From Prosthecobacter debontii (GTDB lineage: Bacteria > Verrucomicrobiota > Verrucomicrobiia > Verrucomicrobiales > Verrucomicrobiaceae), in assembly GCA_945860295.1 (NCBI GenBank), contig CAMAQH010000001.1, forward strand, positions 248,001-312,000: a stretch of 64,000 nt of DNA, written 5' to 3'. The notes beneath the pieces are model-generated. The model made no database searches. It was given only the letters and a program-made list of their open reading frames with translations, and was not told the DNA's origin. The translations under genes and the position numbers were made by a program. Of this stretch, positions 1 through 64,000 are shown in pieces. Numbering within the stretch: position 1 is the first letter of the stretch; the number at the start of each line of letters is the position of its first letter.

Positions 1-1
1 A

Positions 2-328
2 AGTGCTTCGAGGTCTAGGCCAGAGCCGCAATCACCAGCCAAAATCGAGGCCGATGCGCTCGCCCTGAACATCCGCCATTACAGTCAACGTTTCGGCGGT
101 AACCCGGTCGGCTCCAATGCAGAGATCGTCAGGGAGATGACCGGCGGCAATCTCAAGGGGGCGACTTATCTACCCACTGAACTCAAGCGTCTGAATGACA
201 ACGGGGAACTCATCGACGCCTGGGGCACGCCTTACTTTTTTCATCAGAACGCCGCCAATTACATGGAAGTACGCTCTGCAGGTCCTGATAAGAAGATCTG
301 GACCACCGATGACGTGACTGCGCGCTGA
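2..328 (+). CDS. 3' end of a small protein with a pseudopilin-like tail (partial)
   Basis: The reading frame is open from the left edge of the window to a TGA at 326-328, so the N-terminus lies outside. The last ~75 residues match the C-terminus of the protein at 17312-17941: both have a Gly-Ser/Thr-Asn-Ala-Glu-Ile segment, then GELIDAWGTxYFFHQ, then an SAGPDK motif and a TxDD ending. This resembles the C-terminal signature of GspG-type type II secretion pseudopilins (D-x-WG-x-PY ... SxGxDxxxGTxDDI). An ATG at 137 is only an internal Met. The gene sits 128 bases before the first DUF1800 gene. By analogy with the second unit it is probably the last gene of a further DUF1800-DUF1501 unit to the left. 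Its function is unknown. Confidence 0.7.
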   Translation, partial: SASRSRPEPQSPAKIEADALALNIRHYSQRFGGNPVGSNAEIVREMTGGNLKGATYLPTELKRLNDNGELIDAWGTPYFFHQNAANYMEVRSAGPDKKIWTTDDVTAR

Positions 329-456
329 CGAGGGTTTTCTGCGCCTTGTTCAATACTGAAAGCTCGGCGGTGTGGAATAACGATAATTACTGCTTGACAT
401 GCAGGAGGCTAATCCCTCACATTAACCGTATTTGTTCTAGCTAAGGCTATCTTTGC

Positions 457-3400
457 ATGAAAACATCTCCTTTTCTCCTATCGTTTATGGGTCGTTTTGA
501 ACGACTCGCACTTCAGTTGATCGTGCTGGTCAGCGTCATCGGTATCTTGGTGACATCTGCAAATGCATACACTATTTCAACAACTACGGACTCCATCTCC
601 AAGGGCATATGGGGATTGAAATACGGTGTTTCAGAGGCGCAGTTAGCCGACTCGAATTGGCTCAATGCGGATACCGATGGCGACGGTCTCAAAAATGTCA
701 GTGAAATCGGCGCAGGCACCAATCCCTTTCTCGCTGCCGAACTGGTGAAGGTCACTTCAATCACGATGGCTGGAGCAGATGTGAGCCTGACTGTGCCCAC
801 GGTCTTAAATAAGAAATATGTCGTTCAGGGTTCTCAGACACTCAGTGGGTTTGATTACATTGAATCAGGCCCGTCTTTCTCAGCGCCAGGAACGGGAAGC
901 GATGTGACTTTGACCGCCACTAAGGGGACGAACAAGTTCTTCCGCGTGCTTGTGCATGACCTGGATTCTGATGGTGACATGGCAAGCGACTGGGCAGAGG
1001 TCGTTGCTGGCTATGACAAAAACAATGCAAACTCAGGTGGCGCCAGTTCGCCACGGGACGATGTGGTTCTGACCAGTGCCATTCCTTCTTCCAATGTCGT
1101 GACCGTCACAGTGACAAAGTCGAATGCTTTGCAGCCTGCGAATGCATTGAGCGCACCTATTGAGACTGGCTCGATCACCATCTCCCGCAGCGGCCCACTG
1201 AGGATTACCGACATCACTGTGCCTTTGCAAAAGTCAGGCACCGCAGACGCAGGAACCGACTATGAGCTACTCGATGTGCCGACGAGTATTACCTTCACTA
1301 AAGCTGCTAATGCCAATCAGGGCGGCGCTAGCTCTATCGTGATCAAGATCAATCCGAAGTTTAACAGCAGCCGCAAAACCAATGTGACGGCCATTGTTAA
1401 AGCGCTGGCAGGTGTTGGTTATACCCTGGGTTCTGCCGTCACGGGCGCTGTGGTGATCAATCCGACGGGGGTGGCGGAGGGCACAGGCCTGACGGGCAAG
1501 TATTATGCGAACGCGGCTACCAATTACACCAGTGGGAACAACTTTGGAGTCACGAAACCCAGCGAACTCCTGCTCACCCAGGTGGACTCGACGATCGATT
1601 TTACCAGTCCCTACAACGTCTCCACAAACCCAACGGGTTGGGACACACCCGCGCCGGGCACCACTCGGCCCATCACTACGACCACGGGTGTTTACTCCAT
1701 TCGCTGGACTGGGCAGGTGCTGCCGCAATACTCGGAAACCTACTCCTTTGATCTTCGCAGCAGAGAAGGTGGCAAGGTTTGGGTGAATGGCCGACTCATC
1801 ATTGATAAGTGGACCACGCAGAGCACGACGGAAAACATCAACACGATCGCATTGAAGGCTGGTGTCCTCTATGACATTAGGGTGGAGTACTTCAGCGCCG
1901 GAGCCACTCCTGAGGCACGTCTCTATTGGTGGAGTAACAGTCGGCCAAAACAAATCATTCCGCGTGAGCGCCTGTTTCCTGAGCCTGGTCAGGTTAACAA
2001 GCCAACGGCGATCACCTCATCCCTTGCCGCCGTCGGATATGAGGGCACTTCATTCAGTTTCAACATCATCTCTGCCGATATTAGTGGAGCCACTATTTAT
2101 GCTTTGGCCGCCACAAGCGGCCCTTTACCACCGGGACTCAGCATGTCGAGTGCTGGCGCGATCACTGGAATCCCCACACTTAAAGGTAACTACAATGTGG
2201 CGGTCAATGCTACCAACACAGCCTCTGGAACAGTGACAGGCAGTTCTGTTATCGACTTCACCATTTTCCCGACGGGCGGCGTCACCCGTGAGGTATTTGG
2301 TAATGCGGGCGGCAACAAGGTTTCCGACATCGCCGTCCCTTCAGGAGATCCGGGGCACACCACAATCGCCGCCATTGATGATCATTCAGATCGCTCGAAC
2401 AACACGGGTGTGCGTCTGCGGGGATACATCATTCCGCCCAAGACCGGCAATTATTACTTCTGGGTCGCTGCCAACAATGCGGCTGAACTCTGGATTTCCA
2501 ACGACTCACAATACGTCACCAAGGTCCTGCGGGCCTCGGTGACCGTGACTACTGGCTACAAAACATGGAATGCACAGACTAGTCAGCAGTCACCCTGGCT
2601 GTCATTGGTGGCCGGCGTGAAATATTATTTTGAAGTTCTGCACAACACGGGTGCTGACGCGGACGACCACGTGGCCGTCGGCTGGTGTCAGGATGACATC
2701 GGTACCGTTCCCTCGGTGGCTGGAGCACCCAATGCCACGGGCCTTCTGACTTCCATCCCGAACGGTGGCACGGCGCTACAGGGCTATCCGTTGAGTGGCG
2801 CGATGCCGGGCTTTGTGTGCCAGCCGTATGACTACCCCGCTGTTACACCGCCGTCTGGAAAACTCTATGCTTGTAATTTGGGACCTCAGGGAGGCGCTAT
2901 CACCTCTGCCAGCGGCTCCGCCAATATTCAGGTCAATGCGGCGGAGACGCAGGCCATCCTGCACTTCAGCTACCAAAATTTGGGATCGGCGCGTATCGCC
3001 TATCACCTCCACGTGGATAGCTACACCTCATCTCTTGCTCTTGGCTCGACGATCCATCCCCAGGGGGAAATCATCTTTGACATTGATGATGCGGATGCAC
3101 TCACCTCTCAGCAAACAGGGGATGGTGGTTACATTTGGGATTTCGGCGCTATCGGCAGTTTTTTAAATGCAGCCCAAGTCGTCGAGGCGATCAAGAGCGG
3201 GAAAGTTTACCTCAATGTTCACTCCGTCATTTATCCTGCTGGTGAGATTCGCGGCAATTTCAATCTGATCGAAGGCTCTCAAACCCCACCTAACGCCGCG
3301 CTATATACCGGTGCCAATGCTCCAGTTGCCACTGATTCCGCGACTGATGCCGTGCATGCTGCCCGCTTCTTGAACCAGGCGACTTTCGGTGCCAGCACGG

Positions 3401-6400
3401 CTGAAGTGGCGGCTGTGGCGGCAGGTTTCGACAATTGGATTGATGCCCAACTCGTCAAGCCAGCATCTCGCACATCCAACGATGTCGTTGCTGGGATCAC
3501 CGCAGACATCAATAGTCCCTATCCGACATCGCTTTTCACCAACACTTGGTGGAAAAATTCCATTACCGGCCAGGATCAGTTACGCCAGCGACTGGCGTTT
3601 GCCCTGAGTGAGATCATGGTTATCTCCTGGGCCAATGATTCCGGTCCCTTGCAGAACAACGGGCGCATCCTTGCTGATTACTATGATCAGCTCGTGGATT
3701 ACGTTCTGCCGACTGCTGGGTTGGCCAATAGCGGCAACTTTCGCGGTATCCTAAAGGCGGTCACGTTGACGCCTGCGATGGGGCTTTACCTCGACATGCG
3801 GGCCAATCAGATCGGGGACGTCATTCTCGGACGCATTCCAAACGAGAACTATGCGCGCGAAATTATGCAACTCTTCTCCATTGGAATCTATCGGATGTGG
3901 GACGATGGCCGGTTCGTATTAGGTTCTGACGCTGGACTCGTCGCCACCTACACGCAGTCTAATATTGTTGGCCTCTCCAATTTGTTGACCGGCTGGAACT
4001 ACGCGCAAGCCAATCAGGGGAACGGGCGTGCCCCAAGCAGTTTCGGTCCGGGTGCGGACTTCCTAAATCCCATGGTCTTGGTTCCCGCTTATCATGAGCT
4101 GGGCCCCAAGCTACTCTTGAATCATGTGGTCAGCCCGCCCGCGACGGGTCGCACGCCTCGTGTGGACATCTCAAACATCGCCACAGGCAATCCTGTTTGC
4201 ACAATCACTACGAAGACAGTTCACGGTCTAAAAACCGGCGACACCATCATCATCAGTGGCGTCGCAGGTGGAGCGTTTGTTGGTAGCATCAATAATTCAT
4301 TCCAAGCGACAGTTACTGCTGCGAATGCCTTCACTGTTCCGGTGGTATGCACGGCGTTGGTCAACAACCAGGGAACGGTCACTGGTGCCACAGTCATCCA
4401 GCCAGCATACACGATTCCGAGTGCCCCTCTGGCTATCGGTGTCCCGCCTGTGTCAGGCTCACAGGCTGATAACAGCGGCGCCGGTGCTGGGCACCCGTTT
4501 GACCAATACGGTCTCAAGGAGTTGGACCTAGCGATCGACACCATCGTCAACAACGACAACGTGCCCCCATACATCTGCCGGCAGCTCATTCAGCGCCTTG
4601 TTACCAGTGATCCGAGTCCCGGTTACGTGTATCGCGTGGTGCAGAAGTTCAAAAACAACGGCTCAGGTGTTCGCGGTGACTTGGCTGCGGTCTTCAGGCA
4701 AATTCTGACGGATGGCGAGGCTCGCCGCAGCACCGCAGCCCAGGCCTCCACCAACTTTGGAAAACAACGGGAGCCAATGTTGCGCCTTACTGGCGTCGCC
4801 CGTGCCTTCCCAGCAAGCGCCTACACGGGCACTTACGCCCAGCTCACGGGACTCAGTGCCAACAAGCTGCGGCTTGTCACCTCGACCCCAAATGACTTCA
4901 GCGCTGGCTTCACTGTCGCCTTGGATTTTCGGGGTAACTACGTAACTCCGATGCCAGCGCTGCCGAACCCCCACACCAATCCCACGAGCCAGTCCTACGG
5001 CATCGGCACGACGACGGCCATCGCCGCCACTCACCTTGACGTTGCAGTCGTCTCCGCACCCACCACGTCCCCAACCAGCTTCACCTGCTCCAAGCCGCAC
5101 GGCATGACCGGATCTAAAACGATCTGGTTCCTTGGATTGAGTGGGAAGTTCTCTGATGTCTCGATCAACTCTGGCGGGAAAACGGCGACAGTAGTGGACT
5201 CCACCACCTTCACTGTTCCGATTACCGTGACGAATGCCTTCCAGATTGCGTCCATTTCCATCGGCACTCCGTGCACGGTGACGACAACGACTCCGCATGG
5301 CTTACCTGTAGGAGTTACAACAGGCGTCACCCTAAATGGTGTCACGGGTGGAACATTTAGTGGGGGAGCCACATCCATCAACGGAAACGGAACTTTCAAT
5401 GTGACGAATGTGACTGCGAACACCTTCACGGTCGCCTCCTCTACAAATGTTTCTGTCACCTGCTCCGCAGTGCCGACCGCCTACACCACTTGGCGCATGT
5501 GCAGCAATCCGGTGCGTGTCACCACTGTAACACCACACGGCCTTGCCAATGGAGATAGCGTCACCGTCTCCGGTGTTTCCGGTGGCTCATTCAGCCCAGC
5601 AAGCGCGTTAAACCTAAACCCGGCCGGCGCCTACATAGTAAGTGGCATTGACCCTTCTGACCCGACAGGCTTCACGCTCGCCGCTGTAAGTTGCATCTCG
5701 CCCTCGACCCCGAATAGCGGGAATATCGTCGGCTCCAGCACCCTGGAGGTCACCGATCCCAGCATGGTCCTTGCCACTTACACCCAGACTCAAGGTAGCA
5801 GTACGATGACCGTAAACACGGCAGGACCCGAAACCAATAAGGCCGTTCCTAGCACCGCGACGATTCTCAAGAGCAAGGTGTACATTTCAGTCCTTAGCCG
5901 GACTGCTGTGCTTCCGCTCACCAGCATGGCTATCAATACGAACCCGGTGCAGATTACCAAGGCCAATCATGGGCTGAACAATGGTGATACGGTCACGATC
6001 TCCGGCGTCACCACAGGCTCGTTCACTGGCGGTTTACCCAACATCAATCGCACCCACACTGTCGCCGTCATTGATGCCAATACTTTCACAGTACCAGTAG
6101 CTCTGGGTGCCACACCTCCGGCCGCTCCAGGGACCGCGACCGGCACTTTCGGCCCACAGGCGGCCAACAGCGTCTATGAGGTGCAGGCCAATGCTGGAAA
6201 CACATTCACCGTGTTTACGGCGGATACACCGACGGCGACGCGCACGGGCAGCGTGTTGATTCCGAAGATCCCCACGAGCTACAGCCCGATGAGCGGCAAC
6301 ACGATTGTCCAGTTTAACACCAACGTGAATCATCACATTAATCCAGCGGTGGCCACTCAAATTTGGGTGGACGTTCCCGTCAATGTCACGGTGCTGACAG

Positions 6401-7131
6401 ATGCTGAGTACACCGTCCCCACCACCGCAGTCCCAGCGACCATCACGTCGGCTCTGGGGGTTGTGGACGAGGACCATTTTAAGACTTCGTATCTGCCTAC
6501 CAGCTTAAACGGTGGAACGTATCCGTTGCCATCAGGCTCGAACAACAGTGTCGTCGTATGGCCCCTCGCCCCTGCACCACAGGGCCGCTCGGGAACCGTG
6601 ACCGTCAATCAAAGCACCTATGTTTTAGGTTCGACCGAAAGTACGCTGACGCAATCTCCGCTCAATGCCCCAACGGTGTTCAACTACTTCCTGCCCGACT
6701 ACAAGTTCCCAGGGACACTGGCAAACAATGGTTTGGATTCGCCTGAATTTCAGCTCTCGACAGATACCAACCTGACGAACCTGACAAACAGTCTAACAAA
6801 TATGTTTATCTCTACAAGCGGTGGTAATGGAAACCTGAATGGACTCAGCAGCTTCAATGCAGGCGGCGGCTCGGTCGTCATGAACATTGAACCATACATG
6901 GCCGATGCGAAGACTGCCAACGCAGGCATACCAGCACTGATTGACGAGCTGTCTAACCTCCTGGTGGGTGCGCCGTTGATAGCGGGCACAAAAACGGCCA
7001 TTCAGTCTTTTGTCGCCAACACGACGAACTTCCCAATGACAGGCTCGGGCACAAATTTACAGAAGCGTGACCGGGTGCGTGCGATCATCCACCTCATCAT
7101 TACCTCCACGGAATACGCTGTTCAGAAATAG
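457..7131 (+). CDS. Giant secreted DUF1800 protein with PA14, Ig-like and CHRD modules (unit A)
   Basis: A 2,224-residue exported protein. Domains in order: N-terminal signal segment ending near ANA (~38); two calcium-binding-type TSP3/EF-like loops (DTDGDGLKN ~70-91, DLDSDGDMASDW ~168-190); a Calx-beta-like stretch (~238-303); PA14 (~341-510, RWTGQVLPQYSETY and KVWVNGRLIID); a putative Ig (He_PIG) domain (~517-602, GPLPPGLSMS); a second PA14-like domain (~608-755, [18 protein letters not shown]); a CHRD domain (~795-938, HPQGEIIFDIDDAD and GEIRGNF); and DUF1800 from ~965 ([11 protein letters not shown]) to the C-terminus. DUF1800 is interrupted twice by repeats with PHGL..GD..TISGV..GxF and NTFTV motifs (~1235-1320 and ~1530-2010); its C-terminal part resumes at [19 protein letters not shown]1800 proteins usually pair with DUF1501 proteins, as here; their activity is not established. 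PA14 and CHRD suggest glycan or matrix binding outside the cell (inference). Confidence 0.9.
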   Translation: MKTSPFLLSFMGRFERLALQLIVLVSVIGILVTSANAYTISTTTDSISKGIWGLKYGVSEAQLADSNWLNADTDGDGLKNVSEIGAGTNPFLAAELVKVTSITMAGADVSLTVPTVLNKKYVVQGSQTLSGFDYIESGPSFSAPGTGSDVTLTATKGTNKFFRVLVHDLDSDGDMASDWAEVVAGYDKNNANSGGASSPRDDVVLTSAIPSSNVVTVTVTKSNALQPANALSAPIETGSITISRSGPLRITDITVPLQKSGTADAGTDYELLDVPTSITFTKAANANQGGASSIVIKINPKFNSSRKTNVTAIVKALAGVGYTLGSAVTGAVVINPTGVAEGTGLTGKYYANAATNYTSGNNFGVTKPSELLLTQVDSTIDFTSPYNVSTNPTGWDTPAPGTTRPITTTTGVYSIRWTGQVLPQYSETYSFDLRSREGGKVWVNGRLIIDKWTTQSTTENINTIALKAGVLYDIRVEYFSAGATPEARLYWWSNSRPKQIIPRERLFPEPGQVNKPTAITSSLAAVGYEGTSFSFNIISADISGATIYALAATSGPLPPGLSMSSAGAITGIPTLKGNYNVAVNATNTASGTVTGSSVIDFTIFPTGGVTREVFGNAGGNKVSDIAVPSGDPGHTTIAAIDDHSDRSNNTGVRLRGYIIPPKTGNYYFWVAANNAAELWISNDSQYVTKVLRASVTVTTGYKTWNAQTSQQSPWLSLVAGVKYYFEVLHNTGADADDHVAVGWCQDDIGTVPSVAGAPNATGLLTSIPNGGTALQGYPLSGAMPGFVCQPYDYPAVTPPSGKLYACNLGPQGGAITSASGSANIQVNAAETQAILHFSYQNLGSARIAYHLHVDSYTSSLALGSTIHPQGEIIFDIDDADALTSQQTGDGGYIWDFGAIGSFLNAAQVVEAIKSGKVYLNVHSVIYPAGEIRGNFNLIEGSQTPPNAALYTGANAPVATDSATDAVHAARFLNQATFGASTAEVAAVAAGFDNWIDAQLVKPASRTSNDVVAGITADINSPYPTSLFTNTWWKNSITGQDQLRQRLAFALSEIMVISWANDSGPLQNNGRILADYYDQLVDYVLPTAGLANSGNFRGILKAVTLTPAMGLYLDMRANQIGDVILGRIPNENYAREIMQLFSIGIYRMWDDGRFVLGSDAGLVATYTQSNIVGLSNLLTGWNYAQANQGNGRAPSSFGPGADFLNPMVLVPAYHELGPKLLLNHVVSPPATGRTPRVDISNIATGNPVCTITTKTVHGLKTGDTIIISGVAGGAFVGSINNSFQATVTAANAFTVPVVCTALVNNQGTVTGATVIQPAYTIPSAPLAIGVPPVSGSQADNSGAGAGHPFDQYGLKELDLAIDTIVNNDNVPPYICRQLIQRLVTSDPSPGYVYRVVQKFKNNGSGVRGDLAAVFRQILTDGEARRSTAAQASTNFGKQREPMLRLTGVARAFPASAYTGTYAQLTGLSANKLRLVTSTPNDFSAGFTVALDFRGNYVTPMPALPNPHTNPTSQSYGIGTTTAIAATHLDVAVVSAPTTSPTSFTCSKPHGMTGSKTIWFLGLSGKFSDVSINSGGKTATVVDSTTFTVPITVTNAFQIASISIGTPCTVTTTTPHGLPVGVTTGVTLNGVTGGTFSGGATSINGNGTFNVTNVTANTFTVASSTNVSVTCSAVPTAYTTWRMCSNPVRVTTVTPHGLANGDSVTVSGVSGGSFSPASALNLNPAGAYIVSGIDPSDPTGFTLAAVSCISPSTPNSGNIVGSSTLEVTDPSMVLATYTQTQGSSTMTVNTAGPETNKAVPSTATILKSKVYISVLSRTAVLPLTSMAINTNPVQITKANHGLNNGDTVTISGVTTGSFTGGLPNINRTHTVAVIDANTFTVPVALGATPPAAPGTATGTFGPQAANSVYEVQANAGNTFTVFTADTPTATRTGSVLIPKIPTSYSPMSGNTIVQFNTNVNHHINPAVATQIWVDVPVNVTVLTDAEYTVPTTAVPATITSALGVVDEDHFKTSYLPTSLNGGTYPLPSGSNNSVVVWPLAPAPQGRSGTVTVNQSTYVLGSTESTLTQSPLNAPTVFNYFLPDYKFPGTLANNGLDSPEFQLSTDTNLTNLTNSLTNMFISTSGGNGNLNGLSSFNAGGGSVVMNIEPYMADAKTANAGIPALIDELSNLLVGAPLIAGTKTAIQSFVANTTNFPMTGSGTNLQKRDRVRAIIHLIITSTEYAVQK
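4160..6480 (+). repeat. FCCH-like protein repeats inside the unit A DUF1800 gene
   Basis: At least five divergent copies of a ~55-70-residue module, plus one weaker copy, are encoded at roughly 4160-4350, 5040-5220, 5245-5460, 5500-5700, 5925-6120 and 6280-6480. The recurring pattern is [T/V]-T-x-x-x-HGL-x-x-G-[D/T]-x-[V/I]-x-[I/L]-x-G-V-x-G-G-x-F, followed by N-[T/A]-F-T-V. The first copy is separated from the rest by ~700 bases of DUF1800 sequence, so the modules interrupt DUF1800 at two places. The pattern recalls the beta-barrel module labelled 'ubiquitin-activating enzyme E1 FCCH' in domain databases, which also occurs in bacterial surface and phage proteins; no ubiquitin system is implied. 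Confidence 0.6.
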
Positions 7132-7140
7132 TCCAAACTC

Positions 7141-8820
7141 ATGAAGACAGAACCCCATTTTCATCTATCACGCCGCAGTTTCCTGCAGCGGACCTCGCCT
7201 TCTGTACTCGGGGCGACTGCGATGAGTAATTGCCTTCGTGACCTGATTCTTCTCGACTCAGCCATGGCTTTCAGCACCCCTACTGACTACAAGGCGCTCG
7301 TCTGCGTCTTCCTTGGTGGCGGAAATGACGCGAACAACCTGATTATCCCCACGGCCGCGTCGGAGTACGCCAACTACGCCACCGTACGCACCCCTGTGCT
7401 GGCTCTTCCCAATGCGGACGGCAGTCCTGCCAAGGCCCTGCAACTCACTACGTCGGGTGGCGGGAATTACATCGACGCCGCCGGACACGAGTTTGGTCTG
7501 AACCCAGCAATGTTCGAAATTGCTCAGATGTTCAATCAGAATTCTGTTGGCGGTTACGACGCTCTTGGAGCCAAGGCGGCTGTCGTGCTAAACAGCGGTC
7601 CGTTGGTCTTTCCGATGACAAAAGCCCAGTATTTGGCCAACTCGATCAAGAAGCCGCCGCAGCTTTTCTCACACGCTGACCAAGTCACTCAGTGGCAGAC
7701 GTCGATTCCAGATCAACCGCCATCCACTGGCTGGGGGGGGCGCATCGCCGACCTCGTTCACAGCGCCAATCCCAAGCAACTGGCCCCCAATGATGCGCTA
7801 GATGTTTTAGCGACCTGCATCACGATCGCTGGTGCCAACACTTTTCAGATCGGTCAGAGCGTCCAGCAGTATGCCATGGGGACTGGCGGGGTTGTGTCTC
7901 TAGCGAATCCTAGCAATCCATCGACGGCCGCGACCGCTCGGGACACGGCACTCAGAACCATCCTTGGCATTGGCAAAGCGAACGTTAACGAATACACCAA
8001 CAACTACGCTAAGGCGTTGGATGGCACCATCGCTGCAGGCCAGGGCTTGAGCACGGCACTCACGGCCTCACCTATGGCTGCCTATTACAGCACCGTAGCC
8101 AATTGGAGTAAGACAGGCACTGCGCATCAAGTGGTCACCCCGAACGGCGGAACGACTTTCACATCAAGCTTGATGCAGCAGCTCAAGATGGTCGCTCAAA
8201 TTATTGAAGCTAGCTCGCGTAAGTCCACTGCAAACAGTGGACTCGGGATGAAACGGCAGATCTTTTTTGTGACCGTGGGTGGATACGACACTCACACCGG
8301 CCAGACAAACAATCCGTCCGTCAACGGAACACCGCCGACGACCAACGATGCCGCGGTCGTCATTGGTTCCCAGGCAAACCTGCTCGCAGAAGTTAGCCAG
8401 AGCATCCACAGCTTCATGAAGGCAATGCAAGCCATCGGAGTCCAACAGCAAACGACAGCCCCTGGTTCGGGCCTGCATACTGGAGTGAACTCCGTCACCT
8501 GCTTCACCGCCAGCGACTTCAACCGCACCTTCAAGTGCAACGGTCTCGGGAGCGATCATTCTTGGGGCAGTCATCACCTCGTCATCGGCGGCGCGGTCAA
8601 TGGACGGCAAACCTATGGCACCTTTCCAAACCTAACCATCAATGGGCCGGACGACACCGGTGGCGTTGGATCATGGATCCCCACAACTTCCGTCGATCAA
8701 TATGCCGCGACACTTTCCAAATGGTTTGGCCTGAGTCAGAGTGAACTAACCACCGTCTTCCCCAATCTCACGCGCTTTTTAGGCACTTATGCTGGTGGCT
8801 ATCTCGGTTTTATGGCTTAG
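7141..8820 (+). CDS. DUF1501 family secreted protein (unit A)
   Basis: A 559-residue DUF1501 protein. The N-terminus has a twin-arginine signal (SRRSFLQR, residues ~10-17), so it is predicted to be exported folded by Tat. Family hallmarks are CVFLGGGNDANN (~60), [11 protein letters not shown] (~380), TASDFNRTF and LGSDHSWGSHH (~460-480) and a GGAVNG turn. The His/Asp-rich motifs fit the alkaline phosphatase/sulfatase-like fold proposed for DUF1501, but no substrate is known. It starts 9 bases after the DUF1800 stop and is surely co-transcribed with it. It is a close paralogue of 15691-17292 (shared N-terminus MKTEPHF.. and C-terminus GGYLGFM). Confidence 0.9.
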   Translation: MKTEPHFHLSRRSFLQRTSPSVLGATAMSNCLRDLILLDSAMAFSTPTDYKALVCVFLGGGNDANNLIIPTAASEYANYATVRTPVLALPNADGSPAKALQLTTSGGGNYIDAAGHEFGLNPAMFEIAQMFNQNSVGGYDALGAKAAVVLNSGPLVFPMTKAQYLANSIKKPPQLFSHADQVTQWQTSIPDQPPSTGWGGRIADLVHSANPKQLAPNDALDVLATCITIAGANTFQIGQSVQQYAMGTGGVVSLANPSNPSTAATARDTALRTILGIGKANVNEYTNNYAKALDGTIAAGQGLSTALTASPMAAYYSTVANWSKTGTAHQVVTPNGGTTFTSSLMQQLKMVAQIIEASSRKSTANSGLGMKRQIFFVTVGGYDTHTGQTNNPSVNGTPPTTNDAAVVIGSQANLLAEVSQSIHSFMKAMQAIGVQQQTTAPGSGLHTGVNSVTCFTASDFNRTFKCNGLGSDHSWGSHHLVIGGAVNGRQTYGTFPNLTINGPDDTGGVGSWIPTTSVDQYAATLSKWFGLSQSELTTVFPNLTRFLGTYAGGYLGFMA

Positions 8821-9137
8821 CCAGATTGTCCTCAATTAAATCTGATCGCTAGTGCGCCACTATCTCTGGGGGCATTTTCCTTTGCTGGTTTAATTTAGCG
8901 CCCTCAGTCTAGTGACTAGCGGTGGCAATTCTGATGCGGTTATTCATCATTGAGGAGGCATAGTTCATACCCTCATAACGTGATTCGTTTCGCCGACTGA
9001 CGGCCCAAGTTGACATGGTGCTGGCAGAATTCGGTGCGTCTATGGGCTGCGATATTCTGTATAGTAGAGATTTAAACTCGACTTGTGGGGCTTAAATCCT
9101 GCAAGATCAAATGATCTAACTTTGAAGCCCAACTCGC
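8821..9137. other. Intergenic spacer between the two DUF1800-DUF1501 units
   Basis: These 317 bases hold no convincing gene. There is a weak stem (CAGATT 8822-8827 with AATCTG 8839-8844), a short palindrome CTAGTgACTAG at 8909-8919, and AGATCA-AA-TGATCT close to the next start. TTGACATG occurs at 9010-9017. The same octamer occurs at 394-401 upstream of the unit A DUF1800 gene, but neither copy has a good -10 box 16-18 bases downstream, so they are only promoter candidates. No U-tailed terminator is visible. Confidence 0.5.
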
Positions 9138-12100
9138 ATGAACATAATCCGTTTCTTCCCACATCTGTGCAGCCTCTCCAGCCGAGAATTGCTTCAGATG
9201 CTCGTGCTCGGCATCACTGTCGGATTCGGAGCTTCAGCAGCAAAGGCTGACATGGCCGACATCACCAACGCCGTATGGAAACTGAAATATGGCGTGACCG
9301 ATGCACATATTCAGGATACCAGCCCCAACGGATGGCTTGCCTCCGACAGCGATAGTGACGGCGTGAAAAATGGTGATGAAATCGTCGCGGGCACGAATCC
9401 TTTTGTCGGAGGTTCGGTGGTAAAGATCACTGATATAACGAGCGATGAGACCACTGTGGCATTGACCTTCCCGGCTTTGCAGGGGAAGCAATACGTGGTT
9501 CAAGGCTCTCCCAGTTTGTCAAACTTTCAATCCCTCACGGTAACCTTGATCGCGACTGAAACATCCAGCCAGACGTTGGTTGTCACGAAAGATAACAATA
9601 AGTTTTTCCGGATATTGGTGCAGGACGTTGACACTGATCTTGATGGGGTAAGCGACTGGGCTGAGATCACCGCTGGATATGATCCTAATAATGCGATGGA
9701 CGGTGGTGCTGCGGTGCTGGAACCCGCAATTGCGAGTTCGGACGTTGTGACTGTGATCGTGACGAAGCCAAACGCCCTCCAGCCATTGACTGGTTTTGCG
9801 CCGATTGAAACGGGATCAATCACTATCTCGCGCGGTGGCCCCCTAAAGTTTCACAGCATTACGGTGCCCCTTCAAAAATCGGGTACAGCGACAGAAGGAA
9901 CAGACTACGACTCATTGCCCAACTCCGTCACTTTCCCAGTAGGCGTGAGTGAGGTGGTCCTCGCCATCAATCCCAAGGCCAACGCCAGTCGCAAAACCAA
10001 CGTTACGGTCATTGTCAAAGTACTCACTGGGGGCAGCCTCAATTACACACTCGGAGCCAATACCAGCGGCAGTGTGGTGATCAATCCAGCGGGTATTGCG
10101 AATGGCACCGGACTGACCGCCAACTATCAAAACGCCGCCAACTCGACCTACACGTCACAGACGACCCTCGTCTTTGCCACAGCCGCTGAGATGACGCGGA
10201 CCGACGCCACGGTTGATTTCTCCACAGGCATGAATGGCTGGGGTGCAGTGGGCGGCCCGACGGGATTGAGCACAGTCTCTTCAACCGGTGCCTTCTCCGT
10301 GCGCTGGACTGGGCAGATCCTCCCCCAGTTTTCTGAGACATACACGATCGACTTCCGCAGTGATGATGGCGCGAAAGTTTGGGTCAATGGCGTGCTGCTC
10401 ATTGACCGTTGGACGACTCAAGGAGCGACGGATTACACCAACACCATAGCGCTCCAAGCGGGCACGCTTTACGACATTCAGATCGAATATTTCAACAGCG
10501 CCACTGGCAGTGCCGAAGCGAAGCTCTACTGGTGGAGTGCTAGTCAGGTGAAGCAGATCATCCCACAAGCTCGCCTCTTCCCAGCTCCGACACAGGCAGC
10601 TAAGACTACCGCCATTACTTCTTCCCTCACCGCAGTTGGTTTTGAAGGCACTCCATTTAATTTCAGCGTCACATCCTCAAATATCGGCGGCGCCGGAACG
10701 AGCTATGCTTTGGCGATCAATAGCGGTCCACTCCCAACAGGACTGAGCCTGAGTGCGAGCACTGGAGCGATCACGGGCATGCCCAGCACGGCTGGCATCT
10801 ACAATGTGGCGATTGATGCCACCAATGTGGCTGCTGCCGCTGTGATGGGGAGTTCGATTGTCAATATCACCATCTATCCCGTGGGTGCCGTCAGTCGTGA
10901 AATCCTCACCGCAAGTGGCCCTAATGTTTCGGACATCGTGATTCCGTCCCCATCGTTGACTCCGGCTAATGACACGATTGCTACTGTGGATGACGACACT
11001 GAATACGGAAACAATACGGGTGAGCGCCTGCGCGGTTATCTTGTCCCGCCGAAGACTGGCAATTACTACTTCTGGATCGCCGCGAATAATGCAGCGGAAC
11101 TTTGGATCTCAAACGATTCGGAATATGTGAATCGAGTCAAGCGTGCTTCTCTAACCGCGAATAGCGGCAAGAAAGTATGGAACACAACCGCCACCCAGCA
11201 GACTTCTTGGTTGTCGCTGGTGGCAGGAGAAAGATATTACTTCGAAGTTCTGCACAACACTGGCGGAGATGTCACGGATGACTACTTGGCGGTAGGTTGG
11301 TGCCAGGATGACCTTGGCACAGTGCCCGCCGTGGTCGGCGCTCCAAATGCAACGGGCGCTCTGACCTCGTTGCCAAACGGTGGTGGCCCGCTTCAGGGTT
11401 ATCCGCTCAGTGGCACGGTGCCGGGCTACATTTTCCAGCCTTATGATTATCCGGCAGTCGCGCCTTCTACAGGCTCCCTGTACGCCTGCAATATCGGCCC
11501 GCAAGCTAGCGCCATTACTTCAGCCAGTGGTTCCGCTAACATTCAGGTCAATGCTGGTGAGACGGAGGCAATCCTACGTTTTGCTTATCAGAATTTAACA
11601 ACGCCGAAAACATCGTATCATCTCCACGTTGACGGTTTCACCTCAGATATCGCCCTGGGCGGAACAGTCCATCCACAAGGTGAGATCATCTATGACATTG
11701 ATGATGCGGATCAGAATCCGGCTGAGCAGACGGGAGACGGCGGCTACATCTGGGATTTTAGGGCCGTAGGCACCTTTTCCACCGCTCAGTTGAGAGAGGC
11801 GCTACACAAAGGTAAGGTCTATCTCAACATTCACTCTGTTAGTTATCCGAATGGTGAAATTCGCGGTACTTTTGGCCTCATCGACGGTTCGCAAACACCA
11901 CCTGATGCAGCTAGTTGTGCTGCTCCTGTTGCTACTGATGATCCGACCAATGCTGCCCATGCTGCTCGGTTCCTAAATCAGGCGACTTTCGGCGCGAGTC
12001 CATCCGACGTTGCTGCAATCCAAGGCAGCAGCTTCCAGGCATGGATTACCGCACAGCTCAGCAAGCCCGCAAGTCGCACCTCCAACGATGTGGTCGCTGG

Positions 12101-15100
12101 TCTCACCGCAGACATCAACACGCCTTATCCATCATCCCTCTTCACGGACGCTTGGTGGAAAAATTCTATCACAGGACAGGATCAGTTGCGTCAGCGCTTG
12201 GCCTTTGCCCTCAGCGAGATCATGGTCGTTTCGTGGGCCAATAATACCGGCCCGCTGCAAAGCAACGGACGCATCCTCGCAGATTATTATGACCAATTGG
12301 TGGACTATTGCCTGCCAACAGCCGGACTGACAGACAGCGGTAACTTCCGTGGGATTTTGAAGCAGGTCACACTCACCCCAGCGATGGGACTCTATCTCGA
12401 TATGCGCGCCAACCAAAAGGGTGATGATACCATTGGTCGTCATCCCAACGAAAACTATGCCCGCGAAATCATGCAGCTCTTCTCGGTCGGCATCTACCGC
12501 ACCTGGGATGATGGGCGCTTCGTGCTCGGCACAGATGCAGGTCTAGTTTCCACCTACACCCAGCCTTCGATCATCGGCCTATCCAATCTGTTCACAGGTT
12601 GGAATTATGCCCAACCAAATCAAGCGAGCGGGCGCTTGCCGAGCAACTTTGGTCCAGGGGCAGATTACCTGAATCCCATGGTCCTCGTCCCTTCACAGCA
12701 CGAGCTTTCTTCCAAGTTCCTGCTGAATAATGTGAACAGTCCCGCAGCGACGGGTCGGACGCCGCGTGTTGCCATTACCAGTGTTTCAACTGGCTCCCCA
12801 TGTACGGTGAATACCACCACGATTCATGGGCTGAAAGTCGGGGACACCATCCTGATCGCCAACGTGGCCAGTGGCACTTTCAGCGCGCCGATCAATGCCT
12901 CACATCAAGTCACTGAAATCGTCGATGCCGACTCGTTCAAGGTCGCCGTCAATCTGACGACAGGCATTCCGACTTACGTCAACGCCACCGTCACGGGTGC
13001 CACGGTCACACCTGCGGCTATTTCTGGCACCGCAGGCATCACTGCCGTGACTGGATCCCAGGCCGACAATTCTGGTGCGGGTGCCAACCATCCTTATGAC
13101 CAATACGGACTCAAGGAGCTAGAGCTAGCCATCGACAACATCGTCACCAATGACAACGTCCCGCCCTACATCTGCCGCCAGTTGATCCAGCGGCTTGTCA
13201 CCAGTGATCCTAGCCCAGGCTACATTTACCGTGTGGTGCAGAAGTTTAAAAACAACGGCTCTGGTGTGCGCGGTGATTTGGCAGCCGTCGTATCGCAGAT
13301 CTTGCTCGATGGCGAAGCCCGCCGCAGCAGTGTCACTCAGACATCCACCACCTTTGGCAAACAGCGCGAGCCGATGCTCCGCCTCACCGCTCCCGCCCGC
13401 GCCTTCCCGGCGGCGAACTACACTGGCACCTACACGCAGTTGACCGGGGTTAATTCCAACAAGCTTCGGATCGTCACTTCGGCCCCGAATGATTTCAGTT
13501 CTGGGTTCACCGTTGCTCTAAATTTCCGGGGTAACTATGTGACCCCGATGCCGAGCGTGCCGAATCCTGCCAATAACCCCACGAGCACCAATTACTCCGT
13601 TGGGTCAACGACAGCGATCGCCGCCACTCACATCGACATCTCCACCATTAGCTCCGCAGGTACGACCCCAACTACAATGACCTGCACCCAGCCGCATGGC
13701 ATGGGCGCGAATGGCCAAACAAGGACGATCTGGTTGTTTGGACTTTCAGGGAAGTTCTCTGATGCCAGCATCAACTCAGGTGGAAAAACGGCGACCGTCA
13801 CTGGCCCTAACACCTTCACTGTTGCTGCTAGCACGACACACATCTTCCAGGTCGCGTCAGTGGCCACTGGCACTCCCTGCACGGTCACCACCGTCGATCC
13901 ACACGGCCTGCCTGCTGGAGCCACGACCGGAGTCACCATCAATGGCATTGTCGGTGGGACATTCAGCGGTGGAGCCACATCTCTGAATGGCACCGCCTTC
14001 ACCGTGACCAACACAGGCGCAAACACCTTCACCGTCGCCAGTTCCAGTCTCGCCAATGTGACCTGCTCGGCTGCCCCCACCAGCTTCACCACTTGGCGGC
14101 AGTCCAGCAATCCGGTCCGCGTCACCACGGTCACACCTCATGGATTGGTCAATGGTGATAGTGTGACGATCTCCAGTGTCGCGGGGGGAAATTTCAGCCC
14201 GACTATCAACGGCACTTTCGATGTGAGTGAGGTCAGCACTTCTGCTTTTACGCTCGCAGCTGTTAGCTCTATCGCACCCTCAACCGTGAACACAGGCAAC
14301 ATCGTCGGAGCCAACACCATGGAGGTCACGGCGACGGGTATGTCCAATGCGAGCTACACGCAGTCTGCTGGCAGCAACATCCTGACCGTGAATACAGGCG
14401 GCCCGCCGACGAATCAGACTGTGCCAGGCACGAAGATAAACATCACAAGCATCTCAGCCGGCAATCCTTGTATGGTGACAACGAGTGCCGCACACAACCT
14501 CGTCAGTGGCGGACTGGTCTCCATTGCAGGTATCACGGATGGGGCCTTTGGCACTGCAATCACTGGCAACTTGGTGCCTACGGTTACTTCAACGACGACG
14601 TTCACCGTGCCTGTGGATTGCACGGTCGCTCCCTTGATTTACACCGCCGGAACGACCACCACGACCAAGCTTACTCGGAGTAAGGTCTATCTGGCTTTCC
14701 TCACGCAGACTACTGCGGGTGGCGCGGCGATCCCGACCGATGGAGTGTTTGAAGTGCTGAGTGCCAATGGCACGACTTCCTTCGCCTATGTCACCGCAGA
14801 CACACCCGTCACAGCGCGCGCAGGCAATGTCCTGCTACCGAAATTCACCACTAGCTACACTCCGAGCGGCACCAACATTCTCTTCAACACCAACGTGAAT
14901 CACAACCTTTTGGTTGGGAACAAAATTTGGGTGGATGTGCCAGTGGTCGGCAGTCCAGTGACAGATGCCGAATACGCCGTTTCTGTGATCACTGATGAAG
15001 ATCACTTCACGACTTCTAGAACACCCAATCCTACCAATGGCGGCATCTACCCCAATCCGTCTGGCTCAAACAATGGCATAACCGTTTATCCGCTGGTGGC

Positions 15101-15680
15101 TCCTCCGCTGGGCAGGTCTGGTTCAGTCATCATCAATCAGAGCACTTACAATTTAGGCTCCACTGAAGGCTCGATCACTCAATCGCCGCTGAATGCACCG
15201 ACAGTGTTTAACTACTTCTTTCCAGACTACAAGTTCCCAGGTACCTTGGCCAATAGCGGCCTGGATTCACCCGAATTTCAGCTCACCACGGACACTAACG
15301 TGATGAATCTGACCAATAGCCTAACCAACATGATCATCGGCACAGGTGGTGGTAATAGCAATCTCAACGGTCTCAGCAGTTTCAACAATGGCAGTGGCAC
15401 TGTGGTGATGAATATTGAACCCTACATGACCAATGCCAAGACGAGCGAGGCGGGGATTTCCGCCTTGATCGATGAATTGGCAATCCTGTTGGTTGGTGCT
15501 TCTCTGGATGCAGGCCCGAAGGCTAGGATCGTTAATTTCGTGAATCACAAAAATGGCAGCAACGTGCTGGACTACCTGCCTTACACGACGCTTACACCGA
15601 CCAACCTTCAGAAGCGCGACCGCGTGCGGGCCATCATCCACCTTATTATCACCTCAGCCGAATTCGCAGTTCAGAAATAG
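9138..15680 (+). CDS. Giant secreted DUF1800 protein with PA14, Ig-like and CHRD modules (unit B)
   Basis: A 2,180-residue paralogue of the protein at 457-7131, collinear over most of its length. Signal segment ending near AKA (~34); Asp-rich TSP3/EF-like loops at ~69-91 and ~163-185; Calx-beta-like ~223-281; PA14 ~321-484; He_PIG ~492-577; second PA14-like ~581-734; CHRD ~768-917; DUF1800 from ~938, broken by FCCH-like repeats at ~1210-1290 and ~1494-1940; DUF1800 C-terminal part from ~2014, ending [17 protein letters not shown] like unit A. The core ([34 protein letters not shown]) is nearly identical in both copies. The repeats and the linker before the C-terminus differ, and the copy before the SKVY segment sits at a different place than in unit A. 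Secreted; function unknown, probably acting with its DUF1501 partner. Confidence 0.9.
12760..14990 (+). repeat. FCCH-like protein repeats inside the unit B DUF1800 gene
   Basis: Same module as in unit A: copies at about 12766-12960, 13640-13830, 13850-14060, 14100-14290, 14435-14640 and a divergent one at 14850-14990. Copies 2-4 align with their unit A counterparts one to one (PHGM, PHGLPxGxTTGVT, [13 protein letters not shown]). Copy 5 precedes the conserved SKVY segment here but follows it in unit A. Confidence 0.6.
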
Positions 15681-15690
15681 TCCCCGACAT

Positions 15691-17292
15691 ATGAAGACGG
15701 AACCCCACTTCAACATCTCACGCCGTAGCTTCCTCCGGCGCTCCGCACCAGTCGCTCTCGGTGCCAGCGCGATGAGTAACTGCTTTCGCGATCTCTATCT
15801 GATCAATTCAGCGATGGCTGCTGATACCACTGGCTACAAGGCGCTCGTCTGCGTCTTCTTAGCGGGCGGCAATGATTCAAACAATATGATCATCCCGACC
15901 ATCGCGTCCGAGTATGCCAGCTATGCCACGATCCGCACGCCCGTGCTGGCGCTGCCCAATGCGGTGAATGGAAACAACGCAACAGCACTAGCCTTGAGTA
16001 AATTGAATTCTGATGGGCACGACTACGCTCTGAACCCGGCGATGTTCGAGCTGGCCCAGATGTTTAACCAAGCCCCTGGCTACAATGATCTGGGTAAAGT
16101 GGCCGCCGTGCTCAATAGTGGACCCCTTGTTTTCCCAATGACTAAGGCCCAGTATGTAGCCAACTCGATCAAGAAGCCGCCGCAGCTCTTCTCTCATGCC
16201 GATCAGGTCACGCATTGGCAGACCTCGCTTCCCGATCAGCCCATCTCCTCAGGCTGGGGTGGCCGCCTCGCCGATCTTGTTCACGATGCCAATCCCAAGA
16301 ATGGAGCATTGGATATTCTCTCCACCTGCATCACCATCTCAGGCACAAATACCTTTCAGGTCGGCTCTAACGTGCAGCAGTACTCCGTGGGCACGGGCGG
16401 TGTCGTGGCACTGTCCAGTCCTAGCAACCCATCAACAGCATCTGTTGCGCGAGATGCCGCTTTGAAAGGTATGCTCGCCGATGACAAGCTGCATGTGAAC
16501 CCATTCACCAGCAACTATGCCAAAGCCTTGGACAACACCCTGGCAGCCGGTGCTGGATTGAGCGCCGCTCTCGCCAGTTCGCAGATGGCCTCCTATTACA
16601 CCACACTAGCAAATTGGAGCAAGACGGCGACGGCGCATCAAGTGATTACTCCAAACGGCGGCTCGACCTTCACCTCAGGACTCATGCAGCAGCTCAAGAT
16701 GGTGGCTCAGATTATTGAGGCTGGATCACGCACGGCAGGCGTCAGCAACGGCTTGGGGATGAAGCGCCAAGTCTTCTTTGTACAAGTCGGCGGTTACGAC
16801 ACACACACCGGACAGACCAATGCCGCGAGTGCCACGCCCACTGCCGCCAATGTCATCATCGGCAGTCAGGCAAACTTACTCGCAGAAGTCAGCCAGTGTC
16901 TCTGGTCCTTCATGAAAGCGATCAAGCAAATCGGCATCACTCAGAGCAAGGCGGACTTCGTCAACAGTGTCACCTGCTTCACTGCCAGTGACTTTGGCCG
17001 CACTTTTCCGTGTAATGGCCTTGGTAGCGATCATGGCTGGGGTAGCCATCACCTCGTCGTCGGTGGTGCGGTTAATGGCCAGAAAACATTTGGCACCTTC
17101 CCCACACTCGCGGTCGGTGGGCCTGACGATACCAGCACCGGCCGCTGGATTCCTACCACCTCAGTTGATCAATACGCAGCGACACTCGCTAAATGGTTCG
17201 GTGTGGGTGCTGGCGAAATCGCCACAGTCTTTCCAAATCTCACTCGCTTCTCAGGAAGCTATGGTGGCGGGTATCTCGGCTTCATGACTTAG
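15691..17292 (+). CDS. DUF1501 family secreted protein (unit B)
   Basis: A 533-residue paralogue of 7141-8820. The frame is open further upstream, inside the DUF1800 gene, but the ATG at 15691 is the right start. It gives the same [15 protein letters not shown] twin-arginine N-terminus as unit A and sits 10 bases after the preceding stop. Hallmarks are [43 protein letters not shown] and a GGAVNG turn. Predicted Tat substrate of the DUF1501 family. It is followed after 19 bases by the small pseudopilin-tailed protein, which unit A lacks. Confidence 0.9.
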
Positions 17293-17311
17293 TTTTAATG
17301 TTTGTTCGCTC

Positions 17312-17941
17312 ATGAAAATACAAATTGTCGCAGTGCTCATCATTGCAGTGGTGGGGGCCATCATTATCGGTGCTTGGCTTGGTGGCTGGGGTGACAAATT
17401 GCCTGCCAGCAGTGTCCGGGCACCCAAGCCCGTCGTTCTTCCCACAGTCAAAATTACACCACCAGCTTCGACTCCACAGCCGAGTCCCGTCGCACAGGTG
17501 GTGCCTTCTCCGCCCGCGCCACCCCCGTCCGTTGTCGCTTCAGTTATCGCCATGGCACCACCTGCACCTATGGTGGCTCCTGCTGCCAGTGCCAGCCCTG
17601 CATCTGGAGGCTCACCACCCGCAAAGCCTAGTGCAGACTTAGTGACTGATGCGGCAGTTCAGATCGACAAAATTGGCCTCATGTTCCGTGACTACCGCAC
17701 CCTCATGGGTTCAAACCCGATCGGCACCAATGCAGAAATTATTCAGTCCGTGAATGGCGGTAATCCCAAGCAGGCAAAGTTGGGGCCGCCAGAGGGGCAG
17801 CAGATCAATGCGCGCGGTGAGTTGATTGATGCGTGGGGAACAGCGTATTTTTTCCATCAAAAATCTGCCTCTGACATGGAGATTCATTCCGCAGGTCCAG
17901 ATAAACAATTTGGCACCTCGGATGACATCATTGGCAGGTGA
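17312..17941 (+). CDS. Membrane-anchored protein with Pro/Ala-rich linker and pseudopilin-like tail
   Basis: 209 residues: an N-terminal hydrophobic helix (~4-26) followed by a long Pro/Ala/Ser-rich stretch (~30-105) and a globular C-terminal domain (~110-209). That domain ends in GELIDAWGTAYFFHQ, HSAGPDKQFGTSDD and IIGR. The tail matches the C-terminal signature of GspG-type pseudopilins, but there is no type IV pilin-like prepilin peptidase site (G-F-T-L-x-E) at the N-terminus, so it is not a standard pseudopilin. It is the same family as the partial gene at 2-328. It lies 19 bases after the DUF1501 gene, probably in one transcript. It may be a periplasmic partner or export factor of the DUF1800/DUF1501 pair (inference). 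Confidence 0.75.
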   Translation: MKIQIVAVLIIAVVGAIIIGAWLGGWGDKLPASSVRAPKPVVLPTVKITPPASTPQPSPVAQVVPSPPAPPPSVVASVIAMAPPAPMVAPAASASPASGGSPPAKPSADLVTDAAVQIDKIGLMFRDYRTLMGSNPIGTNAEIIQSVNGGNPKQAKLGPPEGQQINARGELIDAWGTAYFFHQKSASDMEIHSAGPDKQFGTSDDIIGR

Positions 17942-17969
17942 AGCGCGCATCGCGTGCTATCCTTTGATC

Positions 17970-19244
17970 ATGTGCCGTCGCTTTTTTACCACCTTTGCTC
18001 TTTCAGTCATCCTTTGCGCAACTGCGATACGGGCAGACGTGCCTCTTCCACCCAATGTGCTCGACCCCAAGACGCCTGCTGAAGCGTGGAATGTGATTCG
18101 TCTGAGCCGTGCCAATGTCGCCAGACTTCTTCAGGAAAAGCGCGTCTCAGAGGTTCCTGAACAAGTCTCTCTGTGCAGTCCTGCACTTCGATTGCTTGCC
18201 CATACCGCCGTTTCGGCTGAGCAGCGTCTCTTGATCGATGAGCAAACATCCCGTGCCTTTAGTTCCGTCAATAGCATCGCTCAGTCTTGCATGGTCAGGA
18301 GTCAGCTAGATGCAGACAAAGGCTTTATCGAACTTGAGTCTGCGCTCGCCAAACTTGCATCCGTCTTTGACGCTGCAGACGTGAGCGCAGAAATTTATTA
18401 TTGCACCACGCACCCTGAAATTATTTCAACAGCCACGGGCGTGACCTGCCGAAAATGCGCGGCACCACTAAGCGTCCGCCGCATCCCTTACAGCTTTGTT
18501 TATGTTGCGCCCGGTACGCCAACATTGCAGCTAAGCCTAACGGAAAGTAAGCCACTCGTGGCGGGCCAAAAAATGACGATCCAAATGCAACTCCGCACCA
18601 CGCGCGGACTGCCTGTTTCAGAGTCAGATCTTCTGATCGTTCACTCAAAGCCCATTCATCTGTTCATCACAAATCCTTCTCTTAGCGTGTTCCAAACGGC
18701 CCATCCAACGCCTGCTGGGGTGGCGGGTGATTACACCTTTTCATTAACTCCCTCAGTGAATGGCCCCTGCCGAATCTGGGCGGACATCGTGCCAGTTGCC
18801 ACTGGCTTGCATGAGTTGCCTTTTGCTGACATCGGCGGTGTCTTTGTTCCTGCTGCGCCGAAAAAAACCACGGAGGCACGCACTAACACGATAGAAGGTT
18901 TCACATTTGAACTCTCCTTTGCCGGGATCAACGATGGGCAACCTCATTCACGGCAAATTCAGCTCATGCGCATTAAGGCCACCGACTCAGTGGGGAAGCC
19001 TGTGGAGCGCCTCGAACCTCTCATGAATGCCTTTGCTCAAGTCGTAGGCTTTTACGATGACCACCAGACCGTTCTCCGACTGCATCCCATAGGTGGTGAC
19101 ATCTTGCGTGAGGATCTTCGTGGCGGTCCTTATCTAGGTTTTAAAATCTATCCGCCACGCCCTGGACTGGTGCGCTTTTACTGCCAAGTCCGCATTGATG
19201 GCCGCACGATCACCGTGCCACTCAGTATGAACGTGGTGGAGTGA
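17970..19244 (+). CDS. Secreted protein with heavy-metal-binding-domain-like motif
   Basis: 424 residues from the ATG at 17970. The frame is open upstream, but only this start gives a clean signal peptide (MCRRFFTTFALSVILCATAIRA). Around residues 142-165 there is C-x-x-HPE followed by C-x-x-C-x-x-PL. This is the pattern of the heavy-metal-binding domain found at the N-terminus of copper ATPases and in Cus/Ccm-type periplasmic proteins (C-P-M-HPE ... C-P-x-CGM-x-L), with the Met residues changed. The second half (~200-320) has a beta-rich region resembling YtkA-like domains (LSVFQTAHPTPAGVAGDYTF). It starts 28 bases after the previous stop, so it likely belongs to the unit B transcript, and it ends 2 bases from the convergent dehydrogenase gene. 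Metal binding is an inference. Confidence 0.7.
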   Translation: MCRRFFTTFALSVILCATAIRADVPLPPNVLDPKTPAEAWNVIRLSRANVARLLQEKRVSEVPEQVSLCSPALRLLAHTAVSAEQRLLIDEQTSRAFSSVNSIAQSCMVRSQLDADKGFIELESALAKLASVFDAADVSAEIYYCTTHPEIISTATGVTCRKCAAPLSVRRIPYSFVYVAPGTPTLQLSLTESKPLVAGQKMTIQMQLRTTRGLPVSESDLLIVHSKPIHLFITNPSLSVFQTAHPTPAGVAGDYTFSLTPSVNGPCRIWADIVPVATGLHELPFADIGGVFVPAAPKKTTEARTNTIEGFTFELSFAGINDGQPHSRQIQLMRIKATDSVGKPVERLEPLMNAFAQVVGFYDDHQTVLRLHPIGGDILREDLRGGPYLGFKIYPPRPGLVRFYCQVRIDGRTITVPLSMNVVE

Positions 19245-19246
19245 AC

Positions 19247-21748
19247 TCAGAACCGATCCACTTGCAGCCGAACAAACTTTTTTTCGTTAGCTCCAGATGG
19301 AAGTGTCTGGGTCACCGCGACTAGTCTGATCGTTCCGTTGGGGGCGCCTTCAGCTACGCTGACACTGCCAGTTTGTGCCACCGTCACGGCACCTGCTGTA
19401 CTCTGCGCTATGGTTGTCCACAGCAGAAGATCGCTGCTGGTTTGTAGTTTGTAGATGAGATCCTCCGCGCTGGAATCACGGCGGAAGGTGACGGTGAAAT
19501 CTGTGGCACCGAGAGCTGCTGGTGCAAGAGCCGTGGCGAAATCACTCGATTCATCAAAGGCCAGGGGATTTAGGCCGTAGGCGTACTCGATCTGGTTCTT
19601 GATGCCATCACCATCGTTGTCTCCTTCTGGATCGACAAATTGACCGATGAGGTTGGTTGAAAAATAAGTCGCGAGCCATGTGTCGAAAGGAGCCGTCGGA
19701 GCGGCGTCATAGGTGATGTCTAGCGCTGGTGGTGACCCGCCACTCTGGATGCTGGAAAATTGGCAGGCCGTCGTATTCGTGGTCTCGTTGCTACGAATGA
19801 TCCAGCCTGCATTGGTCGCTGGCGCATTGACCCAAGACTGCACGTCTGTTTTGAGGAGCGTCGTATTTGTCCAAGTCATGAATGATGCGCCCGATTGTAG
19901 TGCGGTGGCAGATGCCGTGGCCGTAAAGTTACCGCCTGGAGTGGGCCACGCTGTAGTATTAAAAAAGCGATACGTCCATGTTGCGTCACTGGTGGTGGCT
20001 GGCGCTCCGTAACCTCCTGTCACATTGAGTGATGTGCCTTCTCCCCACGTTTGAGTCAGTCGATGCACCGTGAAGCTAGCACCAGCGGAAGAGGGGCCCG
20101 CTTTGGAGAGTTTAAGTTTGAGTTGGGCGGACTGGATAAGGGCAGGGTAGGGCACTTGTCCAGAGAGATCAAAGGCCACTAAGGCGCGTCGATTGTAGGG
20201 GCCATAGTTGGGTCCTGTTCGACCGGCATACAAGTAGCCAGTGCCATCGCTGTAGTCTCGAGAATAATCCACATCCTCGGAGAAAATAGTGTTGTCCTTG
20301 GATGCTTGAAGCGATTTTGAATAACTTTGAGGAGTGACGATTTTATAAATGCCGCCTGATGGCATCGCACCATCGAGTTCCAATACACCCCCTTTTGTTT
20401 TCAATCCGATATAGATCTCACCGCTTTCATCTTCTCCTAGGCAGAGGAGGCGTTGACCAACGATTGGATTAGATGAGGCAAGTGGCAGTGCCTGCGTCAG
20501 CGTGAACACACCACTATTAGGGGCAGTCTCTTCGAGTCCCATCATACGACCATCAGAAGCACCGCCAGTGGAGCTATAGTCACCGAAGATGTATTTCCCC
20601 TGAAGCCCAGGAATCGCAGAGCCTCGGTAAACGAATCCGCCCGTCACGGAGAGTCCCAATTGCGGTAATACCGGACTGGTGACGACCCCAACATGAGCAT
20701 ACATGGCGATGGGGTCTGTGACCACGCCGCCGGGAACAGGTGAGCCAACTGAGAAGGTAGGAAGCTCGATGCCTTCCTTGTAACGCCAGCCATAGTTTCC
20801 ACCGGAGACGATGAGATTGATCTCCTCAATTCGGCCCTGTCCCACATCGCCGCAAAACATGCGGTTGGTGCCTCCAGCGCGTTTGTCGAAAGAGAACTTC
20901 CATGGGTTGCGCATTCCAAAACAGTAGATCTCTTCTTTCACTCCGCCCCCTATGCCAACAAATGGATTGCTGGGCGGGATGCTGTAAGTCAGCGGTCCAC
21001 CACCATCTGGATCGACCGGATTGATGCGCAGAATTTTGCCGAGATACCGCGTCTTATCTTGGCCATTTCCCAAAGCGTTAGTGGGCCGTGGAGCGATAGC
21101 GCTACCGCCCGTGTGACCAGCGTTGTTGTCATTGGAACTGCCCCCATCGCCACAGCCGATATAGAGAAAACCGTCAGGTCCAAATTCGAGTTGTCCGCCA
21201 TTATGATTGGACTGTGGCTGAGTGAAGACGAGTAGCCTTCGCTCAGAAGTAAGGGGCGCCAAGTTGGGGTTCAACGGTGAAACTTCGAATTCGGCGATGA
21301 CGGTCACGCAATCCACAGGATCACCGACTTGAGGTGGAGCCGGATCGGTGCCCACGACATAGGGCTTGTTGTAGTTGACGTAAAATTTGCGATATCCGGG
21401 AGAATCTGGAGTCGCGAAACCAGGATGGAACGCCAGACCTAGCAATCCGCGCTCATCGTAGCCTGTACCAATCGTCACTGCAGGGCCTGGGCCATTGTCA
21501 GGCGCAACATTGCTGTTGCTGGCGATGTTGAGGAACGGTGTCGGCAGCATCATGCCGCCCTGGATGATGTAGATCTTCCCCAGCTGGTCGCAGACAAATA
21601 GGCGACCATTGCCATCAGGCGCATAGGTTATCGTGGTCGGTGAGTGGATCTGCTTCAGCACGACGGGTTTTAAAGCCAGGGTCGGAAAAGCGGCAACAGT
21701 GTGCTGGGTCAGTAGGAGACCGATGATGAACGTGATTCGAAAATGCAT
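19247..21748 (-). CDS. PQQ-type glucose/sorbosone dehydrogenase-like secreted protein with DNRLRE domain
   Basis: 833 residues with a signal peptide (~1-19). Residues ~25-470 form a six-bladed propeller of the GSDH family (SPTTITYAPDGNGRLFV, RGLLGLAFHPGFA, NHNGGQLEFGPDGFLYIGCG, FCGDVGQGRIEEIN). Such proteins oxidise sugars using PQQ in the periplasm or outside; many family members in this phylum have unknown substrates. Residues ~490-670 look like a DNRLRE module (YAGRTGPNYGPYNRRALVAF, VHRLTQTWGEG). Then comes an Asp-rich loop (DPEGDNDGDGIKN ~690) and a C-terminal beta domain common in verrucomicrobial surface proteins. It lies 26 bases downstream of the MbnP-peroxidase fusion on the same strand, so the two probably form an operon. 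Confidence 0.85.
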   Translation of the reverse strand: MHFRITFIIGLLLTQHTVAAFPTLALKPVVLKQIHSPTTITYAPDGNGRLFVCDQLGKIYIIQGGMMLPTPFLNIASNSNVAPDNGPGPAVTIGTGYDERGLLGLAFHPGFATPDSPGYRKFYVNYNKPYVVGTDPAPPQVGDPVDCVTVIAEFEVSPLNPNLAPLTSERRLLVFTQPQSNHNGGQLEFGPDGFLYIGCGDGGSSNDNNAGHTGGSAIAPRPTNALGNGQDKTRYLGKILRINPVDPDGGGPLTYSIPPSNPFVGIGGGVKEEIYCFGMRNPWKFSFDKRAGGTNRMFCGDVGQGRIEEINLIVSGGNYGWRYKEGIELPTFSVGSPVPGGVVTDPIAMYAHVGVVTSPVLPQLGLSVTGGFVYRGSAIPGLQGKYIFGDYSSTGGASDGRMMGLEETAPNSGVFTLTQALPLASSNPIVGQRLLCLGEDESGEIYIGLKTKGGVLELDGAMPSGGIYKIVTPQSYSKSLQASKDNTIFSEDVDYSRDYSDGTGYLYAGRTGPNYGPYNRRALVAFDLSGQVPYPALIQSAQLKLKLSKAGPSSAGASFTVHRLTQTWGEGTSLNVTGGYGAPATTSDATWTYRFFNTTAWPTPGGNFTATASATALQSGASFMTWTNTTLLKTDVQSWVNAPATNAGWIIRSNETTNTTACQFSSIQSGGSPPALDITYDAAPTAPFDTWLATYFSTNLIGQFVDPEGDNDGDGIKNQIEYAYGLNPLAFDESSDFATALAPAALGATDFTVTFRRDSSAEDLIYKLQTSSDLLLWTTIAQSTAGAVTVAQTGSVSVAEGAPNGTIRLVAVTQTLPSGANEKKFVRLQVDRF

Positions 21749-21774
21749 GAACAGTTTGCCAAGTTTCCCTCAGC

Positions 21775-23559
21775 CTACTTGGCCAATGGGAGTGGTGTCG
21801 ACTCAAATCGGCTGTCGGTCAGTGCCTTCAAGAAAGCGATGATAGCGCTTTTATCATCCTTTGTTAGGTGCAGGCCACCGTTAGGATGCTTAGCCAGATT
21901 TGGATCCAGTGTGTCGGTGCGAGATACGCCCACGCTGTAGTGTTCGAGTACTTCCTCCAGAGTGGTAAAGCGGCCATCATGCATGTAGGGAGCCGTGAGC
22001 GCTATGTTACGCAGGCTCGGTGTGGCAAAGGCACCGCGGTCAATACTTGTTTGGGTGACTTTGGAGCGCCCCAAATCAGCTTCTGAGATCTCTAGCCCGT
22101 TGTTACGGAATTGGTGGTCGGTGAATAAGGCACCGCCATGGCAGTGAAAACAATCACCGCCCATGCTGCCCATACGTGGCTCACGCTCCGTCATGAAAAG
22201 TTCAAAGCCTCGTTTTTCGTCATCACTAAGTCTCTCTTCTCCGCTTATCGAACGATCAAATTTGGAGTCGTGTGAAGTAAGCGTGAGGAGGAAGTTTTCT
22301 ATAGCCAGTCCGATCTTCTCCGTTGTTATCTCAGGCGAACCAAAAGCGCGCTCAAAGGCTGGGTCATACGCCTCTATCATGGCCAGCTTCTTTACCACAT
22401 TGTCCAGAGATTCATCCATCTCCAGATGATCCTGAATGGGGATGAGCGCCTGTGTCCGCAGGTTCGGTGCTCGACCGTCCCAGAAGAATTCACGCTTCCA
22501 GGCGAGATTAAAGAGCGGCATGGCATTACGGTCTCCGATGCCACCTGCAACTCCGATGCTGAAGCGCCGGGGATCGCTCAGCGCTGCTGCCTGGTCATGG
22601 CAGGAGGCACAAGAAATTGTCCCATCACGAGACAGTGCTTTGTCATGAAACAACAAGCGCCCTAGCTCCACGCGCTCTTCGATCAGTGGGTTGTCATTCG
22701 GGAGTGCAGGCATGGGGAATTGCGCGCCCATGGTGAATTTAAAAGGCGTGAATTTTTTCGGCAAATAAAGCGGCGTGAGTTTTGGATCTGCCGCCGCTTC
22801 AGTCGTCGTCGTGGACTCGGGAGCAATGCTAAATGCACGCGCTAGATTCTCTTTGAGTGCCAGCGCCAGCGGGTCGCCACCTTTCGAGTGGGTCGTCGTT
22901 CCGTCCTTGGCAAACGAAATGTTCTTCACGCTATCGAGCACGGCAGCGACATTGAAGACGACTGGGATGACCGCATCCTCCCGAAGATCGAGTGAGAGCT
23001 TGAGTGTTACTTCCGTGAGGAATGGGTCACGAGCGAGATGATAGGCGTAGCCCTCCGGCTGGCCATTGCCAGTTCGGTGCAGTCCTTCGAGTGCCATGAA
23101 GATGTAACCGCCCTGCCAACTCCAGTGCAGTCCGCAGAGATTCGGGTTCAGTGGATGGTCCGCAGCGCGCGTTGATGGATCGGCTGCATTGTTCTTGGGG
23201 TCGATGCCAACGTGAAAACGCAATGCCTGATATTTGCCTTCTGGGATCTCAGTCTGACGCATCATTTGTCTCCGCGTAGCTGCATTCATCCAAGCCGCGG
23301 AATTCGGAGCATTGAGCCACGATCCGTCCTCACGTTTGAGGGACACGCCGCTGATCAGATAGCTCAGTCGTGTGACTGACCAATCCTCTCCAGATTGATT
23401 GCGGTATCGCAATGAATCTAAGAGCAGGGGATTGGTACCCGCGTGATGATCGAAGACGAGTTGCAGTGTCGCTGCCTCAAGCGGTGCTAGGACACAGGTC
23501 AACGCCAGCGCTGCGCATGACAGCGCGGTTTGCATGAGGCTGGTTTTTTTTATCATCAT
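21775..23559 (-). CDS. MbnP-like domain fused to di-haem cytochrome c peroxidase (MauG/MbnH-like)
   Basis: 594 residues. Signal peptide (~1-30). Residues ~31-245 are an MbnP-like domain: LQLVFDHHAG at the start, TRLSYLISGVSL (~63-74), and the family signature LHWSWQGGYIFMALEG (~144-159) with Trp146 and Trp148. Residues ~265-594 are a di-haem peroxidase: haem motifs CASCH (317-321) and CFHCH (470-474), LGRLLFHDKALSRDGTISC before the first, and FATPSLRNIALTAPYMHDGR after the second. In methanotrophs MbnP and MbnH are separate partner proteins. MbnH, a MauG-family di-haem enzyme, oxidises a Trp of MbnP to kynurenine and MbnP binds copper. Here enzyme and substrate would be one polypeptide. Translation may begin at either of two adjacent ATGs. 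Periplasmic or extracellular; copper handling is inferred. Confidence 0.87.
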   Translation of the reverse strand: MMIKKTSLMQTALSCAALALTCVLAPLEAATLQLVFDHHAGTNPLLLDSLRYRNQSGEDWSVTRLSYLISGVSLKREDGSWLNAPNSAAWMNAATRRQMMRQTEIPEGKYQALRFHVGIDPKNNAADPSTRAADHPLNPNLCGLHWSWQGGYIFMALEGLHRTGNGQPEGYAYHLARDPFLTEVTLKLSLDLREDAVIPVVFNVAAVLDSVKNISFAKDGTTTHSKGGDPLALALKENLARAFSIAPESTTTTEAAADPKLTPLYLPKKFTPFKFTMGAQFPMPALPNDNPLIEERVELGRLLFHDKALSRDGTISCASCHDQAAALSDPRRFSIGVAGGIGDRNAMPLFNLAWKREFFWDGRAPNLRTQALIPIQDHLEMDESLDNVVKKLAMIEAYDPAFERAFGSPEITTEKIGLAIENFLLTLTSHDSKFDRSISGEERLSDDEKRGFELFMTEREPRMGSMGGDCFHCHGGALFTDHQFRNNGLEISEADLGRSKVTQTSIDRGAFATPSLRNIALTAPYMHDGRFTTLEEVLEHYSVGVSRTDTLDPNLAKHPNGGLHLTKDDKSAIIAFLKALTDSRFESTPLPLAK

Positions 23560-23657
23560 CGTTGCTCTAGCTTATCTACGCCGCCCAGCGGAGGCACGCA
23601 CAATCCAAGCGTATTTTCTTCTTTGCGCTTCGGTTCACGATCTCTACTTTAGCACTC

Positions 23658-24032
23658 ATGCTTCAAATCGTTTTTAATGACATTAGTGCCGCCGAACTGT
23701 CCCGCCTGCCTACGCAGATCCAGTTTCATTTATTGGAGGCCATGGATATTAAGCCCGGCGATCTCGATGAAGCACTTTTGGCCAAGAAATTCGGTGTTTT
23801 GGAGCGCTCGGCAGGCCGCAAACTTTATCGCTGCCGTGCTGGCGACCACCGCATCTACTTTGGTGTTAAAGATGGCAACGTGCGTGTTCATCGGGTACTG
23901 CACAAAAACACCTTTGCCGACTTCCTTTACCGCAGCAATCTCCCTGGTGGTGGTGAAGACAAAGCGCTGAGCCAGTCCAAGAACTTCTGGCAGCTCATCG
24001 ACGAAGGTGCCAAGACCCTGAAGATGGCCTGA
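23658..24032 (+). CDS. RelE/ParE-superfamily-like protein without visible antitoxin
   Basis: 124 residues. The central part reads as a RelE/ParE-type fold: an N-terminal strand (MLQIVFND), two helices, then LYRCRAGDHRIYFGVKDGNVRVHRVLHK (two blocks, ~55-82), which matches the [Y/W]R-x-R-x-GdyRv-[I/Y] ... v-x-vl-x-v-x-H pattern of RelE toxins. The C-terminal ~40 residues (SQSKNFWQLIDEG) extend past a minimal toxin. No small DNA-binding antitoxin gene lies on either side: upstream is the divergent peroxidase gene, downstream the convergent exonuclease. It could be a host-recruited RelE-fold RNA-binding protein rather than an active toxin. Confidence 0.6.
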   Translation: MLQIVFNDISAAELSRLPTQIQFHLLEAMDIKPGDLDEALLAKKFGVLERSAGRKLYRCRAGDHRIYFGVKDGNVRVHRVLHKNTFADFLYRSNLPGGGEDKALSQSKNFWQLIDEGAKTLKMA

Positions 24033-24036
24033 TCGG

Positions 24037-25047
24037 TTAGCTCTCAGCAGACCCAAACGAGAGCTCAAGCTGATCGTCTTTTTCTAGCGTCCAGGCGTCG
24101 TGCCCACGAGCACGCAGATCTGCCGCGAACTCCTGCGTGTAGCCATGTACCAAATAGATTCGGCGCGGCTTAACCCTGTCCACGGTCTCTAACAGCTCAG
24201 GATAGTCTGCGTGATCACTGAGCGGAAAAATCTCATCCACTTGGTAACGATAGCGCGCACCGGGCTGAAGAGCCCAGCCGGTGAACATGGCGGTTCGAAT
24301 CGACTGGAGATTTTTCAGCGCGGATGATTGGCGCACATTGGGTGGAAAGATGAGCACATGTCCCGTTACCTCCGCTTCGTCGAAAAGACGATAGTTCGGC
24401 AGTTCCCCGAGCAAAGATTTGACGGACTCCGTCAGCTTCCAGATCGATGGGTGTAGCATCACGGGATGTCCGACATCCTTGAGCGCACAGAGAATCTCCT
24501 GCGCTTTTCCAAGAGAGTAGCCAAGCAACACGGGTATGCCACCAGCGGCCAGTGTTTCGTGCACAAACGTCAGTAGTTGCGCGATAATGCCACTCATAGG
24601 CGGCATGATGAACCTGGGCAGACCAAACGTGGTCTCCATGATCAACGTGTCCGCTTTGAGGAGTTCACATTTCTCGGAACTCAATCCTTGGCGGAGTTTA
24701 TAATCGCCGGTGTAAAGCAGCGTCGAGCCATCACTCTTCCGCGTCAGATGCAGCATCGCTGAGCCGAGAATGTGGCCTGCGGGCAGAAGCCGTATTTCCC
24801 AGCCTTTCCACTCATGTGCCACCCGCAGCGGTAGGGAATTGAAAACGCCATTTTTCTTCAGGCCATAGCGCTCGCTCATAAGATGCAGAGTGAGCTCTGA
24901 ACAGAACGTCGATTGATGCCGCGCTACATGGTCGCTGTGGGCATGGGAGATAAAAGCACGCTCTACGCCGAAGTGTGGGTCCAGCCACAAATCCGCCTCT
25001 GGCAAGTAAATGCCTCGGCGGTGGGTGACAGTGATCAGCGGTGGCAT
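24037..25047 (-). CDS. Metallo-beta-lactamase-fold exonuclease (ligase-associated type)
   Basis: 336 residues from the ATG at 25047 (an in-frame ATG 24 bases further upstream is less likely because family proteins begin close to the GIYLPEADLWLDPH segment). The metal-binding motif HAHSDH is in AFISHAHSDHVARH (~33-46). Later motifs include LLPAGHILGSAMLHL, LYTGDYKLR, METTFG, FPLSDHADYPELLE and YLVHG, the pattern of MBL/beta-CASP nucleases, specifically the 'ligase-associated DNA exonuclease' subgroup. The usual partners (ATP-dependent ligase, DEAD helicase) are not in the window. Predicted cytoplasmic 3' DNA processing enzyme. It converges with the RelE-like gene with a 4-base gap. Confidence 0.8.
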   Translation of the reverse strand: MPPLITVTHRRGIYLPEADLWLDPHFGVERAFISHAHSDHVARHQSTFCSELTLHLMSERYGLKKNGVFNSLPLRVAHEWKGWEIRLLPAGHILGSAMLHLTRKSDGSTLLYTGDYKLRQGLSSEKCELLKADTLIMETTFGLPRFIMPPMSGIIAQLLTFVHETLAAGGIPVLLGYSLGKAQEILCALKDVGHPVMLHPSIWKLTESVKSLLGELPNYRLFDEAEVTGHVLIFPPNVRQSSALKNLQSIRTAMFTGWALQPGARYRYQVDEIFPLSDHADYPELLETVDRVKPRRIYLVHGYTQEFAADLRARGHDAWTLEKDDQLELSFGSAES

Positions 25048-25146
25048 GACAAGACAGATACGTGCCATCACGGGATCACAGAGGAATCAAAGACGGAAAC
25101 TAAAATCATGGTTGCCTCTAGTTCCTTCTGTTCAAACCTGAGCACC

Positions 25147-25755
25147 ATGCCTGAAATCATCTTTGCTACCTCAAATGCTCACAAAACCCAAGAGGTCGCC
25201 GCCATGCTGGGAGATGTCTGGAACGTGCAGAGCTTATGTGCATATCCTGGCATTACTTTGCCTGAAGAGACAGGAACAACGTTTGAAGCGAATGCCGTCA
25301 TCAAAGCAGTGGGCGCTAGTGTGGCACTGCCGGGCCTATTGATTTTAGCAGACGATTCAGGCCTGGAAGTCGATGCACTCAATGGTGAACCCGGCGTTTA
25401 CTCCGCGCGTTATGCTGGCGTAGATGCCACCGATGCTGACAATCGCCGTAAGCTCAAAGACGAGCTGCGGAAGCAGGCAAGCAATTCAGGCCTGCCTTTT
25501 CTCGGACGCTTTCGCTGTTGCTTGGCGCTCGTCAGAGATGGGCAAGTACTCAAGGCCACGCATGGCGCTGTTGAGGGATCTTTACGTCTGCAGGAGCAGG
25601 GCTCAGGCGGCTTTGGCTATGATGCTCTTTTCCAGCCTGTGGGCTATGAGGACACATTCGGCGTCCTTTCTGCCGAGGTGAAAAATAGCCTCAGTCATCG
25701 CGCATGCGCCATGGCAGAGATGAAAGCCTGGCTGGCAGGGAACCTGATGCCGTAA
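25147..25755 (+). CDS. rdgB: XTP/dITP diphosphatase, RdgB/HAM1 family
   Basis: 202 residues. Hydrolyses non-canonical purine triphosphates (XTP, dITP) to monophosphates and pyrophosphate, keeping them out of DNA and RNA; cytoplasmic. Motifs: ATSNAHKTQEVAAML at the N-terminus, ADDSGLEVDALNGEPGVYSA (~63-82), the GSGGFGYDALFQP loop and SHRACAM near the end. The frame is open for 78 more codons upstream, but the ATG at 25147 puts the nucleotide-binding TSN-x-x-K motif at its usual position next to the N-terminus. Confidence 0.93.
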   Translation: MPEIIFATSNAHKTQEVAAMLGDVWNVQSLCAYPGITLPEETGTTFEANAVIKAVGASVALPGLLILADDSGLEVDALNGEPGVYSARYAGVDATDADNRRKLKDELRKQASNSGLPFLGRFRCCLALVRDGQVLKATHGAVEGSLRLQEQGSGGFGYDALFQPVGYEDTFGVLSAEVKNSLSHRACAMAEMKAWLAGNLMP

Positions 25756-25781
25756 GCCACGTTTGCTGAGTGTGCTCATCA

Positions 25782-27173
25782 CTACCCCTGTGGTAGTCGA
25801 ATCCAGAAGCTGGCACCGCCGGTGTCGCGATTGCTGACGCCGACACTGCCGCTGTGGGCTGTGGCGATGGCGCGGACGAGGCTGAGTCCGAGTCCGATGC
25901 CTGGTGACCGTGAGATGGCTGCGGAGCCGCGGTTGTAGCGCTCCCAGATACTCTGCATTTCGGCTGGGTGGACGCCGGGGCCGGTGTCGTTCACACTAAT
26001 GATGGCTCCAGTTCCATCTGCCTGCCAGCGGACGGTGATGGCACCGCCCTTCGGAGTGTAAGCAAGTGCGTTGTCGAGTAGGTTGGCCACGGCTTGAGTC
26101 AGCAGCTCGCGGTCCACGTTAAGCATTAGATCGAGTCCTTGCTCAATGCTGAGTGCGAGGTGCCGGTCTTCAGCGGCGGGGCCAAAAAGTTCGATCAGCT
26201 TTTGCAGCAAATCATGGATCGGTGTGGCCTGGCGGTGGAGCCGCAGTGCGCCGTGATCACCTGCGCGCACGGTGAGAATGGTCTGCACAAGTTGCGCAGC
26301 GCGGTCGATCTCCTCCAGGCTGCGCGCTGCAGCTTCTTGGGCTTGATCGTTGTCGGTATGATCGTGCAGGGATTCTAGATTGCCGCGAATGCGTGCTAGC
26401 GGCGTGCGCAGCTCATGAGCGAGCTGATCATTGGTTGATTGAAGCTCGCGTGTCAGGCTGAGGATTTTGTCCAGCCCGGCATTGATCACTGAGGCCAGTG
26501 TTTTTAATTCAGGAATTGCGGTCGGGGCGATGAGGCGCACCTCACCCTCAGGTAGATGTAGATTCTTGGCACTGGCTGTGAAGGCCTTGATGGGATTGAG
26601 TACATCATGCGAGTACCAGAGTACTGGCAGCAAAGCCACGAGCGCGGCCATGATACCAGCTAACAAAAGATGCTTCCGGATATTGGTGAGGTAGCGCTCG
26701 GCCTTTACACTGGAGCGGCCGAACCATAGCGTGTTATCATCATGCAGGTGGATGGCTCCTAGACTGAGCCGCTGCGGGCGCTCAGTGAGGGCGATGTCTG
26801 TCAGGGCTGTGTCTCCCTTCTTGAGCAGCTCCTTGGGTGGCAGGGTGGGCCAAGGGTACAGACTCATCTCTTCAGGGACCGTCGCATAGATTAGTTTCCC
26901 GTCGGCATCCATGATCCGCAGGGCATTGCTTTCGGCATGTTGGCCAGCGGGGAAGATCTCGCTCACGCCAGCTACGCCGGTGTGCTGGTAAATAGCAGCG
27001 TACTCCACGAGATCGTCCATGATGATCTCCTGGTCTGCCCGCCGTAAGTCTCGGCTCACGGCGGCACGAACAAAGAAAAGCGTCAGAGCGATGCTGCTAC
27101 CGATGATGAGTGCGAGCAGTAGCGCTAGTCGCCATTGAGAGGGCAGCCGTTCAGGCCATATTTTTGAAAACAT
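25782..27173 (-). CDS. Sensor histidine kinase
   Basis: 463 residues, inner membrane. Two transmembrane helices (~15-39 and ~168-188) flank a ~130-residue periplasmic sensor region. A HAMP-like linker (~190-240) is followed by the HisKA domain with phospho-acceptor His253 (LAHELRTPLARIRGN). The ATPase domain has the N box NLLDNALAY (364-372), DTGPG (396-400) and GIGLGLSLV (425-433). All catalytic residues are present. The start overlaps the response-regulator gene by 23 bases, so the two are translationally coupled. The signal sensed is unknown; a weak resemblance to metal-responsive CusS-type kinases is not enough for a name. Confidence 0.92.
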   Translation of the reverse strand: MFSKIWPERLPSQWRLALLLALIIGSSIALTLFFVRAAVSRDLRRADQEIIMDDLVEYAAIYQHTGVAGVSEIFPAGQHAESNALRIMDADGKLIYATVPEEMSLYPWPTLPPKELLKKGDTALTDIALTERPQRLSLGAIHLHDDNTLWFGRSSVKAERYLTNIRKHLLLAGIMAALVALLPVLWYSHDVLNPIKAFTASAKNLHLPEGEVRLIAPTAIPELKTLASVINAGLDKILSLTRELQSTNDQLAHELRTPLARIRGNLESLHDHTDNDQAQEAAARSLEEIDRAAQLVQTILTVRAGDHGALRLHRQATPIHDLLQKLIELFGPAAEDRHLALSIEQGLDLMLNVDRELLTQAVANLLDNALAYTPKGGAITVRWQADGTGAIISVNDTGPGVHPAEMQSIWERYNRGSAAISRSPGIGLGLSLVRAIATAHSGSVGVSNRDTGGASFWIRLPQG

Positions 27174-27825
27174 AGCCTTTGCCTCGGATGGTTACGATGT
27201 GGATGTTGCAGTCTGGGATTTCCAGTTTTCGGCGCAGTCGGCAGATCATGGCATCCACCACATTGGTGCCTGGATCAAAGTGGATGTCCCACACCTGCTC
27301 CAGGAGATACTGTTTTGGCATGATGCGCCCCTCGTGATTCATCAGCACCTCCAGCAGCATCCATTCACGCGGCTGTAACTCCACGGTCTGAGTGCCACAG
27401 GTGATGCGGCGCTTCACCGGATCGAGCCGACAGTTACCGATTTTTCTTTGAGTCGGCTGAGTGTGACTGGCACGCCGATGCAGTGCATCCAGGCGAGCTA
27501 GCAGCTCTTCAGCGGCAAAAGGTTTCGTCAGGTAATCGTCCCCACCAGCAGCCAGGCCACGCACGCGGTCGGCTACACTGGCGCGTGCTGTGAGAAAGAG
27601 CACTGGTGTGAGCACGCCCTGCTGACGTAGGCTTTCCACGATGCTAAAGCCGTCCATGTCCGGTAGTCCCACATCTAGAATGGCGGCATCGCAGGCATGA
27701 CTTTTCAGCCATGCTAGGGCCGGCTTGCCCAGCTCCTCACAGTGCAATTCATGCCCAGCCTCGATCATCCACTCGGCCATCTGGCGGCCGAGCTCAGGGT
27801 CATCTTCGACGAGGAGGAGATTCAT
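27151..27825 (-). CDS. OmpR/PhoB-family response regulator
   Basis: 224 residues. Receiver domain 1-~115 with acidic pair Asp8/Asp9, phospho-acceptor Asp51 (AAILDVGLPDMDG), Thr79 and Lys101 (LTKPF). DNA-binding winged helix ~125-222 (ELQPREWMLLEVLMNHEGRI, FDPGTNVVDAMICRLRRKLE, IRGKGYVF). First gene of a two-gene operon with the overlapping kinase. Its targets cannot be read from the window. Confidence 0.93.
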   Translation of the reverse strand: MNLLLVEDDPELGRQMAEWMIEAGHELHCEELGKPALAWLKSHACDAAILDVGLPDMDGFSIVESLRQQGVLTPVLFLTARASVADRVRGLAAGGDDYLTKPFAAEELLARLDALHRRASHTQPTQRKIGNCRLDPVKRRITCGTQTVELQPREWMLLEVLMNHEGRIMPKQYLLEQVWDIHFDPGTNVVDAMICRLRRKLEIPDCNIHIVTIRGKGYVFKNMA

Positions 27826-28214
27826 GGAACGCGATCTTTAGCAGTGGGCAAAGGACTATTGAAACTCAAAAAGAAGACGGTTCGTGCGATTTCTATTGGA
27901 AAGCGCGCCAGCGGCTCAGTCATTTGCATGACATACTCTGCGCACATACTGCTTATTATTCGATTTTATTGACCGAGAACATATGAACGGTGTGAAAACT
28001 GCATGCGCTAACACGCCACTGGCTTTATCAACTCCATCATTTTCCTGCTGAACATCGGTGGGTTATGGGTGCAGTAAATTTTGGCAGCACGGTCATGATC
28101 AGCGTGAGAGTTCTGTTGAGCGCGGCTAAGTCCGCTGGCGAAGCAGCGACGTGGTGTGGCGAAGAAAACAGTGCCTTTGGTGGCGAAGTTCACGCCGTCA
28201 GTGAGTTGAACGAG
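27826..28214. other. Intergenic region between response regulator and miaB
   Basis: These 389 bases carry no recognisable gene. A 61-codon minus-strand frame at 28008-28193 encodes a peptide with no family resemblance and is probably spurious. The AT-rich part at 27930-27985 could hold the promoter of the minus-strand two-component operon, but I see no clear -35/-10 pair. No terminator hairpin for miaB (which ends at 28215) is evident. Confidence 0.4.
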
Positions 28215-29573
28215 TTAGGGAAATCGTTTAACTTCTCCAAACAGCGTGAAGTTCTCGTAGTGGTGGATGTTCACGTCGAAGATCTGGCCGATGTGGCGGG
28301 CGGGGTTGCCTTCGAAGACGACGATCTTGTTGGTTCGTGTGCGACCCATGAGGCGGGTTTCGTTGGTCTTGCTGGTGCCTTCGCAGAGGATCTCGACGCG
28401 CTGGCCGACGAGTTCTTCATACTTGGTGAAGGCGTGCTGATTGACCAGGGAGAGCAGGTCTTGATTGCGGGCTTCTTTGACCTGCTCGGAGACTTGAATG
28501 GCTTCATCCATCTCGGCGGCGGGTGTGCCCCGGCGCTTGGAGTAGCGGAAGACAAAGGCGTTCTCGAACTTCAGTCGATCAAACAGTGCGCGGGTTTCCT
28601 GGTAGTGCGCTTCGGTCTCGCCAGGAAAACCAACGATGACATCGGTGGTGACGGCGATGCCAGGGCGCACGGAGCGGATGCGCTCGACAAGGTCGGTGAA
28701 CTTCGCTGCGGTGTAGGGGCGGTGCATGCGCTTGAGGATTTCATCGCTACCACTTTGAATCGGAAGATGGACGTGTTCGGCGAGCTTGGGCAGGTAGGTG
28801 AAGGCTTCGATGAGATCCTTTTTATAGCCAATGGGATGCGGGCTGGTGAAGCGGATGCGCTGGATGCCGGGCACTTCATGCACGGCTTCGATAAGCTGTA
28901 CGAAAGGGCTCTTGCCATCGATGGCGGGGAACTCATGACGGCCATAGAGGTTCACGATCTGGCCGAGTAGGGTGATCTCCTTCACGCCACGATCTGCGAG
29001 GCGGCGCACTTCCTCCGCGATGTCGGCGATGGGTCTGCCGCGCTCATTGCCGCGTGTGAAGGGAACGATGCAGAAGGTACACTTCATGTTGCAGCCCTGC
29101 ATGATGCTGACAAAGGCGCTGCCCTGATTCTCTTTCAAAGTGTGGTCGCGGATGGTGTTCTGGCTGGCGGCTTCTTCGTCGATATCGACGATGGAAAAGC
29201 GCTCGTCATCCATCTGCTGCGCTTCTTTGGCGCGGATGATTTCATCCACATACTCGACGACGCGGTGATACTTCTGCGTGCCGACGACGAGATCGACTTT
29301 GGCTTTCTGCACTAACTCGGTGCCGCGGCTCTGGGCCATGCAGCCCATGAAGCCAGTGACGAGCGGCAGCTTGCGTCGACGAACCATGCCCATCTTTCCC
29401 AGCGCCTTTTGCTCTGCCTGATCGCGCACGGAGCAGGTGTTAATGAGCACCACATCGGCGTCCGTGTCGGTGGAAGTCATGGTGTAGCCGCGCTTGACGA
29501 ACATTTGGGATACCTGCTCGGTATCCCGCTCATTCATCTGGCAGCCGTAAGTCTTGATGTACACTCGGGGCAT
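28215..29573 (-). CDS. miaB: tRNA-2-methylthio-N6-dimethylallyladenosine synthase MiaB
   Basis: 452 residues. A radical-SAM methylthiotransferase that adds the 2-methylthio group to i6A37 in tRNAs reading U-starting codons. The N-terminal MTTase domain carries Cys11 (KTYGCQMNERD), Cys47 (NTCSVRD) and Cys78 (GFMGCMAQ) for the auxiliary 4Fe-4S cluster. The radical-SAM motif C161-x3-C165-x2-C168 is in MQGCNMKCTFCIVPF. A C-terminal TRAM domain begins near residue 380 (LVGQRVEILCEG). NTCSVRDQAEQK identifies MiaB rather than RimO or MtaB. Length is normal. The gene is divergent from accB. Confidence 0.95.
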   Translation of the reverse strand: MPRVYIKTYGCQMNERDTEQVSQMFVKRGYTMTSTDTDADVVLINTCSVRDQAEQKALGKMGMVRRRKLPLVTGFMGCMAQSRGTELVQKAKVDLVVGTQKYHRVVEYVDEIIRAKEAQQMDDERFSIVDIDEEAASQNTIRDHTLKENQGSAFVSIMQGCNMKCTFCIVPFTRGNERGRPIADIAEEVRRLADRGVKEITLLGQIVNLYGRHEFPAIDGKSPFVQLIEAVHEVPGIQRIRFTSPHPIGYKKDLIEAFTYLPKLAEHVHLPIQSGSDEILKRMHRPYTAAKFTDLVERIRSVRPGIAVTTDVIVGFPGETEAHYQETRALFDRLKFENAFVFRYSKRRGTPAAEMDEAIQVSEQVKEARNQDLLSLVNQHAFTKYEELVGQRVEILCEGTSKTNETRLMGRTRTNKIVVFEGNPARHIGQIFDVNIHHYENFTLFGEVKRFP

Positions 29574-29775
29574 TGCGAGGGAACGTTAGCTGGCCGGGTG
29601 AAAATGACAACTGCGTTAGGCAGCCATGGGCTGCACTGTATTTCATTGCTCACACGAACAGCACCCTAGCCGGTCAAGAGGTGGATTTATCCTTGCCACC
29701 CCCCATGAAGGCGCTAATCTCGAATTCTTAAATCAGCACCCACCGTATCGAATGGAAGACAATAAAACGAACGAC

Positions 29776-29782
29776 AAGGAGG
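29776..29782 (+). promoter_or_regulatory. Strong Shine-Dalgarno site selecting a TTG start for accB
   Basis: AAGGAGG lies 8 bases before a TTG at 29791. The in-frame ATG at 29752 has no such site. Starting at TTG gives MDLKQIKQIV, which is how AccB proteins normally begin. Confidence 0.6.
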
Positions 29783-29790
29783 CCACACCT

Positions 29791-30273
29791 TTGGACCTTA
29801 AACAGATCAAACAGATCGTCGCACTCATGGCCGAGAACGATCTGAGCTATTTTCATTTTGAAAACCAAGGCTCTAAAGTCGAACTCCGCAGAGGGTCTGA
29901 CTTCCAGACCGCCAAGGAACTCCTTAAGCACCTGCCGATGGGCTCCTCCGCTCCGGCCAATTACACGGTTGCTGCTACGGCTCCTGCCCTGACGGCGGTT
30001 GCGGCCCCCGCTGCTGCTGCTCCAGCAAGTCCGGTCGGTCCCACGATCAATAGCCCGATGGTAGGCACGTTTTACCGTTCTGCCGGGCCGGGTGAAAAGC
30101 TGTTCGCGAATATTGGCGACTCGGTGGATGAAAATACCACCGTCTGCATCATCGAGGCGATGAAGGTCATGAATGAGATCAAAGCTGAGATACGCGGCAC
30201 CATCGCCCGCATTTTGGTCGAGGATGGCAAGCCTGTTCAATACGGCCAGCCACTTTTTGAACTCAAGGCCTAG
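29791..30273 (+). CDS. accB: Biotin carboxyl carrier protein of acetyl-CoA carboxylase
   Basis: 160 residues from a TTG at 29791, chosen for its AAGGAGG site and the MDLKQIKQIVALMAEN start typical of AccB; an ATG at 29752 would add 13 residues. An Ala/Pro-rich flexible linker (~55-82) precedes the biotinyl domain (~84-160). The biotin attachment motif EAMKVMNEI places the biotinylated Lys at 125. It carries carboxybiotin between biotin carboxylase and carboxyltransferase in the first step of fatty acid synthesis; cytoplasmic. accC follows 113 bases downstream on the same strand, the usual arrangement. Confidence 0.93.
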   Translation: MDLKQIKQIVALMAENDLSYFHFENQGSKVELRRGSDFQTAKELLKHLPMGSSAPANYTVAATAPALTAVAAPAAAAPASPVGPTINSPMVGTFYRSAGPGEKLFANIGDSVDENTTVCIIEAMKVMNEIKAEIRGTIARILVEDGKPVQYGQPLFELKA

Positions 30274-30386
30274 CGCCCTGGGGCGGAGTCGGAGAATCGG
30301 AATCCCTCGTGTTCTCCGCGTTCTCATGCTCGCGCCTTTTTTTCATCCTTTCAGCCCTATGCCATTAGCTCCCGCCCAACTGTCCC

Positions 30387-31748
<1,362 letters not shown>

Positions 31749-31803
31749 CGTTGGGTGGATTGGGGTCTGCCCACCTGATTTGGGATTCAATCATTTTCTC
31801 AGT

Positions 31804-31873
31804 ATCGACCCAATGGGTCGATGGTAAAATTGGCTCTCGTCAAAAAGAGAGGTAGCCGCTAGAGTAAGGCTAC
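31804..31873 (+). other. Two hairpins between accC and the PIN-TRAM gene
   Basis: ATCGACCCA (31804-31812) pairs with TGGGTCGAT (31814-31822), and GTAGCC (31852-31857) with GGCTAC (31868-31873). Neither is followed by a T run, so they are not classical terminators. The second ends 11 bases before the next start and might affect its translation. Confidence 0.3.
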
Positions 31874-31884
31874 TTTCTCACTGC

Positions 31885-32913
31885 ATGAATTCTGTCTGGT
31901 CCATCCGTCTCGTTAGGGCGCTATTTTTCGCTCTGTTCATGGTGCTTGGTGTCGTGGTGTCTCTGAGTATCGAGCAGCCTTGGTGGTTCGGAGCGGTCAT
32001 CGGTGGCGCGGCGATGGGACTGCTCATTCTGCTGGACATGCTTTTTGCCCGATTCAGCCTCCGGGACTTCTCCCACATTACCTTCGGTTTAGGCATCGGC
32101 CTGTTCTGCGCATGGTTGGTCACGCGCATTGGTATTTTCCAGCTCGGTGTCTTCCAGCGCATGGAAAATCTGGACGATATCCGCAATGTGAGTGAGTTCC
32201 TGATTTATGTCTCCCTAGCTTTCTTTGGTGTGACTTTTGGTCTGCGCAGTGATCGGGATCAGTTCGCTTTCATCATCCCTTACGTGCGTTTTCGCCGTGA
32301 TGGCTCAGAGGGTGAGCCGCTGCTGTTGGATACAAACATCATCATCGATGGGCGCATCAAGCAGGTGGTGGCGACAGGCTTTTTGAGCGGTGCGCTGGTC
32401 GTTCCGCGCTTCGTCCTCGATGAGTTGCAGCGGCTGACGGAGTCTGGTGATACACAAAAAGTGCTGCGCGGAAAGCGTGGCCTGGAGGTGATGGAAACCC
32501 TGCGCGCTGCGGCTGGCGTGCGCCTTTCCATTCATGAAGACTCACCGGGGGAGGATCACCGTCAAATGTCGGTGGATGCACGACTCGTAAATCTGGCACG
32601 CGATCTTAATGCGCGCTTGCTAACCAATGATGAGAACCTGGCCAAAGTGGCTCGGCTGCGCGGACTGATCGTTCTCAGTTTCAATGATCTTGCGATCAGT
32701 CTGCAACCGCAGCTCAATCCTGGTGATGAGCTTTCTCTGAGTCTGATGAAACAGGGTAAGGACAAGCATCAGGCCGTTGGGTACCTGACAGATGGCACGA
32801 TGATCGTGGTCAATCAGGCTGCGACGCATATCGGCCAAACGGTTGACGTGGTGATCTCCAGCGCGCTGCCTACCTCGGCAGGGCGGCTTATCTTTGCGGA
32901 GCTGAAGCGCTGA
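31885..32913 (+). CDS. Membrane-anchored PIN-TRAM domain protein (YacL-like)
   Basis: 342 residues. Four N-terminal transmembrane helices (~5-115: LFFALFMVLGVVVSL, WFGAVIGGAAMGLLILLDML, ITFGLGIGLFCAWLV, FLIYVSLAFFGVTFGL). Then a PIN nuclease domain with acidic residues in LLDTNIIIDGRI (~147-158), a second site near VLDELQRL and LLTNDENLAKVA (~246-257), and a C-terminal TRAM domain (GYLTDGTMIVVNQA). This is the architecture of Bacillus YacL and cyanobacterial relatives, proposed membrane-tethered ribonucleases. The start is the ATG at 31885. The 3' end overlaps the degraded tail of the antisense protease pseudogene by 26 bases. Confidence 0.87.
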   Translation: MNSVWSIRLVRALFFALFMVLGVVVSLSIEQPWWFGAVIGGAAMGLLILLDMLFARFSLRDFSHITFGLGIGLFCAWLVTRIGIFQLGVFQRMENLDDIRNVSEFLIYVSLAFFGVTFGLRSDRDQFAFIIPYVRFRRDGSEGEPLLLDTNIIIDGRIKQVVATGFLSGALVVPRFVLDELQRLTESGDTQKVLRGKRGLEVMETLRAAAGVRLSIHEDSPGEDHRQMSVDARLVNLARDLNARLLTNDENLAKVARLRGLIVLSFNDLAISLQPQLNPGDELSLSLMKQGKDKHQAVGYLTDGTMIVVNQAATHIGQTVDVVISSALPTSAGRLIFAELKR

Positions 32914-33870
32914 GCCGCCTGCGCCTCATGGCTAGACAGCCTGAGAAGATGAGTAGCCCTGGCTGCCTGGTTCCGGCACGCTGACGATGCTGGAGATTTC
33001 CAGAGCGCTGTCTAAGATGCGTGAAGCGTAAAAGTTCGATGGTTTATCAAATGCCGTGTCGGTGATGAATTGCCAGCTAGGGGCATCGCCAATGTAGAGT
33101 CCGCCCATGTCGTAGGGGGCTGCGCCTGGAAATTCGGAGAAATCATTGGGCGTAGCATTGGTGTCAAAAAGACCGTCCACACTGTAGTTCACGCCATCAA
33201 GGTGTCACTGGCCGGAAATTTCAATGAAAACGCCACCGTCGGATTCGCCTGCGGAGAGGGTGGACTCATGCTGGCCGATGACGGCATCAAAGTCGGCATG
33301 GAGCATATTGCCGACACCTCTGGAGTAGATTTGATCCACTTGATTGGCACCCCACCGCGCCACCCCGTCCCTGCCAGTGTGCTCCCAGTCGTGCTCAGTG
33401 CCACTGACATTGATCGCCATGCCTACTGGTCCTCCGTGACCAAAGTTCAGCAGTCTCGAGCCGACTTCAGTGCTGCTGGTGTAGAGCGTGGCGCAGCTGG
33501 AGAAGGTTTCATAGATCTCCAGCACGCGCAGATCAGTGCCCCCGATGTCCTAATATGCCTGGCCGCCATTCGCGAAGGCATCCATCGTGTAAGTGACATC
33601 GGCTATGCCATTGAACTCCGCCGAACTGACAAACGTATTACTTTGCTGCAAGAAGTGCTGCGCGGTGATGAAGTACTTCGGGCCGATCAGCGTGCCCAAA
33701 AACCGCCATACTGGCCTTCATAGACCTAGCCACTATTCGCATAATCACCCGTCGGCGCAGAGCTGTTCGCGAGAGCATTGTCCGTCTCATGGAGGAGGAT
33801 TCCACGGCTCAAATCCGGCCAATCGAGGCACAAAGCCAACACCAGCAGCAGGCGCTGTGAAGCGCGGAAT
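32888..33870 (-). pseudogene. Decayed secreted trypsin-like serine protease with PEP-CTERM tail
   Basis: Reading the minus strand from ~33870 down, one can follow a signal-like segment (QRLLLVLALCL), HETDNALANSSAPTGDYANS, a TAG at 33726-33728, VYEGQYGGF, a frameshift near 33695-33702, then GTLIGPKYFITAQHF (the His region of a trypsin-like fold). Next come a TAG at 33550-33552, LEIYETFSSCATLYT, AGESDGGVFIEISGQ (counterpart of the catalytic GDSGG), a TGA at 33205-33207 probably replacing Trp, then LDGVNYSVDGLFDTNATP and VPEPG. A second frameshift right after PEPG puts the expected hydrophobic helix and basic end (LLIFSGCLAMRRRRLSA) in another frame, stopping at 32888-32890. Three stops and two frameshifts mean it cannot be functional. 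PEP-CTERM tails direct proteins to an exosortase. Confidence 0.8.
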
Positions 33871-33941
33871 GGGGTGGAAGAATGCGGAATTAATCTAATT
33901 TAGCTGAATTTAATGTAAATTTAATAATTAATTGATGGCTT

Positions 33942-34784
33942 TTAACCAACCGAGAAATCGGTCTCTTTGGCCTCTTGCTCCCAGCTTTCTAGCTCCCGGA
34001 GGCGTGCGCTCGCGGTGTCGCGGATCTTTTTGACGGCGTATTTGCCCAGAGGCAGGCGCAGCGGGGACTGACCGTCGCGGACCATCTTCACGATCAGTGC
34101 GGCAGCTCGCTCGGGATCGCCGGGCTGCTTGCCATCCACGTTTTTCAGGAAGGCGGCGAACTTACCCGCCGTGCCAGCATAGTCGGGCATCGGTTCGGCA
34201 TGATCGAGACCACGCTCGATGAAGGCGGTGCGGAAGGGACCGGGCTGCACCACCGTAATCTTGATGCCGTGCGGAGCCAGCTCGGTGCGCAGGCTTTCGC
34301 TCAATGATTCCACCGCCGCTTTCGCCGCACCATAGACGCCAAAGCCGGGGTAGTTCGCGATGGCTGCCGCCGCGCTGATATTCACGATGTGACCGCTCTC
34401 TTGCGCACGCATCACTGGCAGTACAGCGCGGATGACATTGAGCGCGCCAAAGAAGTTCGTTTCAAAATTCCGCCTCGTTTGTTCTTCGCTGCATTCTTCG
34501 ACAGCTCCGATCAATCCGTAGCCAGCGTTGTTCACGACGACATCGAGTCGGCCTGTGATCGTGGCAGCTTCTGCGATCACTGCTTTGACCTGCGCTGCAT
34601 CAGTGATGTCGAGTGCGAGGATGTGACAGCGGCCAGCCCCGATATGCTCCAGTGTCTCCAGATCAGCGAGCTTCCGCGCCGTGGCGATGACGTGATCTCC
34701 CGCGATGAGCGCTGCCTCTGCGATGCTCTGCCCGAAGCCGCTGGAGCAGCCTGTGATCAACCAAGTGCGTGATGTGTCTGACAT
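33942..34784 (-). CDS. Short-chain dehydrogenase/reductase
   Basis: 280 residues, classical SDR fold. The nucleotide-binding TGCSSGFG is at 11-18, NNAG at 85-88 and the catalytic Y151-x3-K155 in VYGAAKAAV. Arg37 after the second strand (IATARK) suggests NADP(H). The residue 13 before the Tyr, normally the catalytic Ser, is Ala138 (VNISAAAAIANYP); Ser137 is one position off. The substrate is unknown. The gene is divergent from uvrA with a 95-base gap. Confidence 0.88.
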   Translation of the reverse strand: MSDTSRTWLITGCSSGFGQSIAEAALIAGDHVIATARKLADLETLEHIGAGRCHILALDITDAAQVKAVIAEAATITGRLDVVVNNAGYGLIGAVEECSEEQTRRNFETNFFGALNVIRAVLPVMRAQESGHIVNISAAAAIANYPGFGVYGAAKAAVESLSESLRTELAPHGIKITVVQPGPFRTAFIERGLDHAEPMPDYAGTAGKFAAFLKNVDGKQPGDPERAAALIVKMVRDGQSPLRLPLGKYAVKKIRDTASARLRELESWEQEAKETDFSVG

Positions 34785-34879
34785 GATGCGAATTTACGTC
34801 TGCAGTTTGGATCGCGACGCGCATGACTGCCTTGCATTCCGGCTTGCACCAGCACAGGGCCGCGTCTTGATGCCGCGTC

Positions 34880-37723
34880 ATGGCGCAGGACTTCATTTGC
34901 GTGCGCGGCGCGCGACAGCACAACCTCAAGAACATCGACGTGGACATCCCGCGTCATCGTCTTGTCGTGCTCACAGGCGTCAGTGGCAGTGGCAAGTCGT
35001 CGCTGGCCTTTGATACTCTTTATGCGGAAGGGCAGCGGCGCTATGTGCAGAGCCTTTCGGCCTATGCGCGGCAGTTTCTCGATCAGCTTGAGAAGCCGGA
35101 TGTGGACTTCATCGAGGGGCTGTCTCCAGCCGTCGCCATCGAGCAGGTGCATCGTTCACCGAATCCGCGCAGCACTATCGCCACGGTGACGGAGATCTAT
35201 GATTACCTGCGCGTGCTGTATGCTGTGGCTGGTTATCCGCATGATCCCGAGACGGGTGAGGCACTCGTGAAAAATACACCTGCCGAGATTGGTGATCGGC
35301 TTCTCGCATTGGGCGAAGGCACACGCTGTATGGTGCTCGCTCCGCTGGAGCCGCAGGATGCGGCGGCACTGCGCACCACGTTTGAAAAACTGCGTCGTCA
35401 GGGTTTTGTTCGCGTGCGCATGGATGGCGAGATCGTGGAGTTGGATGATGCACTCAATCCTGAGCGTGGCATGGAGCATCGTGTCGAGGTCGTGGTGGAC
35501 CGGTTGGTGATTCGTGAAGGCGTGCGGCAGCGGCTTATGGAGTCCATTGAAGCCGCACTGCACTGGAATGAGCGTGAAGTGCAGTTCCTGATTCAAGCCG
35601 ATGGAAGCGATGAGGTGTTGAGCTTCACCACCTCGTATGCGAACCCACGCACTGGCTACCTATTTGAGAAACTGACGCCGCAGCATTTCTCATTCAACAC
35701 ACACATCGGCGCGTGTCCCAGCTGTGAAGGCGTCGGTTCGCTCATGGCTCCTGATGCGGCACTGATCGTGCCAGACACATCGCTTTCACTCAGAGCCGGC
35801 GCAGTGAAATCCTGGTGGGCGCGGAATCCGAAGCTGAAGATCATTCAGCAGCGCGGTGTCGAGGCCCTAGCCATACGCTTCGATGTGGCACTGGATATGC
35901 CATTCAAAGACCTGCCTCAGATATTTAAAGACGCGCTTTTTCACGGCACGTGCGAGAGCTATGAAGGACTTCTCCATGAAGCCAAGCGTCTGCATGAAAG
36001 CGCCGAGAGCGATGCGCTGAAGACACAGCTCACGCGCTACATGAACCCTTTGCCCTGCCAGGCGTGTGGCGGGAAGAGGTTGAGGAAGGAGTCGCTCGCG
36101 GTGACGCTATGTAGTCGCGTCCGCCAGGACGAGGTTGGGGAGATAACCACCTTCAAAGATCACGCCCTGGCGGGCACGGCCACACTCTCCATCCATGCAC
36201 TCTGCTCACTCCCGATCCGCGATGCGCTGGACTGGATGCGCGGTTTGGAGATGACGGAGCACCAGCGTGTGTATGTGGCGGAGCTGCAAAAAGAGATCCT
36301 GAAGCGGCTGGAATTCTTGGAGCAAGTAGGGCTTGGCTACTTGGGTTTGAATCGCGAAAGCGGAACACTTTCCGGCGGTGAGATGCAGCGCATTCGTCTC
36401 GCCACGCAGATTGGTGCAGGATTGTCCGGTGTGCTCTATGTGCTGGATGAACCAAGCATTGGCCTGCATCCATCCGACACCGAGCGGCTTATCCGCACTC
36501 TACTGCGACTGCGTGATCTCGGAAACACGGTGCTCGTCGTCGAGCATGATGAGGCCATGATGCGCGCCGCTGATCATGTCATCGAACTGGGCCCTGCCGC
36601 AGGTGTGTATGGCGGTCGTCTCATGGCGCAGGGCACGCCTGCGGAAGTCATGGCAGCGAAGGAAAGTGTTACGGGAGCATATCTCAGCGGCAGTTTGAAA
36701 ATCGGAGTCGAAACGCCTCGCACTGATTGCGCGCCGAGTGACTGGCTCACCGTTCATCAGGCCAGCGAGCACAACCTGCGCAGCGTCACCGCAGCCTTTC
36801 CCATTGGTCTGCTGACCTGCGTTAGCGGACCCTCAGGCAGTGGTAAATCGACGTTGGTCAATCGCGTGCTCATGCGCGCCTTGTTGCGGCATTTTTACCA
36901 CTCGAAGGATGAGCCTGGAAAGCACGAGTCCATCACCGGACTCGATGCATTTGATAAAGTCGTCCTGATTGATCAATCACCTATCGGTCGCAGTCCGCGC
37001 AGCAATCCCGCAACATACACAGGTGCCTTTGGACCTATTCGCGAACTATTTTCTCAACTCCCACTGGCTCGTGTGCGTGGTTATGATGTCGGGCGTTTCA
37101 GTTTCAACACGCCCGGTGGTCGCTGTGAGAAATGTCAGGGAGACGGGCAGATTAAAATCGACATGCATTTTCTCGCGGATGTCTATGTGACCTGCGATCA
37201 CTGCCACGGGAAACGTTACAACGCTGAGACGCTGGAGATCACGTTTAAGGGGCGTAACATCGCCGAGGTATTGGAGATGACTGTCAGTGAAGCCGCGCGC
37301 TTCTTCGGCAAAGCTAGCGCCATCGCAGCGAAGGTGATCACAATGGAAGAATGCGGGCTCGGCTACATCCGTCTCGGCCAAGCAGGCAACACGCTTTCGG
37401 GAGGCGAAGCCCAGCGTATCAAGCTCGCTGCCGAACTCTCACGCAAGGCCACCGGCCACACACTGTATGTGCTGGATGAGCCAACTACCGGTCTGCATTT
37501 CGCCGACATCCAGACGCTGCTGCAAGTGCTCTTCCGGCTGCGTGATGCAGGCAACACGCTCATCGTGATCGAGCATCATCTCGATGTCATCCGCTGCGCC
37601 GACTGGGTCATCGATCTCGGTCCCGGTGGTGGCAATGAAGGTGGTTACATCGTGGCGTCTGGCGTGCCGAAAGAGGTGATGCTAGTGGCAGAAAGTCCTA
37701 CCGGGAAGTTCCTCCGCAAGTAG
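34880..37723 (+). CDS. uvrA: Excinuclease ABC subunit A
   Basis: 947 residues, normal length. DNA damage recognition ATPase of nucleotide excision repair; dimerises and loads UvrB. Two ABC ATPase halves: Walker A GVSGSGKS (33-40) and GPSGSGKS (~650), signature LSGGEMQRIRLA and LSGGEAQRIKLA, Walker B LYVLDEPSIGLHP and LYVLDEPTTGLHF. Zinc modules: ACPSCEGVG with LPCQACGGKR, and RCEKCQGDG with TCDHCHGKRYN. The N-terminal FICVRGARQHNLKNIDVDIP fixes the start. It stands alone, without uvrB nearby, and converges with the DUF1501 gene. Confidence 0.96.
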   Translation: MAQDFICVRGARQHNLKNIDVDIPRHRLVVLTGVSGSGKSSLAFDTLYAEGQRRYVQSLSAYARQFLDQLEKPDVDFIEGLSPAVAIEQVHRSPNPRSTIATVTEIYDYLRVLYAVAGYPHDPETGEALVKNTPAEIGDRLLALGEGTRCMVLAPLEPQDAAALRTTFEKLRRQGFVRVRMDGEIVELDDALNPERGMEHRVEVVVDRLVIREGVRQRLMESIEAALHWNEREVQFLIQADGSDEVLSFTTSYANPRTGYLFEKLTPQHFSFNTHIGACPSCEGVGSLMAPDAALIVPDTSLSLRAGAVKSWWARNPKLKIIQQRGVEALAIRFDVALDMPFKDLPQIFKDALFHGTCESYEGLLHEAKRLHESAESDALKTQLTRYMNPLPCQACGGKRLRKESLAVTLCSRVRQDEVGEITTFKDHALAGTATLSIHALCSLPIRDALDWMRGLEMTEHQRVYVAELQKEILKRLEFLEQVGLGYLGLNRESGTLSGGEMQRIRLATQIGAGLSGVLYVLDEPSIGLHPSDTERLIRTLLRLRDLGNTVLVVEHDEAMMRAADHVIELGPAAGVYGGRLMAQGTPAEVMAAKESVTGAYLSGSLKIGVETPRTDCAPSDWLTVHQASEHNLRSVTAAFPIGLLTCVSGPSGSGKSTLVNRVLMRALLRHFYHSKDEPGKHESITGLDAFDKVVLIDQSPIGRSPRSNPATYTGAFGPIRELFSQLPLARVRGYDVGRFSFNTPGGRCEKCQGDGQIKIDMHFLADVYVTCDHCHGKRYNAETLEITFKGRNIAEVLEMTVSEAARFFGKASAIAAKVITMEECGLGYIRLGQAGNTLSGGEAQRIKLAAELSRKATGHTLYVLDEPTTGLHFADIQTLLQVLFRLRDAGNTLIVIEHHLDVIRCADWVIDLGPGGGNEGGYIVASGVPKEVMLVAESPTGKFLRK

Positions 37724-37764
37724 GTCTTAAATTTGCGCGCCAAACAAATCCGACCTGCATTGGT

Positions 37765-39183
37765 TTACGCTAGGATCGGCGTCACGATCGCACCATGCAC
37801 ATCGGTGAGGCGGTAGTCGCGGCCTTGATAACGGAAGGTGAGTTGCTCATGATTGAGGCCGAGCAGATGCAGCATGGTGGCATTCAGATCGTGCGTGTGG
37901 ACACCATCTTCGATCACGTTGAAACCGAACTCATCGGTCTTGCCGTGCGTGATGCCAGCCTTCACGCCGCCGCCAGCCATCCACATGGTGTAGGCGTCTT
38001 TGTGGTGATCGCGACCAGCGGCGGCTTTATTTCCCGCAGAACCCTGGCGTAGCGGTGTGCGGCCAAATTCGCCACCCCAGATGACCAGGGTTTCATCGAG
38101 AAGGCCGCGCTGTTTTAGATCACGGACGAGAGCAGCCATGCCCTGATCCACGTCCTTCGTTTTTGCGTGTAGGCGTTTATCGAGGGCGCCATGATGATCC
38201 CAGTCGGAATCATAGAGCTGCACCATGCGCGTGCCGCGTTCGATGAGTCGACGAGCTAACAAACAATTATTGGCAAAAGAGCTTTTGCCTGGAGTGGCTC
38301 CATACATGTCGAGTGTAGCTTGCGACTCTTCCTTGAGATCCATGAGTTCAGGAACGCTGGCTTGCATCCGAAAAGCCATCTCATATTGGCTGATGCGAGT
38401 AGCGATTTCGGGATCACCTACGATGTCTAAATTCTGCTCATTGAGCGAGCGAACAGCATCGAGCACTTGGCGGCGATCATTGCGGCCCTGGCCTTCGGGA
38501 TTGCTCAGGAAAAGTACCGGATCACCACTGCTGCGGAACTGCACGCCCTGATACACGCTGGGCAGGAAACCCGTGCTCCAGAGCGACGTGCCAGCACCAC
38601 CAGGAGGGCCAGAGAGCAGCACGACGTAGCTCGGCAGATCACGATTCTCACTGCCGAGACCGTACGTCACCCACGCGCCCATGCTCGGCCTTCCGCCCTG
38701 ACTGAAGCCGGTGTGTAACAACATCTGCGCCGGTGCGTGATTGATCTCGTTTGTGTGCAGCCCTCTGAGGATGCAAATGTCATCGGCCACGGTCGCCAAA
38801 TGTGGCAGAAGCTCAGACATTTCTGCGCCACTACGGCCATGTTTGGCGAACTTGTAGGCTGAGCCGGCGAGGGTCATCTCACCGCCGATGAAGGCGAATC
38901 GTTTGCCTTTGAGAAGCTCATCCGGGCACTTTTCACCGTCGTGCTTTTGCAGCGTTGGTTTGTAATCAAAGAGATCGAGATGCGAAGGCGCGCCGATCAT
39001 GTGCAGATAAATGACATGCTTGGCCTTTGGAGCGAAATGAGGTCCAGGAAGCGCTGCTGGGTCTGTTCCGATCACCGGCAGATCATTGGCAAGTAGTGAG
39101 CTTAACGCCGCTGAGCCGAGGCCAAGTGCACCATTCCTCATAAAGGCTCGGCGATTTAAATGAAGGAAGTCTGGCGAACTCAT
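37765..39183 (-). CDS. DUF1501 family Tat-exported protein (planctomycete type)
   Basis: 472 residues from the ATG at 39183, which gives MSSPDFLHLNRRAFMRNG with a twin-arginine motif at once; an in-frame start 10 codons upstream is less likely. Hallmarks: YLHMIGAPSHLDLFDYKP (~60), FSQGGRPSMGAWVTYGLG, VIWGGEFGRTPLRQG, GRDHHKDAYTMWMAGGG and HDLNATMLHLLGL near the end. This subgroup differs from the two DUF1501 proteins at 7141 and 15691 and usually pairs with a DUF1549/DUF1553 cytochrome-type protein; no such partner is adjacent. Function unknown. Confidence 0.88.
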   Translation of the reverse strand: MSSPDFLHLNRRAFMRNGALGLGSAALSSLLANDLPVIGTDPAALPGPHFAPKAKHVIYLHMIGAPSHLDLFDYKPTLQKHDGEKCPDELLKGKRFAFIGGEMTLAGSAYKFAKHGRSGAEMSELLPHLATVADDICILRGLHTNEINHAPAQMLLHTGFSQGGRPSMGAWVTYGLGSENRDLPSYVVLLSGPPGGAGTSLWSTGFLPSVYQGVQFRSSGDPVLFLSNPEGQGRNDRRQVLDAVRSLNEQNLDIVGDPEIATRISQYEMAFRMQASVPELMDLKEESQATLDMYGATPGKSSFANNCLLARRLIERGTRMVQLYDSDWDHHGALDKRLHAKTKDVDQGMAALVRDLKQRGLLDETLVIWGGEFGRTPLRQGSAGNKAAAGRDHHKDAYTMWMAGGGVKAGITHGKTDEFGFNVIEDGVHTHDLNATMLHLLGLNHEQLTFRYQGRDYRLTDVHGAIVTPILA

Positions 39184-39239
39184 GAAGTCCTTTGAACGCG
39201 AGTTCCCCTGCAATCTCTCATGGCTGTGTTCGGTGACGC

Positions 39240-41081
39240 TTACTTCTCGAAACGTTTCCGCAGCTCGGTGAAATAGCGACGGACTTGCTCGCGGCGAGCG
39301 GGAGGCAGGGCGGCTTCATCAAGCGCTTCTTCTTCAGCGGCGATGGCTTCACTGGCGATCTGACTGGCACTGCGGCCTGCCTGTTCTTTGCGAGCACCAC
39401 CTTCGATGCTACGCACGCTCGATTGACCGTCGTTATTTTGCTGAGCCGCGACGACGAACTGATTCGCTGTGTCCTGTTTCGCAGTGGGATCGGCATTGAG
39501 CTCGGCTTTGCCGATGCCAGCTTGCTTGCCTCCCGGCGTGCTCAGCATAATCGTTGGGCCGTCGCTTGGTTTTTCACCTGGTGGGCCGAGCATGAAAGCG
39601 TCGGGTTTGTCGCCGAGCTTTTGACCGGGCACAGGGGCCATGAGCATGGGCTGCCCTTCGCCTGGTTTTCCCTGTTGACCCTGAGCCATCAGCATCTGCT
39701 GTGGCTTGCCTGTGCCGGGCACGGGGTTTTGCTGAAGCATTTGTTGTTGGCCGGGCTGAGCCATTTGATTGAGTCCTGGAGGCTGAAGCTGCTGCTGGCC
39801 TTGCTGCCCTGACTGCTGTGGCTGGGTTTGGCCGACATGTGGCGTCGCTTGCGGAGAGTTGGCCTGCTGTGAGGCGGCGGCCATTTGCTGCATGCCACCG
39901 GCTTGATTTTGACCCGAGATGTTACTGCCAGCATCGCGGAGTTGTTGGGCGAGCTTTTCGAGTTCTTCTTTGGCCTGCTCGCGGCGTGCCATGTCGCTCA
40001 TCTTTTCTGCCAGCTTTTCAAACTCGGCCCCAGCTTCTGTGGGCTTGGTTTCTTGGAGACGATCCCCAGCCTTTAAAACATGCTGCCCGACGGTGCGTTG
40101 CTGGTCCTTTTTTTCGGACTGCCGTTTGGTGTCTTTGAGCGTTTCATTGAAGCGCTCACGAGTATCATTCGTTAGCTGCGGCGACTTGAGTTGCTGTGCG
40201 AGTGCTTCGGCGGCTTTTGCGGTTTGTGAGGCATTCTTGGCGGCGGCGGCATCGCCCAGATCGGCGGTATCGGCATGTTCGCGCAGTGATTGGACAAGCT
40301 TGTCTGAAGCCCAGGCATCCTTATCAGCACTGAGTTTTTCAGCGAGCTTCTCGGCCTCGCGAGCACGGCGTTCGAGGTCGGACATGACGTCGCGTGCGTC
40401 TTTGCCAGCTGATTTTTCCAGATCTTCGGCGGTTTGCTTGAGGCTGGCTTTGAGCTTTTCCAAAGCGGCCTGCTCTTCGGCATTCAGGCCTTCGATTTTC
40501 TTCTTTTGCCAGTTGGTTTGTGCGATCTTTTCTGCCTCGTTTCTGACGATTTGCTGCATGGCTTCATCGAGCGTCCTCACTTCAGGCAATGGATGGAAAA
40601 TTTGAGAAACATACATGCCTGCTAGTGCAACGACGAGCGGTAGGCAGAGCCAGCGATGCGGCTGCAAGGGTAGGTCACTGGCGAGTGCCTGTAGCGCCTT
40701 GGTAAGCGCGGCTTTTTGAGCCTCCACATGGGCGCGCTGAGCATCGGTGAGCGTAGGCTGCTGCTCAAACCACCAGGCGCTGGCAAAGGCTTCGCGGCGC
40801 TCTGCAGCACTGTCCCACAGCGCCAATGTGCTGTAATTTCCCGGCTTGTGCCACAGGGTTAGACCGAGTGGAACGAGAAGCCACGTTGCGAGCACGATCC
40901 ATGCAAGGCTAGCTAGCACAGTCAGTCCAGTGATCGCGGCCAGCGCAACCAAGACAATCAGCACTGCCACGGTAGGCCACAGACTGTGGCCGAGACTGCC
41001 GAGCCAGCGCCGCAAGCCGACACGACGCGCCACCTGCTGCGCTACAGGCGCAAAGATGAGATCGGAGGCGGCGGGCGGCAT
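39240..41081 (-). CDS. Large coiled-coil, Gln-rich membrane protein (DUF4175-like)
   Basis: 613 residues. Two adjacent N-terminal transmembrane helices (~34-82: LWPTVAVLIVLVALAAITGL, ASLAWIVLATWLLVPLGLTL) and a third (~145-165, LCLPLVVALAGMYVSQIF). Residues ~180-390 are an Ala/Lys/Glu-rich coiled coil. Residues ~390-470 are Gln-rich (QQSGQQGQQQLQPP), followed by LMAPVPGQKLGDKP/MLGPPGEKP-type repeats to ~540 and a basic C-terminal helix. The layout recalls DUF4175 proteins of BatA/MoxR clusters, but no MoxR, DUF58 or VWA gene is here, so the match is loose. Envelope location; function unknown. It may be co-transcribed with the DUF1501 gene 56 bases downstream. Confidence 0.75.
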   Translation of the reverse strand: MPPAASDLIFAPVAQQVARRVGLRRWLGSLGHSLWPTVAVLIVLVALAAITGLTVLASLAWIVLATWLLVPLGLTLWHKPGNYSTLALWDSAAERREAFASAWWFEQQPTLTDAQRAHVEAQKAALTKALQALASDLPLQPHRWLCLPLVVALAGMYVSQIFHPLPEVRTLDEAMQQIVRNEAEKIAQTNWQKKKIEGLNAEEQAALEKLKASLKQTAEDLEKSAGKDARDVMSDLERRAREAEKLAEKLSADKDAWASDKLVQSLREHADTADLGDAAAAKNASQTAKAAEALAQQLKSPQLTNDTRERFNETLKDTKRQSEKKDQQRTVGQHVLKAGDRLQETKPTEAGAEFEKLAEKMSDMARREQAKEELEKLAQQLRDAGSNISGQNQAGGMQQMAAASQQANSPQATPHVGQTQPQQSGQQGQQQLQPPGLNQMAQPGQQQMLQQNPVPGTGKPQQMLMAQGQQGKPGEGQPMLMAPVPGQKLGDKPDAFMLGPPGEKPSDGPTIMLSTPGGKQAGIGKAELNADPTAKQDTANQFVVAAQQNNDGQSSVRSIEGGARKEQAGRSASQIASEAIAAEEEALDEAALPPARREQVRRYFTELRKRFEK

Positions 41082-41182
41082 AAGCGCATTCTGCTATCTC
41101 ACGTCTGGCGAAGCGAGGGATTTCTTGATTCTGCAAAAGATGAATCCAACGGCGCCTCAGAACCGCATTAGCAATTAGTCCT

Positions 41183-42226
41183 ATGCTCAATCTCAATGAT
41201 CTCCTCGCTAAAGACATCCTGCCAGATGCGGCGATTCGTTTCGGTATTCGTCAGCGTTTAGCGGCCACGCTGCGAAAGCACAAACAGACAGATGTCGAAT
41301 CGCAGAAGGCGGCGCGGCTGAAGTATATTGAAGGTCTCAAAGCGAGTCCGGTCGCTATTGCTACAGTCGATGCGAATGAGCAGCACTACGAGGTGCCGAC
41401 GCGCTTTTACCAGCTCTGTCTGGGCAAGCATCTGAAATACAGTTCTGGCTACTGGCCGACCGATACCACAACATTTGATGAGTCTGAGTCGATCATGCTC
41501 AAGATGACCTGCGAGCGTGCTGAACTGGCAGATGGACAGCGCATTCTGGAACTCGGCTGCGGCTGGGGATCACTCTCGCTCTGGATGGCAGAGAACTACC
41601 CCAATGCGCAGATCACCAGTGTATCGAACTCCCGCACTCAGAAGGAATACATCGATGCTGAAGCAGGCCGCCGTGGTCTGAAGAACCTGACGATCATCAC
41701 GGCGAACATGATTCACTTCGAAGGTCTGGGCGAAAGCATCTTCGACCGCTGTGTGTCAGTGGAGATGTTTGAGCACATGAAGAATTACCAAGAGTTGCTG
41801 CGCCGTATTTCGACCTGGCTGAAGCCTGGCGGCAAGCTCTTCGTCCACATTTTTACTCACCGAGAGTATGCCTATCATTTTGAGGTTTTGAGTGATGATG
41901 ATTGGATGTCGAAGTACTTTTTCACAGGTGGCCAGATGCCTAGCGATGATCTGCTTTTGTATTTTCAGGAGCATCTAAATATTCAGGATCACTGGAATGT
42001 GAGCGGCACTCATTACAGCCGCACATCAGAAGCATGGCTGTCGAAAATGGATGCCAACAAGACTGAGATCATGCTGCTTTTCTGTGACACTTATGGCACA
42101 GATCAAGCCGTGAAATGGTGGGCTTACTGGCGCATCTTTTATATGTCTTGCGCTGAACTGTGGGGCTACCGCGATGGCGAGGAATGGATTGTCTCGCACT
42201 ACCTGTTTGTGAGGCCACTCCCCTAG
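41183..42226 (+). CDS. Cyclopropane-fatty-acyl-phospholipid synthase-like methyltransferase
   Basis: 347 residues. The SAM-binding motif is [20 protein letters not shown] (~117-136), preceded by [17 protein letters not shown] and [17 protein letters not shown], the substrate-side signature of the CFA synthase/mycolic acid methyltransferase family. Later come [24 protein letters not shown] and FVHIFTHR. It is shorter than E. coli Cfa (382) and lacks its N-terminal domain, so the substrate may be a different unsaturated lipid. The next gene begins within a few bases of its stop, probably one operon. Confidence 0.82.
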
Positions 42227-42232
42227 TTGATC

Positions 42233-42973
42233 ATGAAGGTGCTACTCCTGCTTCTATTTACCGCTACAATCTCCTGCTCACAGGATCTCGCTTTATTGAT
42301 CCGTCAGGGGGATATTCATGATCTGAAATGTCAGGCTGATGAAGCTCTTCAATATTACTTACCCGCTGAAAAGTTAGCACCGACAAAGGCAGATTTATTG
42401 ATCAAAATCGCCCGTCAGTACATCGCGCGCATGCCGAAGCTGACGACGATTGCCGAAAAATTAATTTCTGCTCAGACGGCGTTAACTTATGCTGAGCGTG
42501 CGGTGGAAAAGGCTCCGAACTCCTGTGAGGCTCATTTGGGAGTCGCTCTTTGTTTGGGGCGCATCATTCAGCTTCAGGGCAATCGGGAGAAAGTGGCTGC
42601 GTCACGACTTATCAAAGAGTCTGCCGAGAGGGCTGTGAAACTTGATCCGCGTAATGATTATGCTTGGCACATGCTCGCGCGCTGGCACCAAGGTCTAGCA
42701 GGTGCGAACAGCTTCATGATCGGCTTGGCTCGGATTATCTATGGCGATATACCGCCTGCCTCGAATGAGGATGCCACGAAGTATTTTAGCAAAGCCATCG
42801 AACTGCGACCAGATCGTTTGATTCATCACATCGAGCTAGGCCGCACTTATGCACAGATGGGCAAGAAGGATGAGGCTAGAAGGCTATTGATCAAAGGACT
42901 GGCGATGCCGGACACAGAGATCGATGACCCAGAGACCAAGGATCGAGGTCGTAAGGCTCTGGCGAGTCTTTGA
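42233..42973 (+). CDS. TPR-like secreted or lipid-anchored protein
   Basis: 246 residues from ATG 42233, 6 bases after the previous stop (a TTG directly after that stop is possible). Signal segment MKVLLLLLFTATISCSQ with a lipobox-like ISC, which may be lipidated. The rest is helical repeats: AEKLAPTKADLLIKIARQYI, AERAVEKAPNSCEAHLGVAL, AERAVKLDPRNDYAWHMLAR, FSKAIELRPDRLIHHIELGR. These are TPR-type and resemble the RMD-1 microtubule regulator family found in some bacteria. Function unknown; coupling to the methyltransferase suggests an envelope role (inference). Confidence 0.75.
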   Translation: MKVLLLLLFTATISCSQDLALLIRQGDIHDLKCQADEALQYYLPAEKLAPTKADLLIKIARQYIARMPKLTTIAEKLISAQTALTYAERAVEKAPNSCEAHLGVALCLGRIIQLQGNREKVAASRLIKESAERAVKLDPRNDYAWHMLARWHQGLAGANSFMIGLARIIYGDIPPASNEDATKYFSKAIELRPDRLIHHIELGRTYAQMGKKDEARRLLIKGLAMPDTEIDDPETKDRGRKALASL

Positions 42974-42975
42974 AC

Positions 42976-43983
42976 TCAGCGCAACTGTGTGAGTAGTTCG
43001 CGCATCCTTAATTCGATATTGAGCAGGCTCGTCTGCACATTGCCGAGCCATTGTTGATCCGTGCCAGGCTCAGCGTGCTGCATCAGTTTATCAGTCGCAT
43101 TTAAAGCGGCGCTGAAGAGTGGCAGCGACTGCTCTAGATCAACGACGAGGTAATGCCAGCCAGCCTTGTCCTTATCCGAAAATTGGCGCAGTTCATGGAT
43201 TAGATGCGCTGCCAAATCAGCCACCGTGGAAATTAGACATACTACGGCAGGACGATTCCGCACCTCGCTCGTGAAAGCGAGCAAGCGCTCAAAGCGGCGC
43301 AGTTCCTTAGCCAGTGCCGCCGCACGCTTGGTCGGATCCAGATGGTATTTTTTGAGATCACCGTCTGCAGAAAAATGGCGTTTTTTTGGCTCGTCGAACT
43401 GAGTAAAGGGATTCCCCGTGACCTCCTGCGGCTCGAAAGGGTCGGTCATGCCAGGGGCGTGTAGAGCGGTGGTCGTGTCCTGAGATTGATGGCGATCAGC
43501 GAGCAGGAAATGTTTCCGGCGAGCACGGGCTTGGCGCAATTGGATTGATTCCTCATCGGAATTCATTTGCCAGCGCGGAGCACTGACTCGGAGCTGTAGA
43601 TGCCATGATTGAATCAAGATGCGTTGTGACTGCTGATTGAACCATTCGAAAAAAAGTAGGTTTTTCAGACCTGATGGATCTGGCAAAGACTGATCACTGC
43701 TACGCCGACGGCGCGGAAGCTTGGCCACTCTATTCGAGGCAGTCATCACTCCGGTGAAGCCTGTCTGCGTCTGATTAAGCCATGCCACATCATCCAGATC
43801 GCCATTTGGCAGGGGGTTGTGAAAATCGACTCGGCAACCGGCGATATCGCGCATGAAATTACCCACCATTTCCACCCGCATCGGCTGGTTTACCGCGGCC
43901 AAATGCAACAGGCCCGTTACAAGACCGGGCACTTCATTGGTGAGATAGCCGCCGAGCAGAGAGGATTCGAGACAAATGATCAT
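42976..43983 (-). CDS. Conserved hypothetical protein
   Basis: 335 residues; I do not recognise a family. No signal peptide or transmembrane helix. The first ~20 residues (MIICLESSLLGGYLTNEVPG) look like a buried strand-helix start. The middle is polar and low in conservation cues (basic run KLPRRRR, several Gln/Ser-rich parts). The C-terminal ~110 residues are strongly helical (TKRAAALAKELRRFERLLAF, LIHELRQFSDKDKAGWHYLV). It converges with the TPR-like gene (2-base gap). Cytoplasmic location is likely. Its long, well-used frame and lack of a competing frame support it as a real gene. Confidence 0.6.
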   Translation of the reverse strand: MIICLESSLLGGYLTNEVPGLVTGLLHLAAVNQPMRVEMVGNFMRDIAGCRVDFHNPLPNGDLDDVAWLNQTQTGFTGVMTASNRVAKLPRRRRSSDQSLPDPSGLKNLLFFEWFNQQSQRILIQSWHLQLRVSAPRWQMNSDEESIQLRQARARRKHFLLADRHQSQDTTTALHAPGMTDPFEPQEVTGNPFTQFDEPKKRHFSADGDLKKYHLDPTKRAAALAKELRRFERLLAFTSEVRNRPAVVCLISTVADLAAHLIHELRQFSDKDKAGWHYLVVDLEQSLPLFSAALNATDKLMQHAEPGTDQQWLGNVQTSLLNIELRMRELLTQLR

Positions 43984-44144
43984 CAGTTATCAGAGTATCT
44001 ATAATCTGATGTGTGGCCAAGCAAGGGCGAAGGAATCTCTCTTTTTTTAGAATTGATCCTTTGATTTGTTCTGCTGGTACCTGAGCGCTCCCGCATTGAC
44101 ACTTGCGGGGCTTAATGCGATAGAGAGAGCTTTTAAGCCGCCAG

Positions 44145-44723
44145 ATGAAGTATCTCACGATCGTCCGCCGCGCCAAATCAAGCTGGGATCAATCCGGGCT
44201 TGCGGATCACGATCGACCGCTCAATGAGCGCGGACGCCATGCAGCTCCGGCCGTGGCTACTTTCATCAACAAAACTTACTTTGGCGGAGCTGAAACGCCG
44301 ATCCTTTTGCCAAGGCCAGACCGCCTGATCAGTAGCACGGCGCTGCGTGCACTTGGCACAGCCCAAATCATGCGTGAGATCATGGGCCTACCCACAGAGG
44401 CACTGCTCTTAGATTCTCAGCTATACCTGGCGGAGGCTGCAAAAATTCTCGAATTAGTGCGCGGGTTTGATGAGGGTTGGCGTCACGTCATTCTCTTCGG
44501 TCATAACCCTGGAATGCACGAGTTTGTCGAGCGAATCCTTGCTCGGGAGCATGTCTCTAAAATGCCTACCTGCACAGCGGTTCTCATGGCGATTCCCACA
44601 GCTTACTGGGGGCTGGCCGATTGGAGTGAAGCGCAATTGATCGGGAACATTACCCCCAAGACCTTGGAGCGGCGTTTCCCAGAGCTCTACGCAGGTATCT
44701 CGCGTGCAGACGGGGATGATTGA
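44145..44723 (+). CDS. SixA-like histidine phosphatase family protein with Arg in place of catalytic His
   Basis: 192 residues. Branch-1 histidine phosphatase fold of the SixA type: N-terminal MKYLTIVRRAKSSWD, DHDRPLNERGRHAA (~21-34), SSTALRALGTAQIM (~63-76), LLLDSQLYLAEA and VILFGHNPGMHEF (~115-127). In active members the first motif is [L/I]-x-RHAKSS and its His is phosphorylated in catalysis. Here codons 8-9 are CGC CGC (44166-44171), giving Arg-Arg. The second His (His120), the RHG-adjacent Arg and the rest are kept. The protein may be a pseudo-phosphatase or may have changed chemistry. SixA proteins dephosphorylate phosphohistidine on HPt domains. Confidence 0.78.
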   Translation: MKYLTIVRRAKSSWDQSGLADHDRPLNERGRHAAPAVATFINKTYFGGAETPILLPRPDRLISSTALRALGTAQIMREIMGLPTEALLLDSQLYLAEAAKILELVRGFDEGWRHVILFGHNPGMHEFVERILAREHVSKMPTCTAVLMAIPTAYWGLADWSEAQLIGNITPKTLERRFPELYAGISRADGDD

Positions 44724-44749
44724 GCAGACTAAAATCTGCTGAATACCGA

Positions 44750-44827
44750 TCAAGCTTTCTGCAAAAAAGCGAAGACGAGCACTCCAATGAAGAGAAAAAA
44801 GGCGGCGATGAGCATTCCTGTAACCAT
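44750..44827 (-). CDS. Possible 25-residue membrane peptide
   Basis: A minus-strand ATG at 44827 opens 25 codons encoding one hydrophobic helix (MLIAAFFLFIGVLVFAFL) with a short Lys-containing end, as in known small membrane proteins. It lies between the SixA-like gene and rpsN. There is no good ribosome-binding site, and the frame runs open further upstream without a start, so this is a weak candidate. Confidence 0.2.
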   Translation of the reverse strand: MVTGMLIAAFFLFIGVLVFAFLQKA

Positions 44828-44917
44828 AGTGAGCGGGCAGTAATCGAAAATGTTCCTGCGATCCAGTAGAAATTTCTCGTTGCAAAAAGAAGCGAAGCGG
44901 GCAACTTCGCGGCCCCT

Positions 44918-45187
44918 ATGGCAAAAACTTGTTGGCTAGAGCGCGAGAAGCGCAAAACAAAGACTGTTGAAAAATACGCAAAGCTTCGTGCTGAGCTGAA
45001 GGCAAAAGGCGACTATGTCGGCTTGACCCTTTTGCCCCGTGACGCCAGCCCGACACGTCTTACGAACCGCTGCCGCGTTACCGGTCGTCGTCGCGCTTTC
45101 ATCCGTCGCTTCCAGATGTCCCGACTGACCTTCCGTGAAATGGCCTGCGCAGGTTTCCTCCCAGGCGTGACCAAATCGAGCTGGTAA
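44918..45187 (+). CDS. rpsN: 30S ribosomal protein S14
   Basis: 89 residues, zinc-independent long form of uS14: MAKTCWLEREKRK at the start, LPRDASPTRLTNRCRVTGRR (~41-60) and SRLTFREMACAGFLPGVTKS at the end. The Cys pairs of the zinc-binding form are absent. It binds 16S rRNA in the head of the small subunit. It stands outside the spc operon. A GCGAAG/CTTCGC hairpin (44892-44910) sits just before the start and could take part in autoregulation, which is speculative. Confidence 0.95.
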   Translation: MAKTCWLEREKRKTKTVEKYAKLRAELKAKGDYVGLTLLPRDASPTRLTNRCRVTGRRRAFIRRFQMSRLTFREMACAGFLPGVTKSSW

Positions 45188-45199
45188 TTCCAGTTCTGA

Positions 45200-45222
45200 G
45201 TCCGGGGAAAGTCTTTCCGGAC
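45200..45222 (+). other. Hairpin between rpsN and the zinc-ribbon gene
   Basis: GTCCGG (45200-45205) pairs with CCGGAC (45217-45222) around an AAAG/CTTT core. No T run follows, so it may be a weak or Rho-aided stop or an mRNA-stabilising stem. Confidence 0.3.
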
Positions 45223-45255
45223 ATGCTCACTGGGAGGCATGGACTCCGTTCATCT

Positions 45256-45507
45256 ATGCCTACGTATTCTTACATAGCTGAGAGCTCTGAGCAGAGTTGT
45301 GCCTCTTGCCGACGCGGCTTTGATCTGCGTCGGCCAATGGATCGCACACCCCTTACGCAATGCCCCTTGTGTCGGAGACCCGTGAAGAAGCTTATTAGTA
45401 GCTTCAGCACCCCCAAGGTCACCAAACCTCTGTCTGTCTCAGACGCCAAGAATGCCGGTTTCACCATCCTCGAAAAGAGGTGCGATGGGAACTACGAGAA
45501 GCTGTGA
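45256..45507 (+). CDS. FmdB-like zinc ribbon protein
   Basis: 83 residues from ATG 45256 (MPTYSYIAES), the usual MPxYxY start of FmdB/CxxC_CXXC_SSSS regulatory proteins. Two zinc knuckles, CASC and CPLC, with RPVKKLISSFSTPK after the second, match the family pattern ending in IS.FS. Small cytoplasmic protein of unproven function, often called a putative regulator. Its stop is immediately followed by the transporter gene, suggesting co-expression. Confidence 0.82.
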   Translation: MPTYSYIAESSEQSCASCRRGFDLRRPMDRTPLTQCPLCRRPVKKLISSFSTPKVTKPLSVSDAKNAGFTILEKRCDGNYEKL

Positions 45508-45528
45508 TTGAGTGACCCTATCCGCTCC

Positions 45529-46911
45529 ATGATTCTGCTTTTAGCCAATGCCACCGCCGAACTCGTTCGTGAATGGAGCTTCACGCCTAACGAGCTTTTC
45601 TGGCAAACGGTCATCGTTCTGGCGATCGTGCTGCTAAATGCATTCTTCGTGGCTGCTGAGTTTGCCATCGTCAAAGTTCGCGACAGTCAGCTTCAGGCCG
45701 CCATCGAGGACGGTGTGAGCGGTGCCAAGTTTGCCCAGCATGTGACGCGCAATCTGGACGCCTATTTGTCTGCCGGCCAACTCGGCATCACCATGACCAG
45801 CATCGCGCTTGGTATCTTTGGTGAACCTTTTGTCTCGGTCGTGGTGCAGCCCATGATGTTTAAACTCGGCGTGGTGAATGAGACGGTCATACGCTGGGTT
45901 TCTGTCGGCATCGCTTATGCGGTCGTCACCTACCTGCATGTCGTGCTGGGTGAGCAGACACCGAAGGTCTTCGCCATCCGCAAGTCGTTGACTACAGCGC
46001 TTTTTATCGCGCGTCCTTTGCACCTCTTCTATGTCGTTCTGAAGCCTGCAATCTTCATTCTCAATAGCAGCACGAACTTCGCTTTACGTTTTCTCTTCCG
46101 TATCGAACCCGTGTCAGAAAGTGAACTTGCTCACTCCGAAGAAGAGCTGCGACACATTGTAGCGGAAAGCCAGCGGTCCAAAGAAGTGACCGAAACGGAG
46201 AAGGACATTTTACTTAATGCTCTAGCTCTGAATGACCGCTGTGTGAGAGATGTCATGACCCCGCGCAATCAAGTCGTGTCACTGGATGCTGACGATTCGT
46301 TTGAAGCCAATCTCAAGGCAGCTATCGACGCCAAGCACACGCGCTACCCGCTTGTCGAAGGCCACCTCGATCAAAGCCTGGGGATGATTCACATCAAGGA
46401 TCTCATCGCCTTGGTCGGCTTGCCAAAGGCTGATCTGCGGAGCATACGACGTGACCTGCCTATGGTGCCTGAGATGCTGCCGATAGATAAATTGCTGCGC
46501 TTCTTCCTCGATAAGCACGCCCATTTCGCACTCGCTGTGGATGAGTATGGCGGAGCGGTCGGTGTCGTCACTCTCGACAATGTGCTTGAGGAAATCGTCG
46601 GTGATATTCAGGATGAGTTCGATCACGAAACCAGCGAGTTCCGCCGTATCAGCGATGATGAATTCGTCGTCGAAGGCACGCTGAATCTTTATGAGATCGC
46701 TGAGCACACAGCACTGGAAATCGAGAGTGATGAAGTCAGCACCATCGGTGGTTATGTCACCCATCTGCTCGGGCGTCTGCCGAAAGTGGGAGAGAAAGTG
46801 ACCATCGAAGACTTTGAAGTAACCACCACCAAAGCGGACCTGCGCCGAGTTCAGCAGCTTCACTTCCGCCGAATGAGCGCCGTGGAAGCAGCCGCCGCCT
46901 CGGCAGAATAA
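45529..46911 (+). CDS. CNNM/CorC-HlyC family transporter
   Basis: 460 residues from ATG 45529; a TTG directly after the previous stop (45508) would add 7. A CNNM (DUF21) membrane domain with four hydrophobic segments (~22-190: VIVLAIVLLNAFFVAAEFAI, GQLGITMTSIALGIFGEP, AYAVVTYLHVVLGEQTPK) is followed by two CBS domains (~205-330, CVRDVMTPRNQVVSL and HFALAVDEYGGAVGVVTL) and a C-terminal CorC_HlyC domain (~370-450, FVVEGTLNLYEIAEH, STIGGYVTHLLGRLP). Such proteins are implicated in Mg2+/Co2+ export; the 'hemolysin' label is historical. Inner membrane. Confidence 0.92.
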   Translation: MILLLANATAELVREWSFTPNELFWQTVIVLAIVLLNAFFVAAEFAIVKVRDSQLQAAIEDGVSGAKFAQHVTRNLDAYLSAGQLGITMTSIALGIFGEPFVSVVVQPMMFKLGVVNETVIRWVSVGIAYAVVTYLHVVLGEQTPKVFAIRKSLTTALFIARPLHLFYVVLKPAIFILNSSTNFALRFLFRIEPVSESELAHSEEELRHIVAESQRSKEVTETEKDILLNALALNDRCVRDVMTPRNQVVSLDADDSFEANLKAAIDAKHTRYPLVEGHLDQSLGMIHIKDLIALVGLPKADLRSIRRDLPMVPEMLPIDKLLRFFLDKHAHFALAVDEYGGAVGVVTLDNVLEEIVGDIQDEFDHETSEFRRISDDEFVVEGTLNLYEIAEHTALEIESDEVSTIGGYVTHLLGRLPKVGEKVTIEDFEVTTTKADLRRVQQLHFRRMSAVEAAAASAE

Positions 46912-47008
46912 GAATAGAGAAATCCTTGTTCATAAACATTTCCTGACCGAAGAGGCAGCCCGTAACGTTTTCCTATTCGACGTGAATCCCCCACCCAAAA
47001 AATCCAAT

Positions 47009-47551
47009 ATGACCTGGCTTACTTTCGCCCTTCTCACCGTGCTCTCCTGGGGCGTTTATGGCGTGCTTCTTCACAAAGGCCGCGGCTTCATGCCGATGGG
47101 GCCTGAAACGCCCCATGCAGGTCTAAAAGCCTTCCTTTTTGTCTGCATCGCCTATGCGTTGATTGGTGTCATCTCGGCTTTTGTGCTGAAGGCGCGCGGG
47201 TCGAACTTCACATTTTCAAGTACGGGCATCTCGTGGAGTCTGATTGCTGGTGTCGCGGGAGCTCTGGGTGCATTGACACTCGTTCTAGCACTCGGCGCAG
47301 CTGCTCCAATTTATAAAGGTGCTGCGGCTGCTGCGGTCATGCCGATCGTCTTTGCCGGTGCTCCGGTGATCAATACGATCACCGCCATGCTGGTTCATCC
47401 GCCTGAGGGTGGATTGAAAAGTCTGCCCGTGCCTTTCATTCTCGGTTGCTTGCTCGCCGTCGGCGGCGCTTTCCTGGTCGCTAAATATGCGCCATCCAAC
47501 ACTGGTGGTGGAGCGGCACCCGCAATTCAGGGCGCGCCTGCAAAGCATTGA
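47009..47551 (+). CDS. EamA/DMT-like integral membrane protein
   Basis: 180 residues from ATG 47009 (a GTG at 46982 would add 9). Five hydrophobic segments: LTFALLTVLSWGVYGVLL, AFLFVCIAYALIGVISAFVL, WSLIAGVAGALGALTLVLAL, GAAAAAVMPIVFAGAPVINT and FILGCLLAVGGAFLVAKY. The WGxYG near the start and the Ala/Gly-rich fourth and fifth helices recall one half of a drug/metabolite transporter, so it may act as a dimer. Substrate unknown. A clear terminator follows. Confidence 0.7.
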   Translation: MTWLTFALLTVLSWGVYGVLLHKGRGFMPMGPETPHAGLKAFLFVCIAYALIGVISAFVLKARGSNFTFSSTGISWSLIAGVAGALGALTLVLALGAAAPIYKGAAAAAVMPIVFAGAPVINTITAMLVHPPEGGLKSLPVPFILGCLLAVGGAFLVAKYAPSNTGGGAAPAIQGAPAKH

Positions 47552-47569
47552 TCATTGGGTTTCGAACGA

Positions 47570-47604
47570 GCGCAGCGTCCTTCTTTGGGCGCTGCGCTTT
47601 TTTT
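47570..47604 (+). terminator. Rho-independent terminator
   Basis: GCGCAGCG (47570-47577) pairs perfectly with CGCTGCGC (47590-47597), a 12-base loop between them, followed by seven T (47598-47604). It ends the plus-strand EamA-like gene. The minus strand has no T run after the stem. Confidence 0.9.
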
Positions 47605-47610
47605 ATGACT

Positions 47611-50442
47611 TCACTGAGCCGCTTCTTCCACACTGATGCAGGAACAGATCAAATTGCGGTCTCCATAGACATTGTCCACACGGGCCACTGGCGGCCAGTA
47701 TTTAGATTCACGCACCCAGCTTAGAGGATAGGCGGCGACCTCACGGGTGTAAGCATGTGGCCAATCGTTCTTGGTCACAAACTCAGCGGTGTGTGGCGCG
47801 CGCTTGAGTGTGTTATCAGTGGCGTGATAGGTGCCATTTTCGACGCTTAGAATCTCTGCGTGAATGCAGGTCATCGCATCACAGAATCGATCCATCTCAG
47901 CCTGACTTTCACTCTCGGTAGGTTCGATCATCAGAGTGCCACCGACGGGCCAACTCATGGTCGGAGCGTGATAGCCAAAGTCCATGAGTCGCTTCGCCAC
48001 ATCCTCAACTGTGACGTGATGGAAGTGGCGGAAATCCAGAATGCACTCATGCGCCACGAACCCATTCTTACCCTTGTAGAGCGTGGGAAAACACGGAGCC
48101 AACTTCTTGGAGATGTAGTTCGCACCGAGGATCGCATGCTTCGTCGCATCTGTGAGTTTAGTGCCCATCATGGCGACGTACATCCATGAGATCGTGCAGA
48201 TGCTCGCGCTGCCCCAGGGGGCGGAGCAGACAGCGCCTTCAGCTTTGTCAGCCCATGAAATATGACCAGGAAGATGCACCCTCAAATGTGCCGCGACGGC
48301 GATCGGACCGACGCCTGGGCCACCACCACCGTGCGGGATGCAGAAGGTCTTGTGCAGATTCAAATGGCACACATCCGCACCGATCTTGCCAGGCGATGTC
48401 AGGCCGACTTGGGCATTCATGTTCGCACCATCCATGTACACCTGTCCGCCGTGCTCATGGGTGAGTCGGCAGATATCACTGATGCTTTCTTCAAAGACAC
48501 CGTGAGTGGAAGGATAGGTCACCATCAGCGCGGCTACTTTGCCGACATGGGCTTCTAATTTCGCCTTTAGGTCATCGAGAGAAATATTGCCTTGATCATC
48601 GCATGTCACCGCCACGACTTTGAAAGCGCACATAACCGCACTGGCAGGATTAGTGCCATGCGCGCTGGTCGGGATAATGCAGACATCACGGTGACCTTCA
48701 CCACGAGATTTATGGAAACGCTTGATGGCCAGTAGGCCCGCATACTCGCCCTGAGAGCCGGCATTGGGCTGGAGGGACACGGCATCAAAACCCGTACATT
48801 CGGCTAACCAAGTTTCCAGCTCAGAGAACATCGCGCGGTAGCCTTCCGTCTGATCCGCTGGCGCAAAGGGATGGATCGCATTCACTTCCGGCCAGCTCAT
48901 CGGCATCATCTCAGCCGCTGCATTGAGCTTCATCGTGCATGAGCCCAATGGGATCATGCTGCGATTCAGGGCGATGTCTTTCGCCTCCAGCCGATGCAGG
49001 TAGCGCATCATGTCCGTCTCGGAGTGATGACTGTTAAAAACAGCATGCGTGAGAAACTCCGACGTGCGCTGATGCAGCGCTGAGAAGTGCGACTCCACAT
49101 CGCCATCCAGATCTGGATCCTGCCGCACCTTCTTGATGCCGAGAGCAGCGGCGAGCTTGATGAGTTCATCATCAGTCAAACGTTCATCCAGCGCGATCCC
49201 CACATGCGTGCCGTCGATCCGGCGGAGATTGAAGCCAAAGAGCAGCGCGGATTTCAGGACATCATCCGCGTTATGAACACGCACCGTCAGTGTGTCAAAG
49301 AAGTCATCACTGGCGATGTCAAGGCCCGCCCACATCACCTCACGCGCCAGCCAAACCGCAGCACCGTGCACGCGCAGCGCGATCTTTTTCAGCCCCTCTG
49401 GCCCATGATAAACAGCATACATGCTGGCCATCACCGCTAGCAGCACCTGCGCTGTGCAGATGTTGCTCGTGGCCTTTTCACGGCGGATATGCTGCTCGCG
49501 CGTTTGCAGCGAAAGTCGATACGCGGGGTTGCCCTCAGCATCTTTTGACACACCGATCAGTCGGCCCGGCATACGCCGTTTGAGAGGATCTTTTACCGCC
49601 ATGAACGCTGCGTGAGGACCACCAAAACCAAATGGCACGCCGAAGCGCTGACTGTTTCCCACGCATATATCTGCGCCAAACTCGCCCGGCGCTTTGAGCA
49701 AAGTTAGAGAGAGTAGATCAGCCGCCACCACCAGCAGCACACCCGCCTCATGCACTTCATTTGCTAGTAAGCTGTAATCATGGATCACACCGAGTGTGTC
49801 AGGATACTGAACCAAGACCGCAGCGTAACCCATAGGCCCATCTTGTTTACGCCAGCCCAGCGTGTCACCCACGACCACACTCAGGCCCAAAGCATGCAGC
49901 CGCGTCTTCACCACCGCGATGGTTTGCGGGTGGCAATGCTTCGAGACAAAGACGCGCGTTGAGCCACTCACCTGAGCCGTCGCCATCGTTAGCGCCTCGG
50001 CGCAGGCCGTGCCTTCATCGAGCAGAGACGCATTTGAAACATCGAGTCCCGTCAGATCACAAATCATCGTCTGGAAATTGATCAGCGCTTCTAGCCGTCC
50101 CTGACTAATCTCCGGCTGATAAGGCGTGTAAGCGGTGTACCAGCCTGGGTTTTCTAAAATATTTCGCTGAATGACCGGCGGCGTGAAGGTGTCGTGATAG
50201 CCCAGGCCGATGAAGGATCGTAGCACCTTATTACGCTCCATGATCTTGCGCAGGCGACGCAGGGCATGCTCTTCAGAAAGTGGCTCAGGCAAACTCAGCT
50301 CACCGTGTTGTCTTATGCCCTCAGGCACGACTTGATCGATCAAATCATCGAGGCTGGAAACACCAAGTGTCTTCAGCATCGACGCCGTCTCCTTGGCAGA
50401 AGGGCCGATATGGCGAGGGGCAAAAGCAGAGGCAGATGGCAT
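47611..50442 (-). CDS. gcvP: Glycine dehydrogenase (decarboxylating), single-chain P-protein
   Basis: 943 residues, normal for the one-chain form. The pyridoxal-phosphate enzyme of the glycine cleavage system: decarboxylates glycine and passes the aminomethyl group to lipoyl-GcvH. N-terminal half: [45 protein letters not shown]-terminal half: [39 protein letters not shown], and the PLP lysine in [17 protein letters not shown] (~697). gcvT and gcvH are not in the window. No glycine riboswitch is recognisable upstream. Confidence 0.96.
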
Positions 50443-50830
50443 AAGAAGCCTTGATCAAAACGAGCTTTCTTCCCAGAGCAAGCTCCCGCCGAAATTAAAC
50501 CTAAACCGGGAACGGAAATCGCCGTAAAGGAGCGCCTGGATCGCAAAGAGAAGGGCTTGAGGGAAGTGCTTGGGTTTGGCTCGCGGTTCTCAAAACGTAA
50601 GTGGAGAGCGGCGTCCAAGGAGTGCGGGCTTTCTAGCCCGCATCACACAGATCACACGAGTGACATTAGGTTTTGTAGAAACCTGGAGCCTCCCGCAAAA
50701 CCACGGCGATTTTGGCTCTTTTCCCCTCTGTTTCCCCTGTGAAAAGGCTGGGCTGCCGAGACGGGGAGTTTTGAACAGGAGGCTGTGGAGGTAGAAGCCT
50801 TTTTGCGGATCGAAAACTGTCTCTCTTGCC
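50443..50830. other. Non-coding region upstream of gcvP
   Basis: These 388 bases hold no convincing gene. Short frames on both strands lack family features. A perfect palindrome lies at 50623-50642 (separate entry). I looked for the paired-aptamer layout of a glycine riboswitch reading toward gcvP and did not find it. Confidence 0.4.
50623..50642. repeat. REP-like palindrome
   Basis: TGCGGGCT-TTCT-AGCCCGCA: an 8-bp perfect stem with a 4-base loop and no T run. A smaller similar element, GCGGC-TTAAAC-GCCGC, occurs near 55364-55379. Such GC-rich palindromes are often dispersed extragenic repeats; whether this one is repeated in the genome cannot be seen here. Confidence 0.4.
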
Positions 50831-51181
50831 TCATTCGCTCCCAAATTTGGGATCATTCGTCCTGCCGGGACGGTCATCGACTGGCAGCACCTCTATCTCG
50901 ACATCGATCGCCTCAATCTTGGACGTCTCTGTGGTTCGAACATTACTTTGGCTGTAATTAGACGATACCGGAGCGCTCAGGCCCGGCAGCAATGCGCGAC
51001 GCACGGCATACCAAGCCAAGGCTAGGCCGGAAACCGCAAGTCCTACCACGGTCACTGCTACGCCAACCATCACGACCAAGGCGACTACTCCAATAATCAC
51101 CGCCGTTATCAGTGCCAATAGTAGCACACGCGGCAGTCCACGCATCCCGTCGAGCCGAAATTCAAAGGCCTTCGCTTTCAT
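50831..51181 (-). CDS. Small membrane protein of unknown function
   Basis: 116 residues. A basic N-terminus, then two closely spaced hydrophobic helices (LPRVLLLALITAVIIGVVAL ~16-35 and VGVAVTVVGLAVSGLALAWY ~39-58), and a polar C-terminal tail ending acidic then Lys/Asp-rich (IDVEIEVLPVDDR). The Gly/Ala/Val composition recalls small phage-holin-like or DUF-type membrane proteins, but I do not recognise a family. Divergent from the E1 alpha gene. Confidence 0.6.
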   Translation of the reverse strand: MKAKAFEFRLDGMRGLPRVLLLALITAVIIGVVALVVMVGVAVTVVGLAVSGLALAWYAVRRALLPGLSAPVSSNYSQSNVRTTETSKIEAIDVEIEVLPVDDRPGRTNDPKFGSE

Positions 51182-51289
51182 GAGAAGAACATGGCGTCTT
51201 TGGCATGGATGACAATGGACTTCTCAGCTGCGGCGATTCCTCTCTGGACAATTTCAGGCGACTGTGAAACCATCATGTGACGCTCCCAC

Positions 51290-52369
51290 GTGTTTTCACT
51301 GTCAGCGTTCTTTCCTCTTCAAACCGTGCCAGTCACCGAAACCAGTCCCATCATTGCCACTGCCCCGCAGTCGGAGCTGCGTGACGACTATCTCAAAACG
51401 CTGCGTTGCATGATCCTCTCCCGCACTCTGGAAGAGAAGCTGGGCAGTCTATACCGCGCAGGTGGCCGCATCGTCGGCGGTGTTTATCTGGGGCGTGGGC
51501 AGGAGGCGTTTAGCGCGGCTGCTGGCATTCATTTGCGCTGGGGAAAAGACATCTATGGTCCGCTGATCCGTGATCAGGCTGGCCGAATCGCCTACGGGGA
51601 GCCAGTCTTGGACACGATGCGGACTTATCTAGGTGCCGTCACTGGACCGATGCGTGGTCGGGATGGGAACATCCACCGTGGCCAGCCACAAAAGGGCTAC
51701 ATGGCCATGATCTCGCATCTCGGCAGCCTGCTTTCCGTGGTGGCTGGTGCGCTTTTTGCCCGGCGTCTGCAAGGCAGACTGGGTGACACGGCGGGTGCGA
51801 CGAGCATCGGTGATGGTGGCACATCGACGGGCGCTTTTCACGAAGGCCTAAACATGGCGGCTGTGGAAAAACTGCCGCTGGTGGTCAGTGTGGCCAACAA
51901 TCAGTTCGCCTACTCCACACCGACATCACGCCAGTATGCTTGTGAGAATCTGGTGGACCGCGCAGTCGGCTACGGCGTGGCGGGTCACAGTGTGGATGGC
52001 ACGGATTTACTGGCGTGTATGCAGGTCTTTCGCACAGCTTTTGAAAATGCACGCGCTGGGCAGGGACCCCAGATGGTGGTGGGTCGACTGCTGCGCCTGG
52101 GCGGTCATGGTGAGCATGATGATGCCTCATATGTGCCGGATATCAAAAAGCACGAACACGAAGGACGTGACTGCCTCATCGTGGCCCAGCGGCAGGTCAT
52201 TGAGTTAGGCTGGGCCACGGCAACCGAGATCGAAGACTGGCACAAGAATGCGCGCCGTGAGGTGGACAAGGCCCAGGCGCAAGCGAGCAAAGAGCCAACC
52301 CCAGACCCCTACCGGGAAAACTGGCACGCACTTTCGACTCCAGAGTTGGTGGAGGGCATGAACGAATGA
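51290..52369 (+). CDS. Thiamine-diphosphate dehydrogenase E1 component, alpha subunit (pyruvate or branched-chain 2-oxoacid)
   Basis: 359 residues from GTG 51290; a GTG at 51326 is possible. Thiamine diphosphate-binding motif SIGDGGTSTGAFHEGLNMAA (~172-191) ending in VSVANNQFAYST. MILSRTLEEKLGSLYRAGG and YLGRGQEAFSAAAGIHL match the start of E1 alpha proteins, and GHGEHDDASYV lies in the position of the phosphorylation loop. With the beta subunit it decarboxylates a 2-oxoacid and acylates the lipoyl arm of E2. No E2 or E3 gene is adjacent, so pyruvate, branched-chain 2-oxoacids or acetoin are all possible substrates. It overlaps the beta gene by 4 bases. Confidence 0.87.
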   Translation: MFSLSAFFPLQTVPVTETSPIIATAPQSELRDDYLKTLRCMILSRTLEEKLGSLYRAGGRIVGGVYLGRGQEAFSAAAGIHLRWGKDIYGPLIRDQAGRIAYGEPVLDTMRTYLGAVTGPMRGRDGNIHRGQPQKGYMAMISHLGSLLSVVAGALFARRLQGRLGDTAGATSIGDGGTSTGAFHEGLNMAAVEKLPLVVSVANNQFAYSTPTSRQYACENLVDRAVGYGVAGHSVDGTDLLACMQVFRTAFENARAGQGPQMVVGRLLRLGGHGEHDDASYVPDIKKHEHEGRDCLIVAQRQVIELGWATATEIEDWHKNARREVDKAQAQASKEPTPDPYRENWHALSTPELVEGMNE

Positions 52370-53328
52370 GTATCACTTATCTGGAGGCCATTCGAGAGGC
52401 CCAGTTTGAAGCCCTGCGGGAGAATCCGAATGTGTTTCTCTACGGGCAGGACATCAGCACTTTTGGCGGTGCTTTCAAAGCCACGAAGAACCTGAGCCGT
52501 GAATTCCCCGGACGTGTTTTCGACGCTCCCATCAGTGAAGATGCCATGATCGGCATGGCCATCGGTGCTGCCATCGAGGGCGCGAGGCCGATCGTGGAAA
52601 TGCAGTTCGCCGACTTCTCATCCGTCGGCTTCAATCAGATCGTCAATCAGGCCGCCACCCTCTTCTGGCGCACCAATACCACCTGCCCCATCACCATCCG
52701 CTTGCCCTCAGGCGGCACCCCCGGCAGTGGCCCATTTCACAGCCAAAGCATGGAGAGCATTTATGCTCACTATCCAGGCTTGGTGATCCTCTCACCCGCG
52801 ACTGTAGAGGATGCCTATTGGATGCTTTTGGAAAGCGTGAAGCTCGATGACCCGGTCATTTTCTGTGAGCACAAGTTTCTCTATTACCACCTCAAAGCAG
52901 AAGGTTTCGGCGAACCCATGCCCATCGGCAAAGCCCGCATCGCCCGACCCGGTCGTGATGCCACCATTGTCACCTACAGCGCTATGCTGCACGAGTCCCT
53001 GCGTGCGGCTGAAGAGCTACGAATCGATGGCTACGAGGTTGAGGTCGTCGATCTGCGCTCTGTGAAGCCCATGGATACGGACACCATCTTAGCCTCTGTG
53101 GCGCGGACAGGGCGCTTGCTTGCTGTTGGTGAGTCATTCCCCTGGGGTGGCGTCACGGCAGAGGTGATCGCCCGCGTTTCCAGTGAGGCCTTTCATTTGC
53201 TCGATGCCCCACCGATGCGGCTCAACTCAAAGGACACACCGATTCCGTATCATCCAAATCTCTGGAAGTCCCACCGCCCGACAACCGCCAACATCAGCAG
53301 CGCTCTGCGGCAGTTGCTCAGGTATTGA
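52366..53328 (+). CDS. Thiamine-diphosphate dehydrogenase E1 component, beta subunit
   Basis: 320 residues, usual length. MSITYLEAIREAQFEALREN start; YGQDISTFGGAFKATKNL; DAPISEDAMIGMAIGAAIEG (~52-71) with the catalytic-type Glu; PIVEMQFADF; RLPSGGTPGSGPFHSQS (~119-135); FCEHKFLYY; and the transketolase C-terminal domain (EVEVVDLRSVKPMDTDTI, VGESFPWGG). Starts by ATGA overlap with the alpha gene, so the two are translationally coupled as an alpha2beta2 enzyme. Confidence 0.92.
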   Translation: MSITYLEAIREAQFEALRENPNVFLYGQDISTFGGAFKATKNLSREFPGRVFDAPISEDAMIGMAIGAAIEGARPIVEMQFADFSSVGFNQIVNQAATLFWRTNTTCPITIRLPSGGTPGSGPFHSQSMESIYAHYPGLVILSPATVEDAYWMLLESVKLDDPVIFCEHKFLYYHLKAEGFGEPMPIGKARIARPGRDATIVTYSAMLHESLRAAEELRIDGYEVEVVDLRSVKPMDTDTILASVARTGRLLAVGESFPWGGVTAEVIARVSSEAFHLLDAPPMRLNSKDTPIPYHPNLWKSHRPTTANISSALRQLLRY

Positions 53329-53347
53329 GCGGAGGGCTTGGATTCAA

Positions 53348-54880
53348 TCAAGGCTCGCCGATCTCGACAGGTCTGTAGCCACCCCGGCTGCGGAACCAGA
53401 GAAAAAGACCGATATAGCAAACAAGCATGAAGCTCGGAAGAATGGCGATGGTGGTGAACACACTGCGCTTGCTGGCGGCTTGCACGAGTTCGAGTTCCTT
53501 GGTTTTTTCAGCAGTTAGCGCTTTGATTTTCTCCTGATCGAGTGTGGGTGCGCTGCCAAAGATGCCAAGCTTTGGTGCTCCGTTTACCTGAGCATGAAGG
53601 GCGCTGTAATCTGTCGTGTTGAGACGCTTTTCCATGTCGAGGTCCTGCTTGTAACCGATGTAGGGACTGCCGAGGACGCCGAGGAAAAGCACACCGACAG
53701 CAGAGACGCCATTGAGTGTGAGCGCGCCACCCTTCGGGAATTGCTCAGAGGTGAGACCCAGTGTCGTGCTCCAGAGGAAAGTTTTACCCACCGCATAGAT
53801 GGTAGCAGCACCCAGGATTGCCCAGCCCGTGGCATTGGAAAGCAGCAGCAATCCGGTGATCGCAATCGCAGAGCTGATGACTAACAGACCGATGGCCGAG
53901 AATCGATGAACGATGGGACCAGCGTAAAAGCGCAGCACGGTCATGATGACGGAAACATAGACGAAGATCCATGTGGCAAAGTTTGGGAGATCAGGGCCAC
54001 TGAGTTTCAGCAACTCGGGCATCCAGCCATCAGTCCCAAGCTCGGTGGTCGCCAACGGGCCAATGATGATGAGCACCACGAGAAAGAGCCAATTTCCAAG
54101 CGAGCGAGTATAAATACCAGCCAGCACGCTCACCACCGCAGCGATGCTAAAGACAAATGTCCAAGAGGCTTCTTGATTGAGCATTTGTGCGAATGCAGGT
54201 GCGACGAGAGCGGTGATCATGAAGAAGCCGATGGCCCCGACTTCCTTCAACATATCACGGTAGCTCACGCCGGCGGCGACGCGTTCATTGACCGGGAAAG
54301 TGCGTGGCAGAATAAGCAGTGCGTAGATCACAACCGGAATAAAACAGAGTGCAAAGCGGAACTGCCAGACAGCTCCGAAGAAGAGCTTGGTTTCAGGCAA
54401 CAATCCACAAAACAGAGCGCCCAGCGCCAAGCCTGCGGGCCAACCTGCGTGCAGGATGTTCAGCCATTTGGCCTTTTGTTTACTGAAGACCGTGGCGACG
54501 ACGGGATTGATGAACGACTCAACCGTGCCGTTCGCGACGGCGATAAGCAGCGTGCTCCAATAGAAGTCCTGATAACCCGAAGCTCGCAATGTGAGCACTA
54601 GAGAAACGACATGACAGACGATAGCAAACAGGGCGACCGTTTTGTAGCCCACGTAGTCGATGATCAGGCTGAAGAAAATGATGCTGATCGCAAAAGGCCA
54701 CATGCCTGCGCCATTGATAGATCCCTTCTGCTGCTCAGAGAGATTGAAGCCATCTTGCAGCAGACCAATCGTGTTCGCACGCACCCCAAAAACAAAAGAG
54801 GTCGCGACGAGTGCGACGAAGCAGGCCCAGAATAATTTCATGTCAGGCTGTTGAACTGTGGGAGAGGAAGGCGATTTCAT
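53348..54880 (-). CDS. Major facilitator superfamily transporter
   Basis: 510 residues with about twelve hydrophobic segments, e.g. LFWACFVALVATSFVFGVRA (~15-34), MWPFAISIIFFSLIIDYVGY (loop 2-3 D-x-x-G motif IDYVGYK), LNILHAGWPAGLALGALFCG, WFVFSIAAV-like helices, and a final one near 480 (ILPSFMLVCYIGLFLWF). An inserted, probably cytoplasmic stretch of ~75 residues (~400-475) with QVNGAPKLGIFGSAPTLDQE separates the last two helices. Substrate unknown; its position next to the E1 genes may mean an organic acid or sugar, which is speculation. Confidence 0.85.
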   Translation of the reverse strand: MKSPSSPTVQQPDMKLFWACFVALVATSFVFGVRANTIGLLQDGFNLSEQQKGSINGAGMWPFAISIIFFSLIIDYVGYKTVALFAIVCHVVSLVLTLRASGYQDFYWSTLLIAVANGTVESFINPVVATVFSKQKAKWLNILHAGWPAGLALGALFCGLLPETKLFFGAVWQFRFALCFIPVVIYALLILPRTFPVNERVAAGVSYRDMLKEVGAIGFFMITALVAPAFAQMLNQEASWTFVFSIAAVVSVLAGIYTRSLGNWLFLVVLIIIGPLATTELGTDGWMPELLKLSGPDLPNFATWIFVYVSVIMTVLRFYAGPIVHRFSAIGLLVISSAIAITGLLLLSNATGWAILGAATIYAVGKTFLWSTTLGLTSEQFPKGGALTLNGVSAVGVLFLGVLGSPYIGYKQDLDMEKRLNTTDYSALHAQVNGAPKLGIFGSAPTLDQEKIKALTAEKTKELELVQAASKRSVFTTIAILPSFMLVCYIGLFLWFRSRGGYRPVEIGEP

Positions 54881-54963
54881 GGGGTCAAAAAGAAATCGCG
54901 ATTACAGGGTAAACCCTGCATCGCGGCAAACTCTTTTTTCAGCTTAGCTTGCAGCTTACGGCG

Positions 54964-55200
54964 TCACTTCTTTTTAAATACACGCAGCATCAGCAGCAAC
55001 GTTAATGATCCAATGGCAGCGATGCCGATGCTTCGAAAATCAATCCCTGTCATCGAACCCCAGCCAAGGACTTTGGTGGCGATGACGTTGCCCGGAACAC
55101 CCCCGAGGATGCCTAGAATGAATGTGCGGAAGAGGCCATTAGAGTCATCACCCGGATGGAGAACTCTGCCCAGAGCGCCACCAATGAGGCCAACAATAAT
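54964..55200 (-). pseudogene. GlsB/YeaQ/YmgE-like small membrane protein, apparently 5' disrupted
   Basis: Minus-strand frame of 78 codons before a TGA at 54964-54966: IIVGLIGGALGRVLHPGDDS, FRTFILGILGGVPGNVIATK, VLGWG and a last helix with SLTLLLMLRVFKKK. This is the GlsB/YeaQ/YmgE stress-response (transglycosylase-associated) family. The frame has no usable start codon: a TGA (55201-55203) directly precedes ATT-ATT. In the neighbouring frame upstream, RTFILN fits the expected family N-terminus, which suggests a one-base frameshift near 55200 and loss of the ATG. A rare ATT start cannot be excluded. Confidence 0.6.
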
Positions 55201-55421
55201 TCAAGATAAATGTCCTATATGCCGACTGAATATGGAACTCACTAGTTGGAGACGATTATCTTTTCGCAAAATTTATTTCAAGCACTCAAATCGGTTTGGC
55301 TGAGCAGCGGTCAGCCTTGTGGCAAAAGCTTTGCGCCCCGCCGGTGGTGCGCTCGCCTCTTTCGCGGCTTAAACGCCGCACCTCATGATTGATCCAGCGT
55401 CAGTCCAAGCTAACGGAATGT

Positions 55422-56516
55422 ATGACCCTCACGCTTCCCAAGTGGTTTGATCTTCACACACACTTCCGCCAAGGCCCGGCAATGGCTTCGTATGTTCAGG
55501 CGCATCTCGACATGGGCTGCGCGGGCGCTTTGGCCATGCCGAACACTCAGCCGCCGGTGTCGCGGATCTCAGGTGCGGCTGAAAGCGATGGCTGGAGCAT
55601 CGAAAGCTACTCAGCGGAGTTGCGAGCCGCTGGCGCGCATGCTTTTGAGCAGCTCATCGTGCCGCTCTACCTCACGCGGCAGACCACGGCGTTCATGATT
55701 CGTGAAGGCGCGGCCTCGGGCTTGCTACGTGCCTGCAAATACTATCCGCCGCATGGCACGACGAACTCGGAGCACGGCATGCCGATGGATAATCTCATCG
55801 GTGGCGAGGTATTCCGTGCCATGGAGGAATATGGTATCGTGCTCTGCATTCACGGCGAGCAGCACGCGCTGAGCGGGCCAGATTACATCGATGCGCAGCA
55901 GAATGCGGAGACGCGATTCTACACGGAGCGCATGCCGCGCCTACTCGCTGCGCACCCAAAGCTGCGCATCGTGTGCGAGCACATCACCACGCGCACGGCG
56001 GCGGAGTTTGTGGTGGGTGCTCCAGAGCATGTCGGGGCGACGATCACGCCGCAGCATCTGCTCTACACGCTGGGGCATCTGATTCAGGGGCTGAAGTATC
56101 ATCTATACTGCCTGCCCATCGTGAAGTTTCAGGATGATCGCGCGGCGCTGCGTGCTGCGGTGACAAAAGCAGGTCAATCAAAGTTCTTCGCCGGCACGGA
56201 TAGCGCACCACACACCACCAAGGCCACCGCTTGCGGATGTGCGGCCGGTTGCTTCACAGGTGGTTGTGCACCGCAGCTTTACGCGATGGCCTTTGAAGAA
56301 GCCGGCGTCGATTTGGCCTCGGCGGATGGCGAAGATCTCTTCGAGCGTTTCCTCAGCCTCAACGGCCCCGCTTTCTACGGCTTCCCAGCCTCCACACAGC
56401 AATTCCAGATGGAAAAGGCAGCATCAAAGTCCGTGTTGCTCGAAACACCCGCTGGCCCTGTGACGCCGCTGCCGCTGGGCATGGGCATCGAGTTGACATG
56501 GCGGATGGTTCGGTGA
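55422..56516 (+). CDS. pyrC: Dihydroorotase (PyrC class)
   Basis: 364 residues from ATG 55422 (MTLTLPKWFDLHTHFRQG). Cyclises carbamoyl aspartate to dihydroorotate in pyrimidine synthesis; cytoplasmic zinc amidohydrolase. Metal ligands: His12 and His14 (DLHTHFR), the carboxylated Lys in ACKYYPPHGTTNSEHG (~105), His in LCIHGEQH and in VCEHITTRTAAEF, and Asp in GTDSAPHTTKATACGC. ITPQHLL and HLYCLPIVKFQDDR also match E. coli PyrC. The frame is open a little further upstream, but the conserved HTH motif sits best from this start. Confidence 0.93.
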   Translation: MTLTLPKWFDLHTHFRQGPAMASYVQAHLDMGCAGALAMPNTQPPVSRISGAAESDGWSIESYSAELRAAGAHAFEQLIVPLYLTRQTTAFMIREGAASGLLRACKYYPPHGTTNSEHGMPMDNLIGGEVFRAMEEYGIVLCIHGEQHALSGPDYIDAQQNAETRFYTERMPRLLAAHPKLRIVCEHITTRTAAEFVVGAPEHVGATITPQHLLYTLGHLIQGLKYHLYCLPIVKFQDDRAALRAAVTKAGQSKFFAGTDSAPHTTKATACGCAAGCFTGGCAPQLYAMAFEEAGVDLASADGEDLFERFLSLNGPAFYGFPASTQQFQMEKAASKSVLLETPAGPVTPLPLGMGIELTWRMVR

Positions 56517-56597
56517 GTCGTGATGGTGAAAGTGTGGAGTGAAATGCTAGCCCGTTGCTTTGTCGGCGTTCATGATTCAGCACGAAATCATTCCCTC

Positions 56598-57710
56598 ATG
56601 AAACCACCTTCCACACTCCGTCTATTCGTCTTATTACTGCTTGTTGCCTCCAGTTGGCAGGCTCTTGCTGCTGATCAACCTCTGCCGCGTAGCACACCGG
56701 AGGCTCAGGGCATCTCCTCGGCGGCGGTCCGTGCTTTTGTCGAGGCCGCTGACAAGGAGATCAACTCCCTGCACAGCTTCATGCTCGTGAGGCATGGTCA
56801 GGTTGTGGCGGAGGCTTGGTGGAAGCCGGAGTCGGCGGACAAAAAGCATGTCATGTGGTCACTGAGCAAGAGCTTCACCTCCACGGCGGTCGGGCTGGCG
56901 GATGCGGAAGGCAAGCTCAGTCTGGAAGATCCCGTGCTGAAGTTTTTCAAAGACGAGGCACCTGCGGAACCAAGCGAGAATCTCAAAGCGATGCGCGTCC
57001 GCGATTTGCTCTCCATGAGCGGTGGACATGATGTCGAACCGAAGTTTGTGATTGATCAAGGGCCGTCGGTGAAAGGCTTTCTGGCGCATCCGGTCTTACA
57101 CAAGCCGGGCACTTGGTTCCGCTACAACACACCAGGCAGCTACATGCTTTCCGCCATCGTCACGAAGGCCACCGGCCAGAGCGTGCTAGACTTCTTGAAG
57201 CCACGCTTGTTTGGGCCACTCGGCATCGAGAATCCCGACTGGGGCGCTACGGCTGAAGGTTACAGTCTGGGTGGCTATGGACTCTTCATCCGCACCGAAG
57301 ACATCGCCAAGTTTGGTCAGCTCTATTTACAGAGTGGCAAGTGGAACGGCAAGCAACTGCTGCCAGAGAAGTGGGTCGAGCAGGCCACCGCCAAGCATGT
57401 GGACAACAGCAAGGCCCCGAGCGGCAGAACCTCGGACTGGCAGCAGGGTTACGGCTTTCAATTCTGGCGCTGCCAGCATAACGCCTATCGCGGCGATGGA
57501 CGTGACGGACAGATTTGCCTCGTGATGCCGGAACACGATGCCGTGATCGCCATCACCGCTCAGACAGGGCAGATGCAGACCGAGTTGGACCTGGTGTGGA
57601 GCAAAATCCTGCCAGCTTTTCGTGCGGAACCTTTGCCTGCTGATCCCGCCGAGCAAGAGAAGCTCAAGCAGGCGGCGGCACAACTCACGGCCCATCCCGC
57701 CAGGAAGTAG
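56598..57710 (+). CDS. Secreted serine beta-lactamase-like hydrolase
   Basis: 370 residues from ATG 56598, which gives a clean signal peptide (KPPSTLRLFVLLLLVASS, cleavage near ALA-AD). Class C beta-lactamase/penicillin-binding fold: active-site S-x-x-K in MWSLSKSFTSTAVGLADAEG (~92-111), Tyr motif in RYNTPGSYMLSAIV (~174-187), GLFIRTEDIAKFGQLYL and EKWVEQATAKHV typical of verrucomicrobial esterase/beta-lactamase-like proteins. Likely periplasmic esterase or peptidase; true beta-lactamase activity is not implied. Not obviously in an operon. Confidence 0.88.
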   Translation: MKPPSTLRLFVLLLLVASSWQALAADQPLPRSTPEAQGISSAAVRAFVEAADKEINSLHSFMLVRHGQVVAEAWWKPESADKKHVMWSLSKSFTSTAVGLADAEGKLSLEDPVLKFFKDEAPAEPSENLKAMRVRDLLSMSGGHDVEPKFVIDQGPSVKGFLAHPVLHKPGTWFRYNTPGSYMLSAIVTKATGQSVLDFLKPRLFGPLGIENPDWGATAEGYSLGGYGLFIRTEDIAKFGQLYLQSGKWNGKQLLPEKWVEQATAKHVDNSKAPSGRTSDWQQGYGFQFWRCQHNAYRGDGRDGQICLVMPEHDAVIAITAQTGQMQTELDLVWSKILPAFRAEPLPADPAEQEKLKQAAAQLTAHPARK

Positions 57711-57737
57711 TGCTCGATAACTTGAAGTCATAAATCC

Positions 57738-58060
57738 GTGTTGGATAAAGGGCTGAAGCTCGATGACTTCGCTCTCGCCGTCGCAAACAAGCTGCATGAA
57801 AGCAACGTGGTTCGTGAGTAAGTCGAGCGCTTGCTCGGTGACCTCAAAGCCAAGGCATTCAACACCAATTTCACCGGCCAATGACCGCACGCTCTACCCC
57901 GAGTATGACGACATCCTGAAGACATCGAAGGCATGAACATGCGCAAGGTCACATTGCCAGCCGGCAGTCATCATGGTGGACTGCTCACGATGGGCAGCGC
58001 GCTCAAAGTCACCGCCAACCGCACCACGATATCGGCCATCATACGTGGCTACAGTTGAGA
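57738..58060 (+). pseudogene. Remnant of a DUF1592/DUF1588 (planctomycete cytochrome-type) gene
   Basis: Fragments in changing frames, with stops, match the family in order: GLKLDDFALAVANKL, then VERLLGDLKAKAFNTNFTGQ (DUF1592), then RTLYPEYDDILK, then MNMRKVTLPAGSHHGGLLTM and ALKVTANRTTISAIIRG (DUF1588, normally GGLLTM-x-S-x-LKVTANGT-x-TSPV-x-RG). Long pieces between these are missing. No start, no haem motif and no full frame remain, so it is a decayed relic. Confidence 0.7.
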
Positions 58061-58099
58061 CATTGGGGGGGCGATTCGGGAAACTCGTTTTGCCAAAAG

Positions 58100-58129
58100 A
58101 AAGCGCCCCGGCCGAAGCCGGGGCGCTTT
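58100..58129. terminator. Strong bidirectional hairpin
   Basis: AAAGCGCCCCGGC (58100-58112), loop CGAA, GCCGGGGCGCTTT (58117-58129): a perfect 13-bp stem ending in A3/T3. On the minus strand the stem is followed by CTTTCTTTTGG, which could serve as a weak U-rich tail. It probably ends transcription between the relic and waaA. Confidence 0.6.
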
Positions 58130-58444
58130 GAGTTCCCACCTGTGCCGTCCGAACTGAGGGCCTCGTATCCCAAGGGCGACGAGGTGGGGGCCGATGAACA
58201 AGGGTGCTGTCTTCCAGTGAAGGCATGACAAGACATTCCAGGTCACCAGCCGCCGGTGTCATAAAAACGGGCCGGGCCACTGACAGTTTGATAAACGAAC
58301 ACCGCAGGAAAGGGGTGCGGCTCTGGAACAGATTCCAGCCACCGCAAAAGGATTTCAAAGAGCAAGGGCAGTGCTGCAGGTGCGCTGTCCGATTAATGAC
58401 TGGAGTATATCGAAGTCCAATCTGACAGGCAAGATTGAAGAACT
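58130..58444. other. Intergenic region downstream of waaA
   Basis: About 315 bases without a recognisable gene or repeat. Frames of 60-75 codons on both strands show no family features. Confidence 0.35.
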
Positions 58445-59809
58445 TTACTTTGCAGGCTTTTTGCTCGGCAGCAGAAGCGCGGTGGTCTTTCCGGTGGCTC
58501 CCTCGTGGACGGCTAGGGCGGCGTGGCCAGCTTTGCCATAGTGGTCGCGCAGGACGGGGTCGAGTAGCAGTCGTGAGAGCTCGACTTCGAGCCGTGCGGT
58601 GGTCGGGACTTGGATGGCACCTTCATGTTTGAGCAGCAGATCGACGAGTGCTTCAAAGTTCTCCATGTGAGGGCCAAAGAGCACGGGCTTCTGCGCCATC
58701 ACGGCTTCGGCTGGGTTTTGACCACCCTCGGCCAAGAAGCTTTTCCCGACGACGACGACGGTGGCTAGGCACTGCCAGGCGCGCAGCTCACCGGTGGTGT
58801 CGATGAGTAGGGTTGGGAATGCAGAATGAGGAATGACGAATGACGAATTCATCTGACTACGACGTTGTGTCGTGATGCCGAGAGCTTGAAGGGCTTCAAT
58901 GATTTCTGTAGCACGCTCGACATGACGCGGCACGACGAGCAATGCTAAATCGGGAAACTTGGCCTGGAGCTTGAGATAGACTTCTGCAAGCAGCACTTCT
59001 TCCCCATTGTGAGTGCTGGCGAGTAGCAGGATGGACTGGCTTTCGGCAATGCCTGCATGATTTAAAACACTGCGCAATTGCTTGAGTTGTTTCTCATCCG
59101 AATCGGCTCCCTGTGGATCAAACTTGATGCTGCCGCTGTGCTTGATTCGTGCTGGATCGACACCGAGTGCGGTGAAGCGCGCTACATCACTCACTTCCTG
59201 CACGAGCACTTGATCGAGCATGGCGAACACAGGCCGAATGAAGAATCCGAATTGCTTAAAGCGTGCCTCGGATCGCGCGGAGAGCCGTGCATTGACCATG
59301 GAAACTGGGATGCGGCAGCGCTGCGCTGCGGCGACAAGATTTGGCCAGACTTCTGCCTCGACGAGCACGATTTGCGTGGGCTGGATCAGATCTAGAAAGC
59401 GTGCGCCAACCATCGGTAAATCGACGGGTGAATAGAGCACAACCACCCGTGGCCCTGATTTTGATCCGCCGGTCTTCTGCGCAAAATCCTGTGCCAGGGC
59501 ATAGCCCGTCGGTGTGCTCGTGGTGAGCACGATGCTGGTTCGTGGTGCATCCTTCAGCAGTCTGGTAATGAGTTTCGTGGCGATGCCGACTTCGCCGACA
59601 CTGACGGCGTGCATCCAGAGGCGCTGCTTGCTGTTGGGTAGTTTCGAGAGTGCGTCACGCTTTGCATCTGATATAAACCCCAAGCGCTGGCCCATGTCTT
59701 GCCAGCGCCCGCCGCGTGCCCGCATTTTCCTCAGCGCAGCCGGCAGCATGAAAACCAGCCCCACTGGGAGCAGTAGATTATAAAGAAGAAGACTGAGGAA
59801 TTTCGACAT
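58445..59809 (-). CDS. waaA: 3-deoxy-D-manno-octulosonic acid (Kdo) transferase
   Basis: 454 residues from ATG 59809 (MSKFLSLLLYN), the usual hydrophobic KdtA start; an upstream in-frame ATG would extend it by 13 residues into rsmD sequence. Transfers Kdo to lipid A precursor at the inner membrane. N-terminal anchor helix (~5-25), HAVSVGEVGIATKLI with the catalytic-type Glu (~73), STPTGYALAQDFA, VEAEVWPNLVAAA (~140-152), LLLASTHNGEEVLLAEVYLK, VVVGKSFLAEGGQNPAEAVM (~350-370) and FGPHMENFEA. All are family signatures. It overlaps rsmD by 32 bases, so the pair is one transcript. It implies an LPS-containing outer membrane. Confidence 0.92.
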   Translation of the reverse strand: MSKFLSLLLYNLLLPVGLVFMLPAALRKMRARGGRWQDMGQRLGFISDAKRDALSKLPNSKQRLWMHAVSVGEVGIATKLITRLLKDAPRTSIVLTTSTPTGYALAQDFAQKTGGSKSGPRVVVLYSPVDLPMVGARFLDLIQPTQIVLVEAEVWPNLVAAAQRCRIPVSMVNARLSARSEARFKQFGFFIRPVFAMLDQVLVQEVSDVARFTALGVDPARIKHSGSIKFDPQGADSDEKQLKQLRSVLNHAGIAESQSILLLASTHNGEEVLLAEVYLKLQAKFPDLALLVVPRHVERATEIIEALQALGITTQRRSQMNSSFVIPHSAFPTLLIDTTGELRAWQCLATVVVVGKSFLAEGGQNPAEAVMAQKPVLFGPHMENFEALVDLLLKHEGAIQVPTTARLEVELSRLLLDPVLRDHYGKAGHAALAVHEGATGKTTALLLPSKKPAK

Positions 59810-60371
59810 GAACAGACTTGCGCAACCACAGGATGCGTGTGGAACCATACTCGCGATCCCGCATCACCTCCCAGGGTGACCATGAAGCGCTTCCGCCCTT
59901 TGTCACTCGGCTTTCCAGGACCACGCTGCCACCAGGTGCGATGAGTCGGTAGAAGTCGGCATCGGCGGCGAGCTTGGCGCTGAGATCGATGTCGTCGAGC
60001 TTGTGAGCGTAGGGTGGATCGGCAAAAACGAGATCGAACTGTGCGCCTGTGGTGACGAGCTGAGGCAGCACTTTAAAGACATCGCCCTGACGGATGGTGG
60101 CTCCTTCGAGGCGCGTCTTGGTGGTATTTTTCTTCATCACATCACAGGCACCGCGATCCTGATCTATCAGCAGTGCGCTGCTCGCACCACGGCTCAAGCA
60201 TTCCAGACCAAAGGCACCTGAACCCGCGAAGACATCCAGCACACGAGCGCCCTCGATCAGCTCACCGAGCATGTTGAAGACAGCCTGCCGCACGCGATCC
60301 TGCGTCGGCCGAGTGACGGATTTGGGGACTTCCAGCGGGATACCACCCGCGCTGCCTGAGATGAGACGCAT
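59778..60371 (-). CDS. rsmD: 16S rRNA (guanine(966)-N2)-methyltransferase RsmD
   Basis: 197 residues. MRLISGSAGGIPLEVPKS start and RPTQDRVRQAVFNML; SAM-binding VLDVFAGSGAFGLECLSRGA (~44-63); catalytic DPPY (118-121) in DLVFADPPY. Methylates G966 of 16S rRNA. The C-terminal part overlaps the start of waaA. Length is normal for the family. Confidence 0.93.
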   Translation of the reverse strand: MRLISGSAGGIPLEVPKSVTRPTQDRVRQAVFNMLGELIEGARVLDVFAGSGAFGLECLSRGASSALLIDQDRGACDVMKKNTTKTRLEGATIRQGDVFKVLPQLVTTGAQFDLVFADPPYAHKLDDIDLSAKLAADADFYRLIAPGGSVVLESRVTKGGSASWSPWEVMRDREYGSTRILWLRKSVHVEIPQSSSL

Positions 60372-60480
60372 GATTCATGGCTATCATGCCCAGGCGGCGG
60401 GTCAATGCGCAGCGTCAAACAAAGTCCCCATGCCACTCGCGCAGCATGAGGACTTCGGGGGGAATTATCAGGATCAGCGT

Positions 60481-62370
60481 TTAACGGGCAGGAGGTCCAC
60501 CTGCGGGAGGTTTGCTGCCTGTGGGTGGTTTGTTGCCAGTAGGCGGTTCAGGCCTGCGTGGTGGTGGGCTGATGAATGCATTGTTTGGGATCTCAGCGCC
60601 GATGTCGGTGTTGCGGCGGAGGAGCACACTCAGGGTCTGCGCGTTCACCATGCGGACCATTTCAGCCGACAGCGTTTTTTCATACCAGAAGCGGTCGCCA
60701 TCACGCACCCGAGTGAACTGATCGACGAGGATGCGGTGGAACACTTCGCCAACCATGGAGCCGGGTCGATCTGCCTCTGCAAGACCACCGACCCAGAGAT
60801 CAATGTCAGTGGGGCTTTCATAAGCATTGTCGAGTTCCTGCGTGACTTGGCGGCTTGGATTCACATCCTGGAAACGAGTCACAGGGCGTAGTTTCAAAGC
60901 CGTGCGCATGGCGGCAAAGGTAGGTAGGCCATGATCGCGACCGCGCTGGATATTCAGCGAAGCGAGATCGAGACCGCCAGCGCCTGGAGCGCCGAACAAG
61001 AAGTCACGCACTTCGTCGATGATCCACTCATCAAGCTCCTGAGCACGACCGAGAGCGAGACCGCGCAGCACTGAGTCGATGCCATCGTCTGTGATCTTCT
61101 GAGGTTGGAAGAACGATTCAGCGAGTGACAGATTGCCAGCCGTGATCTCAGTGCCTGTGGCATCTAAACGAAGCAGCGTGGGGGAAAGCAGACTGTGTCC
61201 GAGGCGATAGGCGGCTGTAGCGAACTCGTTTGAGATCGTCGGATTCACCGTGGCCTTGTAACCCCGATAGGGAGCCAGCGCATTTGGTCCGAGCAGCACG
61301 GGAAGGAACTCCCGATATGAGATGGCCTGCATTTCTGCACCCACGACCAAGCGGGCAAATTGATAGATCTCTTCATCTGCCGCATCAGAGTTCGCCGTGC
61401 GGTAGAGATCCGCCCAGAAGTTATGCTCACGCATGAATAGAGTCTGAATGGCGATGAGGCCTGTCTGCTCATTCACGCGGATGTCACCTGCCACGAAGAA
61501 GCCTGGAGCAGGCGGCAACGCGGCGAGTGCGGCGGAATGTACAGGCAGGAGATCTCCGTGAGCGCTCGCACTAGTCCGCAGACGCCCCGTGCCATCATTG
61601 GCACGCAGTGCAGCGGCACGCGCGGCATCAGAGCCATAGATATGTGAGCCGTCGATCCATGCTGTGATCGCGCTCTTTTGCTCGCGCACTCCGAGTACGG
61701 TTTCATAAGCACTACGGTTCAGTCCCATGGTCACTGTGCCTGTGCTGTTCGGATCAAAAGAAGGATCACCTGTCGGCACAGCGATAGGGAATGCCTCGGC
61801 TGGATCAGCAGCGGGAGTTTCATCCAAATCATGATCCAGGAACTGGCCCCACTGCCAGAGGAAGTCGCTGGCTCCACGGCGGTTTGGCCGCAGGTTCTGC
61901 TGCTTCGCCACGGCATTGCTGATGACGCGAGCGCTCGGACGGCTAGCCCCAGCAGGCGCACTGATTCCATCCGCATACGCATTCGGAGCTAGGCGGATGA
62001 ATGGCTTGCCCGCTGAACCCCAATCACCATTCACGGCATTGTTGATCGTACCATCCACGCTGCGAAACTCCGATGGCAGGATGAATGAAGACGGCAAACT
62101 GGGTGGCAGTGGTGCTCCGGTATTTGTTGGTAGCGGCGGGCGTGGGCCTGCCGCCGGCGGTTGCTGCCCCTGAGGCGGCTGGCCTGGTGGCTTACCTGGA
62201 TCCATGCGCGGGATCGGTGCGGCCCCGTTTGGATTCGCCCCCATCGGAGGTTTGGCACCGCCAGGAGGTGGTGGTTGTTGAGCTGAGACTGTGCCTGTGA
62301 CCCCGCTGAGCGCGAGGGCTGCTGCCGCTGGTAGGATGCGGTTCACGAATCGGTTGCTGTTCGTTTTCAT
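60481..62370 (-). CDS. Animal-type haem peroxidase with proline-rich flanks
   Basis: 629 residues from ATG 62370, which begins a clean signal peptide (NRILPAAAALALSG ... VSAQ); a longer upstream frame lacks one. Residues ~30-95 are Pro/Gly/Gln-rich (PPPPGG, PPGQPPQGQQPP). Residues ~105-600 are a myeloperoxidase/peroxinectin-type domain: distal His180 in QWGQFLDHDLDETP, Arg in VREQKSAITAWIDGSHIYG (~229-247), LFMREHNFWA (~311-320) and proximal His392 in YRLGHSLLSPTLL. The C-terminus (~605-629) is again Pro-rich with PPTGNKPPTGSKPP-type repeats. Predicted extracellular H2O2-dependent oxidase (halide or phenolic oxidation). The key haem residues are present. Confidence 0.9.
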   Translation of the reverse strand: MKTNSNRFVNRILPAAAALALSGVTGTVSAQQPPPPGGAKPPMGANPNGAAPIPRMDPGKPPGQPPQGQQPPAAGPRPPLPTNTGAPLPPSLPSSFILPSEFRSVDGTINNAVNGDWGSAGKPFIRLAPNAYADGISAPAGASRPSARVISNAVAKQQNLRPNRRGASDFLWQWGQFLDHDLDETPAADPAEAFPIAVPTGDPSFDPNSTGTVTMGLNRSAYETVLGVREQKSAITAWIDGSHIYGSDAARAAALRANDGTGRLRTSASAHGDLLPVHSAALAALPPAPGFFVAGDIRVNEQTGLIAIQTLFMREHNFWADLYRTANSDAADEEIYQFARLVVGAEMQAISYREFLPVLLGPNALAPYRGYKATVNPTISNEFATAAYRLGHSLLSPTLLRLDATGTEITAGNLSLAESFFQPQKITDDGIDSVLRGLALGRAQELDEWIIDEVRDFLFGAPGAGGLDLASLNIQRGRDHGLPTFAAMRTALKLRPVTRFQDVNPSRQVTQELDNAYESPTDIDLWVGGLAEADRPGSMVGEVFHRILVDQFTRVRDGDRFWYEKTLSAEMVRMVNAQTLSVLLRRNTDIGAEIPNNAFISPPPRRPEPPTGNKPPTGSKPPAGGPPAR

Positions 62371-62553
62371 GGTCTGCTGTGGTTTTGATTTTGGAGCGTG
62401 GCGTTGCTGGCACGAACCAGCGTTGTCACACACACAACAGACCCGACCTGTGTTAAGGAAGTATGTCGTCAGAGCCAGAGATTTGTGAAGAGATGGTAAA
62501 AGTGAGCCTGCAACCTTCACACTAGATCGGCGGTTACAGCCGCCAAACTCACC

Positions 62554-63293
62554 ATGAAACGCCACTTGATCTGCTATATCCTCGCGTCCCTCGAACTACA
62601 CGCTCAGGCTCAAGTCACTTCTGAAAATAATGGCCGTCAGCGCGAAGGACTGAAGCAATATCCCGCTGCTGACACGAGCAAAGATGGCGTGCTGACGATG
62701 GAGGAGGGGATGGCGTTCCTCAAAAAAGAAGTCTCCAAAGACGGAAACTAAGGCCAGCGCGATGAAGCCAGATGTGATCGACGTGGCCTATGGGACGCAT
62801 GAGCGGAACAAGCTGGATCTGTATCTGGCAAAGAACGCCACGTAGCCGACTCCGCTGGTCGTGATGATTCATGGCGGTGGCATTCGTAATGGCGACAAGA
62901 GCCGCTGGGGCAATGACAAGATGACTGGTGAGCTACTGGCGAAAGGCATCTCTTGTGCGGCGGTTCTGCACAAGTGAAGCTGAGGCAGCGATATTTTACC
63001 GCCTGCCTTCCATTGAGGCCTTCAAGATTGATTCTGGTAAGGCCACGCTGCTGGAGTGCGTCATGCTTTCATGGATAACCAAAGATGATCCACCCCTGTT
63101 GGTGAGCAACTCTCAGGTTGTCGAAGCCCCGACCAATCGCGGTGAGTGGCTGCATTGCCTTCACCACGCGCGTGTGGTCCATAAAGAGTGCGTCGCTGAT
63201 GGTGTCTCCTGCATCGTGATTCAGGATCAGCCGGAGCCAAAGAGCAAGCCCGTGGAGTTCCTCATTAGCCATCTTCTGGCTCCAGCCAAGTGA
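62554..63293 (+). pseudogene. Decayed secreted esterase/lipase with EF-hand-like N-terminus
   Basis: Three pieces in three frames. (1) 62554-62751: signal peptide, then ADTSKDGVLTMEEGMAFL, the EF-like leader common in verrucomicrobial esterases, ending in a stop. (2) 62762-62977: VIDVAYGTHERNKLDLYLAK, an in-frame TAG, then PTPLVVMIHGGGIRNGDKS (oxyanion HGGG) and LLAKGISCAAV, then a stop. (3) 62928-63293: FYRLPSIEAFKIDSGKATLL, DDPPLLVSNSQVVE, and a C-terminus ending VEFLISHLLAPAK. The middle with the G-x-S-x-G nucleophile is missing. Non-functional. Confidence 0.8.
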
Positions 63294-63299
63294 TGGAAA

Positions 63300-63863
63300 T
63301 CACAAGCTGGCCCCGCCAAACAAACACGTCGGCGTGATCTCCACCGAGCGTTCGCCTTCACCGATCCACAGCGCCCCATCTTGCAGGGTGATCTGGAGAT
63401 TCATTGAGCGCTGAGTGAGCGCGCCGAGCTGCTGACTCTGCTCTGCAGGGATCTGCCAGACGATCAGATTGCTCAGGCGCGTGACTTTACCCGACAAGCC
63501 ACTCCACCAGGTGGGTGTGGCTGAGTTAAAACTGTACACGCTGATTTTCTTACCGCGACTGCTGGCGCGACTGATGCGTTTTTCGTCGGGCTGACCCACC
63601 TCGATCCAATGCATGAGCAGGCCAGTGAGATCTTTTTGCCACATGGCAGGCTCGTCCGGTTCCCACATGTCTTTACCGAACTCCAGCTTGCCGAGGTCGT
63701 TGTTCGTAGGTGCATTTAAAACATAAGCGAGCACACGAACCATCATGCGCTCATCCGTCTCTGAGGGATGCCGCGCGATCGTGAGGTTGTGATCGCTGTA
63801 AATGTTGCGGTCGAGGTCGGAGAACTGGACGCTGGCTTTGTAGATGGTTGCCTTGAGGGCCAT
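63300..63863 (-). CDS. YaeQ family protein
   Basis: 187 residues, the usual YaeQ length. MALKATIYKASVQFSDLDRN is almost the E. coli YaeQ start; then LTIARHPSETDERMMVRVLA, DEPAMWQKDLTGLLMHWIEV, GQPDEKRI and MNLQITLQDGALWIGEGE. YaeQ proteins have a PD-(D/E)xK-nuclease-like fold; the role is unproven (linked to RfaH-related transcription elongation in enterobacteria). The start is 9 bases after the stop of the partial gene to the right on the same strand. Confidence 0.93.
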   Translation of the reverse strand: MALKATIYKASVQFSDLDRNIYSDHNLTIARHPSETDERMMVRVLAYVLNAPTNNDLGKLEFGKDMWEPDEPAMWQKDLTGLLMHWIEVGQPDEKRISRASSRGKKISVYSFNSATPTWWSGLSGKVTRLSNLIVWQIPAEQSQQLGALTQRSMNLQITLQDGALWIGEGERSVEITPTCLFGGASL

Positions 63864-63871
63864 TGTCTCTC

Positions 63872-64000
63872 TTAGCGCTCGCTCATGGCTTCTTCCACGA
63901 AAGAATGAAACTCACGGTAACTCCACGCCGATTTGCTCAGGCCCCAAGACTCGACTTTAGATGCCGTTGGATCGATCTCAGCCGTGATGAAATCCTCAAC
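63872..64000 (-). CDS. 3' end of an unidentified gene (partial)
   Basis: A minus-strand frame is open from the right edge to a TAA at 63872-63874, giving 42 residues ending in a helical, acidic tail (REFHSFVEEAMSER). The spacing of 9 bases to yaeQ fits an operon. Too little is visible to name it. Confidence 0.5.
   Translation of the reverse strand, partial: VEDFITAEIDPTASKVESWGLSKSAWSYREFHSFVEEAMSER

Follow-up and report, generated by a model that had tools for sequence, protein, structure and literature searches.

The question raised by this locus is whether a single chain may hold both an enzyme and the protein that it modifies. An MbnH-type haem enzyme alters one tryptophan of its partner MbnP and thereby readies MbnP for copper. 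In the window, by which we mean the whole 64,000 nucleotide stretch of Prosthecobacter debontii that was analysed, an initial annotation had read one gene as a natural fusion of the two partners. The gene occupies exactly positions 21775..23559 on the minus strand (23559..21775) and encodes 594 amino acids. The fusion is real, since MbnP family PF20243 and the MauG-type di-haem peroxidase family PF03150 (CCP_MauG) are both matched in this one frame. PF20243 scores 114.6 bits over residues 31-220 against a curated cut-off of 27, which places the MbnP match within the first 250 residues as anticipated, and PF03150 covers residues 294-442 in the Pfam search with an E value of 4.7e-54, far above its cut-off. 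The proposed MbnP signature at H145-W148 and the two CxxCH motifs (at 317 and 470) are also present. The positions of these features and of the neighbouring genes are collected in the table below.

Features of the fusion gene and of the adjacent genes in the window (positions are those of the window; residues are those of the fusion protein)
Feature	Position	Strand	Basis or remark
Sec-type leader	23470..23559	-	residues 1-30, by eye; AlphaFold helix 3-22
MbnP domain	22900..23469	-	residues 31-220; Pfam PF20243, E 6.8e-33; Z 17.4 to 7l6g
H145-W146-S147-W148	23116..23127	-	W146 is the predicted kynurenine
H174, predicted copper ligand	23038..23040	-	counterpart of the invariant HLGS His of split MbnP
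H224, predicted copper ligand	22888..22890	-	aligns (joint alignment) with the invariant Met of the CMS motif of split MbnP
MauG-type di-haem domain	21778..22680	-	residues 294-594; Pfam PF03150; Z 30.9 to 6e1c MbnH
CxxCH 317-321, predicted peroxide-reactive haem	22597..22611	-	H321 = MauG H35; MauG alignment
W360, between the haems	22480..22482	-	MauG W93; MauG alignment
E380	22420..22422	-	MauG E113; MauG alignment
CxxCH 470-474	22138..22152	-	H474 = MauG H205; MauG alignment
Y541, predicted axial Tyr	21937..21939	-	MauG Y294; Met in this column in the contig-12 CCP of the same genome
GSDH (sugar dehydrogenase family) + DNRLRE domain	19247..21748	-	next gene, same strand, 26 bp downstream
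Convergent gene, motif YYCTTHPEI...CRKC	17826..19244	+	itself without Pfam match

A profile search of the whole genome returned a single MbnP match, the fusion gene, and four CCP_MauG matches including the fusion gene, one of the four being below the cut-off. AlphaFold modelled the full chain, without haem, at a pLDDT of 85.4 and a pTM of 0.81; by ten-residue blocks the pLDDT is 76 at residues 141-150, 88 and 68 across 311-330, and 79 and 50 across 461-480. The promoter and terminator scan gave counts not above those of shuffled sequences.

An MbnP match was found in 49 of the 68 genomes of the family and, in a sample of the phylum, in 22 of 387 genomes belonging to six families; the fusion is therefore frequent within its own family and sporadic outside it. 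Within the family the frame measures at least 562 amino acids at 72 of the 76 matched places, one of the 72 (G053) holding two in-frame stops, and two CxxCH motifs are present in all thirty fusions examined (the source genome and 29 others), which argues against an assembly artefact. In the phylum sample the frame reaches 578 amino acids or more at 24 of 27 places. This recurrence also disposes of a fusion unique to one genome. When named genomes were scanned with the MbnP domain, 220 relatives came up, and the best 80 of them were analysed; sampling beyond the phylum consisted of plasmid records only. By their titles these best 80 all come from Verrucomicrobiota, except L111, which is labelled just "bacterium". 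MbnP and two CxxCH motifs share one frame in 75 of them, including L124 which lacks the N-terminal part and L126 which runs off its contig near the end. Of the other five, four reach a contig edge ahead of their second haem motif; the fifth, L139, carries a frameshift and has its haem domain in an overlapping frame. The distance from H224 to C317 is 85-95 residues (median 93, 10-90% range 92.7-94; 78 of the 81 rows formed by the window protein and the 80 loci).

Split pairs inside the phylum were considered for three short frames, each of which is explained otherwise: G187 is a fusion broken by insertions, G174 is frame-broken, and G009 is a degenerate haem-less copy. The short frames G005, G007 and G008 lie near contig ends, as judged by their coordinates. 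In G187 (L171:2231-6046) the inserted DNA carries transposase-like ORFs, recognised by eye, and a gene of the YHYH family is found upstream. In L067, L074 and L096 the fusion frame runs well upstream of the usual start and reaches 797-1047 amino acids. The alignments comprise 27 of the 30 fusions (A1), the window and 73 of the 80 loci (A2, leaving out L076, L098, L110, L124, L126, L131 and L139), the window and 63 of the 80 loci (A3), and 97 of 98 neighbours (A5, leaving out L096:8282-12652); L163 is part of no analysis.

The score of the MbnP domain with TIGR04052, the MbnP equivalog of NCBIfam, is 39.9 bits, under the curated cut-off of 140; this family is matched by 74 of 74 fusions at E 0.001 or better, the bit score being that of the window protein alone. 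In a sequence-profile search of the PDB the sole match of the domain was 7l6g, the Methylosinus MbnP, and it was weak (E 0.016). The isolated domain is modelled with a pLDDT of 95.0, and 7l6g is again its sole clear fold match (Foldseek E 1.8e-7; Z 17.4, rmsd 3.4, 200 aligned residues), the next entry having Z 4.7. The full-chain search recovers the same structure over residues 28-254 with Z 18.4. CorA and MopE are absent among the listed fold and PDB profile matches of the domain.

W146, the first tryptophan of the WxW motif, is kept in all 81 rows, and W148 in 80, being Met in L120. H145 is kept in 80 rows and replaced once by Tyr, H174 in 80 with Pro in the frame-shifted L139, and H224 in 79 with one Pro and one gap. 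A second set of sixty MbnP-bearing frames, whose species overlap those of the first, includes 56 with two haem motifs, corresponding to 54 distinct places (L054 equals L170, and L059 repeats the L050 frame); W146 is kept in all 56, and W148 is Pro in G380. Conservation of tryptophan in orthologues, on which the proposal of self-modification depended, thus holds for W146, W148 not being kept in all. The haem-less MbnP paralogue of G009 (L167:10595-11575) has R and S at the two tryptophan positions and no His at 224. No other complete paralogue of this kind was found, so that the loss is seen only once; the remaining three frames lacking haem motifs are fragments.

Split MbnP proteins, taken from six plasmid records, have in common N-H, W-x-W, a His in HLGS, several Cys and a Cys-Met. 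The HLGS His is kept in the fusions as H174, and no Cys equivalent to the classical MbnP Cys motif was found in the aligned regions of the fusions. The joint MAFFT alignment places H224 at the Met of CMS; a separate profile alignment stops there and does not confirm the match. According to Manesis and colleagues (PNAS, 2021), the MbnP site reportedly consists of His, Met, solvent and kynurenine, and the first tryptophan is said to be the one modified to kynurenine. For CorA and MopE, the literature gives a Cu(I) site of two His, solvent and kynurenine, with the kynurenine of CorA 2.9 A from copper (PMC3912023, PMC3423442). Since the HLGS His is kept, H224 falls on the CMS Met, and CorA and MopE use two His and a kynurenine, we predict for the fusions a Cu(I) site made of H174, H224 and Kyn146.

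The haem domain resembles MbnH most closely among known folds. The best match of the full chain is 6e1c, the Methylosinus MbnH entered as a MauG-like protein associated with copper homeostasis (Z 30.9, rmsd 2.3, 304 aligned residues), followed by MacA, the best CCP, at Z 27.2 and by MauG at 26.8 at most. TIGR04039, the hypothetical equivalog for the MbnH family in NCBIfam, gives 232.2 bits, under its curated cut-off of 362.85. In the alignment with Paracoccus versutus MauG, numbered with the first haem His as 35, residues H321, W360, P374, E380, H474 and Y541 fall on H35, W93, P107, E113, H205 and Y294. We take these MauG residues to have functional roles, several of them being named in the titles of MauG variant structures. 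The sequence accordingly has the feature set of the MauG/MbnH type, with two CxxCH motifs, an axial Tyr, an inter-haem Trp and a distal Glu. No equivalent of the MauG hopping residue W199 is present (G468 occupies its place), and it is also absent in the split MbnH rows shown. In the fold listing, 20 of 50 rows, all of them CCP-type chains, begin their alignment at model residues 145-148, while the MbnH and MauG rows begin at 272-293. The starts of these CCP-type alignments hint that the WxW loop, in a model block with pLDDT 76, lies against the haem domain where the N-terminus of a CCP sits.

In the trees, the fused haem domains form one group with support 100/99. Their sister group, according to the best trees, consists of two enzymes that lack MbnP (support 96/92), one of them encoded on contig 11 of the source genome. 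Holding fused and split haem enzymes together gave p-AU values of 0.20, 0.0002 and 0.020 in three samplings. In the sampling with 0.0002 three unlabelled CCPs fall among six split MbnH and the Deinococcus pair stands apart, so that the rejection is not a clean one; the sampling with 0.020 leaves out those three CCPs and two long rows, and that with 0.20 leaves out L151. A narrower haem tree places all eight split MbnH in one group. The narrower tree and the 0.20 sampling include 25 of the 81 fused rows, the other two 16 of 81. The fused MbnP domains group with Deinococcus against six classical MbnP with support 100/99, subject to a long-branch warning. By sequence the haem domain appears MbnH-like and outside the MbnH group of the trees, and a separate recruitment of the haem partner is possible. 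The initial designation as MbnH-like is borne out by fold and not by a grouping with MbnH, and we use this name rather than MbnH because the trees do not establish a single origin of the pairing.

Comparison with known systems defines what is particular to the fusion. With MbnP/MbnH of Methylosinus trichosporium (7l6g and 6e1c; TIGR04052 and TIGR04039) it has in common both predicted folds, the WxW motif and a di-haem enzyme with Tyr at the position of MauG Y294. It differs in being one chain rather than two genes and in lacking the Cys motif, after which classical MbnP is named a four-Cys motif protein in PDB and NCBI. Further differences are the nearly invariant H145 and H224, a His aligned with the CMS Met, and a haem domain that appears to lie outside the MbnH tree group. 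As had been supposed, methanobactin genes appear to be missing: the MbnB family has no match in the genome (the control matched in 2 of 14 genomes). CorA/CorB of Methylomicrobium album and MopE/SACCP of Methylococcus capsulatus combine kynurenine and a two-His Cu(I) site with a di-haem partner encoded by a separate gene, whereas in the one-chain fusion such a site is predicted; the relevant papers describe the site and a MauG-like partner gene (PMC3912023, PMC3423442, PMC3621798), and PMC3621798 places separate-gene pairs well beyond methanotrophs. MauG itself acts in methylamine dehydrogenase maturation; the fusion has the residue equivalents given above, but lacks W199 and carries its candidate substrate domain in the same chain.

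The split MbnP and di-haem enzyme of Deinococcus (L141, L142) share with the fusion the absence of the Cys motif and the MbnP tree grouping, but are two genes and have an M-x-W-A-W motif without H145. Among plasmid records, the fused haem domain is matched best by the enzyme of D. grandis (42.9%), in which the split MbnP and enzyme genes are two genes apart with a copper resistance gene between. In D. radiodurans the split pair is adjacent and lies beside CopC/CopD. We also observed that proteins labelled "methanobactin export MATE transporter MbnM" directly after MbnP have two CxxCH motifs in five of five cases (L156:3885-5045, L144:5570-6739, L143, L157 and L158), and the two that were scanned both match CCP_MauG; from their sequences they look like mislabelled MbnH. 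No description of a fused MbnP-MbnH was found among the literature matches listed. The MbnP paper (PNAS 2021) is said to include a genome-neighbourhood survey, which may mention fusions.

The gene downstream was initially taken as a sugar dehydrogenase whose product might be the source of electrons or peroxide. A GSDH gene does follow in the window, but it does so in only 9 of 81 loci (L061-L067, L081 and the window; L081 has both GSDH and YHYH), and the commonest neighbour is instead an upstream gene of the YHYH family (PF14240). With genes called by a simple ORF caller, YHYH is the gene immediately upstream, in the same orientation, at 33 of the 76 loci with a called upstream gene, 22 of the 33 at a gap of -4 to 30 bp, and by HMM count it is within five genes of the fusion in 39 of 81 loci. 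An earlier count of 48 loci, from a protein cluster, was too high, the cluster having mixed YHYH with sulfatases and others (44 of its 66 proteins are YHYH by Pfam). The source genome has five YHYH matches in 4.7 Mb, too few for such frequent adjacency to be due to chance, although the loci are related. No YHYH gene lies within five genes of the fusion in the window or its nearest relatives L061-L067, and none was found in the stretches around eight split MbnP/MbnH pairs. There are no copper families among the 25 commonest families of other direct neighbours. PMC7824862 describes the YHYH domain as enigmatic and predicts zinc binding and a hydrolase role for it.

Other observations concern the surroundings. 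YHYH and the fusion form an apparent operon, e.g. at L121:4109-5914 in the cultured soil bacterium Chthoniobacter flavus Ellin428, a functional lead for PF14240. On contig 11 of the source genome (L150:4365-5723 and 6319-7212) another MauG-like enzyme is encoded whose N-terminal region is different; some 0.6 kb separate its gene from a YHYH gene, and an ORF between the two looks lipocalin-like by eye. For the convergent gene at 17826-19244, one of five homologues (L081) has an HMBD match with E 8.5e-5 and 22.9 bits, below the 23.6 cut-off, and the product is possibly metal-binding. Further along the window, 9138-15680 encodes a protein of 2180 amino acids with PA14, CHRD and DUF1800, followed at 15553-17292 by a DUF1501 protein.

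As the fusion recurs in several Verrucomicrobiota families, it may be a self-modifying protein, and we consider it probable that it is an exported single-chain protein with a Cu(I) site which matures itself by converting Trp146 to kynurenine. The C-terminal domain would take up two c-type haems and react with peroxide, or with O2 and electrons, like MauG and MbnH. The five-coordinate haem on H321 and the His/Tyr haem on H474/Y541, with W360 between them, would share a high-valent di-iron state, by which the haem domain would oxidise W146 of the N-terminal WxW to kynurenine; Kyn146, H174 and H224 would then form a tight Cu(I) site. Oxidation could take place within one chain (cis) or between two (trans). 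Architecture, predicted folds, residue conservation, the near-constant spacer and recurrence in several families are what the sequences and models show; the chemistry and the identity of the ligands we infer. Self-maturation is favoured by two domains that, as modelled, match both partners of one known pair, by MauG residues that each have their counterpart, the axial Tyr among them, by W146, kept in all haem-bearing chains examined and lost in the haem-less G009, by the near-constant spacer, by the hint that the WxW loop lies against the haem domain, by the kynurenine and two-His sites of CorA and MopE, and by the copper genes beside the D. radiodurans pair. Counted against it are the missing W199 equivalent, the MbnH and MauG rows of the fold listing, which give no such hint, the modest pLDDT of the WxW block, the trees, which do not join the fused haem domain to split MbnH, and the lack of copper families among the 25 commonest families of other neighbours.

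Other readings account for part of these data. The haem domain might act mainly on or with the YHYH protein encoded upstream, the MbnP domain serving for copper delivery or docking; the tight same-strand spacing of the two genes is as this would have it, a YHYH gene is likewise found ahead of the broken fusion in G187, a genome of a distant family, and a haem paralogue of the source genome has a YHYH gene close by. Yet W146 is kept at the window locus and in L061-L067, where YHYH is missing within five genes, and the split pairs do without it in their surroundings, and we regard this reading as unlikely. Somewhat less likely still is a periplasmic peroxidase whose MbnP domain would bind copper with its Trp left unmodified and act as a sensor or electron donor: the nearness of the haem fold to CCPs and the MbnP-free sister group agree with it, but the axial position of the second haem is Tyr, like MauG, not Met, and W146 is strictly kept rather than replaced by any aromatic residue. 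That we are dealing with a decayed copy, or with two genes joined in assembly, is hardly credible. Broken copies do exist, G187 by insertions, and G174 and L139 by frameshift, but the one-frame structure of 75 of the best 80 loci, the near-constant spacing and the invariant active-site residues already contradict it.

Self-maturation thus remains our preferred reading. A broader version, in which self-modifying copper proteins across several Verrucomicrobiota families use two His and kynurenine, that is MopE-like coordination in an MbnP fold, together with a YHYH partner that is secreted and either takes over copper or is oxidised itself, is a tentative and rather doubtful extension. The pair itself is known; what is new, within the literature searched, is that it occurs as one chain, that this form recurs in Verrucomicrobiota, that the site is altered and that there is a link to YHYH. 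The substrate of MauG binds from outside, so that long-range oxidation is hard to study, and a protein that naturally unites the two in one chain, at a near-fixed spacing, would, if self-maturation is true, offer a single-construct system for it. Kynurenine copper sites would then enter Verrucomicrobiota in a new format. The YHYH family gains a first functional lead.
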